Shown piece by piece: positions 1 through 64,000 of a stretch of DNA of 64,000 nt. Below the pieces are notes generated by a model, which saw only the letters and a program-made list of their open reading frames with translations, was not told the DNA's origin and made no database searches. Numbering within the stretch: the first letter of the stretch is position 1; every line of letters starts with the position of its first letter. A program made the translations under genes and the position numbers. Source of the DNA: Pyropia haitanensis (Eukaryota > Rhodophyta > Bangiophyceae > Bangiales > Bangiaceae); NCBI GenBank assembly GCA_008729055.1, contig SDUX01000010.1, forward strand, positions 2,681,090 to 2,745,089, read 5' to 3'.

Positions 1-393
1 GCCCCACGCATCCACCTCCCCCCGCTCCCCCCCTCTTCATCCGCTGCTTCTTCGCCTTCTTTTTCCTCGCTGCGCACGGGGGGCCGCGGCGGGTGGCCGT
101 GGCGGCGTTGGTACGCGGTTGGCGGCTCGCCGGCCACCCTCTTTTTGCCGGCGCGTGCGGCGGCGGCGGTTGGTCGTGGCGGGGGCGGGGCGTGACGTCG
201 CGTCTAGCGCTGACACCCGCTATCCGCTCCTGCATCCCCTCTGTTTGGCCCTGAATCCCCCGCCTGTCTCCGCTGGTTCTGACCCGCGCTGGTCTCCCTC
301 TTCACCCCTCTCTCCGCCGCGCCCATCCCCCCCTGCGCGCTTGTCCCCGCTCTCCGCCCCCCCCTTCCCCCCCACCCCGGCGGCGGCGTCACC
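1..393. other. 5' flank of the ORMDL gene
   Basis: C-rich, pyrimidine-rich leader-like DNA that becomes almost pure C/T/CCG just before the ATG at 394. I see no TATA box and no conserved coding sequence; open frames here are arginine/proline-rich shadows. Probably 5' UTR plus promoter of the downstream gene. Confidence 0.4.
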
Positions 394-864
394 ATGCAAG
401 CCGGCCACGGCTCCGCGCCCGGCGACGTGGGCGTCTCGTGGCTGCACGGCAAAGGCTCGTGGCTCTTTTACATTGGCCTCCTCGCCGCGGTCCGCCACGT
501 GCTCGGCCTCCTCCCCGGCCTCCCGCCGCACGTGGCGTGGTCGGTGCTGAACATTGGCCACGCGGCGCTGACGTTTGTGACGTTCCACTGGCTCAAGGGG
601 AGCCCCTTCCCTACCTACTGGTCGCTGACGCCGGCGGGCGTCGACGCGTGCACCTGGTGGGAGCAGCTCGACCGGCGCTGGCAGCAGACGCCCGCCCGCA
701 AGTTTTGTGTCGCGGTCGTGCTCGCGCTATGGGTGCTGGCGGTGGAGGCCACGCCTGCGGCGGCGTGGGGGTGGCACGCCGCGAACGGCGTCGCGTTTGG
801 GGTCGTGTTTGTCGCCAAGCTGCCCGTGATGGACCGGGTGCGGATCTTTGGCATCAACCGGTGA
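394..864 (+). CDS. ORMDL: ORMDL family protein (sphingolipid synthesis regulator)
   Basis: A 156-residue protein, the usual length for the family (about 150-160), in one uninterrupted exon. ORM/ORMDL proteins are ER membrane proteins that bind and restrain serine palmitoyltransferase, the first enzyme of sphingolipid synthesis. Visible hallmarks: an N-terminal W-L-x-G-K-G-S-W-L segment leading into the first hydrophobic helix (about residues 25-50), the FHWLKGSPF motif near residue 65, the WWEQLD motif near 85, an R-K-F after it, a second hydrophobic segment, and the C-terminal RIFGIN, which is the family's conserved end. The start at 394 is the first ATG in frame and gives the expected N-terminus. 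The neighbouring EB1 gene is on the same strand but functionally unrelated. Phe is mostly TTT despite the extreme GC. The family assignment is clear; the regulatory role is from family knowledge. Confidence 0.95.
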   Translation: MQAGHGSAPGDVGVSWLHGKGSWLFYIGLLAAVRHVLGLLPGLPPHVAWSVLNIGHAALTFVTFHWLKGSPFPTYWSLTPAGVDACTWWEQLDRRWQQTPARKFCVAVVLALWVLAVEATPAAAWGWHAANGVAFGVVFVAKLPVMDRVRIFGINR

Positions 865-2446
865 AGAGGGGGGGGAGGGGGGGTGGTGGGGGGATGGCGA
901 GGGCTTTGGGGGGTGGGAGGGGGCACGGCGAGCGGTAAGAGGGGATGATGATGGGGATGGGCAGGAGGGCGACCGCGTACGCGATGCAGGGCAAAGAGCT
1001 TGAGCGGCGTGATGGGGGGAGGGAGGGACGGGAGCGGTATCCGCACAGCGGCCACCGTTTGGGACGGCCACCGCCCTTTGGCAGGGGGGCGGGTGGGTCT
1101 GCAGCGGTGGAAGCGGGCTGCTGGCTCGCGGCGGGTGGGCGGCGGCCGCGGCTGGGGGCGGCCGGCCGCCCCGAGCCGCGCGGCGGATGCCCCCGGGCAG
1201 CGGCTCACCGGGCATCGTCTGGGCATCCGTGGCGGCTTGCACGTCGGGGTGCCGGGCATGGGGGAGGCGGAAGATCCCCAGCGGCGGTGTGGGAATGGCG
1301 GGCGGGCTCTGGGGGCGAGAGGGGGGGGGCTGGTAGACGGCCACGGCCGGGATGGCGACGCGGGGAGCGGCGGTGGGGGGAGGGGGCGGCGCGCGGATGT
1401 GCACAGACGATGCGGGGCGACGGCGCGCACGCCCGCCACGTTTGAATGGACGATTGAATTTGCTCGCGCAGCTTACACCTTTGAGCCCCTTCCCATCCCC
1501 TGGTTGGGTCCCGCCGCGGCACACACTGGATCCAAACCCATTTCAAACGCGCCACTGCGCAAGGTGTACGTTCTCACCGCCGCGGCGGGTGCCCCGCCCT
1601 CCCCGGACCACACCGCCCCACCGCCCACGCCCGCTGTCGCGCAGAGTCTCCCGCTGTGGGGCGGTCGGATCACCCACCCCCACCAGGCTGTACGCGGCGG
1701 GGGGCCCCGCGGGGGTGTGGCGCGTCAGCGACGGTGGCGGCAGGAGGGCCGGCCGCCCGGGCGTTCCCCTCACTGTATCGGCCGTGTCCTCCGTGCGCGT
1801 CGCAAAGCGTCGTCAGCGGTCTCGGCGACGCGGCGGTCGCGCAGTCCGTCCCCCGCCATCCACGTCCCCCCCACCTCCTGTAACGCGTGTGCGTGCGTGT
1901 GCGTGGAGCACCCTGTGAACTCTCCCCCTTTTGCACTTGCACCTCCCCTCTTCCCACGCTCGCCCTCCCCTCCCTCCTTTTCTACCTCGCATTCGCCCGC
2001 CCCCCTCCCCTCTGCCCACACGCCCGCTCGCCGCGGACACTGGAGGCAGCGGGGGACCCCGCCGTGGTGGTGGCCGCCGTGTGACCGTCTGGTGGCTGCT
2101 CGGCGGCCGGCGGCGTAGGGACGGGGTGGCGTAGGGACGAGGCGGCGTGCGCGGCGCATTGCGGCTCCCACGGTTGGGCTTCTCTTTCCGTGGTCGTCAC
2201 GAGGGGGGGGGGGGTCGGCTGGCGATTACGCTACCGCAGTGCGGTGTGTGCGTCCGCCCACCGTGACGCCCGCCCGGTCCCGCCCGTACTCCTTGTCGTC
2301 CGCCGGCCATCTGTTGCTGACGCGCCGTTCACCCGCTCCCCATTTTGTTCCTGTACAACACGAGCCGCGGTTCATCGCGGTCACGCCGTCTTGCCTACGC
2401 GACAGCCGACCACCTCCGCGGGTGCCCCCCCCCTTTGTCGGCAACC
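865..2446. other. intergenic region between ORMDL and EB1
   Basis: About 1.6 kb of GC-rich DNA: purine/G-rich just after the ORMDL stop, then C-rich towards EB1. Several long open frames cross it on both strands, but they are proline/arginine-rich with no recognisable domain, as expected by chance at this GC. No TATA box or RNA gene is evident. It presumably holds the ORMDL 3' end and the EB1 promoter and leader. Confidence 0.4.
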
Positions 2447-3688
2447 ATGTCGTCCTCCATGGGCATGCTGGACCCTGCCTACTTTGTTGGTCGCGTCGCC
2501 CTCCTCAGCTGGCTCAACGACCTCCTCGCCCTCTCCTACTCCAAGGTGGAGGAGTGTGCCAACGGTGCCGCCTACTGCCAAATCATCCACAGCCTCCACC
2601 CGACCGTAGTGCCGCTCAAGCGGGTGGACTTTACGGCGCGCGCGCAGTACGCCATGGTCGCGAACTACAAGGTGCTGCAGGCGGCGTTTACCAAGCTCTC
2701 CATTGACCGGCACATTGATGTGGAGAAGCTCATCCGGGGCAAGTACCAGGACAACCTCGAGTTCCTGCAGTGGCTCAAGGGCTACTACTCGACGACGGGG
2801 CCCGAGGGGGGAGTGCCGGGCTACGACCCGGTCGCCGCGCGGGGACGAGCGGGCGCGCCGACGCCGCGGGCTGTGCCGGGCGGGCGCCCAGTGCCGAGCC
2901 GGTCGGGCGCCGCGGCCACCCGGCCGGCACCCGGAGCGCGGCCGGCACCCGGTGCGCGACCGACGCGTGGCGCGGCGGCCGCCGTCGGGCGGCCAGCGGC
3001 TGCCCCCCGCGTGCGGACGGCGACGCCAAAACCGCCCGTCCCTCGCCACACTGTCTCGGCGGCGGGCGCGTCGGCCGGCGTTTCGTCTGTGGCGGGCCTC
3101 CGTGCCGAGGTGGTGGCGGCCAAGGCGGATGCGACAGCGGCGACCGAAAAGGTTGACACACTCGAGGGCGTCGTGCGGGAGCTGGCGGCGGACCGGGATT
3201 TTTATTTTGGCAAGCTCCGCGCCGTCGAGGAGCTGCTCAAGGCGCTCCCAGAGGGGGGGGCGGAGGGGGAAGCCGCCCTCGCCGCATCGGTGCTGGACAT
3301 CCTGTACGCGACCGACGACGGGGGGGCGCCAGGCATGGGCGGGGAGGCGGACGCGGATGGGGAGGCGCCAGACGCGGGGGAGCACCTGGCCGGTGTGGAG
3401 GCGGCGCTGGGCGGCGCGGCTGGCACGCCCGTCGGCGACGCGGGCGGCGCCGCCGGCACGCCCGTCGGCGACGCGGGCGGCGCCTACGCAGCAGACGCCG
3501 AGGTGGGAGGGGAGCCCGTGCCTGGTGGTGGGGACGGTACCCCCAGCGGCGAGCTGCTGGGTGAGGAGGAGGAGCTCGACGAGACAGGCGCGTACGGAGA
3601 AGTCCCTGAGGGGGCGGCCGCACGGAGCCCCACCTCGGAGCTGTTCACCGCCGACGTCGCGGACGAGGAGCTGCTGACGGCGTCGTAG
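2447..3688 (+). CDS. EB1: EB1/MAPRE microtubule plus-end binding protein
   Basis: A 413-residue end-binding protein that tracks growing microtubule plus ends. The N-terminal calponin-homology domain (about residues 8-125) shows AYFVGR...LLSWLN, then GAAYCQ, VVPLKRVDF, NYKVLQ and the QDNLEFLQWLK block, and ends at DYDPVAAR-like YDPVAARG; the opening matches plant EB1 best. A basic P/A/R-rich linker (about 130-220) is followed by a coiled coil and the EBH dimer motif with RDFYFGKLR near 250. The tail is long, acidic and Gly/Ala-rich with two copies of an 11-residue repeat, and it lacks the terminal EEY/F that recruits CAP-Gly partners in animal and fungal EB1. The ATG at 2447 was chosen because it gives the plant-like MSSSMGMLDPAYFVGR start; an in-frame upstream extension is non-conserved. 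One exon. Confidence 0.95.
   Translation: MSSSMGMLDPAYFVGRVALLSWLNDLLALSYSKVEECANGAAYCQIIHSLHPTVVPLKRVDFTARAQYAMVANYKVLQAAFTKLSIDRHIDVEKLIRGKYQDNLEFLQWLKGYYSTTGPEGGVPGYDPVAARGRAGAPTPRAVPGGRPVPSRSGAAATRPAPGARPAPGARPTRGAAAAVGRPAAAPRVRTATPKPPVPRHTVSAAGASAGVSSVAGLRAEVVAAKADATAATEKVDTLEGVVRELAADRDFYFGKLRAVEELLKALPEGGAEGEAALAASVLDILYATDDGGAPGMGGEADADGEAPDAGEHLAGVEAALGGAAGTPVGDAGGAAGTPVGDAGGAYAADAEVGGEPVPGGGDGTPSGELLGEEEELDETGAYGEVPEGAAARSPTSELFTADVADEELLTAS
3422..3484 (+). repeat. 33-bp tandem duplication in the EB1 tail
   Basis: Two head-to-tail copies with period 33 (starting at 3422 and 3455), each encoding an 11-residue unit around GTPVGDAGG. The copies are nearly identical, so the duplication is recent and keeps frame. 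Confidence 0.85.
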
Positions 3689-4998
3689 CGGGATGGATGC
3701 GGGTCGGCGAGGGGGGGGTGGAGGGGGGAACGCTGCGGCTGCGGCGGCTGTCGTGTGCGTGTCGTGGCTGGTTGGCCGAAGGAGAGGGGAGCCCGGGGTT
3801 GCCTCCCATACTCGGGGCGGGGCGGAATCGGGCCGGGACGCAGGGGCAGCGATGGCAGCTCTGGCCTCGAGTGGTTGGACGTCGCCGCGGCTCTCCGTTT
3901 GTGTGTTTGCTCATGTTGCTTGTGGCTACATCGCCCTCGTATCGAGTGGGTATCTCTTTTGTCTCCGACCGCGCTATATGTGGCCGTTCGGGGTCGACTT
4001 CTCCCCCCCCACCCCATGGTGCAAGTTGCGGGGCGTTGCAGCGCGCCAAGGGGCTAAACTGTCGCGACGACGCGCAAGACCCTCGCCTGTTGCCGGGCGA
4101 GGGTGCCGGGTTCTCGCTGTTGTGAGTGAGTTGGCAATGGCCCCCCAACTGTACCCGTTGTTGGCTCCAGCAGGTGACCATGCGTTTTGTTGAGCCTAGC
4201 ATGCATTTTTATGACTCCCCTTTTGTCGGGAGGGGAGGAATGCAAAGCGTGCACAACACAGTCACAGTCATGGAGACGTTCAAGCATGGAGGCCTTGTGC
4301 TTTGCGGCGAGAGACAAGTGCGCTGTTCACTCGCAGGGTCTCCCTCGGCGCGAACAGCACGTGAGCTGCGCCATTGCGGAGTGTCCCACTCTGCTGACGC
4401 TGCGCCACACGCCACGAGAACATACCGATACTGCAGGCTCCCCTACACTTGTCTCTCGCACGGTGCCCAGTTACAGGCACCGTCATTGCATTGTTGCTTT
4501 GCTCGTGCTCGTAGGCAGACGTTGTCTGCCCACCGATGGTGGTCGTCGTCCACGCTGCTGCTGACTACCGAGCAACCATGTGAGAGTGAACAGAGTTTGA
4601 TTCGAGAGTTGAGTAGGGTCAATGTGTCACAAATAAAGAACAACAATAAACAGAGACACCACAGAGCGAGTTGCAGATCATATTGTTTGCGCCGGTTGAG
4701 ACGTGCAGTAGAGTCCTCCCGTGGAGGTCACCGCGCTCCCACGGTCCAGTGCGCCACCCCCATCAGGGGTGGGGCGGCTCGTATCCTATGTGATAGGGCG
4801 CGCGTAAGGCGCGCGCGCATTGCCGGCTTGCTTGAATTGGCGGCGGGGGAACTCTTGTCCCGCGGACTACCACCGCCGCGTGTTGTTTCGTTGGTGGGGG
4901 GAGTCCACCCGCCCCGCACCATCGCGTAGCTTCATCGTATCTCCTTGGCTCGGGGACGCCGCCATCGTCCGCCACAGGCGCGGGGCGCACGCAGCTCA
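3689..4998. other. convergent intergenic region between EB1 and the CCCH gene
   Basis: The two flanking genes converge here. GT-rich stretches at about 3745-3780 and 3895-3930 lie downstream of the EB1 stop and could be U/GU-rich 3'-end elements. GC falls from about 4130 to 4700. Two AATAAA hexamers on the + strand start at 4632 and 4645, but they lie about 950 nt past the EB1 stop, so their link to EB1 is uncertain. A small palindrome (arms 4460-4467 and 4476-4483) is present. No coding sequence is supported. Confidence 0.4.
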
Positions 4999-7056
4999 TC
5001 AGCAGCGGCGGCCAACGCTGTGTGCGCGGCTACTGCCACGCACGGGCGGAAGCATCTGCGACAGCAGCTCCAGCTTTGTCACCGCGTCGCTCTGGTTGGC
5101 TCCATTGACGCGGAACGGCGTGTCCCCCTCCCCGTGCTCCTCCGCGTGCATGGACCAGTTGGTGTTGGTAAAGATGCCGCGCACCAGCGACTGCATCGAC
5201 GCCGCGGGGCCGCTGCCGCTGCCGCCACCGCCGCCGCCGCCGGCCGACGCACCAGCCGCGGTACGGAGGCCGCCGCCGCCGACGCCGCCGCCGCCGCCGC
5301 CGCCGGCAGCGCTCATCCCCCCAAAAGTAGACGCCGCGGCACCGCGGCCCGACTCGCGTACCTCCTCTGCCACCTTGCGTACGCTGTTCATCATATCGCG
5401 GAGGGTGGTGATCTTGAGCAGTGACGACAGCTTGGCGTGCCCCCGCACGCGCAGGTCCGCCTTGACAAACCCAACCCGCATCGCGAGCGCACCAAACACC
5501 GGGTCGTCGGGACGGCGGGTCATGCCCTCCAGCACCCACCCATTGTTACGCTTGGAGCCCGCCGCACGGCGCTGGAGCTTTTGGAGGAGGCTCGAGGCGG
5601 TATTCTCGGGCATGCGCAGCACCGCCTGGACCATCTCCCGGTCGTCGAGGTCGTCGAGGAGGCTCAGCGCGTTGGCCACCTTGGGCTCCACCTCGTGCAC
5701 GTACGAGCAGTAGCGCCGGTTGCACGACCGCTTGATCCAGTCCCGGCACGTTGTTTGGTGCACCCGCGACGGGTGGAAGCGCACCTCGTACCGGTTGTGC
5801 GCGTGGTGGCAGCTGTCCCCAAATCGGCACACCGCGTGGGGGAGGTACCGGCACCACGCGGGCGAGTAGGTGCCCGTCGCTGACCGGCGGCGGTCGCCGC
5901 CAGACTCAAACGACGGGTGCCAATAAAAGCACTCGCCGACGCAATTCTTCTTGACGTGCACGCAGTCCGCGTCGGCGGGGCACGGGTCAATCTTGTACAT
6001 CTCGGGGAAGAGGCCCGGCGCCGGCACGGGGGGGCTCACCGACGCGCGCCCCGCGACGCGGTCGCTGGCGCGCACGCCCGTCGTCGCGGCGGTACGGCCA
6101 AGGGAGCCCGTCGGCGTTGGCAGCGGCGCCGGGTAGGTTGACCACGGGCGGGTGGACCCGTCGGCCGCCACCCACCCGCCCACCCCCGCGTGCGGCACGG
6201 GCGGGTTCACCCGGCCGGCACCCGACTGTAGCGGTAGCCCCAGCGGTGAGCCCGACGGCGTGACCGACGACCCCACCGACGCGTGGTCGTCTGCCGCCGC
6301 GGCAGAGGCCGCCGCGGCCGCGGCCGACGCGTGGCCCAGCGGGCCCACCGGCGCAGCGGCGCCCAGCCGAGGGGCCGCCGTCCACGGCTGCCGCACCCCG
6401 CCGCCCGCGTGAAAAGCAGACGCGGTAAACTCGGGCGCGTCGGCGCACAGCTGGCTGGCACTTAGCTCCGCCGCCGCGGCGGCCAGGTCGGCGGGCACGC
6501 CCGCCGACGCGCCGCGGCCGTCCGAGCCGACAATGTACCGAAAACCGGGCGGCAGGTCTAGGCCGTTGCTCCCCGCGGCGGTCGTCTGCACGTCGAGGTG
6601 GCCCCCGCGCTTCGGGTAACACAGACCCGTCGCCGACCGAGGGGGCGAGTACGGCACCGCCGACGCAGACGCCGCGCGCGTAAAGCGCGCCTCCGACTGG
6701 ATGATGGGGCCCCGCGTGTCTGCCGCCGCGGGCGTCGGCACGTCGTGCATTTGGGTGCGGTCCAGGTCCTTGAGCAGCAGCGTCGCCTCCTCCTCCTGCT
6801 CGCGCAGCTCGCTCAGCCGGCTGGCCTCGACCGCGCCAGTGGCTGCCGTCATGGGCGCAGACGGCCTGAGCCCACCGGCGCCGGTGCCCGCTGCGCGCCG
6901 CGTCTGTGTCGGCGGCGAGGACGCCATCGTCGAGGCGGTCAGCGAGATGGAGGTTGCCGTCAGGGGGAGTCCGCCACGGGGGGTGGGGGGCGCCCAGCAG
7001 GGAGCGCTCGCCGCCAGACTCGACGAGCGCAAAAAGGTGGCGCCGCCGCCCTCCAT
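4999..7056 (-). CDS. plant-type CCCH (tandem zinc finger) protein
   Basis: A 685-residue protein with a CCCH cluster at about residues 355-455 arranged as in plant arginine-rich TZF proteins: an atypical first unit ending in CFYWHP, a C-x7-C-x5-C-x3-H unit (WCRYLPHAVC...CHHAH), a conserved FHPSR-like spacer, then a C-x7-C-x4-C-x3-H unit ending CSYVH. Such proteins bind RNA and promote mRNA turnover or repression in the cytoplasm, often in P-bodies; that role is inferred from the family. The rest is Ala/Gly/Pro-rich, with a short charged segment near residues 65-80 (SRLSELREQEEEATLLLK) and a conserved-looking block after the fingers (DDREMVQAVLRMPE). The start at 7056 (MEGGGATFLR) is the first ATG downstream of a TATA box; the open frame extends to 7590, but that part is promoter sequence. 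Confidence 0.85.
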   Translation of the reverse strand: MEGGGATFLRSSSLAASAPCWAPPTPRGGLPLTATSISLTASTMASSPPTQTRRAAGTGAGGLRPSAPMTAATGAVEASRLSELREQEEEATLLLKDLDRTQMHDVPTPAAADTRGPIIQSEARFTRAASASAVPYSPPRSATGLCYPKRGGHLDVQTTAAGSNGLDLPPGFRYIVGSDGRGASAGVPADLAAAAAELSASQLCADAPEFTASAFHAGGGVRQPWTAAPRLGAAAPVGPLGHASAAAAAASAAAADDHASVGSSVTPSGSPLGLPLQSGAGRVNPPVPHAGVGGWVAADGSTRPWSTYPAPLPTPTGSLGRTAATTGVRASDRVAGRASVSPPVPAPGLFPEMYKIDPCPADADCVHVKKNCVGECFYWHPSFESGGDRRRSATGTYSPAWCRYLPHAVCRFGDSCHHAHNRYEVRFHPSRVHQTTCRDWIKRSCNRRYCSYVHEVEPKVANALSLLDDLDDREMVQAVLRMPENTASSLLQKLQRRAAGSKRNNGWVLEGMTRRPDDPVFGALAMRVGFVKADLRVRGHAKLSSLLKITTLRDMMNSVRKVAEEVRESGRGAAASTFGGMSAAGGGGGGGVGGGGLRTAAGASAGGGGGGGSGSGPAASMQSLVRGIFTNTNWSMHAEEHGEGDTPFRVNGANQSDAVTKLELLSQMLPPVRGSSRAHSVGRRC

Positions 7057-7314
7057 GGTGGAGGGGCGGCAAAAAAAGGGCGGGCGAGGCAGATGCGGTA
7101 CGGTGGGTACGAGCTCGCTGCCGCCGCCACCCGTCCTCGTTGGCAAGAGAGCCGCGTGCGCCGCCGCCGCGGCACGGTGGACGGGGAAAAGAGGGGAAGC
7201 GGGGATGCAGATACCGCCAGTGGGAAAGAGGAGGGGCTCGCCGGTGTGCGCGCGACTCCTTCCGCCGCCGTGGCCGAGACGAGAGACGCCGCCCCGCCCG
7301 AGCTCGACGCACGC

Positions 7315-7321
7315 CTTTATA
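7315..7321 (-). promoter_or_regulatory. TATA box of the CCCH gene
   Basis: TATAAAG on the minus strand inside otherwise GC-saturated DNA, about 259 bp upstream of the chosen ATG at 7056. Transcription would start near 7285-7290, giving a leader of about 230 nt and confirming that the longer open frame upstream is not coding. Confidence 0.65.
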
Positions 7322-10300
7322 CCTGGGGGGGGGGGGGCCTCCCACCGGCCGGCTGCGGCCGGTCCGGGCGGGCGCGGAACGGGCAACAGGGGTAGCTGGG
7401 CGCCCTTAGCGGGGCCCCCAACCCGCCCGTTCGGGGGCACGCCCACAGACACCGCCCGGCCGAGTGGGCGGGTGCCCCCCAATACCCCCCCCCCCCCCCC
7501 CCCCCCAGCCCACGACCCTCTCCATACCCCACCCCGACGCACCCCACTACCGGGCCACCCCATGGGCGTGGCGGCGGCAACGGCGGGCACTCCCGGCGGC
7601 GTGTACGCGGCGGATCAGACGGAAGCGGCGGCCAGCCGGCCGGCCGGGGTGCGCAAAGAGGCGCGTCGCGTGGCGTGCCGCGGCGGCGGTGGCGGCAGGC
7701 GTGGCGGCCGCTCGCGGCGGGGAGAACCGCCAGCGGGCGCGTTGGGAAGGGCAAGCGTGAGATGGCTGGGGCGGGGGGGAGAGAGGGGGGGCGGGGGGGG
7801 GTGCGGGTGCCTTCCAGGCTTTGCGGGTAGGTCGGTCACCGCCGCCACCGAAAGGAAGAGAGTGGGGGGGGGGCACGAGAACGCGGGAAGACGGGCGCGC
7901 TAGCGACCGGCCGACAGGGTGGGCAGGCACGCGGGGGGGCCGTTTGGAGGGGCGGTCGGCTTTGGGATACTGCACTCGGGAGGCGGGGCCGCGAGGCGAC
8001 AGGTCTGGCGTTCCCGCCAGTCGTGTGCAAGTGGCCTAACCACTCACGAGGACCCGCGCCACAGCCTCAAGCGCGCGCTCGGCGCTGACGGGTGCCTCGC
8101 GGCGCCAACACGGCTGCGCGTCGGCGGCCATACGGCCAAATGTGCGGGTACAGGATGCCCAGGGCGGGGCGGCCTGGACAGCCTGCCAGAGGGCGCGCCC
8201 AGATCAGCGCCCGCCGATGCGCTGGCGTGCCGGTCGACGCTGCAGCGTCGCTGCGGCGGCGGTTGGCGCAGGACGGGACTGCCCCGATCCGGCCACACCG
8301 CGTCAAGCAGCAGCCGCTGCGCGCTCACGAAAGGCCAGCGCCCGTGGCGGCCGCAAACCTCGCACTCAGACACGGGCGGTTTCATGAACGTGGACCCTGC
8401 AGGTATTCCTTACACATGAATTCATCTCGATTTTCGTGAGAAATGTTTGATCTTTCAGTCTTTCGTGCGCCACGACCAGCCTAGAGAAGCAGGCTCCGCC
8501 GCCAAGTGTCCCTTGCTGCGCGACGAGTGTGCGGTCAGAGGCCCTCTCAAGGGCGTCAAGAGTCGGATGATCCTCAACTGAGGGGTGCTGGCGTACTCCT
8601 GGTAGTGTGCGAATTCGAACTTTCTTCCAAGCTTCAGTCGCTTTTTGTGGTCGCCCGCATGGTTCGTGAATCCCTGTGACGGCTCCCAGTGGCGAGCGGC
8701 CACGGCCGTTGCCACCGCCTCCCGCCGCCTCCTGCCGCCACCGTCCGCTGCAGACGATGCAGTCGCCGCCTCCGCCACGAGCCTCGACGCGGCACGGATC
8801 GGGGAAGGGGGCAATTGCATCTACTGTTGAGGCTGCTGCTCCCACCAATCTCGTAGTGGAATATCATGCTTGTGCGCGTGCAGTTAGGCACTCCGGGTAT
8901 CCACATCTCATCATGAAGGTCGATTCGACTGTCTGGAAACCTGATTCGCACGTACGGCTGTGGCGCGAGAAGGACGGCCAACAATCCCTCGGTCGTGAGT
9001 CACAGGTCCTATGCTAGCAAAGAAGTTGCTGTGGCTACCCAGAGGTCGGCCACTGGCAAGTGAAGTGGCTGCCTAGGCACTCGAACGGCTGCACCGGTGC
9101 CTCGCTCGTTCTGCCGGGCGTGCTCGCTATAGCTGAGGGGAAGCGAAGGAGGGGCAGCGGTTCCCACCTCCCCGTGCGGGTGTCTCACCCCGCCCACGCT
9201 AGGCGCCGCCACCGCCAGCCAACACGGTTGCGGTGCGCCGGTGTGCTCTGTCACGGCTAGAGCCCGCCAGCCGCACCGCGGCGGCTGCTGCGCGCCCCTC
9301 ATGGTCATTTGGTGGAGAGCATCAATCGAAACGAGGCGCTCGACGGGCGGGCGATGACGGCGACCACTTGTGTATCCGGGCAGGCAGGCCATGACCTGTG
9401 GGCCGGCCTGCGGCCGTTCTGATTGTAGCGAGCGGGCGGTGAGGCTGACGCTGCGTGTAGTAGTCGGAATTCCAACTCGCTTTGGGGACCGCCACGCTGT
9501 AATTTATGTCGCGAGGGCGCTGCGCGACGGCGGATGGTCGTATGGTGTTTCCAATTGGCGGACAGATGGTGGCGCGAAGGCAGCACGCTCGGTACCCGCG
9601 TTGAAAGTGGCGTTTTCAGAGGTGGTAGCCTAGCGGAGAAGGCGCCGCATGGGTCCAGCGCGGTTCCAGAAGCGGACGTTGGGCCGCTGGACGGTGGTGT
9701 TAGACCAGAAGATGCAGCAAGTGTTGGGACGACCAGCCGCCCGCGGCGGTGAGTACCGAACACTTGGACTATGTGCCACGCGGGGTCTAAGGCGGCAACT
9801 GGGCGTCGGCGACTCTCTGGTGGTGGTGCTGTGATGCCGGGTAGCACCCAGAGAGTGGCAGAACGGCTGTAGCGGTCATGTCATGGCGCCAACTTCGGTC
9901 TATCTGACTTTCAAAAAACCGATACAAATCACAGTACTTGAACAATATGGTCTTGGTCGGACAGTGGTCAAAACTCAATTCGAACTCTGGACTGCTGCGT
10001 GAACGAGACCTGCTGAGTGAATTGACTCGTGCGTGCGCTGACCGAGGCTTCTGCTGGTCTCGAATACTTCTTCGCTCATGGTCCATTCGCCAAAGTTGAG
10101 GTGAAGTCCTCGTGGAAGTGATGGCAATGTCAGCGATACACTGGTCAGGCGCAGAGGAAGAACCAGATAAGACGCCGTGGCTGAGTCTGGCGTGGGCCGA
10201 GCAGCACTTCAAGCCCCCTTGGCCGCCCCCGTAGCAGGACGCGCCGCCGCCGGCCCTGCGCTGAGGTCGGTCGGGCGCCCTTCTGCGTGTCAAACGACAG

Positions 10301-10988
10301 CCGTCAGACGAACCGCGATGAATGCCGTGACGCTGGAGGGAGAATTTGTCCCACGACTGCCCGATGCCAGGCAGAGCTTGCTGGGGTTCTCCGAGCGTCA
10401 CCGATTCTCGTGGTGACAAAGGGTTGTGAGTAGAGCGAAAGGAGGCTACGGATACGCCGCCCGTCTCGCGACAGGCACGACGACCATTCATCCGCCGTGG
10501 CTTGCGGTACACGGGGTGGCCAGCCTGCCGGCGTCGCTGGTTCCTGTCAAGCACGGGCGAATGAGCAGCGAACGACCTCGACCGCCAGTTTCTTTGACGC
10601 GGAAGCCCGTGAGAGCGTGAGTGCGGTGGGCGGCTGGCGGCAGGGGCGAGACCAGGTGGGGATGGCGGGGCGCCGTTCCTATCAGGGAGCCACGTCTCTT
10701 CTCGCTGACCCGCTAGGCATGCAAACGGATCCTCCCGTTCCAGCCCGCTTGAAGGGGAAGGGCTTGCAGTCTGGCCCCCTTTGAGTTTGCACAACTCTAA
10801 GCACTACTGCGCCGGTGCGAGTTTAAGAGAGGTTCAGGAAAAGCCTGTTTTGTCGTGTTTATCGACCGCAGACGAGTCCACAGCAGGTTCGCGGATGGCT
10901 GTGGAACGTCGTATTCCCTCGGATTTTTTGCAATATCGCATAAGACCTTACCCAAGACTTGGCGGAGCACAGCATCCTGTTCAAGTGA

Positions 10989-11046
10989 ATCAGCCAATCA
11001 ACACTCAACGTGCGGGGTACCGTCGTGCATCAGCCAATCAACACTC
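10989..11046 (+). promoter_or_regulatory. duplicated CCAAT motif, 40-bp spacing
   Basis: The 18-mer ATCAGCCAATCAACACTC occurs twice, at 10989-11006 and 11029-11046, and the second copy runs straight into CTTTAAAT. Two CCAAT boxes before a TATA-like TTTAAA resemble a promoter, but no supported gene follows on the + strand. Confidence 0.35.
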
Positions 11047-11183
11047 TTTAAATGTCCAGCGCTTTCCTGGGAGCATCCGTGTTCTGAGGCCTCATCCGCA
11101 TCCTTTTCGTGAATTCAAGAACAATCTGCAGGACGGTGACGGTCGGGCGACATAGATACACCCTGCTGCTTGACATGCTCTTG

Positions 11184-11303
11184 TATTGTGCGTGCCAGAA
11201 AAAACGACACATACAATTTGCGATGCTGCGATCCATTGGTCCAAAAGCCGATTTTCTGCATGTTTCAGTATTCTCACGTTCGCTTTTTGTGAGACGCACA
11301 ATA
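11184..11303. repeat. imperfect inverted repeat (foldback)
   Basis: Arms of about 24 nt at 11184-11207 and 11280-11303 share TATTGTGCGT and a following A-run with a few mismatches, enclosing about 70 bp. Weaker complementarity continues into the flanks. It could be a small decayed foldback or MITE. Confidence 0.4.
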
Positions 11304-12988
11304 GCTCTGCACATGGCGCTTCACGTCACGGTCGTACGGTGAGTCCGGCAAAACGTGGACGTGTCGACAACATGAAGAGGCCTGTTTCATTGGCTCAGAC
11401 GTCGATTCTGCATGATTTCTCGATAACATCCACTTGTTTTGGGATGCACCGTACGCAGGGTGTATGTCGCCCGATCACACGGCCACAGGAGCTTGGCCAG
11501 AAACAGAGAGAAGGATGGGGCGCATCGCATCCGCAATCCGCAAACTCGACTTCGGGTCGACTCCTGAATCTAGTCTCACCACAGAGCGGGGCGGCGGCCG
11601 CGCCCAGGCCTTCGGCCGGGTCCGCTTACACAACATTTGTTGTGCACTTGGTCCACCCACGTCTGCCCCGGTCTGGGTATTGCCGTGGTTGCGGTCCACC
11701 TCGGGCAGGGTTTTGACCACCTTGGGTAATGCGATCTCAGGTGCCAGCCTGTGGCGTGGGGTCCGGTATCGAGATTGTGAGCGGATGGGCCGCCTGTGCT
11801 GCCGTCCTGGCGCGCATCCTCCACACATGGGTGGCTACGCGGTCGTGCCGGACATGCCCACGACCGCGAGGAGGTCCAGCCTTCCTGCAGCGCGCTTCGT
11901 TTTTCTCCTCCGGACGAGGGGAGATCGTGTTTCTTTCATTGTGCAAGTAGCAGTGACGTTGGGGGGAAGGGTAGGGAGAGGGGCGGGGGTGAGGGTGGGC
12001 GGCGGGCGCGACGCGGGCGCACCGCCGTGCACCGCGGCCAGTCGAATTTTTTTTTGAGGCAGACGGCGTCGTAGGGAATGGAAGGTCGGGGAGGCGGGCG
12101 CGTCGTCCATCCGTCAAGCATCCGCGTGGCGGCGCTCGTCCACCCCGCACCCCGTCACAGCGGCCGTCCCGGTGGCGCGGTCAGGCAGAGCGAGCTGTAG
12201 CCATGCGACACGGCGGTTGGCGGGGGGGCGACGGTAGGGGGGACGGTGTTTGAGGGACGGGGGGGACGTCAGTGGCTGCTGTCTTGGAGGGTGGGGCGGG
12301 GCGGCTGGGTAGTGGACATTCGCGGCGTGTTGTGTGGGCGAGGGGTAGCAGCCGGGGCGCTGGCGTTGTTCTCAGGATGGAGCGAGTGGGGACTGTGGTG
12401 GCTGTTGGGGTGTTTGCGGGTTCGATTGGCGGCGGTGGCGGCCGTGGTGGTGGTGGTGGCGGCGCGGGCGGTGATGGCGTCTTGTGCTGTAGGGGGTGGT
12501 GAAGGGGGCACGTGTGTGATGTGGTAGGGGGGGAGTGTATTGTACTATGCAGTCACTGTGCATTACCCCTTCTTGCCGGTAACCCCATTTTACTACTGGG
12601 GCGCTCAACTTGGGGGAAGGACAGGTGGGATACGAAGCTGAGCTCCCGGGAGATCCCTGGCACGGCATGACCATCGAGGGGAGCTGGGCCGCCGCCGACC
12701 GCCTTCATCGACGCGCCCCCGCCGCGCGCACGGTGGAGGTAACGCGCCCGTCGATCCACGCTGGCGACCCGGTACACGACGTAGGTACGTGCGTACGGGC
12801 GGTCCGCGCGCGCGAAGCTCAACGCGCAGACAACGCGGTCCCACGGCACACATCGCAGTATCCTCGTATTTCTGAATCTCCGCATGTACGCAAGAGTACC
12901 CGACGCACAACCTCGCCGTAGTACTCTTCAAGGATGCTGTACACTAGCCGCTGCCCCCATTTCCCGGGATAAACCGTGAACGGAGGGT

Positions 12989-13044
12989 ACCGGTCCACGT
13001 CCAGTGACGAGGCCATCAGCGGTAACGATTCTTGGTGGACCGGT
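12989..13044. repeat. 10-bp perfect inverted repeat
   Basis: ACCGGTCCAC at 12989-12998 is complementary to GTGGACCGGT at 13035-13044, with a 36-nt spacer. The function is unknown. Confidence 0.5.
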
Positions 13045-13334
13045 CCAATTTTCGGTCCAAGTGAAGCCAGGCGTAAGACGGCCAGGAATAATGCAGGACT
13101 CGGGAGGTTCGGGCCAAACCGACATCGATCAGAGCCCGGACATGCAGCACTGTCAGCAACCCGTGATGGAGAGGCAGTTTGAGATTTTCAAACAGCCGAC
13201 TGTCTCGCCTCAGAGCACATCCAACAATGCCAGGATGGTCGCGAATACGTACACGTGGCTCTCATATTTGCTGGATGGGGTTCGAACGCTCAGCAGTCAA
13301 TACAAACGGCCGCATGACGCCCCAACGGCAGACC

Positions 13335-13462
13335 ATATATGACGAATCTGATTCATATATTTTTAGCAAGTACTCTGCACATTCGGATCGCAGGATGGGG
13401 TTGGTCTCTCCTGCGCCCCATTTTGTGTGAGAATGGGGAGCGAGCGGGACCATCCCCATCCT
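13335..13462. repeat. two adjacent hairpins
   Basis: A perfect 8-bp AT-rich hairpin (13335-13342 with 13353-13360) is followed by a 31-nt inverted repeat (13392-13422 with 13432-13462, 25 of 31 positions complementary) built around AGGATGGGG / CCCCATCCT. Likely mobile-element debris or a structured transcript; no coding content. Confidence 0.45.
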
Positions 13463-13794
13463 GTTGGGGACCTGTGAAACGAAATCGGACCAATGGGGTG
13501 ACTGAAACGTGGCTGTGGACGATCGCGGGCTCGCATCCCAGCTGCTTCTCTGATCCCGATTTGAAGCTACATTCGAGGAATGGGGTTGGGTCTTTGTTCT
13601 CCCACCGGCGTGAACCCGTCCTTCCGCCTTTTCGGCTAGTCTGCGCCCTGTTCTATACAAGTCCTGCAAGACCGGTTGGGGCACGCCCCAACAGAAATGG
13701 GCATCCAACCAGAAGCGCGCACGTGTTCGCTGAAATGAATCATTTGACCGTTGGTCCCGACGTTGCTGGATGTGCTCTCAGGAAGGGGTCCGAC

Positions 13795-13934
13795 TACAGC
13801 TCTTCTCCAAAAAAAGTGTCGCATTCAGAAAGAGGTCCGATTGAGCCAATATCGACCTCTGAGGGGGCGTGGGGGCCGGATCTGGCACAATCAGACCTCT
13901 TTCTGAGTGCGACATTCTTTGGAGAAGAGCTGTA
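13795..13934. mobile_element. MITE-like element with TA target duplications
   Basis: A 136-bp element (13797-13932) with terminal inverted repeats of about 50 nt that begin CAGCTCTTCTCC and are about 90% complementary, apart from a 2-nt gap in an A-run. The central loop is about 36 bp. Both ends are flanked by TA (13795-13796 and 13933-13934). A TA target duplication with CAG-initiated ends is typical of Tc1/mariner-type non-autonomous elements. There is no coding capacity. Confidence 0.7.
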
Positions 13935-14590
13935 CCTCAAAAAGGGAGGCTCGGCAAGGCGAGTGCCCCAAAGGTGACCCTCCAGGCACCATGCAAAAAT
14001 TGCAGCTCGACGTCCACCAACTGCTCGTGCGCGAGTAACCGCTGGAGAAATCGGCACCTGGAGTCAGCAGGTGTACACGTGCAGTGAACCACGCGACAGG
14101 CTCCTGCGGTTGTTGAAAGCGATTCGTGGTTGGGCGCTCCGCCACTCGTGATCTGTTCAGGCCCGCGATGGGGCTTCAGAGCTGGACGTTGAATCGTGCT
14201 TCTGCTCACCCTGCGCGGCGGACACTGCATGCAGAAGCGTGTATCGTCACGTGAGAATGGACCGGCATGTCTCTCTCTCGTGATAGGCTTATTGAGAAAT
14301 TAGGTTGGGATGGTTTCCGATTACTGGCACTGATGTTTGAATTAATCTCTAGGAGCGTGGGACACCGAGTACCCTCTCTGTGTTGCCCGGTTGTCAAGTT
14401 GATCGTCCCAATTTTGGTGGTTGTGCATGCGGCACGAAAAACATTCGCCTATTGTTACACAGACCTAAAACTAACCTGGCTATTGCAGACGCGCTTCAAC
14501 GAGCATACTAGCTTATCGCGATGTATGTCCGTTTTACGCTTTGTTTGGTGGGTATCGCTCGTCGAGCCACGGCCGGCCAGCGCGGCGTCA

Positions 14591-15691
14591 TCACACCAGC
14601 GCCACTGACCAGCGGCGCTCGGCGCAGGCGGCACGCCGAGCCACGTCACGCGCGCGGGCGGCACGGCGGCGGCCACGGTCGGTGGCGTCCCGCCCCCCCC
14701 CCCCCCTTCCGCGGGAGCCGGAGCGGACGTGCGCCCCCCCCCCCAGGGTCCGGTCCGTTGCCGCCGCCGCCGCCCGTCGCCCACCGTCTCGCGGAGGATG
14801 GTTCGGCCACGCCGCCTCTGGTGGGAGCGCGCGAACGCTGCACCCGCCGCGCGCCCACGCCCAATCCAGAAGCGCTTCCCAGTCGACGGGCCGCAGCGTG
14901 ACACGGTAGTGGTCGTGCGGCTCGGCGAAGCGGTGGTCGGTGACGGCGGTGGCGCCCGCGTCCGCGGCGTGCGGGGAGCGTCGCTCAGTCGGGTTCAGCT
15001 GCGTCACGGTCAGGGCGGGGCAGCTGGCCCAGAAGGGCGTGCGCAGCAGCGGCGGCGGCGGCCGGCCGGCCGTCCGCGCTGGCTCGGTCACCGCCGCCGG
15101 TGCGCTCGTGATGTGCCAGCACACGTCGGCAACGAGTGGCCCGGGCGTGAGCCGGGGCCCCCCGCGGTGAGCAAGCGCCGATGCCAGCCGCGCCGCCGCG
15201 GCTGCCGCCGAGTCGCCTGGCGACTCGCCGACGGGGAGGCCGGCGGCAGCGGCGGCGGCGGCCAGGCTGGCGGTCGCCTCCTCCTTCCACTGCCGCGTCA
15301 GAGCTCGCCCCGCAACACGGTTCCCGTTCGCCCACAGCGGCTCGCCCGTCGTGGCGTGCACATACTGGGTGAGGAGGACGTTCAGCACGGCGGCGGTGCG
15401 GGCGGCGGCCGCGGCCGCGGCCGCGGCCGCCGGCCGCCGCGGCACGCCGTCGGAGAGGATGACCGCAACGGCGGTGGCGTGAGGGGTGGGCGCACCAAAG
15501 GCGGCGGCCAGGTCGGCCGCCCCTGCACGCCTGCCTGCCGCCCCGTTGGTGTAGATCGAGTCCGATAACAGGGGGGACGGGGGGGGGGTACGTCCCCCGC
15601 CGGCGGCGGACGCGGGAGGAGGGGGAAGTACGGCGTCGTCTCGAACGAGGAGCTCGAGGCAGACGCCCCGGCGCTTGAGGCGGACCCACAT
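14591..15691 (-). CDS. SBDS-like (Shwachman-Bodian-Diamond N-terminal domain) protein, divergent
   Basis: A 366-residue open frame starting at the first in-frame ATG (15691). The first ~150 residues follow the SBDS N-terminal (FYSH) domain: RLKRRGVCLELLV, a Pro-rich insertion, then SIYTNG...ADLAAAFG, VILSDGVP, an Ala-rich helix, and LLTQYVHATTGEPLW before N-RVAGRAL. This parallels the SBDS order of a K-x-G-x-F-E strand, VF-x-A..., a DL...AFG helix, an ILxxGE strand and an NPETKxPY turn. SBDS/Sdo1 releases eIF6 from pre-60S ribosomes; fungal Rtc3 has the N-terminal domain alone. Residues after ~160 do not clearly match SBDS domains II and III, and the last ~70 are Arg/Gly-rich and may be out of frame after a poly-G run (the complement of C's near 14730-14743). 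It may be a divergent paralog rather than the main SBDS protein. Confidence 0.55.
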   Translation of the reverse strand: MWVRLKRRGVCLELLVRDDAVLPPPPASAAGGGRTPPPSPLLSDSIYTNGAAGRRAGAADLAAAFGAPTPHATAVAVILSDGVPRRPAAAAAAAAAARTAAVLNVLLTQYVHATTGEPLWANGNRVAGRALTRQWKEEATASLAAAAAAAGLPVGESPGDSAAAAAARLASALAHRGGPRLTPGPLVADVCWHITSAPAAVTEPARTAGRPPPPLLRTPFWASCPALTVTQLNPTERRSPHAADAGATAVTDHRFAEPHDHYRVTLRPVDWEALLDWAWARGGCSVRALPPEAAWPNHPPRDGGRRAAAAATDRTLGGGAHVRSGSRGRGGGGRDATDRGRRRAARARDVARRAACAERRWSVALV

Positions 15692-16927
15692 GCCGGCGCT
15701 TGTCCGGTTTTAGCTCATGAGCGGGGAGGGGGACGAATCGAAGAGGGACAGAGGAAGAGCAAGCGCGGAAGGGGGGGAGAGGGACAGAACGGAGGACACT
15801 AGAACCGAAAGGGGTGCGGGGGGATTGACAGTGCACACGGTGGCTCCTGCTACTCCACGGCCAGAGGTGGTGACCTCCGCAGAGGTGGGTTCCCCACTGT
15901 ACCCGGCGGGGACCTGCGGCGAGCGCTTTCTGCACTTTCCCTGCGGGTGGGTGGGGCGGCGCGCGTGGGCACCAGGCGGTGGCGCCGCTGATGGCGCCTG
16001 GTGCCGACAAGGGGGGCTGGGTCAGCCGCGGCGAACCCCGTGCAGACGTCGGCTGACGTGGCCCACGACGGGTCCAGAGATCGGATACAAAAAATCACGA
16101 CATCGACATAAGCCTGTTCAAATCGCAAAGGTAGTAGCAATTCTGCACAAGAATGTTTGCCAGACATAAGCTTCTTTGTCTTTGACGCCAAGCTGCGTTT
16201 GCGTCAACATTCGCTCTGATTCATGTGCCACGAACGCGCGGCAATGAAAAAGCAGTAGACGGCAACGGTAATGCGGATTTCAACTCGCTCCCCGACGCGG
16301 ACGAGCCCCTCTGGTAGCCCTGTTTAACCACACAGGTGCCGCGGAGCGGCTCACCACTTGTCGTCTGTTGTCCGCCACCCGTCACTCACGCCGCAGTGAG
16401 AATTGCCGGACGGGACAGGGCAGAAGGTGGGACCAGGACGAATGCGGACGCTGCCGGGCGGAGATGGTAGCGGCGGCGGCGACAGATGCACCGGCGGCGG
16501 GAAGGGGGGGACGTGACCGCCGCGACGACTGGCGCGGCGGCGGCGCAGCGGCCACCCCACGGCGCTCCCCCAACCGCCGCCGTGTGCCGTGCGTTGCCGC
16601 GGCGGCGGTGGCAGCGGCAGCGGCAGTGGCGACGGGGGGGGCGGCGGCGGCGGTGGTGGCAGGGGCGGCTGCGGCAGCAGGGGCGCCTGCGGCGGCGGTG
16701 GCCGCAGAGGCGGCGACGCGCCCCTGCACCTCACCATCGGCGAGGCCGGTCAGTGGGGGGGGGAGCGACCCGTCTGGGGCGCGGGCGGCATCCCTGCGAC
16801 GGGGGGGGAGGGGGCAACGGGCGCGTCCGCGGCGGGCGACGGCAACTAGAAGAAAAACGATTGAGCGCGAGCAACAGACGGCGCAGGCTGGTGCCTCCCC
16901 TCCCGCCCTCCCCCCCCTCCGCCCCCC
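15692..16927. other. intergenic region between the SBDS-like and parvulin genes
   Basis: Holds the presumed SBDS-like promoter (no clear TATA box), a strong palindrome at 15968-16005, a lower-GC patch at about 16080-16330, and a GC/Ala-Gly-coding-like repetitive stretch at about 16450-16850 that I cannot assign to a gene. The parvulin 3' end lies just below 16928; GTTTTTCTTC on the minus strand near 16850 could be a 3' element. Confidence 0.35.
15968..16005. repeat. 11-bp-arm palindrome with GGCACC/GGTGCC core
   Basis: GGCACCAGGCG (15968-15978) is perfectly complementary to CGCCTGGTGCC (15995-16005), with a 16-nt loop. It lies about 280 bp upstream of the SBDS-like start and belongs to a set of similar palindromes in this window. 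Confidence 0.6.
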
Positions 16928-18549
16928 TCACATGCGTCGGCCTTCGACCAGCACACTGCGGGCAGGTGGGAGGGGTGCTCCGGCATGGGGGGTGGAGCAC
17001 CACCAGAGCAAGAGGCCGGGGGCGAGTGAGGGCGTGGTGGGGGGGGGACAGAGCAGAACAGAGACGGCAGCGTGGGTGGTCAGTTGGCTGGGCCGGGTGA
17101 GCGCATGGATGGCAAAGCAGTGGGGGGGGGGGGGGTGCGTCAACGCTGCCAGCCGCATCGGCGGGGGCCCGCCCACCACCCCCAACCCCTGGCGACACGT
17201 ACGGCCTGGTGGCGGCGGCGGGGGGGATGCCACGCCGCGCGGCCACCAAGACGGAGGCGCCGGCGCCCGCACCAGGACGGCGGGGAAAACATACATGTGC
17301 CACCCGTTGGAGCCCTTGAAGCTGCCGCACCGCCCCGTGCGGAGGTGGGCGCCCACGGGAGAGAGGAGGGGGAGCACCCGGGGGGAGGGGGAGCAGGGGG
17401 GCGGGGAGGAAGGAACAGAGCGGCCGCAGCGAGCGCCCGAGAAAAAGAGCCACCCCAGCCAACACGTGGACAGCCGAGCCGGGTCGGCGCGGGGGCGCCC
17501 GGCCACACGCACGGCCGCGCAGCGCGTCGACGCACCGCCACTCGCGCGTCAGCATCTGGGTCGCCGCCCGTGGCGGGCGCCACCACCCCACCGGCCGCCG
17601 CGTCGGCCTGCGCGGTGCGGCCGCCGTCGGTACGCCACTACCGCGCCCCACCGGCGCCGCGGCGGGGGCGACCACCCTCCCCGCCCCCCCAGCCCCCCCT
17701 GTCGTCGTCGGACGGCGGGCGCCGCTGTCCTCCCGCCGCGCGTCCACGCCCTGCCCATCCCCCTGCAACGCCCACGCTCCATTCGCCCCCCGCACCCCCC
17801 CCCCCTTCCGCGGCACAAAGAACTACGGGGACCCACACCCAGTGTCACCCCCCTTGAGCTCCCCCCCGCCCACACGCCACCCACAATACGTACGGTTCGC
17901 TGCACGCGCCCGGGGGGCTCCCAAAGGCCTGCTCCTGGAACTTGCCCTCCATTTTGCCGCGCGGGAACCAGCCGAGGTTGCCCCCCGCCTTGCTGCTGCT
18001 GCACTCAGAGTACTTCATGGCAATCTAGGAGGGGAGAGGGGGGGGGGTGGAGGGCAGCAAGAAGAGAGAACGAACGGGGCAGGAAGGGGGGAGGGGGGGC
18101 GCGGCGAGGGCCACCGGTGGATGGTGCGTCAGCATGCACGGGCCACCCGGCGGCGTGGCCGCCAAGCAACGAGGGCGGCCATCCTAGAGCGCCACAGGGT
18201 ATCGTGCGACGCCCCTACACGCGCTACACGTACACAAACCGCCAACCCCAATGCGGGGGGTGCAAAAAAAACACGCGGCAGGCCCACGCGCGGCCGCAGC
18301 GTGGGGTACTTCCCCCCCCCCCCCCCCCCCCCCGCCCCTCCAGACGACCCCCCCCCTCCCCACCTCCCCCCCCCCGCCACCAGCACGCACCTCCCCAAAC
18401 TTGGGCCCCGGCACCTTGCTGCCATCGTCCAGCCACCCCTCCCGCAGCTCCCGGTACGCGTCGTTGATTTTGCCCTGCTTCTCGCACAGGATGTGCCGCG
18501 CCTTGACAAAGTTGCACGTGGAGAGCTTACCGTCCCCGCCGCCGCCGCC

Positions 18550-18587
<38 letters not shown>

Positions 18588-18684
18588 CGGCCTTGCCCTT
18601 GCCCTTGCCCCCGCCGGCGGCCTTGTCCCCACCACCGCCCTTACCGGCGCCCTTGCCGCCGGCAGCCGCGCCCTTCTTGCCCAT
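16928..18684 (-). CDS. parvulin-type peptidyl-prolyl isomerase (Par14/PIN4-like), four exons
   Basis: Spliced from 18684-18391, 18024-17894, 17321-17295 and 16955-16928, giving 480 nt and 159 residues. The frame is kept across all joins, with donors GTGCGT, GTACGT and GTATGT and acceptors TAG, CAG and CAG. The N-terminus (about 1-50) is a Lys/Gly-rich tail with a poly-Gly run, like the basic nucleic-acid-binding tail of Par14. The parvulin domain follows: ARHILCEKQGKI, KFGEIAMKYSEC, then the SSSKAGGNLGWFPRGKM core, FQEQAFG, and the end FKGSNGWHIVLVEGRR, equivalent to the usual GYHIIMVEGR. Parvulins isomerise X-Pro bonds; Par14 acts in the nucleus/nucleolus. The third and fourth coding exons are only 27 and 28 nt, so a gene finder would easily miss the C-terminus. 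Introns of 366, 572 and 339 bp have C-rich acceptor tracts. Confidence 0.9.
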
Positions 18685-20044
18685 CTCGACCGTCCGCGCG
18701 GCAGGCACGCAAAAAGGAGCGCGGCGTCCGCGCGGAAGGAACACGGAAGGAGCGCAGCAGGCGGGAAGATGAGGCGGTAGGGAAGCGGGGGGGGGGGGGG
18801 GGCTGGGTCGTCGCCCACGTCGCGTGGCGCTGCCAAGGTGGGCAGCCGCTCTCGACCGCGGTGACGTGGTGGGCTGCGTGTGCCACCGAACGGAGGGTGC
18901 TTTTTCGTGGATCCATGAAAAAGCTTCCCACGATTTTTCGGGACCCTTGATTCCAGAGTCGTCAATTGATCCGCTGTTGGAGCACATGTGGCCGACTACT
19001 TTGGAAATCTCATTATTTTTGACCCTGAGCATTTCTAAACCGGCGCCACCACCAGTTCCGCCCCGTAGAGAGCAGTCGATTGCTCGGGCGATCAATGGCG
19101 CACGCTCCGCCTCACCCAGTTTGACAGAGTGGACGACGTGCGTCGCAGTGTTGCCCAACCGCGTCCCTGTGGGTACTACAGCCGCCTCCGTACAGTGATC
19201 CGCGCTACAGAGCCTGTCCAGGCTCTTCTGCCGCCTGACATGCGGATGGAGCGCCTGAGCGTCGACCCCGCGGCTATCGGCTTCTGCAGCTCCGCCAGTT
19301 TCTTCGACGCGGCCAATGATACCGATAGAACGGTCTGGCATCCCATGCAAGATGTACTGTATCGGGCAGGGGTTAATCCGGGCGGCTTTCGAGCACACAT
19401 TCTTTGAACGCGGCTATCTCCGTTCGACCCATCGCAATGAGAATGAGGGTTCTACAGTCGTGCGCAACACATCTATCTCAGCTTGGCGTTAACCACAGCT
19501 CGTTCAGGCCCAAGGTCGTACTGTTCGACCTGAAAATGGCCCAGGAGTCCAAAGTTAGGGTCGAAAGTCTGAACAGCACCGAACTTTGCTTGAATAAATA
19601 TCACACATAGTATTTGCATTATCGCTTCCGCGTTGGTCCGGGGTACAATTTGGTTCATAGTTTGGACGCCGACTCTGGATTCCCTCATTTGATCCGCTGG
19701 GCGGACTCATCTGATCTGGTCGGCAAGGCAGCAAAGACACTTGACTCTATCGTACTTGCCTCTGGATTGAGCGTGGGTGGCGGCGCCGCCGACGCGGCGC
19801 CGCGAGCCAACGTCGTGCCGCCGCCGCCTGCCGCTCGCGCGCGCGGTGGCCCGCCGCCATCCGCCGCCGGGCCGCCACTGCGCCACCCCCCCCCCCTCCC
19901 CTCCCCCCTCGTTCCCAGGACCCCTCCCATCCCCCTCCGCGCCCCCACCACCCCTCCCCACGCCGCTCCCCAACGCCACCGGCTCCCGACGGCGGCGGCC
20001 CTTGTGCCGCTCCCCCCCCCACCCCCCCCCTCCCCCCGGCACCC
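18685..20044. other. intergenic region between the parvulin and bromodomain genes
   Basis: The two genes diverge from here. About 18880-19770 is lower in GC with only short, unsupported open frames; the remainder towards 20044 is C-rich leader-like sequence. I find no TATA box that is clearly tied to either start. Confidence 0.4.
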
Positions 20045-20500
20045 ATGACCGCGCTGCCGCGGCGGCGGCCGCCGCCGCCACCCGGCGGCGGCCGCCCCCC
20101 ACCCGCAACCGCGGCGGCGGCGGCGGCCGCCGCCGCCGCCGCTGCCGCTGCCGCCGCCGCCGCCGCCGCCACCGCCGCGCCGCCGCCGCCGCCGCCACCC
20201 CCGCCGCTGCCGCCGCCGCCGCCGCCGCCGCCGCCGTCACGGCCGCTGCCGCGGCCGGCGGCGGCCGCCGCGGCCGAGCCGCCGCCGCCGGCCGCCGCCG
20301 CCAGCCACCCCGCGGCCGGCGTGTCCGCCGCCGCCCCGCTGGTGCACGGCAAGCCCGCGGCGGCGGCAGCGCCGGCGGCGGCGGCCGCCGCCGCGGCGGC
20401 GACGGCGGCGGCGGCGGCGGTACCACCGCGGCGACCGCCGCCGCCGCGCCCGCCGCGCCGTGCCGCGCCGGTGGCCGCGTCTGTAGGGCGGCCGCCGGCA

Positions 20501-20551
<51 letters not shown>

Positions 20552-21272
20552 GTGGTGGCGACGGCGGCGGCGGCGCCGCCGCCGCTGCCGGCACCCGCCG
20601 CCGCCGTGCGGCGCCCCCCCCGGCGGGCTCCCCCCCCCCTCCCGCGGCGGCGGTGGCCGCCACCGCGGCGGCCGCGCCGGGTGGCGGCGCCGCCCCCCCG
20701 CCGGCCGCCGCCCCGCCCCCGCCGGCCGCCGCGCCCATTGTCACGGCGCTGCGGCTCGCCGCGGCGCGGCTCACCGCCCGCCCGCCAGTCGCGCTGCCCG
20801 ACCGGTCGCCGCCCGCCGCCGCTGCCGCCGCCGCCGTCGGCAGGCGGCAGGGCGGCGGCGTCGGCGGCGGCGGCGGCGGCGGCGGTGCGCCCGCGCCGCG
20901 GCCCGTCGCCAAGCGCGCGCGGCGGGGCGGCTCGCCGGCGCCGGCGCCGTCGCCGTTGCCATCCCTGTCGCCGTCGCTGGCGGCGGCGGCGTCGACAGCG
21001 GCGGCGGCGGCTGACGCGGCGGCCGTCCCCGGCGGGGTGCACCTGCCGCTGGCGGCGTACCTGCCCGACCGCCGCGGCGCGTGGCCGCCGCGGCCGCCGC
21101 TCGAGATCATTGACTTGACCGGCAGCCCGCGGGCGGCGGCCGCGGCGGCCGGCCCGCCGCCGCCGCGGTCGCCGTCGCCGTCGCCGCCGGCGCGGGCCCT
21201 CCCGTCGGCGCCGCCGGCCGCACCGCCGCCGTCGGCGCCGCCGGCCGCACCGCCGCCGTCGGCGGCGGCTAG

Positions 21273-21314
<42 letters not shown>

Positions 21315-22680
21315 ACCGCCGGCCGGCGCACCGTTACCGCCGCCGCCCGCCGCCGCCCCGGTGCGGCCGGTCGCGGTCGCGGTCGCGGCGGCGGCGGCCG
21401 CCGCCGCCGCCGCCGCCGCCGACCCGCCGGCGGTCTCCCCCGTGCCGCCGCCGCGGCGGGGCGGCGGCGGCGGCGCCGTCGCCGCCGCCCCCGCCGCCAC
21501 CTCTGCCAGTGCGGCGGCGGCGGCGGCGGCTCCCCCCCCCCCTCTGCCGCCCGCCCGCGCAGCGGTGGCGGCGGCAGCGGCTCGCCGTCTTTGTCGGCGG
21601 CGACGCGCGCGGGGCGTGCGTGTACGCCCGCCGCGGCGGCGGCGGCGCCCCCCCCCCCCCCCACCCCCCTCTCCCCGCTGGCGTGGCCGCCGAGCCACCC
21701 GCGGCGGCGGGCGAGCGCAGCCCCGCGGCGGCCGACCGCGGCGGCGCGGCGGCGGCCGCGTCCCAGCGGGCACGGACGGCGGGCTTTAAGCGCCGCCTGC
21801 TGTGGCGCTACGAGACGACCGCGACGCCGGGGGAGGCCGCCGCCGCCGCCGCCATCGTCGGCGGTGGCGGCGGGACGGCGGCGGCGCGGGGGGGGGGGCG
21901 GCCGCCCAGGCGGCGGCCGCGCAGGCGGCGGCGGCCGCCGCGGCCGCGAGCGGGGGGGGTGCGGGGGGGGGGAGGGCGCCGCCGCCGCCGGCGGTGCCCG
22001 CCACGGACGCGCCCGTGGCCATGGAGGTGGACACCCCGCCAGGCGGGGGCGGGGGGGGGAGCGCCCGCCGGGGGGGAGCCGACGCGCGCAGCCCCCACCG
22101 CCCCGCCGTCGGTGGGGTGGCGGCGCCGCGGCCGGCGCGGGCGGCGGCCCGCCGCGGCGGCGCGCCGGCGGGGCCGCCCCCGCCGGCGCGCGTGTCGGCC
22201 ATGGCCGCCGCCGCGGCGGCGGCGGCGGCGGTGGCGGCGGCGGTGGCGGCGGGTGGCCCCACCGCCGCCGCCGCCGCCGCCGCCGCCGCGCCGCCGCGCT
22301 CGACGCTGCCGGCCAGTGGCGCCGGTGGGGGGGCGCCCGCGCCGCGGGTGGCGCCCGCGGCGGCCGCGGGCGGCGCGCCTATGGCGGCTGTGCGTGCGGC
22401 GAGCACGCTTTGCGCGGGCGGCGGCGGCGGCGGCGGTGAGAATGGGGGTGGTGACGGTGGCGGCGGCGGCACCCCGCCCTCGGACGCTGGCGCGTCTGGC
22501 GGCCGGCCGCCGTCGTCGCCCGAGGCGTCGGCCGACGCGCGCCCGGCCGCCGCGCGTAGCAGCAGCTCGTCTGGCGACTCGCCGGGCGCACCGGCCGCCG
22601 GCGCGCCAACGGCCGCGGCAGCGGCGGCGGCCGGGGCGGCCGGCAGCCCCACGCCGGCGGCCGCCCCCCCGCGGCTGCCG

Positions 22681-22711
<31 letters not shown>

Positions 22712-22800
22712 CGCGGCGCGACGCCGCGGCGCTGCCGGGGGGGGCGCTCGCGCCGCCGCCGCGACGCCGGCGGCCGCCGCCACCGCTGCGGCCGCCGCGG

Positions 22801-22843
<43 letters not shown>

Positions 22844-23325
22844 TGCAGCCGCAGCCGCCGCCGCCGACGCGGCCGCCGCCACCACCGCCGCCGCCGCCGT
22901 CACCGCCACCGCCACCGCCGCCACGCCGCGTGCTCCCCGTCGCCGCGGCGACGGCGGCAGCGCCCCCCGCGCCGGCGGTGACGGCGGCGGCAGCGACGCT
23001 GCCGGCGGCGGCCGCCGTGCCCTTGGCCGCCGCCGCCGCGGCGGTGGCGGTGGCGGCGGCGCCCGCGGCGGCGCGGCGCCCCTCCCCCCCCCAGCGGCGG
23101 CGCGGCACGCGTCCCCGCCGGCCGCGGCGGGGCGGCCGGCGTCCCCCACCGCCGCGCCGGCCGCGTCGCCGCCGCCCATCCCCGTGGACCTGCAGGCCGC
23201 GATCGCGGCGGCCGAGGCGCTGTCGCTCGCCGCGCGCTCGCGGCCGCGGCGGCCGCCGCCGCGCGCGTCGGCCGGCCGGTCGGCCGGCGGCCGCGACGGC
23301 TATGGCAGCAGCGGCGGCGGCCGCG

Positions 23326-23384
<59 letters not shown>

Positions 23385-23809
23385 GACGGCGGCGGCGGCA
23401 GCGGCGGCAGCCGCGGGCGGCGGTCCAAGCTCAAGGTCACCCGCGCGCAGGTGCGGGCGGCGGCGCGGCGGGTGCAGCACCGGTTTTGTGTGGACGTGCT
23501 CGCCGCGCTCGCGGCGGCGCCGTTCGCGGCGGCCTTTCTCCGGCCCGTCACGGAGCTGTGGGGGCCCGAGCACATCCGCGGCTACGCGTCCATGATTGAG
23601 GTGCCGTGCGACCTGGGCACGATTGGCCGGCGGCTCGCGGACGGGGCGTACATGGCGCCGGTGCGGCCGGGGGAGGTGGGCGAGCTGGGGGAGGGGGGGG
23701 GGGGAAGGTGGGGGGGGGGGAGTTGCCGACGGTGGTGGCGGTGGCGGCGGCGGTGGCGCGCCTGATGGTGGTGGCGGCGGTGGCGGCGGTGGCGGCGGCA
23801 GCGGCGGCA

Positions 23810-23868
<59 letters not shown>

Positions 23869-24057
23869 GGCGGGGAGGAGCTGGTGGCCGTCCGCTTCAT
23901 GCCCGACCGCTTTGCCGACGACGTGCGGCTGACGGTCATCAACGCGCTGGTGTTCAACCGCGACGGCGACGCGCTGTCCGAGGCGGCGCGCGCGATGCTC
24001 GTCGACTTTGAGTACATGTACGCGCAGCTGCCCGCCGACGGGGATGTGGATGACTGA
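20045..24057 (+). CDS. bromodomain protein with extreme Ala/Gly/Pro low-complexity N-terminus and a SUMO-interacting motif
   Basis: A C-terminal bromodomain (acetyl-lysine reader) is clear. The first half, from RVQHRFCVDVLAAL to PCDLGTIGRRLADGAY, is encoded before about 23675; the second half (FMPDRFADDVRLTVINAL, VFNRDG, then an FEYMY helix) is at 23890-24057 in another frame. An intron at about 23676-23880 (GTGGGC...GGAG) joins them in phase and is my inference. Upstream, about 1,000 residues are almost pure Ala/Gly/Pro/Ser, with KRARRG (possible nuclear signal) and PLEIIDLTGSP at about 21098-21130, a typical SUMO-interacting motif. The plausible frame shifts register at C/G runs near 20614-20639, 21532-21542, 21888-21898 and 23084-23092. 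These are probably homopolymer length errors. The start ATG at 20045 is likely but not proven. Role: chromatin-associated regulator (inference). Confidence 0.6.
21204..21257 (+). repeat. 27-bp tandem repeat in the bromodomain gene
   Basis: Two exact copies with period 27 (21204 and 21231), encoding SAPPAAPPP units in the low-complexity region. Confidence 0.8.
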
Positions 24058-24645
24058 GGGGGGGCGGGACGGTTGTGAGGGTTACGGGCGGCAGTCAGAG
24101 CGCTGGCAGGGGGGGGGGGGCGGGGGGGGGGCAGAACGGCGTGTGTGTGGAATGGGGTGGAGCGTGCGCGTGCACGAGCGGTGGGATGAGTGAGAAAGAT
24201 GGGGCGGACGCAGGAGAGGGGGGAGGGGGGCGGCGGCGGCGGCGGTGACTGTACGAGCCCCGCCTGTGCCCACCTGGCCTCGGACGCGCGCCGCCTCGCC
24301 GCTATCGCCATCCCCAATCCCGTGCACGGTGGGCACGACGGCCGTCGGCGGCGGCGGTCGGCACGGCCCCGCGGGGAGGGCGGTGGCGGGAGGGAGGGGG
24401 GGGGTCGGACCAAAGTGGGCGAGCGGGACGCCGCCGCCGCCGCACGGCCGCCCCGCGTGCCGCCCCGCCCGCCCCGCGCGGTGCCACCGCCGCCGCCACC
24501 CCGCGCCGCGCCATTGCCGCGCCCAATCAACGGGGGTGGCGGACCGCGCCCGCCGCCCGCCGCCGCCCGCCGTCCCCCGTCGCCGCCCGCCGCCGCCCGC
24601 CACGCCACGCCCGGCGTTGCTGCCGCCGCTGACCCCTCCACGGTT

Positions 24646-24687
<42 letters not shown>

Positions 24688-25138
24688 GTCGCCGCCGCCG
24701 CCACCGCCGCTGCCCGCCCGCTGCCGCCATCGCTGGGCCGGGCAGCCGCCGCATGCCCCCGCCCCCCCCCGCCTACACCTCTGGCAGGTGCCACCGCCGC
24801 GGCTGGCACACAGGCGCACGCCAAGGGCGGTCGACGGCAGCGTGCGGGTCCGCCGACACTGCAGGCCATGGCAAGGGGTGGTCATCGCCACCCCTACGTA
24901 CCCCCCCCCCCCCCCGCCCCCCCCGCACCACGTGCCCGCGCTGTGGCCGACAAGCGGAGAAAGGGGGGCGGCCGCTCTGCCGGCACCCCGCCTCGCGAGG
25001 CGGCCCCCGGGAGTGCGGGGTGCCGGCGCGGCGCAGGTAGGCGGCGGCCGCGGCCGCGCCGCCGACGGGTCGCCCCCGTCCGCCGCGGGGCGCGGCCCAC
25101 CAACGGCGCGACCCCCCCGCCCCTGTGCGGGCACCCCG
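24058..25138. other. convergent intergenic region between the bromodomain and AP endonuclease genes
   Basis: GC-saturated, with long C and CCG/CGC simple-sequence tracts and a strong stem-loop at 24979-25027. Open frames on both strands run through it but are compositional; I support no gene here. The 3' ends of both flanking genes must lie inside. Confidence 0.4.
24979..25027. repeat. 13-bp-arm palindrome with GGCACC/GGTGCC core
   Basis: GCCGGCACCCCGC (24979-24991) is perfectly complementary to GCGGGGTGCCGGC (25015-25027); a nested GCCTCGCGAGGC palindrome lies at the start of the loop. A very stable hairpin just 3' of the AP endonuclease gene. Confidence 0.65.
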
Positions 25139-25502
25139 TCACGCCGGCACGCCGGCCTCCCCCCCCCCATCCCCCCCTCCGCCTGCGGGCCCTCCCGCCC
25201 ACCACCCCCCCCCCCCCATTCCCCCCCAGCGTCACCACCACCGGCACGTGGTCCGAGCCCGGTACGGTGTACACCCCCCACGCGTCCCCCCCTCCCGCCG
25301 CCCACACGCACGCGTCGACGAGGCCGTAATCGAGCCGCCACCCGCCCCGCGCGGTGCCGTCACCGCCGTCGCCGGGCCGGTACACGCCGCGGTAGCTCCA
25401 GTGCGTGTACGCCGTGCCGCCGGGCCGCCGCGCGCGGTACGCGTCGACGAGGCCGCCACCGCCGCCACCCCCGCCGCCGCCGGCACCCCCGCCGCCACCG
25501 CT

Positions 25503-25536
<34 letters not shown>

Positions 25537-26541
25537 ACGCCGCTGCCGCTGCCGCTGCCGCTGCCGCCATCGCCAGGCCCGCCGCCACCAGCGAGGAGCG
25601 TCGCAAAGCCCGCCCGCTCCTCGGCGGTGAGCCCCGCGACGCGCCCCTTGGCGGGCCCCCCCCACACGTCCAGCGCCCCGTCCGGCGCCACATTCAAGTC
25701 GCCGACCAGCACGACGCCCGCCCCCCCCGCGGCGGCGCGCACCGCCGCCACGTGTGCGGCGAGCGCCGCGTCCCACGCGACGCGGAACGGGAGCCGCTTG
25801 AGCCCCACCCCCGCGTTGGGCGCGTACACGCCCACCACCGCGGGGCGGCCGCCGGGGAGGTGGGCGGTGAGGCAGCGGCCTTCGGCGTCGGCGGGCGGCC
25901 AGCCGACGCCCGCGGCGACGCGCGTGTCGCGCGCGAGGCCGTCGCGGACGTACATGGCGACGCCCGCGTAGCCGCGGGCGGCGGGCGGGCCCGACGACGC
26001 GTACGTGGCGGTGTAGCCGGGGGGGGGCGGGATGCCGGCCTCGTGGGCGGCTTGGAGCTTGGTCTCTTGGAGGATGACCACGTCGGGGGGGGGGGGGGGG
26101 GGGTGCCGGGGGGGGAGCCGGGGGGGGGGGTAGAGGGCGCGTGACCAGGTCCGTCAGTGCGGTCGGGTGCTTGCGGAGGAGCGCCCGGAGCGACGCAACG
26201 TTCCACGTGACGAGCGTCGTGGGGGGGCAGGGGGGGCGCGGGGGGGGAGGGGGGGACGCGCCCCCGCCCGCCCCCGCCGCCGCGCCCGCCGCGCCCGCCG
26301 CGCCCGCCGCGCCCGGCGTCGCGGCGCCGCCCATGGTGGGGGCGGCGGGCGGGTCGCGGCGGCGGCGACACCGCCGGGCGGCGGGGACACCCCGCGGCCG
26401 CCAGCCGGCGCGCCAGCCCGCGGCGGCGACGGCGGGGGCGGCAAACGCGGCGGCCGCCGTCGGGGGTGCCACGGCGGGACGGGCGGCGGCGGCGGCGGCT
26501 GGGGCGGCGGCGGCGGCGGTGGCAGGGCGGCCGCAGCGCAT
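25139..26541 (-). CDS. AP endonuclease / exonuclease III family protein
   Basis: Class II AP endonuclease (ExoIII/APE1 fold), which cleaves DNA 5' to abasic sites in base excision repair. All catalytic motifs are present in order: LVTWNVASLR (metal-ligand Asn), DVVILQETKLQ (Glu), VYAPNAG (Tyr), VLVGDLNVA (Asp/Asn), GWRLDYGL (Asp) and GSDHVPV (Asp-His). A Gly/Ser-rich insertion of about 45 residues sits between the LTAEERAGF helix and DAYRARRP. The first ~65 residues from the ATG at 26541 are rich in Ala, Arg and Pro with no acidic residue, suggesting an organellar transit peptide. Frame register changes at the 19-nt G run 26085-26103 (poly-C in sense), exactly between LTDLV and DVVILQ, probably a length error. 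The end is uncertain: TGA at 25139-25141 if the G run complementary to 25205-25217 also slips, otherwise 24894. Confidence 0.8.
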
Positions 26542-28279
26542 GGTGGGCACCCCGCCGCGGGGCGGGGTCGGTCCGCGCGAGCGGGCGGGTGGGCGCGCGA
26601 GCGGGCGGGAGAGCGGGCGGGCGGGCGGGCGGGGCGGCTCGCCCCGCAGTGGGCGTGTCGGCACCGCGGCTACACCCCCCCCCCCCGCCGAGCGGCCACG
26701 GTCGGCCAGACGGTTGCTATCAGGGTGGAGGGAGTAGCCGGAGGGGGCAGCGCGGGAATGGGGGAGGAGCTAGACAGGAGGGAAGAGGGGGGGGGGAGGA
26801 ATGGAAGGTGATGGGGGAGTGAGGGGGCAGGTCGTGGCTTGAAAGGGGGGCGGCGGGACGACGGTGGTCGCGACGTCGGTGGTCCGTGTCGGACGGGATG
26901 GGATCGTAAGGGGTCTCTGTTGAGTGCTCCTCGAGTATCCACCCGACAGACGGGCCGCGACTGTCTTGGCAGCTGCTGTGGGATCCAATGTTTGAAAATC
27001 TAAATAGCGTGTGTTCTCGGCTGTGAGACTCTCGCCGAATCCCTAATTGATTCCCTCTGGCAGCGTGAAGAAAGCCTGCTTTCCTGTGGCTTTCGCAGAC
27101 CCTCTTTCGTCCGTATCTGCCAGTCGGCTCAGATACTCGTCTCTTGGTTCGAACGTGTCTACGCCCGCGTCGCCCGCCACCGTCCCTCCTACTCCCACCC
27201 GCCCTACCCCCTCCCCCCCTCCCCTCCTACCCCCGTCCCCCGCACCTCCGCCCCCCCTACACCCGCCTCGCCATCATAGCCGCCTCTGCTCCCGCCCCCC
27301 GTGTCCTCACCCCTCACACTCTCACACCCTCCCCCCCCGTCTGCCGCCACAGCGACGTCAGAGAGTGCCGGCGCCAAAACGATGCCATCTGCGCAGTCCG
27401 CCGACGCGACGAGGGTGCCGTCGCTCTCTCGGCCAAGTAGACGGCCGGCCCGGGCCTCGTCTAGCGTTCCGGCCTCCACCTCTTTGCAGAAACAGCCCGC
27501 GCTGTCACCCCCGCCCCCCCCCCTCTTCTATCACACAGCACCATACCATCGCTCCCTATCTCCCGCCTCCCCTCTCCCGCCCCCTCCTCTTCTGCCCTTC
27601 ATGCCTTTGGATGCCGACGTGACGGTCAGCAATTGATGTCAGCCTAGAAGACGCCGTCAACGACTGGTGCCACCGCGTCCAGAGCACCGTCGCCGGAAGA
27701 GTGCAGCGCACGGCAGAGTACTGCCATCACCAACGAGCCAAGGCGGCCAGGGCGCCGTTTTGAGGAAGGTGTCGCCCGCAGGGCGGTCTTGCCATCACCC
27801 GGAACACGCAGGCACAGGGTGAGGAAAAGGGGAAGGGTGGTGTCAGTGTGGTGGGATGCGTAGAGGCGCCTCCCCCCTGTACAGACCGCAGTCTGTCGAG
27901 AACAAGACAGCGACTGGTGAGAAGAGGCAGGCCTGCACGGGACAGTTGAGCGGGGGGAGTCGCCTCCCCTTCAGCCCGACCGTGCCGCGGCCGCTCGGAA
28001 TGCAAGCCGCCCTCCTGGGGTTGCACCACGCTGCATGACAGAGACTTCCCTCCGCGCTTCCACTGCTGTCTTTCCCCTCCCGCTCGGACTGTGAAGCGCG
28101 GATGGGTGGTGGTGGGTCCCGTGCAAGGGAAGGGGGCTTCCACGCTGGCAGCGCGATATTCATCATTCGAATGCCGTCCCGCTTTCCCTCGTTGAAAATG
28201 GCGTACGTTGGCACCGTTCTTTGAGCCCGCCCCAAAGCCCCCACACAAACCCCCTCAAAACCCGCTTTACTTGTATAAG

Positions 28280-28305
28280 AAAGCCGAAATAGCGCTTTCG
28301 GCTTT
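28280..28305. repeat. perfect 10-bp hairpin after a TATAAG motif
   Basis: AAAGCCGAAA (28280-28289) pairs with TTTCGGCTTT (28296-28305) across a 6-nt loop. TATAAG lies immediately 5' (about 28274). It could be a small structured RNA or a regulatory palindrome. Confidence 0.4.
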
Positions 28306-29395
28306 GGGAGCCAATCCACACACTCAGAGAGTCGACCCCTTGCGATCTCTGCGCCGGCGTGGCACCAAAAGTAGCCTGCTCACACTTCACTCTGTGCTTC
28401 GTGACGATACAATCAATCTACTGTCATTTCCGACAGAGACTTGATCTAAATTTAGGTAGACAATGGCAACGAGATGTTCACCACGTGGCAATGGGTGCTG
28501 TGGTCGACGCTCCCGTTTCAAGCGTTTGGCCGTCGGCCTGCCCTTGCTGTTCCAGAAACGGTCGCACGGGGGGGGGGCGCCGCTGGACGCTGGCCGCCGC
28601 ATGAGGCCTCCATGCATGCTGTGCCCTCCATGCATGCGACGGCGGCGGCGCCCGCCCGCGCCGATCCCGCCGCGCGGGCGGCAGCGCGCCCACGTCCCGG
28701 CCACGCGGGCCACCTCGGCCGGCCGGCGGCGGGCGGCGGGCGGCCAGACACCCCCGGCCGCGGCGCGCGGCGGCGTCCCGCGGGGCGCGCCGCGCCGCGC
28801 CAGCGAGCCGAGCCGACCGCCAGGCGTGGCGGGGAGAGGGGGGAGAGATGGGGGGGGGGGGGTGGGGGGAGGGGAGCGGCCGGGGTGCGTCTCCTACTCG
28901 ACAGTGAGAGGGGTCCGCAACAGTGAGCGTGGGGGCTCGTCCGCCGTGGGCGGCACCTCCCTTTTCTCCCCCCCCCCCCCCCTCCCCCCCCCATTTTTTT
29001 CTTTTTTTTTCTACGCCCCCGCCGCTGTGGCTCTTGTCAGCGGCACGAGGAGGGGGAGGGAGCGCGGGTGGCACCCGCCGATTGGGGGTGGGAGCCGCGC
29101 GCCTCGCGCGTGCGGCGATGGGCGTTGCGGGTGGTGGCGGAGCCTTAAGGTGCTTGGCCCGCCTGTGGGCGGTGTGCGCGCGGCTGGTCGGCCGACGCGT
29201 GCCGTGCATCGGCCTGGCGGTGCCCCGTCTGTGTTCTATTCGAGCCTGTCTCTTGTGGCTGCCACCCAGTGGCGGCGCGTCGGGGCGTGCGTGGGAGACG
29301 ATTGGGAAACGCTGTGGGGCGGGCGGCGGCCACCGACCGGGGTGGCGCGCGGACCCGCCGTAGGGGCCGCTGGAGACGATGTGGAGAGAACGAGG

Positions 29396-29455
29396 CAACA
29401 AACAAACAAACGAGCCGAAAATCAAAAAAAACACACACACACACACAAGACAATA
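29396..29455 (-). promoter_or_regulatory. GT-rich tract downstream of the C2H2 gene
   Basis: On the minus strand this reads as TTTGTTTGTTTG and (GT)n, 100-160 nt past the stop at 29555. GU-rich downstream elements direct cleavage and polyadenylation; similar tracts lie downstream of two other minus-strand genes here. Confidence 0.4.
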
Positions 29456-29554
29456 CGACCACGCGCGCCCCCCACAGCCCCCGTCGACGCACCCCCTCCT
29501 CTACGTGGGGGTCGGGGGGAAAGGGCGCCCGGCCCCCCCCCCCCCACCCCCCCC

Positions 29555-31196
29555 TCATCGCCTGAGCCCCCCGTGGTTGGGGCGGTAGGCCAGCGGAGCC
29601 GGCGCGTGGCCGCCACCGCCTGGCGGGTGCGGGTGGCCGTAAGCGCCGCCGTCGCCGCCGCTTCCCCGCCCGTGGGCGGCGCCCGCCACCCCGCCGGCCG
29701 GGGGGGCACCCACCAGGTAGCGGTGTGGTGGGGGGGGCACGGACGGCGGTGGCGGCGCCGCCGCCGCGGCAGGCCCGCCGTACAGCGCCCGAGCCCCGCG
29801 CAGGGCGCCCCCGTCGAGGGGCGGAGCGCCAAGGCGGTAGCTGCCACCGCCGCCGCCGCCGCCGCCCCAGCCGCCAGCCATGGCGGCCAAGCCCGCCCCG
29901 CCGGCGCCGCTCAAAGGCGCCATCCGCATCGCGCTGGCTCCTCCCCTACCGTCGGCCATGCCACCGAGCAGGTGCCCCCCCCCCAGGGCGCCCAGCCCCC
30001 CCCGGTGGAGCAGCGTGCCGCCGGCGCCGCCACCGCCCACACCACCGGCACCGGCGCCGGCGCCGACACCCCCCCCCCCCCTCCACCACCGCCCAGCTGC
30101 TCCTCCGCCGCCGCCGCGGCGCGGCGGCTGTGCACCTTGGTCATCAGGTGCGTCTGGAGGTTCTGCTTGGTCCCAAACGCGACCGCACAGATGGCGCAGC
30201 CGTACGGGCGGCGGCGCTCGTGGATGAGCTGCACGTGCCGCTTGAGGTGCTCCTTCTTGCGCAGCTTTTTTCCACACTTGATGCACGTAAAGGGGCGGGG
30301 GAGGATGGCCAGGCCGCCGCCGCTGCCGCCACCACCGCCAACGCCACCGACGCCAACGCCCCCGCCGACGCCGCCGCCCATGCCGACGCCGCCGCCCATG
30401 CCGACGCTGCCAACGCCGCCGCCGACCATGCCGCGGGCAACGCCCAGCGGCGGCGGCCCGCCGCCGCCATACCCGCCGTGTAGCCGACCGTGCGGGTGGT
30501 GGTCGCCGCCGACGGCGCCGTACAGGTGGCCACCACCGCCGGCCCCATCGGCCGCGCCACCCACCCCCACCCCCGCCGCCGCCGCGTACGCCGCGTACGA
30601 CGGCGGGGGGTGCCAGCCGAGCAGGTCCGACCCGTCCGACACCGTCCCGCCGCCGCCCTCCTCGTCCCCTTCCGCGCCGGCACCGCCGGGCACGGCGGCC
30701 GGGCCGCGGGGCGACGGGAACGCGTGCGGCGCGTCCATGATGCCGCGCGGGGAAATTTCGTCGCGCCCGCCGACGCCGCCGACACCGCCGCCGCCCATCA
30801 TGCCCCCGGGGCCGGCCACGGCCGCGGCGGCGGCGGCCGCCGCCGCGGCGGCACCGCCCTTGGGCGCCCACCGGGGTGGCAGCGGGAGGGTGCCCGCCGC
30901 CGCCGTTGCCGTCGCCGTCGCCGTCAGCGGCGGCGGTGGCGGTGGTGGCCCCACCCACGGCCCGATGCGCGCCGACGTGATGGACGACGACGACGACGCG
31001 AGCGGCCGCAGCACGGGCGGCGACGGCGCGCCGCCGCCGCCGCCAAACACGACCGCCCCACGCGGCGATGGGAACGGCACCGCCGCCGGCGGGGGCGCCG
31101 CGGCCGCCGCCGACGCGGCCGCCGTGGCCGACAGCGGCGACAGCGGCGACAGGCGGGGGAGGGCGCCCAGGCGGGGGAGTGGCGGGGACCGCCGCC

Positions 31197-31234
<38 letters not shown>

Positions 31235-31467
31235 GTCCCCGCCAGCGTCGGCTGGTGCGGCGGTGGCGGTGGCGGCGGTGGCGGCGGCGGCGGCGGCGGC
31301 GGTGGGGGTGGTGGCGGCGGCGGTGGCGGTGGCGGTGCGGACGTTGCCGCTGCCGCGTCCTCGGTGGGGAGCGTCAAAAAGTCAATACGCATCTTGCCCG
31401 CCGACGGCCGCGCGGGCGCGCGCGGCGCCGCCGCGGCCGCCGCCCGTGGTGGCGACAGCGACGTCAT
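29555..31467 (-). CDS. two-finger C2H2 zinc finger protein
   Basis: Two consecutive C2H2 fingers: C-x2-C-x12-H-x4-H (CIKCGKKLRKKEHLKRH, then QLIH) and C-x2-C-x12-H-x5-H (CAICAVAFGTKQNLQTH, then MTKVH), joined by an ERRRPYG linker close to the classic TGEKPY. They lie around 30140-30295. A nuclear nucleic-acid-binding regulator is the likely role (family inference). The long N-terminus is Gly/Ala/Pro-rich with poly-Pro runs. The ATG at 31467 (MTSLSPPRAA) is the first ATG after the TATA box; the open frame to 31620 would need a TTG start. After the fingers, a 13-nt C run (30069-30081, G in sense) coincides with a register change into a natural Gly/Ala/His-rich tail ending at 29555; without the change the protein ends at 29911 with an unnatural tail. 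Confidence 0.75.
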
Positions 31468-31762
31468 CGTGGAGTGCGGCGGGAGGGAAGCGGCGGGAGC
31501 AGGAGCGCCGGGGGGGGACGACCACCCGCGCACCCGCCGCCGCTTGGGCGGTGCGGGGGGGGGGACGGGGGGGGCGCCGCCGCCGGCCGTTGCAAAGGCC
31601 GCGGCGGGACGGCCGGCCAATGTGGGCGGGGAACGAGAGCCCGCCGAGCGGGATGGGGGGCGGGAGCGTCACGACAACGACCGCGTCGCGTCGCGGGCCG
31701 CCAAACCACCCGCGCCGGCCGCCGCCGCCCCCCGCGCCGGCCACTGCGGCGGCCGCGGCGGC

Positions 31763-31769
31763 CTATATA
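31763..31769 (-). promoter_or_regulatory. TATA box of the C2H2 gene
   Basis: TATATAG on the minus strand, about 296 bp upstream of the ATG at 31467, in an otherwise AT-free stretch. No ATG lies between it and 31467. Confidence 0.6.
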
Positions 31770-31852
31770 CCCCACCCGCCGGGCGCGGCCACTCCGCCTC
31801 CGCCTCCCCCCGGCCGCTCCCCCCGTGCGTCCCGCGAGAGGGTGCGCGCGCA

Positions 31853-31897
31853 GTCGCGGCGGTCGCGGCGGTCGCGGCGGTCGCGGCGGTCGCGGCG
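31853..31897 (+). repeat. 9-bp minisatellite, five copies
   Basis: GTCGCGGCG repeated five times, just upstream of the C2H2 TATA box. Confidence 0.85.
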
Positions 31898-34800
31898 GAC
31901 GGGGTGGGGCAGTGAGCAGGCGCCGAGTGGGGCGTGGCGTGGGAAGAACCGCAGCGGGGGTGGGCGCAAGTGGGGGACAGACGGCGGGAAGGACGTAGCG
32001 TGGGGGAGGGAGAGGAGGGGGTGCACCACGCCCCGCCGCCGGCGCCGCTGCCAGCTGCCACCCGCACCCCCGTCGGCGGCCGACACGTCTGGCGCGGCTC
32101 CACCGCGCGTGCAGCCGCGGGTGGCGTCGGCCGCCGCGGCTGGGGGGGACCCTGACGGCGGCGGCGGGGAGGTGTCACCTCCCTCCGCCGCGACCCCCAC
32201 CCCTCCAACCAAACCCCAGACCAGACCACGCCCCACCCCCCCCCCCCCCCCCCCCCCTCTGCGTCGCGCGTCGTTCCACAACGGTCAGGAGGGGGGGGGG
32301 GGGGGGGGGGGGGGGTGGTGGTGGATGCCGCAAGGTGCGCCGCGCACCCCGGCAGGGGGGCGTGTGTGTGTGGATGGAGGGGGAGGAGGGCGGCGGCACC
32401 CCCGTCGGCACCAAAACAGCAGAAAAGGCGCAACACCAGCGTCGGGCGTTGGCGTTGGCGGGGGGGGGGGGGGGGGGGGGAGGGGAGCGGCGAGAACCGT
32501 GCAGGACCAGCGACGGCGGCGGCGCCCGGGCAACAGAAAAAAAAAAAAAAAAATGAACAGCCGCAGCGGCAGCCGCGGCAGGGGCGACGCGCCACCGAGA
32601 GCCCCGTCAATGACCGTCAATGACGGGCGGGCGGGGGGGGAGCGCGTGGGCGGGCACGCGCCGCTTACACGACGGTGGGCGGCAAGAGGGGAACGGCGGG
32701 GGACGGATGGACCGACGATGGCCGCGAGAAGAGCCCGCCGCAAACAGGGGTGGGGAACGGGCGTGGGGGTTGTGGGGGGGGGGGGGTGTGGAGGCGGGAG
32801 GGGGGGGGGAGTGGGGCTCGCCGCGCCCCGCAAGGAATCCCACACGGGAAAGGAGGCACGGCACGGGCGCGGGGGGGGGGGGGGTGCGGGGTTGGGGGTT
32901 GTGACTGTGTGGGTCGGGGGGGGAGCGACACAGAGGTTGGCGGTGGGGACGTGGGCGTGGGGGGGGGGGGGGGGGGTGGTGGGGGGGACACCAACCGCTG
33001 CGGCGGTTGTCTGTGGCGGCGCGTCAGTGGGGGCGACGGCGGCGGCGGGGTGGCGCGCGCGGCACGCGGCACTCGGTGGGGGGGATGGGCAAGGCGGAAC
33101 GCCCGATGCCGCCGCTGCCAAGGCCAAAGACCCGCCCAACGTGCACGCGGGCAGTCGAACGGTGGGGGGGGGGGGGGGGCGTCGGGCGACAGCGGGGGGG
33201 GGGGGGGAGGGGGGTGGGGGGCGACGCCATCCGGCTCGCCAGCCGGACACGCTCTCGTTGCACCCGCCGCTCCTGTTTGCAATAATGGGACAAGACTGGC
33301 CGGGGGGGGAGGCGCGGCGTGTCAGGAAACGCAGTGGGAGTGGGTGAGCAGTGGGGGGGGGGGGGGGGGGGGGAGGAGCGAGGGGCCACACGGGGGACAG
33401 AGAAAAAAAAAATAAAACAGGAGAAAAAACAGGCGCGACTGGGGTGAAGGGACGGGTGGATGAAAGGCGATGCAGCAACAACTCTGACCGAGCCCCGCGC
33501 GAGGGTGGGTGCGCGGTGGGGGGGGACGATGCGCGACCGGGGAGAGCCCAGCGGAGGGGGGGTGTGGGCGCACTCGCGGGCTGTCCGCTTGTTGCGTGCC
33601 GCGTGCCGCACGCAGGCCACCGGTGGGGAGCAGATGACGGTACTACGCACTCGCGTCTTGCCGGCGCGGCCGCGCACCAGCATCACAACCCCGCCCGTCA
33701 GGCCGTCTGCTCTCCCCCCGTCGCCGCGCCCACACCCACTCACGGATGGCGGCCAGCCGGTCTCCCTCACTGGGAATGCGGGCGCGGGGTGTCATGTCTG
33801 GATAGGCGCTGCTTGAGCTCATGCACCCCGCCATACTTTTTGGTTTGAGTGGAACTGCGGACGGTGATGGCGGAATCTCGATCCCGTTTGACTTTTTCTG
33901 TATGTGCGCGACCCGCCGAAAGTGGGGGGGGGCTGCGCTCGCGGGCGTGCTGGGAGGGGAGGTGCCCACGGGGAATGGGAAAACATCCCAATTGAAGAAA
34001 AGTGGAAGGTCTTGCCGAAAGCCGGACGGATGGGGCACGCGGCAGCAGCCCGCGTGGCCACTCGGGGAGCGTCCTCTGCGGCCACAGTGGGGCGGGGCGT
34101 GGAGGGGAGGGAGGATCCGCTGGCCGTCCGGCCACTCATTTTCTGTACGGCTGCGCCCCTTTCACTAGCCCACTGGACACGCACGCCGCCAGCCCAGAGA
34201 CCACGTCTCGAGTGCCTGGCCGGCGCTGCTGCATGGGTGTGGAGCGCCCCGGACGGCGCACGGTGGCACCACCACGGGGCCGCCCGTCGCGGGGCTGCCG
34301 CTGTTGGCGCCGCCGCGGCGTGCCGACACCGCGCCACCCGCAGCGCGCCGCGCGGTCACCCGTCTCAGAGACACGGGGCGGCTGGCCGGCACCGCGGGAC
34401 GGCTGGCTGCGCGGGCGGCCCGAGGCAGCCTCCCCCACACCGCAATCCAAACTTCTTGGGGCGACACTCGCGCGAGGATGGCAGAGGCCCTGCTGAGCTC
34501 GGACAGAACTCGGCGCATGGGCTGGTACGTTGCGGCCCCCACTGGTGGGCCGGCCACAGGGGCGGCGAGACAGGGACCCAGCGGCCCCTCCACCAACGCG
34601 CACAGCACACGCAGGCAGGCACCCATTCATCCCTCGTTGACGGGACGTGGGATACGTGTGGCCGACAGCGACTGGCGATAGCAGTCGGCGTGGCCGTCTC
34701 TCCGGCAGCCACGCAAGGCCCGCTTTCCAGTAGGGACAGCGATCCGTGACTTTGAGGACCCCCCACCCCAGAGGTGCGGACGGGGGGGTGGCGGTGGGGG

Positions 34801-36587
34801 AAGTGCCCAGACAGAGGCGCGGCGCAGGCGGATTCTTCGGGTACCCCAAGCCCATTGATGCGGCACTCGGAGGATGTTTTGGTGGCGCCGGGTCGGGCCG
34901 GCACGAATCCCAGGGCAGGCCTCCCGCGAACGCATGGGGAGGTGCCACGACCGCGCATTCCGTGTCCGTTGGGACAGACGCCGCGCGGCATTGGCGGGGC
35001 TGGCGCGCGCGCCCTGTTGACAGCTGCTTGTGCCGATGGCTTTCGTCATGATCCGCCCACACAGACCCAATGAAAAGGCGCGCTTGGCCCGCGTGCGCGG
35101 CCGCCGTCAGCACTCCATCAACCAATGATGTTGGTGCGAATGGTGAGATAGTCCCTATTTTTTTGTCACGGACGGGCCTTCTCGGCACGGTCCTCACGCG
35201 CTCGTGCTCGCGGAGGCAACGGTGATAGGGCTCATGGCGGTTTCTTGGGCCCTGTGCGGCTGCATTCATCGCCGAGGTGGGCGACCTGTCCGTCGTGGGC
35301 ATGGTCCTTTGCAGCGTTCGTCCATCCAGGGTCCTTGTGGTGGGCAAACGGGTGCATCCCTACTGGACCGACTTCCAGGCGCAGTGCCTTGAACTCGGAT
35401 TGTGAACCTCGCCAGGGTCTCCCTGTTGTCGGCCAAGTCTCGAAGGTTAAAAAGAACAGCACAGTGCCTCCCTGTGCGAGGGTCACCTGGTCATGTCGTC
35501 ATGCCGTACGTTGAGGCCACAAGTAGCGCGGTCTGTGTTTCTGACCGTCCTCAACGAGACGGTTCACCACGAACGCAGCAATGATCGATCTCAGCGACCA
35601 ATCAGGCGGCGATTCAGAGGAGGGCCGGGTAGCAACAGGCGTTGACAACTTGCTAGTGTCGCCGTGTCTGCTGGGTCCAGCAAGGCAGGATGAAACGTAT
35701 CCCATGGTCTTCCCCCCACCGCCGTCGACGACTCGTACAGGCGATTCTTGACCGAGCGACATGATTTGTCAAGAATGTTCTGGGTGGCGCGTACGACTGG
35801 GCCCCACCGCCACGGCGTGCGTGCCAGGTCGACACCGCATGTGCGGCTGTCGAGTACCGACTCCACTGTCAGGACTTGATCGGCGCCAGGCCCTTGCCCA
35901 GCCCCTCCTTGGCGGTTGCCCGCTGTATCTCGAGAGTATCGGCAGCCGATGCCATGGTCATACATCGTCGCGGCCTCGTTTCGTAGGAGCCGGCCACTGG
36001 GGCGCCTACAACAGCGACTGACACATTGAGTGTGCGTCCGTCGGTGTCCTCGACCGGCTGCGAGAGAATAGAGACCCCGGCCGGTGTTGTCGTCCTGCTC
36101 GTACTCCATGGAAAGTGTGCCTCAAAGGCACAGTGGGGGGGGGGGGGGGGGGCGTCAGATGATGACGGATCCAGACACCCCCACACCCCTCCGCCGTTCA
36201 CGACGGCGGCGGACTCCCCATGTGGCGCACCTCACGAGAGGGTGAGGCCTTTCGCGGGAGGGCGAGGACGTTGATCATGTTGTTTCTCCCAGTGTGTGCT
36301 CAGGCGGCTTCGCGCCCGGCAACAACGGGAGCAACAGACTCGTGATACCATTCACGTGGGAGGCAACCCATGAGCAAAAATGAGTCCCACTGCAATCTCC
36401 CCGCGTGGACGGCCCGCACGAGGAGGAGTGGTGCAGCAGGGCAAGCGGGAATATGCGCGCCTCGCGACAGGAAATGGGTGTAGCCACGGGAATTGTATAC
36501 ATTACTGAAAGCAGACAACGCGGCCGTGCATTTCACGAAGTCACCAATTGCCCTTGGACAGACGACGTCAGCCGCCTACAATGGTTG

Positions 36588-36593
36588 TAAATA
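36588..36593 (+). promoter_or_regulatory. possible TATA-like box of the UBP-finger gene
   Basis: TAAATA about 245 bp upstream of the ATG at 36835, a distance similar to the two clearer TATA boxes in this window. The match to the consensus is weak. Confidence 0.3.
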
Positions 36594-36692
36594 CTCGGCT
36601 CGCCCACCGCTTCCTGTCTTGCTGGCAGAAACGACGTCCGTCGCTCGATCCCCCTCTCCTGCTCCCGCTACGTCCCGCCCCTCGGTAGCTCG

Positions 36693-36712
36693 AGCGTCAG
36701 AGCTCTGACGCT
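36693..36712. promoter_or_regulatory. 20-bp perfect palindrome with TGACG half-sites
   Basis: AGCGTCAGAGCTCTGACGCT is a perfect palindrome containing CGTCA and TGACG, the bZIP/CREB-type half-site, facing each other. The first 15 bases recur at 36757-36771. Both lie 65-145 bp upstream of the UBP-finger ATG, so a dimeric transcription factor site is plausible. Confidence 0.5.
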
Positions 36713-36834
36713 GCTCCCCGTTCCGCTGCCTACCACACCTTCCGCCCCCTACCCGAAGCGTCAGAGCTCTGTCGCCGCCCACCCACCCGCTACCTCCCGA
36801 CCCGTGTCCTGCCCGCCGCGCGCGTCCGCGAGGC

Positions 36835-37452
36835 ATGGCTGGGTCCCCCCCCCCCTCCCCCCCGGCCACGCCGTCTACCCCCGGACGGACTGCCTCCACC
36901 TGGCCGCCGCCGCCGCCACCGCCGTCGCCGCCATTGCCGCGGCGGCGGCGGGCGCCCCCCCCCGCGCGCCAAAGCGGCCGCCCCGCCGGCGGCGGCCGTC
37001 GCCGCGGGCGCGGCCTCGGCGCTCGCCGCCGCCTGCGCCGGCTGCGGCGTCGGCGCGGGGGAGAACTGGGTGTGCCTCACGTGCGGCACCGTCCGGTGCT
37101 CGCGCTACGTGGCGGGCTGCATGGCGGCCCACGCGACGGCGGTGGGCGGGGCGGGCGGCTGCCGTGGGTGCGGCGGCGGCACCGCCGCCGCCGCCGCCCC
37201 GGCGGTGGTGGCGGTCAGCGCGGCGGACCTGAGCACCTGGTGCTTTGGGTGTGACGACTATGTGACGGGCGGCGGCGGCGGCGTCGGCGCCGCCCTCGAC
37301 GCGCTGCACGTGGCCAAGTTTGGCGCGCCGCGGGGGGCGGTGGTGCTGGACCTGGCCGCCGCCGCCGCCGACGCGGACGCCGCGCCGGCGCTCCGCCACG
37401 TTGCCGCGGCGGCAGGGGCGGCAGGGGCGGCAGGGGTGGCAGGGGCGGCAGG

Positions 37453-37493
<41 letters not shown>

Positions 37494-37632
37494 CGGTGAC
37501 CAGCAGCGGCGGTGGGGGGGGGGCGCCGCCGGCGGCGGCCGCGCGGGGGGGAGCGAGCCGGCCGCCGCCGGCAGCGCGGCAGCCGACGCGGCGCCCGCGC
37601 GGCAGGGGGCGGCGGGCTCGCCACCCCGCTGA
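36835..37632 (+). CDS. UBP-type zinc finger (ZnF-UBP) protein
   Basis: A ubiquitin-binding ZnF-UBP (BUZ) domain of the HDAC6/USP type: DCLHL first ligand pair, C-x2-C (CAGC), ENWVCLTCGTVRCSRYV, a histidine helix (CMAAHATA), then VVAVSAADLSTWCFGCDDYV and a closing KFG. The domain typically binds the free C-terminus of ubiquitin. No histone deacetylase or protease domain is visible, so this looks like a stand-alone finger (about 265 residues) with Ala-rich insertions inside and an Ala/Gly tail including AAG repeats. The conserved pieces lie in different registers, switching at C/G runs 36845-36863, 36955-36963 and 37514-37523; joined in order they rebuild one clean domain. The start ATG 36835 and stop TGA 37630-37632 fit this reading. 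The role in ubiquitin recognition is inferred from the family. Confidence 0.7.
37408..37470 (+). repeat. GGCGGCAGG-type minisatellite and GGC run
   Basis: Nine-base units (variants of GGCAGGGGC) repeated about five times and then continuing as GGC repeats, encoding the Ala/Gly stretch after the UBP finger. Confidence 0.7.
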
Positions 37633-37667
37633 GCCCCCCACCGCCGCGGAGAGCCACCGCCCGCGGC

Positions 37668-37700
<33 letters not shown>

Positions 37701-38955
37701 ATTTGGCGGCGGCGGCCGGCGGGCGCAGCCGCCGGCGACGGGGCGATTGGCGGGGGTGGCCGCGGCGCCCCCCGTGGGCGCGCCCTCGGCGCGAGGGTGG
37801 TGGTGCCGCGTGCAGGGGGGGGGCGGCCATCCCCGCGTGGCCGCCGCGGGTGGCGAGCCGTGGCCGCTGCTGGCGGTACGCCGTGGGTGGGGGGGGGGGG
37901 GCGGGGGGAGGGGGGGCGGGGGGGGGAAGGGGGGGAGGCCGCGGCTGGCTGGCCGTCGTCCACCCGCTGTTCCTGCTCCGCCCTTGGTCCGCGCGCCCGC
38001 CGCCTGGCGGTTGCGAGCGACGCGCGGCGGACCGGGCGCCCGCGGCGGTCCGCCCCGCCGGGAAACCGACGGGTGGCGGGGGGGGGGGGGACACCCGTGA
38101 TGGGCCAGAGGGGGGCGGGGGGGGGGAGGTCGCGCGCGCCGCGCCGCCGCCCGCCGCCGCGCGTCGCCGTCGGCGCCTCCGCGGCGGCGGAAATCCAACG
38201 ACGCGGCCGCCGCGGCGGCGGAAATCCAACGACGCCGCCGTCGCGGCGGCGGGCGGCCGCGCCGCCCGTCTGCCGCCGCCGCCCCTACCCCCGCCGGCAC
38301 ACGCCACCCACACGGGCGCCGTCCACGTCCCGTACGTACGGCGGCGGCCGGCCGCCGGCGGCGACGCCGTGCCGTCCCCCCCCCCCCCCCCGCCCCGCCC
38401 CACCCCGGCCGGCGCTCCAGCCCCACACCGCACCCCCGCGACCCCGCACCGCGCCGCGCCGCGGCCGCGACGGATGGCGGCGGCGGCGGCGCGGCCGCCG
38501 CGTGCTGCCGCGGCCGCCGCCGCGGCGGCTGCCCCCGCCCGGTGGCCGCCGCGCGGCGGCCGCCGCGCGGTTCCACTCAGATCCCGCCGCCGCCGCTTCC
38601 ACCGCCAATGGCTCGTCACGCTGCGCCCCCCCCCCGGCGCTGCGCGGGGCGGGGGGGGGGGGAGATGCGGACCCCGCCGCCGCGCCCGTCGGCGGCCGCC
38701 ACCGACCGGCGACGACGTGGTGTATCAGCGCGCGGCGGCGGCGGCCGCCGCCGCCGCGGAGCGGGTAACGTGACGCCCCGTGCTCCCGCTCGCCCCCATT
38801 GCCCTTTCCACGGCGCTGCCGACCGCCCAGCGCCCTCCTCCCTCCCTTCTCACCACAATCCAGAAAGCACCCCACTCCTCGACGCGGGTAACCTAGGCCG
38901 CCGCCGCCCCCACCACCACCACCACCACCACAACCACCACCACCACCACCACCAC

Positions 38956-38989
<34 letters not shown>

Positions 38990-39030
38990 CCCACTCCGGC
39001 CGACGCCCCCCCGTCGCGGCTGCTGCGGCC
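37633..39030. other. intergenic region between the UBP-finger and DUF6544-type genes
   Basis: GC-saturated and repetitive: GGC runs, a 31-bp tandem duplication around AAATCCAACGACG (copies of this motif at 38191 and 38222), and a (CCA)n microsatellite at about 38908-38960 that passes into (CCG)n. Open frames are Arg/Gly/Pro shadows. I see no supported gene. Confidence 0.4.
38908..38990 (+). repeat. (CCA)n then (CCG)n microsatellite
   Basis: About 16 CCA/CAC units with one interruption, followed by about 10 CCG/CGC units, 40-120 bp upstream of the DUF6544-type start. Confidence 0.85.
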
Positions 39031-39196
39031 ATGCTCGCCGCCGTTGCCGCCGCGGCGACCGCCGCGGCGGCCGCCACCGCCGCCGCCGCCGCCACCGCCG
39101 CCGTTGGCCGCCGCCGCTGCCGGGAGCGCGTCGACCGCCTCCGCCGCGCGCTCGTCGACCCGCCCGTCGCCGCGGGCGCGGCGGCCGCCGCCAAAC

Positions 39197-39229
<33 letters not shown>

Positions 39230-39837
39230 CTGCGTTTCCCCCGCCGTCCATGGCCGCCGCCGCCCGCCGTGCGCTGGGCATCGACGGCGGTGGCGGCGGC
39301 GGTGGCGACGGCGGTGGCGGCGGCGGCGGCGGCGGCGGCGGCAGCGGTGGCGGCGGCGGCGGCGGCAGCGGTGGCGACGGTGGCGGCTTGCGCTTGGTTC
39401 AGCCGCCGCCGCCCCCCCCCCCATCTCCCGGGCCTACGAATTGACGCAGGCCGTCGAGATGCGCCTGTCCCCCACCGCCGCGTGGGCGCCATACACCGCC
39501 ACCCAGACGTTTGGCGTCGCGGCCGCCGGCTTTGTGTGGACCGCGACCGGTCGCCTGCACGGCGTCCCCGTCACGGTGCTGGACGCGTACGTCGCCGGCC
39601 GGGGCGCCCTCGACGTGCGCGCGTGGGGGTGGGTGCGCCTCGCCGCCGCGGCGGGCGGCGACGCCGACGTTGGCGAGGCGCAGCGGCTGCTCGCGGAGCT
39701 CCCGTGGGCGCCCGCCACCGTCTTGCACTGCCGCGCGCTGCGGTGGGCGACCGTGGCGGGGGACCCGTCAGCGGTGGACGTGTCGCTGCCGCTGCGGCGG
39801 GGGGGCACCGGCGGGGACGGGCGCCCGCGTGGCAGCG

Positions 39838-39869
<32 letters not shown>

Positions 39870-40180
39870 AGCGGCGACGGCGGCGGCGACGCGCCCGCCG
39901 CGACGGTGCGGCTGACGCTCGACGCGGCGGGCGACGTTGTCGCGGCGACCGCCGCGGCACGCCCGCGGGCGCTGCCCGCCGGCGGCGCGGTGGGCACCCC
40001 GTGGCGCGCAACGATGGGTGACTATGGCCCCGTCACGCGCGGCGGCGGCGGCGGCGGGCCGCCGCTGCGGCTGCCCCGCCGCGGGGAGGCGGCGTGGCTC
40101 CTCCCAGACGGGCCGTTTGTCTACTGGCGGGGGGTGGTGACGGGCTGCCGCGAGCTGGGGGGGGCGGGGGGGGGGGGTAG
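39031..40180 (+). CDS. DUF6544-type protein
   Basis: Matches the DUF6544 family, best known from bacteria and of unknown function. Features in order: FPPPSMAAAARRALG near 39240 (the family's proline plus short helix), Gly-rich insertion, ISRAYELTQAVEMRLSP, WAPYTATQTFGVAAAGFVW, TVLDAYVAGRGAL, EAQRLLAELPWAPATVL, a Gly/Ser-rich insertion, VRLTLDAAGDVVA, GTPWRATMGDYG, and AAWLLPDGPFVYWRG at the end. The N-terminus from the ATG at 39031 is Ala-rich with a basic segment and few acids, possibly a signal or transit peptide. Register changes at the 11-nt C run 39412-39422, precisely between the two conserved parts, and a G run (40166-40177) before TAG at 40178-40180 gives a family-like C-terminus. An unsplit reading would run on into unrelated sequence. 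Family recognition is from memory of its motifs; function unknown. Confidence 0.7.
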
Positions 40181-41194
40181 CGGACAGCGTGCGGGGGGGG
40201 TTCCCGCCCGCGGCGGCGCGCCCCGCGCCCCCGCTGCGTTGCCCGCGGGACCGCCGCAGGGGGTACCGACGGCGGCCGGCGTCGTCGCGGCGGGCGACGC
40301 CGCCCCCGCCTGTACCCTGGAGGGATGGCGGCAGCGGTGGTCGCCTCGCGGGGCACACAGCGTCCGCCCCTCCTCCCACGTGGGGGTGGCTGTCGTGCGG
40401 CCGAGCATCGGCCGCTCCCGCCCCCTCGCCCCTCCCCTGCTGTGGCCGCCCGCGCCGCCGCCGCCGCCGAGCTGCCATGCCCCCCCCGCGGTGGCGGCCG
40501 CGCCGCGGCGGCGCGCCGCGGTGGGCGCGGCGGCGGGCGCGGTCGCGGGCGCGGCGGCGGCGACGTGGCGGCGGCGGCGGCGGCGGCGGCGCTGCGGCGG
40601 CGGCGTCGGTGGCAGCGGGGCGGGGCGAACGGGCGCGGGTGGAGCGGGGGGGGGGGGGGGTGTGGCAAGGGCGAGCGGGAACACACCCACGCGGTGGAGC
40701 CGTGGCGGGGCAAGCCGCTGCCAAGTTGGAGGGAAGAGGAGGCGGCGAAGAAGTCGGGCACCGGCGGCGGCGCGTTATAGGTAGGCGGCGCACCCGCGGC
40801 CGCGGCGGGAGCGGCCGCCGGCGCGACGCGAGGGCGTCCTCCCCGCGCCCGCCAGGCAGCGCCTGGCAGGTGCCACACGAGCACAGTCGGTTCGGCGGTG
40901 TCGACAGCGATGCATGCATGCACCTGGGAGGCGCCTGCCCCCGCACTCTCCCACCGTCCCTCTATTCTCCCCACCCCCCGAGCTGACAACACAACCAACA
41001 CAAACGTATACGGAAAACACGCACAGACAAACCAACCGCCCGCAAGAAACACAACCAAAGTAAGACGAGCGTCGCCGTCGCAATCAGGTGCTCCCCTCCC
41101 CTCCATGCCCGCCCGACCGCCGCGGCTGCGGACCCCCCCTAGGCCACCACAGCCACAGGGACCTCACGCCGGCGGCGGCAAAGTGGGCGACTCT
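40181..41194. other. convergent intergenic region between the DUF6544-type and giant DUF3638 genes
   Basis: GC-rich and repetitive to about 40870 with a palindrome GCCAGGC/GCCTGGC at 40850-40866, then an A/C-rich tract at about 40985-41070 (GT-rich in the minus-strand sense) 125-210 nt past the stop of the giant gene, a likely 3'-end element for it. No gene is supported. Confidence 0.4.
40985..41070 (-). promoter_or_regulatory. GT-rich tract downstream of the giant DUF3638 gene
   Basis: On the minus strand it is rich in TTGTGTT and GTTGGTT, in contrast to the GC-rich surroundings, 125-210 nt beyond the stop at 41195. It resembles GU-rich polyadenylation elements. Confidence 0.4.
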
Positions 41195-44100
41195 CTACAC
41201 CGACCCCCCCCCGTGCGTCGGCGAGTCCGCCTCGACCGGCGGCAGCGCGTACGCGAGCGGCTGCTGGCATCGGTCGTACACGCCGCCCGCGTGCGAGTGG
41301 TCGACCGCCCCCCCCCCCCGCGCACGTCGAGCAGCCGCCGCAGAAGCACCACCGGGCTGCGACCAAAGACGCCGCCGCCGCCCGCGGCGGCGGCCGCCAC
41401 CGCCGCGGCGGGCATCAGCCGCGCCCGCGCGTCGGCGCGGACAAAGCCGTCCTTCCCGACGACGGCGCCGCCGCCGCCGCCGCCGCCCGTGTCGGTTTCG
41501 GCAAACGCCGCGGCGACGGCCGCCGAATGCGGGCGCGCCGCGACGCCAATCGTCGCGGCCGTGACCGCCGCCTCGGTGTGGCAGCAATAGTAGAGAGCGC
41601 CGCCGAGCAGCGCGGCGCGGACGAGCACGGCCGCCCCGCAGCCGTGGAGGAGCGGGGACACGTCGTCGCCGCCGCCGCCGTCACCGTCGACGCCGTGGAG
41701 TGGCGGCAGCACCGCGCCAGGGGTGAGTGCGAGGCAGCGCTGCGACGGCCGCCGACGGGGCGCAAACGGGTGCAGGCGTGCGGCGCCCGTGCCGCTGCGG
41801 AGCGCAGGTACGACCGCGTTGGCCTCGTGCGGGTGGAGCAGCACCACCGCCTCGGCGGTGGCGAGCAGCCACGTCGGCGGCCGCAAGTAGCCGTCGAGCA
41901 CCCGCTCGGCGGGCTCCGCCAGGACGCGCGTGTACTCGGCGGTGACCCACAGGGGGCCCGCCCACGCGGCAGGGTCAACGAGTTCCGCAAACGACGTGCC
42001 GGCGAGGGCGGCGGGAAGCGGCGCAAACGCGGCGCTCGTCGGGTCGACGTGCCCGCCCGCCGCGGCCAGCCGCGCCACGTCTCGGTGCAGGGCGGGCACC
42101 CGCGGCTCCGCGGCGTCGGGGCGGTAGACCTCGCGCTCCTCCTCGAGCTCCTGCTCCAGCTCCCGTTCCTGCTCCTCGTCTTGTGCCGCCTCCAGCCGCG
42201 TCGCCGAGCCAACGTAGGCGTCGCAGCGGGCGACCACCACCGACTCCAACGCGGCGATGGCCTCACGGACGGGCGGGCGCAGCCGGCGCGGCAGACGCGG
42301 GCACATGTCGGTGGCCAGCGACGCCGCGCGCAGCCGCACAGACGAGGCTGCCGACACGTCCCGCCGCTCCCGGCCGTACAGGGCGCCAAGCTCCACCGGG
42401 TCCTGCTGCACGTGGAGCTGCCCAATCACGTCCAGGGGGAGCGCCGCGTCCGGGTCGGCGCCCGCCCGCGCCGCGGCGACGGCCCGGGTGCGGTCCAGCC
42501 CGCGGCCAGCCCAGTGGTGGAAGCCGTCTCGCAAGTAGGCCTCACTGTTGCCAAGCGCCCACAGCACCACGTCAGCGCTGCCCAGCGTCCGCCCCGCTCG
42601 TTTGCCCGCCACGATGCTCGCGTGGACCTCGGCCGACGCGACAAACGACACGGTGTGGGCGCCTACGGTCTGGCCCAGCCGCCGCATACGCATCGCCGCC
42701 TGCACCAAGCGGTCCTTGGTGATCCCCCGTCCGAGCGTCACGGCCGCGTGCGTGCCAGCCGGGAAGCGGAGGTCGGTCCCGCGGGTGTGGGACTCATCAA
42801 AAAACGCGACACACCGGTCCATGCGGTGCGAAAACGGGGACACTGCCAGCGCATGGACCACCCCGCCGCGGTCGACGGCACAACACAGGTTGGCGGCGTC
42901 AAAGTAAATGGCAGCGTCAATGTCGACGGGCGATGTGAGCTCCAGCCAGGCAGCAGCCACGCCGGCACTGTCCAGCTCCTTCATCAGCGCGCCCACGTCC
43001 AGCAGCACGCGCGTGGGACGACTGTCTGCGCAGATCCGTTGCAGGATGTCTCGGCCAGATGCGCACGCCGGCATGGCCACGTACCGCTGGTTCTCGGGCA
43101 TGAGGAGGGCGGCAACAACCATCCCGCTGGTGTGTTGCAGGTCGGGCAGGTCGCGCTGAGCAATGCTGGGCGGCAGCAGCAGCGCGGTCTCGTTGGTGCC
43201 AGAAAAACCCACAACAGGGCGGCCAGCGCGGCGGCACAGGTCCCACGCGGACGCCGACAGGCGACCGGGAAAGACCTTGGCCTCAACTGGGAAGACCGCC
43301 TTGTTGAGCCAAAAGTTGATGGTCGCCACGTTGAATCGCAGCAGCGGGAAGAGGAGCTGGCGCTGGGCGTAGTCGCTCAGGTTGACGCCACTGAGGGAGC
43401 GCACGCTGGCAGGAACGGAGACGGCGCATGACGAGGCGTCAGCCGTCGAGCGCGCATACACGTCCCCGTCCAGCGCCTCGATCCATAGGCGATACTCGGC
43501 CTCGGCCTCACCGCTGTACAGACGCATCAGCCGCGCAAAGCAGTCGTCCAACTGGGCGTCCGTCAGCCCGCTGCCGTAGTAGGCCAGTTCAGTCAGCACC
43601 AGGGCCAAGCAGGAGTGGGAAAACTCGGCGCGCTCGGCCGGCACGTCCTTGGCACGAAATGGCACAGCCATCAGGCGGTGCTCGGGCCCCCGCTGGGAAA
43701 CACCCTTGGCCACGGCCGCAATCGCAGACGGCCGCACGCCATAGTTGACCCGACGCCGCTTCTGCAGCGCCAAACGCAACACCTCAAAAGACAACAAGCC
43801 ACGCAGCGACAGAAGGGTGTCTCGTGGCGACCCAGCAGGCACCGCACTCAGCGCCGCGTCCACGTCGGCCTGCACGACGCGAGGCTCCAACAGCAGCCGA
43901 CGGATGAGCGCCTTTTCCCCACTCTGCAGGAGGGGGAGCTGCAGGTGCTTATCCACGCCACGGCGCTCCAGCACATCGTCGACCACGAGCTGACACAGGC
44001 GGGGGTACACAGCGGCGTCCAGGATCCGCAGGTGCGGAAACGCAGCCGCACCGCCCTCCGCGGCTGGCTCCAGCTCGACCGCGTCTGGTCCATACTCTTC

Positions 44101-47100
44101 CAGGAGGGTCCCCGCGTGACGTCGAACCAGTCGGAGGACCCCTTGCTGGACGAGCCAGCGCAGCGAATCACCGCCCAGCGACCGCAGGTCCCCCATGGCG
44201 TACACCAGCTGATAGCGCACGTCCAGGAGGTCGTCGCTCTCGTCTAGGCAATCCCGCACGTGGTCCGTCAGCCAATCGTGCACGCTGCGCAAACCGGCAG
44301 CATCGTCTGCTGCGCCGGCAACGCACCGCTCCAACACCATCAATTGGAATGACAGCCGGTGCTCGGGCAGGGTGACCACGATGCCGCGCTCCTCGGTGCA
44401 GCGCTGGTACGCCTGCAACAGGTGCAGCGCTTCTTTGTTGCCGAGGTCCAGGTCGCGCCGGCAGGGGAATGACCAAACGCGGCGTCCCAGCAGGCCGCCC
44501 AGCACAGCCGTCAGCGAGTCAAAATTGCTGCGCAGCAGCGCGCGCAACACAGTGCACCGAAAGAGCTGCTTGCCGTCGGCCAGCGTGGCCGCCAACAGGG
44601 GTAGTATTACCGAGGTCTTGCCCTCCCCCATGTTCAGCTGCAGCACCAGGTTGTCGCCGGGCGCAAAGCCAGCCGCCTCGCCAGTGCCGCTTGACTCGCC
44701 CGCGCCGGACGACTCGTTCGCACCGCCGGCATCTGCGGGGGCGATCATGCGCGCGGCCACCTGCGCCTGCACATCGCGCACAAGCCAGCCCTGCTCGAGC
44801 TCCAGCAACAGCCACTCTGGCCGGTCCATCGGCGCCCAGGTGTGCCTGCCCCTGTTCTGGAGCTCCCGACGGAGGGCAGGCATCTCTTCCGTCCCCTGGC
44901 CCAGCAAGACCAGGCACCGCTCAGCGCGGGCAGCAAGCGTCCAGCAGACGGCGGCGGCACCCAGCAGGGCCGCCTGATCCGCGGCGTCCGCGTCCGCGTC
45001 CAGCAGCCGGGGGAGGAGCACGCCAGGCGCGAGGCGAGACCACAGGCCAGCGGCGAAAAGTGCGGACTCCTCCTGCGTCGACGGCGACAGCCCGCGCTGT
45101 GCAGCTGCCCACAGCTCTCGCGCCTGCGCGCTGCAGCGGCTGCGGCGGGCGACCAACGCGCGGGCAAGGTCCTCCCGCCAGTCGCCCTGTGCGGAAGGCC
45201 GAGCGGCGTCGCACGCCGCAGCGCGCAACGCCTGCAGTCGCTGCCAGCTGCGCTGTGCAGCTGCCCACAGCTCTCGCGCCTGCGCGCTGCAGCGGCTGCG
45301 GCCGGCGACCAACGCGCGGGCAAGGTCCTCCCGCCAGTCGCCCTGTGCGGAAGGCCGAGCGGCGTCGCACGCCGCAGCGCGCAACGCCTGCAGTCGCTGC
45401 CAGCTGCTCCAGCTGTTGCGCAGTGCCCCCCGCGAGCGTTCGACAATCGCGTCGGCAGTGGCCGAGCCGGACTCCAGAACCGCCGGAAATGCAGGCACCG
45501 GCGGCGGCGCGGGCGGCGGGGGGAGTGCGCCCTCGTCGACCTCCTTCTCCTCCCCGAACTCAAATTGGCCGGTGGTGAATACGGCGCGCGCAACGGCGAG
45601 GACGTCGGGCTCAGACGCGGAGCGCCAAGCCGCAGCGGCGACCGCGAAACGAGCGGAAGGCGGCGGCGCCAGAGCAGGCCCACAGTTGGTAGAAAAGTCG
45701 CGGAGCGGAAGGGTCCGCAGGCGCACCACGTCAGACACAAGCTGATCCACGCGGCACAGCCACAGGTACAACTGGCGGTTGCGGAACCACTGCTCGAGCT
45801 GGCTGCTCACAGCCTGGGATGCGTCGGTCAAATTGACATAGCTGCTCCAGGAGCGACGTCCGCTCAGATCAATCCAAGCCACTGGCCAGGCGGCACATAC
45901 GACCGCCTCCAGCTCTTTCACAGCAAGAGACTGGCGGAGGCGATGCCGGGCCAAAACCTCGTCCTCGTCCTCACCGTCGACGCCGCGCAGGTCGCAGTCA
46001 ACACCGCACTTCGAGATCAGCGTTTGGACCTTGTCAGACAGGTAGACGCGATCAGCCGTTCGCAGGAAGTAGTCATCGTCTGGTGGGGTGGAGAACAAGC
46101 CGCGGTGCTGCGAGACGACGAGCAGCGTCCCAGCATTGGCCAAGGTCAGCTCCCCCCGCCACACCAGCAGGGACAGCAAGTAGCGCACCTGGACAGGCGT
46201 CCCTGCCCGGCGGCAGTACTCGTACACGCCCAACCAGTGGCGCTTGCCGTCCACATCCCGCCACGACGTGACGGTGTTGCCGTGGTCGCGCACGGTGCCA
46301 AGCGCCATGTGGGCCCCGTCGACACGCTCGAAATCGCCGAGGAGCGACGCAACAGAATCCACCTTCACAGCGTCAGCCCCGTCCACGCGAGACAGGGTGC
46401 GGACAGCCAAAAACGCCTCCGGCTTGGATGGCAGCAGCGGGCGCCATAACGTCTTCTTAGTGATGGCCGGGGCGGCCAACCCCAGCCGCTGTTCCGTCGC
46501 CGCGGTCAGCCGCTGCTCGGGCCCAACCGCGTCGCGCCCGCGCCAGTAGGCCTTGCTCCTCAAAAGCAGCTGCCCGTCTTGCACTTCTGGTGCAGCTTTT
46601 GAGCCAGGGAACAAAAAGGTCAGACCGGCGGCGTCCCGCTCCAGCGCCAGCACTGCAAACCACAGGGCCTCGCCAACGAGGCCGCCGACAAAGTTGGCCG
46701 GGAACTGGGTGTGCTCCATACTGCGCAGGTGGGCGGGATATAGAGACCGCCGCGGCGCGACTGCCTTGAGCGCCGCCAGCAGCTCTGCATCGCGCGAGGA
46801 GGCGGGTACATTGCTCCAACAGCTGCCTCCCTGCAGCAAGCGCAGGGCAGCCTCAGTGCCTGCCACTCCCGTAAAAGGGTCGGGCAGCATGCTTGACGTG
46901 TACACGAGGAGGAGCGCCAGGTACAGCAGCGCCGTCCGGCTGGGCCCCGTCGGCCTCAGCTGCTGCAGCCGGTCGGCCACGTCATAGACAAAAAACGGTG
47001 GCTCCGACAGCGCGTCAACGTCAACAGCCACACTGCCGGCCCCTGGGCTAGCAGGGTGAAGCAGCGGCCCGTGGGGAACGAGGACGCGTCGGCGGGGGAC

Positions 47101-50100
47101 CTCATAGACCCCTTGGGCGTCGTCCACCAACACCAGTCCGTGGACCAAGCCTGTCAAGGCGCCGATGCTTTGGTCCGCAGCGACACAGAAGCCAGGGAGC
47201 TCCCGAGAAGCCAGCACCACGCCGTCGCCGCGGGTCACCACCTCCAGGTGGAGGCGCAAGCGCGGAAGCCAAACCGTCACCGCGCCGCCGACTGCGGCAC
47301 GCCACACATGCACGTCCCGCCGGTCCGCCAGTCGACACAGCGCGGCATCGTAGAGGTGCTCAAAGGAACAGCCCCGCACGTCCACCAGCGTGCTGCCGTC
47401 ACAGGCCTGGATCAACCGGCGCGTGCGGATGTCCAACGAAAAGGGGCAGGTGGCCACCAGGCCGCTGGGCGCAAAAAAATCCCTGGACGCGGCCGACGGT
47501 GGGCGGAACAGCATGGCGCCCTCAGATAGCCAGTGGCTGTACCGGTCGACCAGGTCGCGCGGCAGGTCGCCGCTGAGGAAGCGAGAAGGGAAGAGCGCCA
47601 GCTCGCGGCCATCGGGGCGGCGCTCCACCACGACAAGGCGGCCGTCCGCCTCGAGTCCAAACAAAAAGAACGAGCCACCGCGCGGCTTGGCCGTCACGTA
47701 GGCGCCAGGGCGACTCGCTGCGGGCTGCACCTCTAGGATGGTGCGACCAAAAACCTGCCTGAAGTCAGAATGTGCCGAGATGGTGCTGGGCAGACGACCC
47801 ACCGGCGCGCCGTTGACCAGAAAGGCGCCACGCAGCACGTCTAGCTGCAATACCGTGCGCTGCTCTCCGGCAGCACCCAAAAAAAGGGTGTGGTACCAAC
47901 GCTCGCTCGGTGCGTCGTACGGCTGCCACACACCGGGCGAGCCGGAGCTCCCGTCAGCCCAGTGGCCCTCTACAAAAGTGGTGAGCGCAGAGCCGGACAG
48001 GACGCGCCGCAAGACCGGGTCGAGGCGTAACGCCGCGCGGCCTACCCGGCGGAGCAGCACGCGGCGGGCCGTAGACTCGGCGCTCGACAAAGCGGAGTCG
48101 TCGCCGGTTGCCAACAGGGTATTGTCGTGGATGCAGGCCACTGCACGGAGCCACTGGACAACGTCCTCCTGTGTGGACAACACCAGGGGCAGGTGCTCAG
48201 GATCCACGTCAAACGTGAGCGCGCCCGTCGCCGCCACGTCCACCAGCCGCTCGCGGAGTAGGGCGCCCTTTGCCACGGGGGCGTCCGCCGGGAGGGCCGT
48301 GATGGCGCCCTCGACGCTGTTGGCCCAGTCGTGGGCAACCTGGCGGCACTGACGCAGCGCACCCGCAGCAGCGAACGACCACTTTTCGGGGCCGGACAAC
48401 GCGAGCACCCGACCTAGGATGGTGACGATCACCAGCAAAACGCGGTGGTGCTCCCAATTGTCGGCAACCGCTGCCAGCCAGGCCGACGCGGTGGCGACCA
48501 GCTCGCGCGCAAACGGCCCGAGCCCGCCGTCCGCGTGCGCTTCCCGCCGCCACGCCGCACAGGCATTGCCGTGGGGACGCACTGGAGGCCCCGCTTCCCA
48601 CAGCGCCTGGGAGAGCAGGATACCGACGGCGCGGGTATCAAACGACAGGGTGCGCGCCTCGATCGCGTGCAGGATGTTGCGCAGCTGGAGGTGGCTGCCC
48701 GCCCGTAAGCTCCCAAAGGCCACAAACTCTGGCAAGCCCAGCTCGGGCGGGCACTTGTTTTGGCGGCACAGAACCTTGTTGACGTTGTGTGTGGTGCCAC
48801 TCACCGTCCACTACACGGACCATGGAACCAAGCAACAAAAGGGTCGGAAAAAACACAAAGAGAAGAGAGAATGGGGTGCAACAAGAGAGGGTCCTTTGTC
48901 AGCGCGGCTCATTCACCGTGGACACAGGTTGAGTCCAAACCACTCTCAGCCCCCCCCCTCCCCACCCCCCGCCCGCCCACCGCCCAACGGGAAGGGGGAC
49001 GGCAGAAGAAAACGCAAGGCCAAACCCGGGGGCAGCACCAGACACTCATGTGTATAGAAAAGAATGCCACCTTACCTGCAACATGCGGTACGGCCCCTCG
49101 GGGACCGTCAGCACAATCTTCGTAGTTGGGGCGCCCGCCTTGTCCAGCGTCGCGTAACAGCCAGTTGATGGCGCGCACAAGACAACGTTGCAGCCGTTGG
49201 GAACCACAAAGTCGCTCAAAGGGGAGGAAGGGTGCAGCCCGCTGTTATAGTGAGAGCGACCAAACGGCTTGGTCGCACTCCCCAGCTTCACCAGTGCCGA
49301 GCCCTTCGTCACCCAACGAGACAGCTCGTGGTGCTCCGACCAGGTACTCTCCGAGCAGAACTTAATCGATTCGCTGCCGCACACGTCGCGGCGCAGCAGG
49401 TAGAGGGCGTCTGCCAGGTGCGACAGCGGCCGCGGGACACACAGGTCGTACACGACGGCGAGCTGCTGCACCGCATTGTCCGGGAGCAGCTTCTCGTACA
49501 AAGACTCCCTCATGCCCGCGGCGGTCTGCTGGATGCCGCACTTGAAGCAGTCATAATCGTGCACTAGGTGTCCTCTCCTGGAAGTGTGATACGAGCATGA
49601 CAGCCCCGCCGCTCTCTCCACCAGACCCTCGTGCTTCCGTCGCGCACGACCAACCTCTGCGTGCTTGGCTGCCACGTCCGCCTCGATCTGCGCCACGATC
49701 CGCGTGCGTGCCGCCCGCATGCCCGCGTCCTGCTTCGCAAAGCGGACAGCAAAAGAGTCAGCCGAGGCCGCGGCGGTGGCCAGCAGCGCAGGTCCCGACG
49801 CGACAGCGTCGCGGCCGAGAAAGTACGCCTCGACGGCCGACAGCTGACGCAGCTGCTCCGCGTGCGGCAGCAGGAGCTGGGTGAGAAATTGCACGTCCAC
49901 CCCGGGCGCGTGCTCCCGGAGCAGCGGGTACTGGGCGCACGCAGCAGCGTCCATCATGGCTGCCAGGGTAAAGGCCGTCAACACGAGCGCGCTGTGGCCG
50001 ACGGGGTCAGCGGCGTAAAAGGGAGACGCCACCTTGAGGTAGGCCTCCAGCATCGCACGCATGTCTGGCACGGTGGTGTCCGTCTCCAGCGCCTGGGCCA

Positions 50101-51445
50101 GGCAGACGCGCGTGACCCACGCCTCAAAGTCCCACAGCGCCTGCGTCTGGTCGTCCTCGCGTAGGCCATCAAAGCCTGGAAAGTAGGGCGCGTCGGGCGC
50201 GCCCTCAACCCGACCGGTACAGTCGGGCCGCGCCGGCGTCGGGCACGTGAGGCTGCGCGGTCGCGCCAGCGCACGGCGCAGGTGCGGCTCCGCCGTCTGG
50301 AGGCACAGCCGCGTGTCGGGCAGGAAGTCCAGCTGGGTCGCCCGCAGCGCCACTGCCGCGGCCGCCGCGTGGTCCGCCACCGCCACCGTCCAGCGGGCGT
50401 CGAGCACCGCGCGCGCGGCCACCACCGCCGCCGCCGCCCGCGTCAGCACCGCCTCGTAGTGTGCACGCGCGGCGGCGGGCGGCGGGCCGGCAGCGGCGGC
50501 GGCGCCGCCGGAACCGCCACCGCCCGAGGCCGGCGCGCCCAGGCGGGCGCGCAACTTGGCCGACCGGCGGGCCACCTTGGCGGCCATGTGCAGCAGCAGC
50601 TCCGCGTCGGCCGCCAGCTCTGTGCGCGCGCGCTCCAGCGCGCCCGCCATCAGCGCCAGCATTTCGGCCTTGTACGCGTCCGTGCCGGCGGCGGCGCCAA
50701 GGCGGCCGACAAACCACACGTGCAGCACGGCCTTGACGGCCGTCCACTCGCCGGCGCGGCGCCAGGGCAGCTCCGCTTCCGCCCAGCTGATCGTGTCGCG
50801 GACCTTTTTGGCCACCGCCACCCCATCCGTCGCGGGCACCCGGCAGCCCGCGGTCACGCCGAGCAGCCACTCGGTCACAAACGTTGGCGACAGCACGTCC
50901 CGACGCTCGCAGAGCGTCGCCCCCTGGGACCGTCCCTTGGTCGCCCGCGGGTACTGCTCCTCGTAGGGGGCGACGGCGAGGGCGGCCAGCTGGCGCGCAA
51001 ACTCCCCCCCCTCGCCCACCACCCGCTCCGCGGGCACCCGCACCGTCACCGCGGGGTAGCGGGCGGCGAGGTCGCCCGCCGCGCCCGTCACCTCCCCGTT
51101 GGGCGCCGACACCTGGAACACCCCCACCGCCGCGTCGGCGTCCCGGCCAGGGGCGACCGTCAGCACCGCGTTTTGGGCCGCCACGTAGACGGGCAGCACG
51201 TCGCCGCCGCGGAGCGCGGCGAGCGCCGCGCCCAGCTGCTCGGCGCAGAGCGCCGGGCCCGCCAGGTCCGCCCACCGCGAGAAGACCGCGGACGCGCCGG
51301 CCGCGGCCGCCGACGAGCGCGCCGACGCGCGCAGCGTCGTGGCCATGGCGCGCACAAAGGCGCCATCAAACGGGTGCTCCGGTGCCGCCCCGGGGAGCAC
51401 CCGGGGCAAAAAGACCGACGTCACGAGAAACCGGAACGGGTCCAT
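41195..51445 (-). CDS. giant DUF6606 / DUF3638 / DUF3645 protein, two exons
   Basis: Exon 1 is 51445-49076 (790 codons) and exon 2 48810-41195, joined by a 265-bp intron (GTAAGG...TAG) in phase, for about 3,300 residues. Exon 1 carries the DUF6606 N-terminal domain (MDPFRFLVTSVFLPRVLPG, VAAQNAVL, ELPWRRAGEWTAVK). Exon 2 begins WTVSGTTHNVNKVLCRQ and CPPELGLPEFVAFG. Near residue 2185 lies the DUF3638 core NLVLQLNMGEGKTSVILP, a P-loop, with DESDDLLDVRYQLVY after it; GFSGTNETALLLP follows, and DUF3645 near 2795 has FFDESHTRGTDLRFP and LGRGITKDRLVQA. The P-loop plus DExD/H-like motifs suggest a helicase-like NTPase (inference); automatic annotation elsewhere sometimes calls the family ubiquitinyl hydrolase, which I cannot support. 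A 12-nt run at 41308-41319 shifts register into a natural tail ending at 41195; otherwise it ends at 41164. The family occurs in fungi, oomycetes and algae; function unknown. Confidence 0.85.
45095..45406 (-). repeat. 156-bp tandem duplication inside the giant gene
   Basis: Two head-to-tail copies (45095-45250 and 45251-45406) that differ at about one base, encoding two 52-residue helical units (SWQRLQALRAAACDAARP and onward) with one Gly/Arg difference. In frame and clearly recent. Confidence 0.9.
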
Positions 51446-51720
51446 CGCCGCCGCCCGCCCCGCCGCTACCCAGGATGGCACGCTCGGGGGGGCTCCCGAT
51501 GCGGGGGAAAGGGCGACGCGCGCACCTTCCGCCGACCGCGACGCGGCGGGCGGTCCGCCTGACCACGGTAACCGGCAGCCGCTACCAGCCGCAGAGCAGC
51601 GGCCTTGGCACAACCCACCCCACCGTCACGAGCGCCAGCCCCCAGCACCCGCCGCCGGGCACCACACGCTAGACCCCACAGGCGTACGCGCCGACGCCCC
51701 ACCACCAGTGCCCCGCCGCA

Positions 51721-51751
<31 letters not shown>

Positions 51752-52634
51752 GCCCCACAACCCCCCCAACCGCCGCGCCGCCGCCGCCACACCACCGCGC
51801 CGCCGCCGCCGGAGCGTCCCGCCGGAACGCGTCGCGCCACGCGCACGGGGCGCTCCCGCCGGCCGGCCGGCCGGCCACCACCACCCGGCCCGTCGCCACG
51901 CGCCGCGTCCACGGCACGGGCGCCCAACACCGCGCCGCCGCCGCCGCTGCCAGAGCGTCCAAAACCACGGGACGCGGCCCCCCACGGGCGCTCCCGCCCG
52001 CCGACCGCCCGGCCGGCCGTGCAGCCACCCACACGGGACGCCCCCGCCTGCCGCGTCGCCACCACGGACCACCAACCGTCCCGCCGCCGCCGCGGCGGCG
52101 CGGTCCCACCGACGCGCCGCACTCACGCACACGGCGCGCCCCCGGCGGCGGACCGACTCGCCGGCCGGCCACCCCCCCACCCAACACGGACCGCCCCCAC
52201 ACGCGTCGCCGCAGCGGCGGACCACCAACGCAAAGCCGCCGCCGCGCACACGCCTCCTCACCGCCACAGCCGCCACCGACACCCCCGTCGCCCAGCCGCC
52301 CACGCCCACCGCCGCGCCGCCGTCGCAAGGAGAACCGAGCGAGGGTGTGGTGGTGGGGCTGCAGAGCGGCGCACGCACACCGGGTAAGGTGCGGCGGGGG
52401 GGGGGGGGGGGGGAACGCACGTGCCGTCGCCCGCCGTGCGCTCTTGTACAGGACGCATCCTCCCCAGCCAGCGGCGGCGGCGGCCGCCGCCGACCGACCC
52501 CCCCCCGCGCGCCGTGGCGCCCCTCCCCCCCAGTGGCGCGGAAACCGCGGCCGACAGGGCGGGGGGGGCGACGCCGCCGCGCGGCCTGCGCGTCGGTGAC
52601 GACTTTGCGTGACCAATTTTGCCGGGCCGCCGCC

Positions 52635-52705
52635 AGGCATGGCGGCCGCAGGGGGCGGCGGGACGGGAGCGAGGCATGGCGGCCGCAGGGGGCGGCGGGA
52701 CGGGA
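52635..52705 (+). repeat. 37-bp tandem duplication
   Basis: AGGCATGGCGGCCGCAGGGG and following bases occur at 52635 and again at 52672, nearly identical over 34-37 bp. Confidence 0.8.
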
Positions 52706-52919
52706 CAGGGAACGGGGGGTGGCGGGGCGGGAAGGGGCAGGGGGGGGGGCGTGCGCTAGCCGGTGGGTGCCCACGGAGTGAGCGGGGCGGGGGCGGGGGG
52801 GGGGGGGAGGGGGGGGGGGATGGGGGGGGTTGGTGGCATGCGCACCACCCGCAGGTCGGGGGGCGGCGCTCCTCGCCGCCACGCCCCGCCGTCGCGGGCG
52901 CGTGGGCCCGACGCGGAGC

Positions 52920-52920
<1 letters not shown>

Positions 52921-52954
<34 letters not shown>

Positions 52955-53000
52955 CGCCGCCCGCCGCCCGCCGCCCGCCGCCCGCCGCCCGCCACCGCCG
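52921..53000 (+). repeat. (CCG)n then CCCGCCG 7-mer microsatellite
   Basis: About ten CCG/CGC units pass directly into about six CCCGCCG units, a change from 3-bp to 7-bp periodicity. Confidence 0.85.
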
Positions 53001-54939
53001 CGGTACGGCGTGCGCGACGCGCGGTCACCACCGCCGCCGCCGCGTCACCGCGCCGCCGACGCGGGTTTCCGCCGCCGCCGCCGCCGGCGGCGGCACCGTC
53101 GCCGCCGGCGTGCGGGGGGCACAGGTGGGGGGTGGGGTGGGGGGGGGGGGGGGGGGCGCCTGCCCGCCGGGTGAGAGGGTGGGGGTGGAGGGGGCAAAGA
53201 TGGGGGCGGGGGGGGGTGGGGGGCACACCCAGTTAAGACCGGTCTATCTGGGACATGCGGCTTTTCGAATGCCGTTCTGCCCTCTCGTTGGCTGCCCTCA
53301 TGTTTCATCTACTGCTCCTGCTCTCTGGTTGGTACACGTCACATTTAGGACAGTGTTTTTCTTTTTGAAGCTCTCCTGCCCAATGGAGTTATGAAGGTGG
53401 TGAAAAAGCATGTACTGAACAGCCCCAGAGCTCGTGTGAGAGCTGGTGGGGACTGCGACGCAAGCAAACATTTGGCCGCGCGCAAGCTGTTTGAACGGGC
53501 GAGTGTGAAAAATCGAGCGTCGCATCCTCCTTGAGAGCGCTCTGCCTCCCTTGCTGTCCCCACCTCCATCCCCCTCCTGCCGGCCGTCTTCCATGCTATA
53601 CGTCGCCGCCTCTCCCACGGGACGACGTCTGCCGATGCCACCCCCTGCCGTACCTGCCGCTGCTGTTCTCGCGCGTCGCCCCCTTTCGTCTCAGACGCTG
53701 GGCGCCTCTGCATAGGCTGACCGTGGTCCCCCTGCCTGGACTGGTCTGTCCGCCGACCCGAGTGTTGCCCGAGTCCCTCCCGCCCGGCGCCCCCCCCTGT
53801 CCCTCCCGGCGTGCCCCCTCCCCCACCCCCGCCCGGTGGAGCTGTACGGCCACTAGCGCCCATGTGCACCCTACGTGGACCGAGCATCCCGCTGCCGCCT
53901 GTGCCCCCATCCCCCCCACGCGATGGGCCCGTTTCTGCCACCGGCGAGCCACTCGTCCGTAGCGAGGGTGGAGTGGAGGAAAGGAGTGACACACGAGGTG
54001 CAGACAAAAGCCAGGTGCCGTCCAGAGGTACAATCAACAAAATCCTTTACCAGACAGGCGGCCTCATGTACACCACTGCGCCAGGAAAAAAAAAAGAGAA
54101 GAACACGGTCAGCGCCGAGAAAAAAAATACAGAAAATAGGAAGCGATGCAGACTCGCATGGTTACCTTGTATGGGCACAACCAGAAAGATCTGCCCCGAT
54201 TGATTGCACCATAACCCCCAGCGGTACATAGGCGCTTCACTCCGCTTCACGGCCACACGTCGAAACATACCTTGGGATGTGGTCCATTGCTGGAGCGCTC
54301 ATAGCGTGAGTTACCCAGGTGTAGCCGACCGAGGAGACAGCACAGAAACTCAAAGGTGGGAAAGTCCGATCCGAGCGCCCCGTCGGTAAGACGCCGACGG
54401 TGGCTGGGAAGGCTGGGGGGGTCACAGAGCGATGCGGTCGATAGCGGGGTGGACGAGAGATGGTGCGTTCCACGGCGTTGCTGGCCCACCCACCGCGTGA
54501 ACTGCGTGAAAGTGCCTCTTGAAATGTGGATGTATTTGCTATAACTCGTTCTTTTTCAGATCCCAGCGACCACCCTTAACTGGGTGTGGGGGGGGGGGGG
54601 CGCAGATGGGGGGGGGGGGGGGGGGGGGGGTGGGCGGCGTCCGCGCCCGCCGGCCCCGCGCGCGAGGCGGCGGCGGCGGCCGACGAGAATTGGGGGGGGG
54701 GGGCGCCGCCGCCGCGGCGGCGACGCCCACGGCGGCGCGCCACGTGGCGGAAAGGGCCGCGACGCCGCCCGCGGGCGGTCCGACGTCAGGCCGCGCGGCG
54801 GGCGCGGCCGCGCGGCCGACCGCGGCGGCGCGCGGCGGTGCGCCGAGACCAGGGTGCGGTCTGTTCGTTTCGTTATTTTTTTTGTCTCGACGCGGTCACG
54901 GAAATAAATAGCCCAAAACAGACCAGGCGAGGGAGAGAC

Positions 54940-55045
54940 GGGAGCACAGGTACACACACACACAAAGAGAGTAGACACTCAAAAAAAAGAGTCGGCGAGG
55001 GAGACAGGAGCACACACACACAAACACACAAACAGAACACGCCCG
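54940..55045 (-). promoter_or_regulatory. GT-rich tract downstream of DOMON-monooxygenase-Hint gene A
   Basis: (AC)n and CAAACAC blocks on the + strand read as (GT)n and GTGTTTG on the gene's strand, 115-220 nt past the stop at 55162. Same position and composition as the tracts after two other minus-strand genes. Confidence 0.4.
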
Positions 55046-55161
55046 CCTAGGTGGGGCGCCAGCACACACGGGCGGGCGCGGAAAAAACCGGCGACGCCGC
55101 CGCGGCGGCGGCGGCGGCGGTTTCCGCGCCGCCCCCCCCCCCCGCCGCCGCCCCCCGCGCC

Positions 55162-57717
55162 CTACCCGCTGAGCGCGCGCAGCAGCGGCGGCACGGCGCG
55201 CAGCGGCGGCGGGCACCCCCGCGCGAGGGCGGCGCTGAGGACCCCCCCCAGGCCGACCGCCGCGGCGGCACGGGCGGCGGCGAGGCCCGCCGCCGCCGCT
55301 GCCGGCGGCACCGCCGTCGTGCGGTCCGTCGCAACGATCGCGCCGCCAATGACCAGGTCGCCCGCGAGCGTGTGCGGGTGGTACAGCCCGGTCGACGTGA
55401 CGGGCGTGACGGCCGTCACCGGCCGTGGGAGGCCGTCGGGTCCGACCAGCGCGTGCACGCCGGGCGTGATGGCGCTGGCGGGCAGGGGGGACGCGCCGCC
55501 GCCGGCGACCGGCAGCAGGTGCCCCGCGCTGACGGTGAGCGTGTGGAGCGGCGGCGCGTCGGCGGTGCCGTTGGCGCCGCCCGCGGCCGGCGCGTCGGCG
55601 GGGGTGGCGGTCGTGATGGCGAGGAAGGGCGCCACCGCGGTCGCGTCCGCGTGGGACCACAGGTAAATGGGCGAGTAGGTGCCGTCCGCGGCGAGCACCG
55701 CGTCGCCCAGCCGGAGGTCCGCCATCGCCACCTGCCCGCGGCCCGCCACCGTCGCGGTCGCGTCGGCGGGGAAGCACGCGCTCTCGTCGTCGCCGTCGGC
55801 TGCCGACGGCGACAGCGGCTCGTCGACGGCGGGCGCACCGGCGGGATCCGACGTGTCGCCGCCCCCGTCGCGGTCGCCCTCCCCGTCGCTGCCCCCGTCG
55901 TTGCCGTCATTGCCGTCGCCGTCGCTGTCGCCGTCGCCGTCACCGCCGCCGCCGCCGTCGCCGCCCGCCACCGCACACGTGGGCGCGCCGCCAAAGGCAG
56001 ACGACCAGCCCACCGCCCCGTTCTCCGACAGCGGGTTGACCGGCAGGATGCCCACGCCCGGCGTCAGGTTTTGGCCATTGGTGCAAATCGTGCCGGGGGT
56101 GCCCGCCTCGTCGACGAGCGCCAGCCCGCAAAAGCTGATCGAGTCGGTCCGGTCCGCCGCGCCCGCCCGCACCGGCCGGGGGTAGACAAACAGGAAGCTC
56201 ATGATCATCTCTTGCGGGGTGCCGAGGCCCCACGTGATGGGCGGCTCCTCGCCGGCAGCGTCCAGCTTGGCCGTGTCGTACCGGCCCGTCACCTCGAGGC
56301 GGTCGCCCGGCAGGAGGTCCGCCTGTTCAAACAGCGTCGGCCGCTGGTGGTCGTTGCTCCAAAACGCCGCGCCCTCGAGCGTCCGCAGGAACGTGCCGTT
56401 GCGGTACTGGTTGGTAAACAGGTACAGCGCCGTCCGGTGCGCGTGGAGGAGGCTGTCGTAGATGGTGAGCGGCGTTGCCAGCTGGGCGGTACACTCGGCC
56501 GGGCACGCGACCGTGTAGTTGCGGTCCGACGCGACGGGCTGGCCAAACAGCGCCACGGTCGGGTCCCCAATGTTGATCGTGCCCGCGTCCTGCGCCCGCG
56601 GCGTGTCGGTAAAGTGCAGCCGCACCGACGAGCTGTTGTCCACCACCCCCACCAGCCCGTCGGGGTTGTCGTAGTGCACCTGTAGGATGTACGTGCGCTC
56701 CGCCTCTGAGACGGGGAAGCCCGCCTCGGGGGGCATGACCAGCGGGCTCGCGCCCGCCGCCCACACGTACACGATATCCCGGCACTGGGGCATCTCGGTG
56801 AGGCAGCTCTTGCCCGCCGCGTAGTCCTCCCACCCGCCGTCGCGCTCGCACGAGCTGAGCACAAAGTGATGGACGAGCGGCCCCGCCTCGCTCGTCTTGT
56901 CAATCACCGCCTCGGCGGCCACGATCTGGCGGCCCGCGCCGGCGGCGTCGCCCAGGTCCACCTCAAACGAAAAGCACCCATAGTCGGTCCGCTCCTCGCT
57001 AATCTCGTACGGCGGGACAGTCAGCAGCTGCGAGGCGGTCGCGTCCGCGGGGAGCAGCCCAGACTCGGCAAGCCCCCCCGCCGCCACCGCCCGCCCGCCC
57101 GTCTGGGTCAGGTCCACCTGCGTCCCGTGGCGGCGGCCGCCGTGGTAGCCAAACCCGTCTCCGTACGCGTACATGAGCACGTTGCGGCCCGCCACGACCG
57201 GCCGGTCCTGCGCCGCGTTGGCCGCCGCCAGCGGCCGGTCCACCTCGAGCGTCACCGTCCCCGCCGCCGCGTCGACCGCGCACGCGGCGAGCGTCCACGA
57301 CTCGGCCGCGCACGGCGCGTCGGGCTCGGGGAAGATGGCGTCGCCGCCGGTGGACGAGCCGAGCGGCACCGCCACCGACGGCACGTGCCGGTTGACCAGG
57401 GCGCACGCGGCCGGGCCCGTAAACTCGGCCGTCACGATATCCGCGCCGAGCATGGAGCCGCTCGTCGGCTCGCCAATGCCGAGGCCCACCCACGCCGCCG
57501 CCGCGGCAGCGTCGCCGCCAAAGAGCGCCGCGTCGGTGACGACGAGGCCAAACCGCACGGCGGTCGGGGTGAGCGTCCAGCTGAGCGTCGCCGTCTCGTC
57601 CAGCCGCGCGGACGCGTTGTACGAGCGCAAGCCGGCGGCGGGGGCCACGACCGCAGCGACGGCGGCGGCGGCCACGGCCAGGCCCGCCGCCACGGCGGTG
57701 CCACCCGTCAACCGCAT
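55162..57717 (-). CDS. secreted DOMON / copper type II monooxygenase / Hint fusion, gene A
   Basis: An 851-residue single-exon protein. Residues 1-29 are a signal peptide (MRLTGG, Ala/Val core). About 30-190 form a DOMON domain (LSWTLTPTAVRFGLVV, AWVGLGIG, GADIVTAEF). About 240-570 form a DBH/PHM-like copper monooxygenase with the expected copper ligands: HH in VHHFVLSSC (~283), HYDNPDG (~347), HAH (~425) and Met in TPQEMIMSFLFVYPR (~504). A Gly/Asp-rich linker (~595-645) leads to a Hedgehog-type Hint domain (~648-810): ACFPADATATVAGRG, MADLRLGDAVLAADG, LTVSAGHLLPV, VHALVGPDGLPRPV, GLYHPHTLAGDLVI. The Hint cysteine is Cys648. Inference: a secreted copper oxidase whose C-terminus self-cleaves. 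The usual catalytic T-x-x-H reads S-A-G-H. The start at 57717 is the only ATG giving a signal peptide. Paralogous to gene B at 61745. Confidence 0.9.
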   Translation of the reverse strand: MRLTGGTAVAAGLAVAAAAVAAVVAPAAGLRSYNASARLDETATLSWTLTPTAVRFGLVVTDAALFGGDAAAAAAWVGLGIGEPTSGSMLGADIVTAEFTGPAACALVNRHVPSVAVPLGSSTGGDAIFPEPDAPCAAESWTLAACAVDAAAGTVTLEVDRPLAAANAAQDRPVVAGRNVLMYAYGDGFGYHGGRRHGTQVDLTQTGGRAVAAGGLAESGLLPADATASQLLTVPPYEISEERTDYGCFSFEVDLGDAAGAGRQIVAAEAVIDKTSEAGPLVHHFVLSSCERDGGWEDYAAGKSCLTEMPQCRDIVYVWAAGASPLVMPPEAGFPVSEAERTYILQVHYDNPDGLVGVVDNSSSVRLHFTDTPRAQDAGTINIGDPTVALFGQPVASDRNYTVACPAECTAQLATPLTIYDSLLHAHRTALYLFTNQYRNGTFLRTLEGAAFWSNDHQRPTLFEQADLLPGDRLEVTGRYDTAKLDAAGEEPPITWGLGTPQEMIMSFLFVYPRPVRAGAADRTDSISFCGLALVDEAGTPGTICTNGQNLTPGVGILPVNPLSENGAVGWSSAFGGAPTCAVAGGDGGGGGDGDGDSDGDGNDGNDGGSDGEGDRDGGGDTSDPAGAPAVDEPLSPSAADGDDESACFPADATATVAGRGQVAMADLRLGDAVLAADGTYSPIYLWSHADATAVAPFLAITTATPADAPAAGGANGTADAPPLHTLTVSAGHLLPVAGGGASPLPASAITPGVHALVGPDGLPRPVTAVTPVTSTGLYHPHTLAGDLVIGGAIVATDRTTAVPPAAAAAGLAAARAAAAVGLGGVLSAALARGCPPPLRAVPPLLRALSG

Positions 57718-59111
57718 GATGGCGGGCAGGGGTAGGCCGGGACGGCAGCCGTCGAGATGGGAGGGTGGGAAGCGCGGAAAAGAGGCGGGAGCGTGGTGAG
57801 GAGGGGGGGCAGCGTGGGCAAGAGGGGGGGGAGGCTGAGGAAGAGGGGCGGGGCGGTCGGGAGGAGGGGGGGGACAACGGCGAAGATGTGGGGCAGCCCC
57901 AGCCGCGGCCGCCCGGTGCGCAGGGACGTGGCGGGATCCCTCTGCGGCCAACGCCCCGCCGCTCGCGGCGGTCACTTTTGTACTCGGTGCCTCTCCCCCC
58001 GCCCCCCCCCGCAGCTCACCTCCCCACCCGAGGCGCCCGCTTCCGTACCGTCGCCCGTCGCGTCGGCCGCCTTCCCACCCCCCCCCCCCACCCCCCCCCT
58101 TCCCCACCCCCACCATCACCGGCGGCGGCTGCTCGACATCCCACGCGACGCGGCGCCGCCGCGCCGGTCCGTCCGGCCGCCGCGCGTGCCAGCAATAGCC
58201 GCGCCCCGCTGTCGCGTCACCCCCCCGTGCGCGCGCGCACGGATGGGTGCAGCGGGCGGGGGCGGTGGGGTTCCGCCGCCCCACGGGGGAAGCAGCTTCC
58301 CCTCCCCCCCCCCCCACCCCCGCCAGCAGCGCCGCGGACAGTGGCCATCACGCTGCCGGCGCGCCATAGCTCCGCGGCCATAATCCGGGCGCTCAGCGGG
58401 CAAGTGGGGTGGGTGACCGCCGTGGGCGGCAGCGGCGGCGGGGTGGGGCGGCCGCGGCGGCGCGGCGGCGGGATCAACGGCTCGCACGGCACCATGGGCA
58501 CCAGCGCCCGTGGCGGTCTCTGCCCCACGACGGCCGCGCCGCCGTGGCGGGCGTGGCCGCGGCGCGCCGCGGTCGCCGCCGCCGCGCGCGGGCGGGGGCG
58601 GCGGCGCCCATGCGTCGTCGGCGTGCGCCGACGGGTAGCGCCTTGGATACGCGGCCGGAAGAGAAAAAAGGAGGTTGTGCAGCCGCCCGCGCTGCGCGAC
58701 GCGCGCCGGTTTCGACCACGTGACGCCGTGAGGGCGGCGGATACGGTGCGCGCGGTGCCGTCGCGGTGCCACCAGAGCGCCCGGGTCGCTCTCGCGGCAC
58801 CGCGACCACAGCTTGGCCAATCGCGTTGAACGCGGGCAGCCGACTGAAGCGTGAAGCGGGTGCCACTCTGGGTAGCTGGCATGCGTTCCATTCATATCTT
58901 GTCCAAGCTCGAGACGGGGTCCACTTTACACAAAATTGCGTCCCAGCTTCCGACTCCAATTGGATTTGGATCAGTGTAAGTTCTTTGATGGGAGGGCGCT
59001 CGGGCGACTCTCGCTCTCGGAGGGAGAGCTCTTCCCCGCCGAGAGGGCTCCTCCACTGTGCGCTGGCGCACCGGAGTGCTGTGTTCCACCGCGCACAAAC
59101 ACACGGCAGCC
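57718..59111. other. divergent promoter region between gene A and the 59112 gene
   Basis: About 1.4 kb separating two divergently transcribed genes. TACAAAAG on the minus strand at 57975-57982, about 260 bp from gene A's ATG, is a possible TATA variant. A very strong stem-loop lies at 58760-58806, followed by CCAAT at 58817-58821 and lower-GC DNA to about 59000. No coding sequence is supported. Confidence 0.4.
58760..58806. repeat. 47-nt near-perfect stem-loop with GGTGCC/GGCACC core
   Basis: GTCGCGGTGCC (58760-58770) pairs perfectly with GGCACCGCGAC (58796-58806); inside, AGAGCG (58774-58779) pairs with CGCTCT (58787-58792) around a 7-nt loop. It sits between divergent promoters, next to a CCAAT box. 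Confidence 0.7.
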
Positions 59112-60677
59112 ATGGGCGTGGCGGTCGCGGCGGCAGGCGTTCAGGTCCCCGCCCCCCCACGTACGCACCCATCTGTCTTTGTGGGCACCCCCACACCCGG
59201 CCCACCCGCTGGACGTTTCTCGAGCCGTCCACCGGCCGCCTTTACCTTTCCTACAGCCGGGCACACGCCGACCGCCGCCGTCGCTTCGGGCCGCCGCGTC
59301 GGCGTGCCGGCTGGCCCTATCCGCCCCCGCCTGACGCTGGCCGTTGGTCGCCCCGCGGTCGCGCCTGCGGCCATGGCCATGAGCGGTGCAGCCCGTGGCC
59401 GCAATGGCGGCGGCGGCGACGGCGGCGACGGCGGCGACGGCGGCGACGGCGGCAGCGGCAACGGCGCCCCAGGCTCCGCGCCGCGGGCGCGCCCCCCACA
59501 CCTGACCGCCCCCCCCCCTCCGTCGGCGGTGGCCGTGACGTGCGGCACCCTGCACGACTGGATCCACCCGACGGTCCGCGCGGACGGGCGCTTCTACGGC
59601 CACGTTGGCGAGTGGGGCGCCTTTGCGCCGCCCGACGAGCCGCTCCGGCAGCTGTCAACGCCCGCGTCCGCATGCACGCGGGCCACCACCCGCCGCGGCG
59701 CGCGGCTGTGGGCGCAGCCGCCGCCGTCGGGTGGCGGCGCCGCCGCCGCCGGCGTGCAGATCAACCTGTCGTCCACCCCGCTACGCCAGGGGCCGCGCAC
59801 CCCGGCGGTGGCGGTGCCCGTCACCGTCCGGCCACAGGACGGGCTGTACCAAAAGCAGTGGCCGACGCACCCGCCCGCAGCGCCGACCGCCCTGGTGACC
59901 GCCCCCGCCGCGGGCGACGCTGCGTGCGTCTTTGCGGGCGCGGGCGGGGGCTTGTGGGGTTATCCCGGCGGGCCGACCGCCGGCGGCGGCATGTCCTCGT
60001 TTGAGCTCTTCCTCCGCGGCGACGCGGCGGCGGAGTGGTCCACCTCTGTGTCGTGGGCGGCCGACGACGTGCACCCGGCGCTGGTCGCGCTCATCCGCGA
60101 GGCCCGCGTCGGTGGGTGGGAGGCCGTGGCGGACCGCCCGGTGGAGCTGCCGGCGTGGCCGCCCGCGACGCCACCGGCGTCGGTGGACGCGTGGGCGGGC
60201 GGGTACCCGGGGCCCGCCGAAGCCGACGCGGGCGACGGCACCGCCACCGTGGTGGCGTGGGTGACGGGGGGGTGCGCCGCGGCCGCGGCGGGCGCCCCCG
60301 CGGCTGCCGGTGGGGACGTTGCCGGCGGCGGCGGCGGCGGTGATGGCGGCGGCGGCGGCGGTCGTAGCGGCAGCAGCGGCGGTGATGACGGCCGCCGGCT
60401 GATGTCGTGGACAGTGACAGACGGCGTGCGCTGGACACCCGCCGGGGGTGGTGCCGGCGCTGGCGCCAGCCGGGTGGTGGCGCTGGAGGATGGCCTGTAC
60501 TTGTCGCTAATGGCCGACGCACGGGCGGGGGGCGTCATAGAGTTTGGATCGGCCACCCCGCCGCGGGCGGGCCAGTGCCGCCAGCGGCTGCTGGTAGTTG
60601 TGGAGCCGGGCGCGGTGGTCAGCCGGGTCGTGCACGAGGTGTACCCGCCGCGGGGTGGGGACCCCGCGGTGGGTTGA
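59112..60677 (+). CDS. unrecognised protein between the two DOMON-monooxygenase-Hint genes
   Basis: A 521-residue open frame with no family I recognise. From the ATG at 59112 the first ~95 residues contain no Asp or Glu and are rich in Ala, Pro, Arg, Ser and Thr, like an organellar transit peptide; a second ATG at 59373 (MAMSGAARG) would remove most of it. After a (GGD)n run the sequence looks globular: CGTLHDWIHPTVRADGRFYG, HVGEWGAFAPPDEP, PVTVRPQDGLYQKQWP, FELFLRGDAAAEWSTSVSW, LMSWTVTDGVRWTP, LEDGLYLSLMADA and RLLVVVEPGAVVSRVVHEVY. These suggest a beta-rich fold and possibly two related halves (DGLYQKQW and DGLYLSLM). It is divergent from gene A and convergent with gene B. Balanced composition away from the repeats supports real coding; function unknown. 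Confidence 0.6.
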   Translation: MGVAVAAAGVQVPAPPRTHPSVFVGTPTPGPPAGRFSSRPPAAFTFPTAGHTPTAAVASGRRVGVPAGPIRPRLTLAVGRPAVAPAAMAMSGAARGRNGGGGDGGDGGDGGDGGSGNGAPGSAPRARPPHLTAPPPPSAVAVTCGTLHDWIHPTVRADGRFYGHVGEWGAFAPPDEPLRQLSTPASACTRATTRRGARLWAQPPPSGGGAAAAGVQINLSSTPLRQGPRTPAVAVPVTVRPQDGLYQKQWPTHPPAAPTALVTAPAAGDAACVFAGAGGGLWGYPGGPTAGGGMSSFELFLRGDAAAEWSTSVSWAADDVHPALVALIREARVGGWEAVADRPVELPAWPPATPPASVDAWAGGYPGPAEADAGDGTATVVAWVTGGCAAAAAGAPAAAGGDVAGGGGGGDGGGGGGRSGSSGGDDGRRLMSWTVTDGVRWTPAGGGAGAGASRVVALEDGLYLSLMADARAGGVIEFGSATPPRAGQCRQRLLVVVEPGAVVSRVVHEVYPPRGGDPAVG

Positions 60678-61744
60678 TCGCGACCGGCGGGTGCGGGCAG
60701 ACGGTGGGGGGAGCGGGGCGTTGGCCATGGGGCGGACGGACACACGAGCAGTCCCAGCCCCGCCCGAATCTTACCCGGTGGCGCGGCACCTGGTGCCACC
60801 GTCTGTGCCAATGGCGTTGACCCAGCGGGTCGAGAGGGGGGCGGTGAGACGGGACCAAGGCGATGTGGCGAGGGCGGGGGGCGGGTGCTGCGAGGCCCTA
60901 CAGTATCGGATTCCGGCCAGGACGAAAAAAAAAACAAAAAAAAACGCTATATCAGACCAGCCCAACTGCGGCCTCCCCCGGTGGCCTCCCCCGTCCCTTT
61001 TCCGCACCCCCCTACCACCAGCCGCCATCACGGGTCCCCCCCCACGACTTCCTGCACTCTTGATGGTTGCACACGGGGAGGGTACGTATCGCTCCCGTGC
61101 GTGCCTCGCGGGACGCACGCGCCATCGGCGGCGGTTTTGCCATTGTCGGGCCGGCCCGGGCACCCGCCCCAGCGGCCGCAGTGGCGGCCACCAGGGGGCC
61201 GACCGAGGGAGAAGAGGCGCTGGGTGAGGCGCGGGGGGCGGGGGCGGCCACGCCAGCTTTGTCCGCTGTGGCGCCCGTGCCCCGCGGCCTCAACGACGGG
61301 CGACGGGCGCTGCGCGCCCACCCCGCTGCTCGGTGACCTGCTGCCCGCGGGGCGGCCGCTGCGTGCACGTCCGCGGCCCCCTCCGTGAGCTCCCCCCCCT
61401 CACCACGACCGCCACGCGGCGCGCAGGCGACGACACTTCCATCGCAGCTGTCTACCATGCGCATGGGCGCGCCCGACTGATCCACCCGCTCCCCCCCGCC
61501 GCGCGCTGGCCGCCCATCCACATGGCGCGCCACCGGGCAGCGCGGCGGCCGGCGGCCGCCGGCCGCGGCGCCGTCCCCCCCAGCCACCGCGCGGGCGGGG
61601 GCTGCTAGCGTTCCATGGAAAAAAAGAAACGTGTACCAGTGGCGCCCACGGCGACGTTGCTCCAATCGGGTGCCCCCATCACCCCCTCTACTCTGCCACC
61701 ACTCCAAATCGAATCCCCCACCTTCCTCACCGGCACCACCCCCT
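60678..61744. other. convergent intergenic region between the 59112 gene and gene B
   Basis: Contains the palindrome GGCACC-T-GGTGCC at 60785-60797, two A-rich runs at about 60925-60948 (unusual in this DNA and possibly linked to 3'-end formation) and another A-run near 61620. No coding sequence or RNA gene is supported. Confidence 0.4.
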
Positions 61745-64000
61745 CTACGAGCTTAGCCGCCGCAGCAGCGGCAGCAACCCCCGCAGCACCGGCGGGCATC
61801 CGTCCGCGAGCACACCACTCAGCACCCCCCCCAGCCCGACCGCCGCGGCGCCGCGCGCGGCGGCCAAGCCCACCGCCGCCGCTGCCGGCGGCACCGCCGT
61901 CGTGCGGTCCGTCGCAACGACGGCGCCGCCAATGACCAGGTCGCCCGAGAGCGTGTGCGGGTGGTACAGCCCGGTCGATGTGACGGGCGTGACGGCCGTC
62001 ACCGGCCGCGGGCGGCCGTCGGGTCCGACCAGCGCGTGCATGCTTGGCGTGACGACGTGGGCGGGCAGGGGCGGGCCGCCGCCGGCGACCGGCAGCAGGT
62101 GTCCCGCGCTGACAGTGAGCGTGTGGAGCGACGGCGCGCCGGCGGTGCCATTGGCGCCGCCCGCGGCCGGCGCGTCGGTGGGGGTGGCGGTCGTGATGGC
62201 GAGGAAAGGCGCCACCGCGGCCGCGTCCGCGTGAGACCACAGGTAAATGGTCGAGTAGGTGCCGTCGGCGGTGAGCACCGCGTCGCCGAGCCGCAGCTCC
62301 GCCATCCGCACCTGCCCGCGGCCCGCCACCGTCGCGGTCGCGTCGGCGGGGAAGCACGCGCCGCCAGCGTCGTCGTCGGCCGGCGACGGCGACGGTGCGC
62401 CGTCGGCGGCCGGCGACGCGGTGGGTGCGGCTGAGCCACCGCCGCCGCCGCTGCCGCCGCCACCGCCGCCGCCGCCCGCGACGGTACACGTGGGCGCCTG
62501 GCCAAACGCGGGCGACCAGCCGACCGGCCCGTTCTCCGACATTGGGTTGACCGACAAGACGCCCACGCCCGGCGTCAAGTTTGCGCCACTGCTGCAAATG
62601 GTGCCGGGGGTGCCCGCGTCATCGACCAGCATCAGCCCGCAGTAGCTGATCAGGTCGGCAGTCGAGGCGGCGCCCGCCCGCACCGGCCGCGGGAACACAA
62701 AGAGGTAGCTCATGAGCATGTCTTGCGGGGTGCCGAGGCCCCATGTGACGGGCGGCTCCTCGCCGGCGGCGTCCAGCTTGGCCGTGTCGTACTTGCCCGT
62801 CACCTCGAGGCGGTCGCCCGGTAGGAGGTCCGCCTGTTCAAACAGCGTCGGCCGCTGGTGGTCGTTGCTCCAAAACGCCGCGCCCTCGAGCGTCCGCAGG
62901 AACGTGCCGTTGCGGTACTGGTTGGTAAACAGGTACAGCGCCGTTCGGTGCGCGTGCAGCACGCTACTGTAGATGGTGAGCGGCGACGCCAGCTGGGCGG
63001 TACACTCGGCCGGGCACGCAAACGTGTAGTTGCGGTCCGACGAGATGGGCTGGCCGTCAAGCGCCACGGTCGGGTCCCCAATGTTGATCGTGCCCGCCTC
63101 CTGCGGCCGTGGCGTGTCGGTAAAGTGCAGCCGCACCGCCGAGCTGTTGTCCACCACCCCCACCAGCCCGTCGGGGTTGTCGTAGTGAACCTGCAGGATG
63201 TACGTGCGCTCCGCGTTGGAGACGGGGAAGCCCGCCTCGGGGGGCATGACCAGCGGGGTCGTGCCCGCCGCCCACCCGTACACCACGTCCCGGCACTGGG
63301 GCGACTCGTTGAGGCAGGCCTTGCCCGCTACGTAGTCCTCCCACCCGCCGTCGCGCTCGCACGAGCTGAGCACAAGGTGGTGGACGAGCCGCCCCGCCGG
63401 CGTCGACGAGTCAATCACCGCCTCGGCGGCCACGATCTGGCGGCCCGCGCCGGCGGCGTCGCCCAGGTCCACCTCAAACGAAAAGCACCCATAGTCGGTC
63501 CGGTTCGCGCTAATCTCGTACGGCGGGACGGTCAGCAGCTGCGAGGCCGTCGCGTCGGCGGGGAGCAGTCCAGACTCGGCAAGCCCCCCCGCCGCCACCG
63601 CCCGCCCGCCCGTCTGGGTCAGGTCCACCTCGGTGCCATGCCGGCGGCCGCCGTGGTAGCCAAACCCGTCTCCGTACGCGTACATGAGCACGTTGCGGCC
63701 CGCCACGACCGGCCGGTCCTGCGCCGCGTTGGCCGCCGCCAGCGGCCGGTCCACCTCGAGCGTCACCGTCCCCGCCGCCGCGTCGACCGCGCACGCGGCG
63801 AGCGTCCACGACTCGGCCGCGCACGGCGCGTCGGGCTCGGGGAAGATGGCGTCGCCGCCGGTGGACGAGCCGAGCGGCACCGCCACCGACGGCACGTGCC
63901 GATTGACCAGGGCGCACGCGGCCGGGCCCGTAAACTCGGCCGTCACGATATCCGCGCCGAGCATGGAGCCGCTCGTCGGCTCGCCAATGCCGAGGCCAAC
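61745..64000 (-). CDS. secreted DOMON / copper type II monooxygenase / Hint fusion, gene B (5' end outside the window)
   Basis: Paralog of gene A in the same orientation; the frame is open to the window edge at 64000 (VGLGIGEPTSGSMLGADI), so the signal peptide and first ~80 residues are missing. The copper ligands are all present: VHHLVLSSC, LQVHYDNPDG, HAHRTALYLF and TPQDMLMSYLFVFPR. The Hint domain starts GACFPADATATVAGRGQV and also has LTVSAGHLLPV in place of the usual T-x-x-H. The linker before the Hint domain is Gly/Ser/Pro/Ala-rich rather than Asp-rich as in A. The N-terminal DNA (63642-63997) is almost identical to gene A (57131-57486), while the Hint part is clearly more divergent. 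Presumed secreted copper enzyme with self-processing C-terminus (inference from domains). Confidence 0.88.
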   Translation of the reverse strand, partial: VGLGIGEPTSGSMLGADIVTAEFTGPAACALVNRHVPSVAVPLGSSTGGDAIFPEPDAPCAAESWTLAACAVDAAAGTVTLEVDRPLAAANAAQDRPVVAGRNVLMYAYGDGFGYHGGRRHGTEVDLTQTGGRAVAAGGLAESGLLPADATASQLLTVPPYEISANRTDYGCFSFEVDLGDAAGAGRQIVAAEAVIDSSTPAGRLVHHLVLSSCERDGGWEDYVAGKACLNESPQCRDVVYGWAAGTTPLVMPPEAGFPVSNAERTYILQVHYDNPDGLVGVVDNSSAVRLHFTDTPRPQEAGTINIGDPTVALDGQPISSDRNYTFACPAECTAQLASPLTIYSSVLHAHRTALYLFTNQYRNGTFLRTLEGAAFWSNDHQRPTLFEQADLLPGDRLEVTGKYDTAKLDAAGEEPPVTWGLGTPQDMLMSYLFVFPRPVRAGAASTADLISYCGLMLVDDAGTPGTICSSGANLTPGVGVLSVNPMSENGPVGWSPAFGQAPTCTVAGGGGGGGGSGGGGGSAAPTASPAADGAPSPSPADDDAGGACFPADATATVAGRGQVRMAELRLGDAVLTADGTYSTIYLWSHADAAAVAPFLAITTATPTDAPAAGGANGTAGAPSLHTLTVSAGHLLPVAGGGPPLPAHVVTPSMHALVGPDGRPRPVTAVTPVTSTGLYHPHTLSGDLVIGGAVVATDRTTAVPPAAAAVGLAAARGAAAVGLGGVLSGVLADGCPPVLRGLLPLLRRLSS

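Follow-up and report, generated by a model that had tools for sequence, protein, structure and literature searches.

Why should a copper monooxygenase end in the self-processing domain of Hedgehog proteins? The question is raised by two tandem genes on the minus strand of a 64,000-nucleotide stretch of the 53 Mb genome of the red alga Pyropia haitanensis (C4:2681090-2745089, hereafter the window), each of which encodes a protein that opens with a signal-peptide-like stretch, continues with a DOMON-like domain and a copper monooxygenase of the dopamine beta-hydroxylase (DBH)/PHM type, and closes with a Hedgehog-type Hint (Hog) domain at the C-terminus (Table 1). This order of domains had been proposed for both paralogs from the letters of the DNA, and profile searches bear it out: PF01082 (Cu2_monooxygen), PF03712 (Cu2_monoox_C) and Hint score above the Pfam cut-offs in both genes, with DOMON below its own (E 0.012), and a search of NCBIfam gave no match. 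The sequence-only reading knew of no described DOMON-monooxygenase-Hint protein, which agrees with a literature search in which no paper combining a Hint domain, a monooxygenase and DOMON was found. Gene 2 runs out of the window, its likely ATG being located at C4:2745317 (window-equivalent 64228).

Table 1. Parts of the two tandem genes, in window positions
Feature	Position	Strand	Remarks
Gene 1, complete: DOMON-like + Cu monooxygenase + Hint	55162..57717	-	851 aa, single open frame
Gene 1 signal-peptide-like N-terminus	57631..57717	-	residues 1-29; crude hydrophobicity only
Gene 1 DOMON-like domain	57103..57627	-	residues 31-205
Gene 1 Cu2_monooxygen	56656..57021	-	residues 233-354; ligands H283, H284, H348
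Gene 1 Cu2_monoox_C	56176..56589	-	residues 377-514; ligands H425, H427, M504
Gene 1 Gly/Asp-rich low-complexity linker	55777..55968	-	residues 584-647
Gene 1 Hint core	55321..55776	-	residues 648-799; predicted cut N-terminal to Cys648 (codon 55774-55776)
Gene 1 His689 codon	55651..55653	-	position of Hedgehog Asp303/D46
Gene 1 SAGH	55519..55530	-	Ser730..His733, equivalent of TxxH motif
Gene 1 C-terminal helical tail	55165..55320	-	residues 800-851, where the sterol recognition region sits
Gene 2, 3' part	61745..64000	-	751 of 827 aa inside the window
Gene 2 Cu2_monooxygen	63167..63532	-	Pfam
Gene 2 Cu2_monoox_C	62687..63049	-	Pfam
Gene 2 Hint domain + tail	61748..62356	-

The copper site is complete, as had been claimed: the five histidines and one methionine that were placed by alignment to DBH, on residues that we take to be its copper ligands, are kept in 12 of the 12 aligned sequences. 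In a family profile search the closest solved relative is human dopamine beta-hydroxylase (PDB 4zel, 5.7e-42). As regards the N-terminal region, the DOMON profile reaches 1.4e-6 at best in the enzyme-family alignment, where 11 of 11 sequences match at E<=1, and the fold matches the cytochrome domain of cellobiose dehydrogenase on a predicted model of low confidence (full-length pLDDT 49, 11 sequences), the fold matches of which serve only as support for the DOMON and copper domains. Relatives and fold together support a DOMON-like assignment. The genes are predicted to encode a copper-dependent DBH/MOXD-like monooxygenase with ascorbate-dependent hydroxylase activity. The two copper domains with their complete set of six ligands, preceded by a region that resembles DOMON, are common to these proteins and the DBH/MOXD/PHM family; the C-terminal Hint and the red algal origin set them apart.

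The fusion itself might be an artefact of gene models or assembly, the Hint being a separate gene. In fact, the window genes are known from genome frames only, the Pyropia yezoensis model P0002 (I4F81_006700) is devoid of the first Hint half, and P0013, a transcript ORF called complete, encodes the enzyme without Hint, apparently by reading through an intron (by eye). However, genes 1 and 2 each form one uninterrupted frame, the same order is found in proteins of other species, and P0005 maps with 818 of its 818 residues onto three exons of L051, a paralog on C9, separated by gaps of 165 and 205 bases with GT/AG ends. The source code of P0005, lgn, presumably denotes an SRA assembly collection, and the simplest reading is that P0005 is a spliced transcript joining enzyme and Hint, though the source does not say so; the match concerns the paralog, not the window genes. 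The uninterrupted frames, the proteins of other species and P0005 lead us to reject a separate Hint gene, to which a negligible probability is assigned, and support the earlier claim that enzyme and Hint are one polypeptide. As seen by eye, P0002 omits the linker as well as the first Hint half including Cys1, both of which are retained in the otherwise similar P0001; P0002 is either a mis-annotation or a splice form incapable of self-cleavage.

The pair does not stand alone. The nearest named protein relatives of the window genes belong to Pyropia and Porphyra, and the genome carries further copies: a third tandem copy outside the window (C4:2748096-2751365), with the frame broken between the DOMON and copper parts, two intron-bearing copies on C9 (L050 and L051, C9:1403389-1415811) and a decayed copy on C8 (L012). 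Two paralogs (C4:2990-2994k and C9:3294-3297k) lack Hint altogether, ending just past a conserved FGG.P.C stretch, about where the linker of the window genes begins; the genome-wide Hint search found no Hint near either. The same order in other red algae, suggested as a check in the sequence-only reading, was found in Pyropia vietnamensis and Purpureofilum. The architecture is present in P0004, P0007 and P0115, the first of which is from Pyropia vietnamensis, where two consecutively numbered genes (MMPV_005235, MMPV_005236) show it. P0115, from the distant red alga Purpureofilum apyrenoidigerum, has DOMON (5.4e-6, below the cut-off), both copper domains and Hint in the same order, with an enzyme identity of 32%, all six ligands and a Hint with Cys1, His and TAGH. 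Uniqueness of the window pair is ruled out by the further copies and by these proteins of other red algae. Overall, copper and Hint domains stand on one protein in 7 of 23 relatives, the remainder being mostly partial. Taken as a whole, the findings suggest that red algae have DBH-type monooxygenases outside their cells, one form carrying the Hint and the other lacking it.

The broken third copy and the decayed copy on C8 raise the further question of whether the Hint of these genes is an inactive, decaying leftover of domain shuffling. The Hint cores of genes 1 and 2 would fit such a history, with a dN/dS of 0.59 (13 synonymous and 19 nonsynonymous changes) that indicates weak constraint. Against decay, the two window genes and every aligned relative retain the catalytic residues, the Hint of the C9 pair shows a dN/dS of 0.09 (9 synonymous and 2 nonsynonymous changes), and the architecture is common to Purpureofilum; a non-functional Hint is considered very improbable. 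Synonymous divergence is uneven along the length of genes 1 and 2.

The designation of the domain as Hedgehog-type is confirmed by the Pfam profile, by the fold, whose nearest solved counterparts are Hedgehog domains, and by Cys1 and the (T/S)xxH motif. As regards the sterol recognition region (motifs J and K), the family profile alignment extends past the Hint core of 6td6. No HH_signal domain was matched in this genome, nor in the control genomes. With the Hedgehog Hog domain the algal one shares the Hint fold, Cys1, (T/S)xxH, helices C-terminal to Hint and a probably secreted N-terminal part, whereas it has His for Asp303, Ala for the Gly preceding Cys1 and an unrelated enzyme at its N-terminal side. 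The first difference was absent from the earlier reading. The Hedgehog general base (Asp303/D46) is replaced by His in every Hint aligned, that is in 50 of 50 sequences and, separately, in 120 of 120 aligned database Hints among those listed of 139, a set found via words shared with one Hint (L024) and not cut at CF[PT]; the 50 sequences had been cut at CF[PT], which makes their Cys1 count circular. The residue before Cys1, Ala in both window genes, varies across the 40 Hint loci that were fetched (A12 V9 S7 E5 D3 T2 N1 G1). The LxPxR tail motif is conserved in 39 of 50 sequences; the window genes retain its Leu and Arg and have Ala for its Pro.

The His at this position has an engineered counterpart in the D303H/D46H Hedgehog domain (PDB 6TYY), which shares the fold and a His at the position of the general base; the latter is a modified fly domain, whereas the red algal His occurs naturally and no other residue stands there among the aligned Hints. 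Engineered D303H is reported to stay active, with a broader sterol range, and to support sterol transfer (PMC9163320); the natural variant ties an engineering result to nature.

From these elements a mechanism can be proposed. Each gene would yield a secreted two-copper DBH/MOXD-like monooxygenase ending in a Hog domain (Hint plus C-terminal helices). During secretion Cys648, helped by Ser730 and His733, would attack the preceding peptide bond in an N-S acyl shift, after which enzyme and Hint would be joined by a thioester. His689, which stands where Hedgehog has Asp303, would next activate a nucleophile from outside, by which the Hint is expelled and the C-terminus of the enzyme modified. The likeliest nucleophile would be a lipid hydroxyl, sterol first, which would anchor the enzyme at the cell membrane or surface, the Hint-less paralogs representing a soluble form of the same enzyme. 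As a whole, this reading of a secreted monooxygenase freed by its Hog domain and modified at the C-terminus, most likely by a lipid or sterol, is the one towards which we lean, and its parts differ in strength. Secretion of the window enzymes, which had been claimed earlier, is supported as probable by the signal-peptide-like start, judged by crude hydrophobicity. Self-cleavage before Cys648 is very likely, given the conserved Cys, the (T/S)xxH motif and the fold, and covalent attachment of some kind to the enzyme is fairly likely. That the attached group is a sterol is plausible, yet speculative, with slightly less than an even chance. Cholesterol, which has been measured in Pyropia tenera, is cited as the main sterol in 37 species of red algae, although the share of sterols cited for Porphyra and Palmaria is no more than 1.3-8.6% (PMC8234223); Hedgehog has been called singular for its covalent cholesterol (PMC7242414). 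Counted against the favoured reading are the non-Gly residue before Cys, the replaced Asp303, the change of the tail Pro to Ala and the weak Hint constraint between genes 1 and 2, together with the broken third copy, the fused state of only 7 of 23 relatives, P0013, P0002 and the low cholesterol share.

Several of these points would also be expected if the Hint cleaved itself and attached nothing, the thioester being hydrolysed to free a soluble enzyme, as a built-in switch for secretion or maturation. The non-Gly residue before Cys, the replaced Asp303 and the altered tail motif of the window genes fit this possibility; moreover, in vertebrate Shh the D46A change accelerates thiol cleavage, and D46 has been proposed to limit wasteful hydrolysis (PMC13060885). 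However, the His at the Asp303 position is invariant among the aligned database Hints and does not drift, sterol transfer proceeds with a His engineered into that place, and the Hint-less paralogs already supply a soluble form without any cleavage. Simple hydrolysis is regarded as rather unlikely, somewhat over one chance in four being granted to it.

Hint domains in this genome are not confined to the copper enzymes. A six-frame search gave 80 matches (78 flagged over the cut-off), which merge into about 76 places, the window pair included. Forty of the other 74 places were fetched; for the remaining 34, partners are known only in cases where another family search pointed to the locus. Of the fetched loci 38 were scanned directly with Pfam, all of them passing the Hint cut-off, and the two C9 monooxygenases were covered via P0005 (which equals the exons of L051) and P0004. 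Apart from the copper monooxygenases, the partners recognised on the N-terminal side of Hint are carbonic anhydrase (L044, 4.3e-26), imelysin (L032, 1.3e-25), fasciclin (L049, 4.7e-17) and three DOMON stretches (L043, 2e-15). In 34 of the 38 scanned loci no N-terminal family was recognised by Pfam, a count that makes the recognised partners a lower bound, several of these 34 frames being cut by introns or lacking Met. Furthermore, a DOMON match at C10:3707223 adjoins a Hint at C10:3706278, both listed with a 546-aa frame, and records from elsewhere join Hint to trypsin, dioxygenase and kelch and, in Pyropia vietnamensis, to carbonic anhydrase. A Met followed by a signal-peptide-like stretch is found in 30 of the 40 Hint frames, and by a crude measure such starts are about five times commoner per Met in Hint frames (35/156) than in the remaining frames of that DNA (78/1775); many Hint-carrying proteins of this alga are thus probably secreted.

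Some of these loci have features of their own, recognised by eye. L019 and L022 (C3:4368-4419k) carry acidic repeats of DDNDG type, similar to thrombospondin type 3, between N-domain and Hint, and their neighbour L021 has acidic repeats of a different kind. In L055 (C21:140441-146531) the Hint is fused to a region resembling soluble sugar/PQQ-type dehydrogenases, for which there was no Pfam match at E<=0.01.

The variety of partners, fasciclin and carbonic anhydrase included, is also what would be seen if the Hint passed its protein to a non-lipid hydroxyl, e.g., of a cell-wall polysaccharide, and so acted as a wall-anchoring device, and the replaced general base and variable C-terminal helices point the same way. 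This is held to be improbable, as no acceptor-binding domain was recognised and Hedgehog domains are the nearest among solved structures. Under the preferred reading of lipid or sterol attachment, Hog would serve this alga as a general self-cleaving module at the C-terminus of many secreted proteins that are not related to one another.

The Hog domain and its algal spread were already known. Hog domains have been reported in Porphyra, Chondrus, Griffithsia, Gracilaria and others, with secretion signals where the start is known, and section 16 of that paper names distinct N-terminal domains for GmGIN1 and Hoglet alone; neither monooxygenase nor DOMON is mentioned in its main text (Buerglin 2008, PMC2362128). 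Hog and Kelch+Hog genes of unknown function are described in Cyanidiophyceae (PMC13353863), and vWD and Hint domains are reported in more than 290 genes of the diatom Pleurosigma (PMC12803021). The present proteins resemble the known non-Hedgehog Hog proteins of red algae and protists in their Hog domains and secretion signals and in the existence of Kelch+Hog fusions; copper monooxygenase, carbonic anhydrase, imelysin and fasciclin are added here as partners. New here are the fusion of Hint to this enzyme, the variety of partners within a single genome and a natural His that does not vary at the position of the Hedgehog base.

The pattern suggests a general route to trim, and perhaps lipid-tag, cell-surface proteins. 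More tentatively, and with the odds somewhat against it, it may be proposed that in bangiophytes, and perhaps in other algae, Hog is a general device for C-terminal processing and lipid tagging of the secretome, comparable to the GPI anchor, that its natural His allows a broader acceptor range than the Asp of Hedgehog, and that Hedgehog is one animal offshoot of an old anchoring system. If this were true, dozens of unrelated secreted proteins would be cut from one shared C-terminal module. With about 76 Hint places in a photosynthetic lineage, some of them on enzymes of known chemistry, a role of Hog before Hedgehog becomes directly testable, because mass spectrometry can reveal the C-terminus with which a secreted enzyme ends after maturation. 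Two Patched-family genes were noted in the genome (C7:2325780 and C9:5702996); since the Patched family includes NPC1-like proteins, they say nothing specific on a release machinery of Dispatched/Patched type.

How often the enzyme acquired its Hint was considered on a Hint tree, 25 of whose 59 branches are open and in which several relevant rows deviate in composition. Two groups with good support (100/99 and 99/97) take in the copper-type Hints of this genome and of close relatives, and the Hints of P0115, P0081 and P0114 are placed elsewhere, the P0114 Hint grouping with a trypsin-Hint (99/85). The copper label needs four changes on this tree, at least two of them forced by supported branches. 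A single origin of all Cu-Hint fusions is disfavoured by the four label changes and by the placement of P0114, and on the same grounds it is probable that Hint was gained, lost or exchanged by the enzyme on more than one occasion. The label count on the enzyme tree was left unused, the partial models P0003, P0006 and P0008 being scored there as Hint-less and P0115 having a long branch. Between L050 and L051 the Hint dS is 0.05 and the dS of the copper part 0.45, a disparity that makes gene conversion of the Hint region probable.

Other frames of the window were recorded in passing. Between the two tandem genes lies a 539-aa frame (59058-60677, plus strand) with no Pfam match at E<=0.001. On the minus strand, positions 41164-51613 hold two large frames, DUF3638/DUF3645 (2546 aa) and DUF6606 (855 aa), which are perhaps pieces of one giant gene, and an EB1-like microtubule end-binding protein with a CH domain and an EB1 motif is encoded at 2345-3688 on the plus strand.
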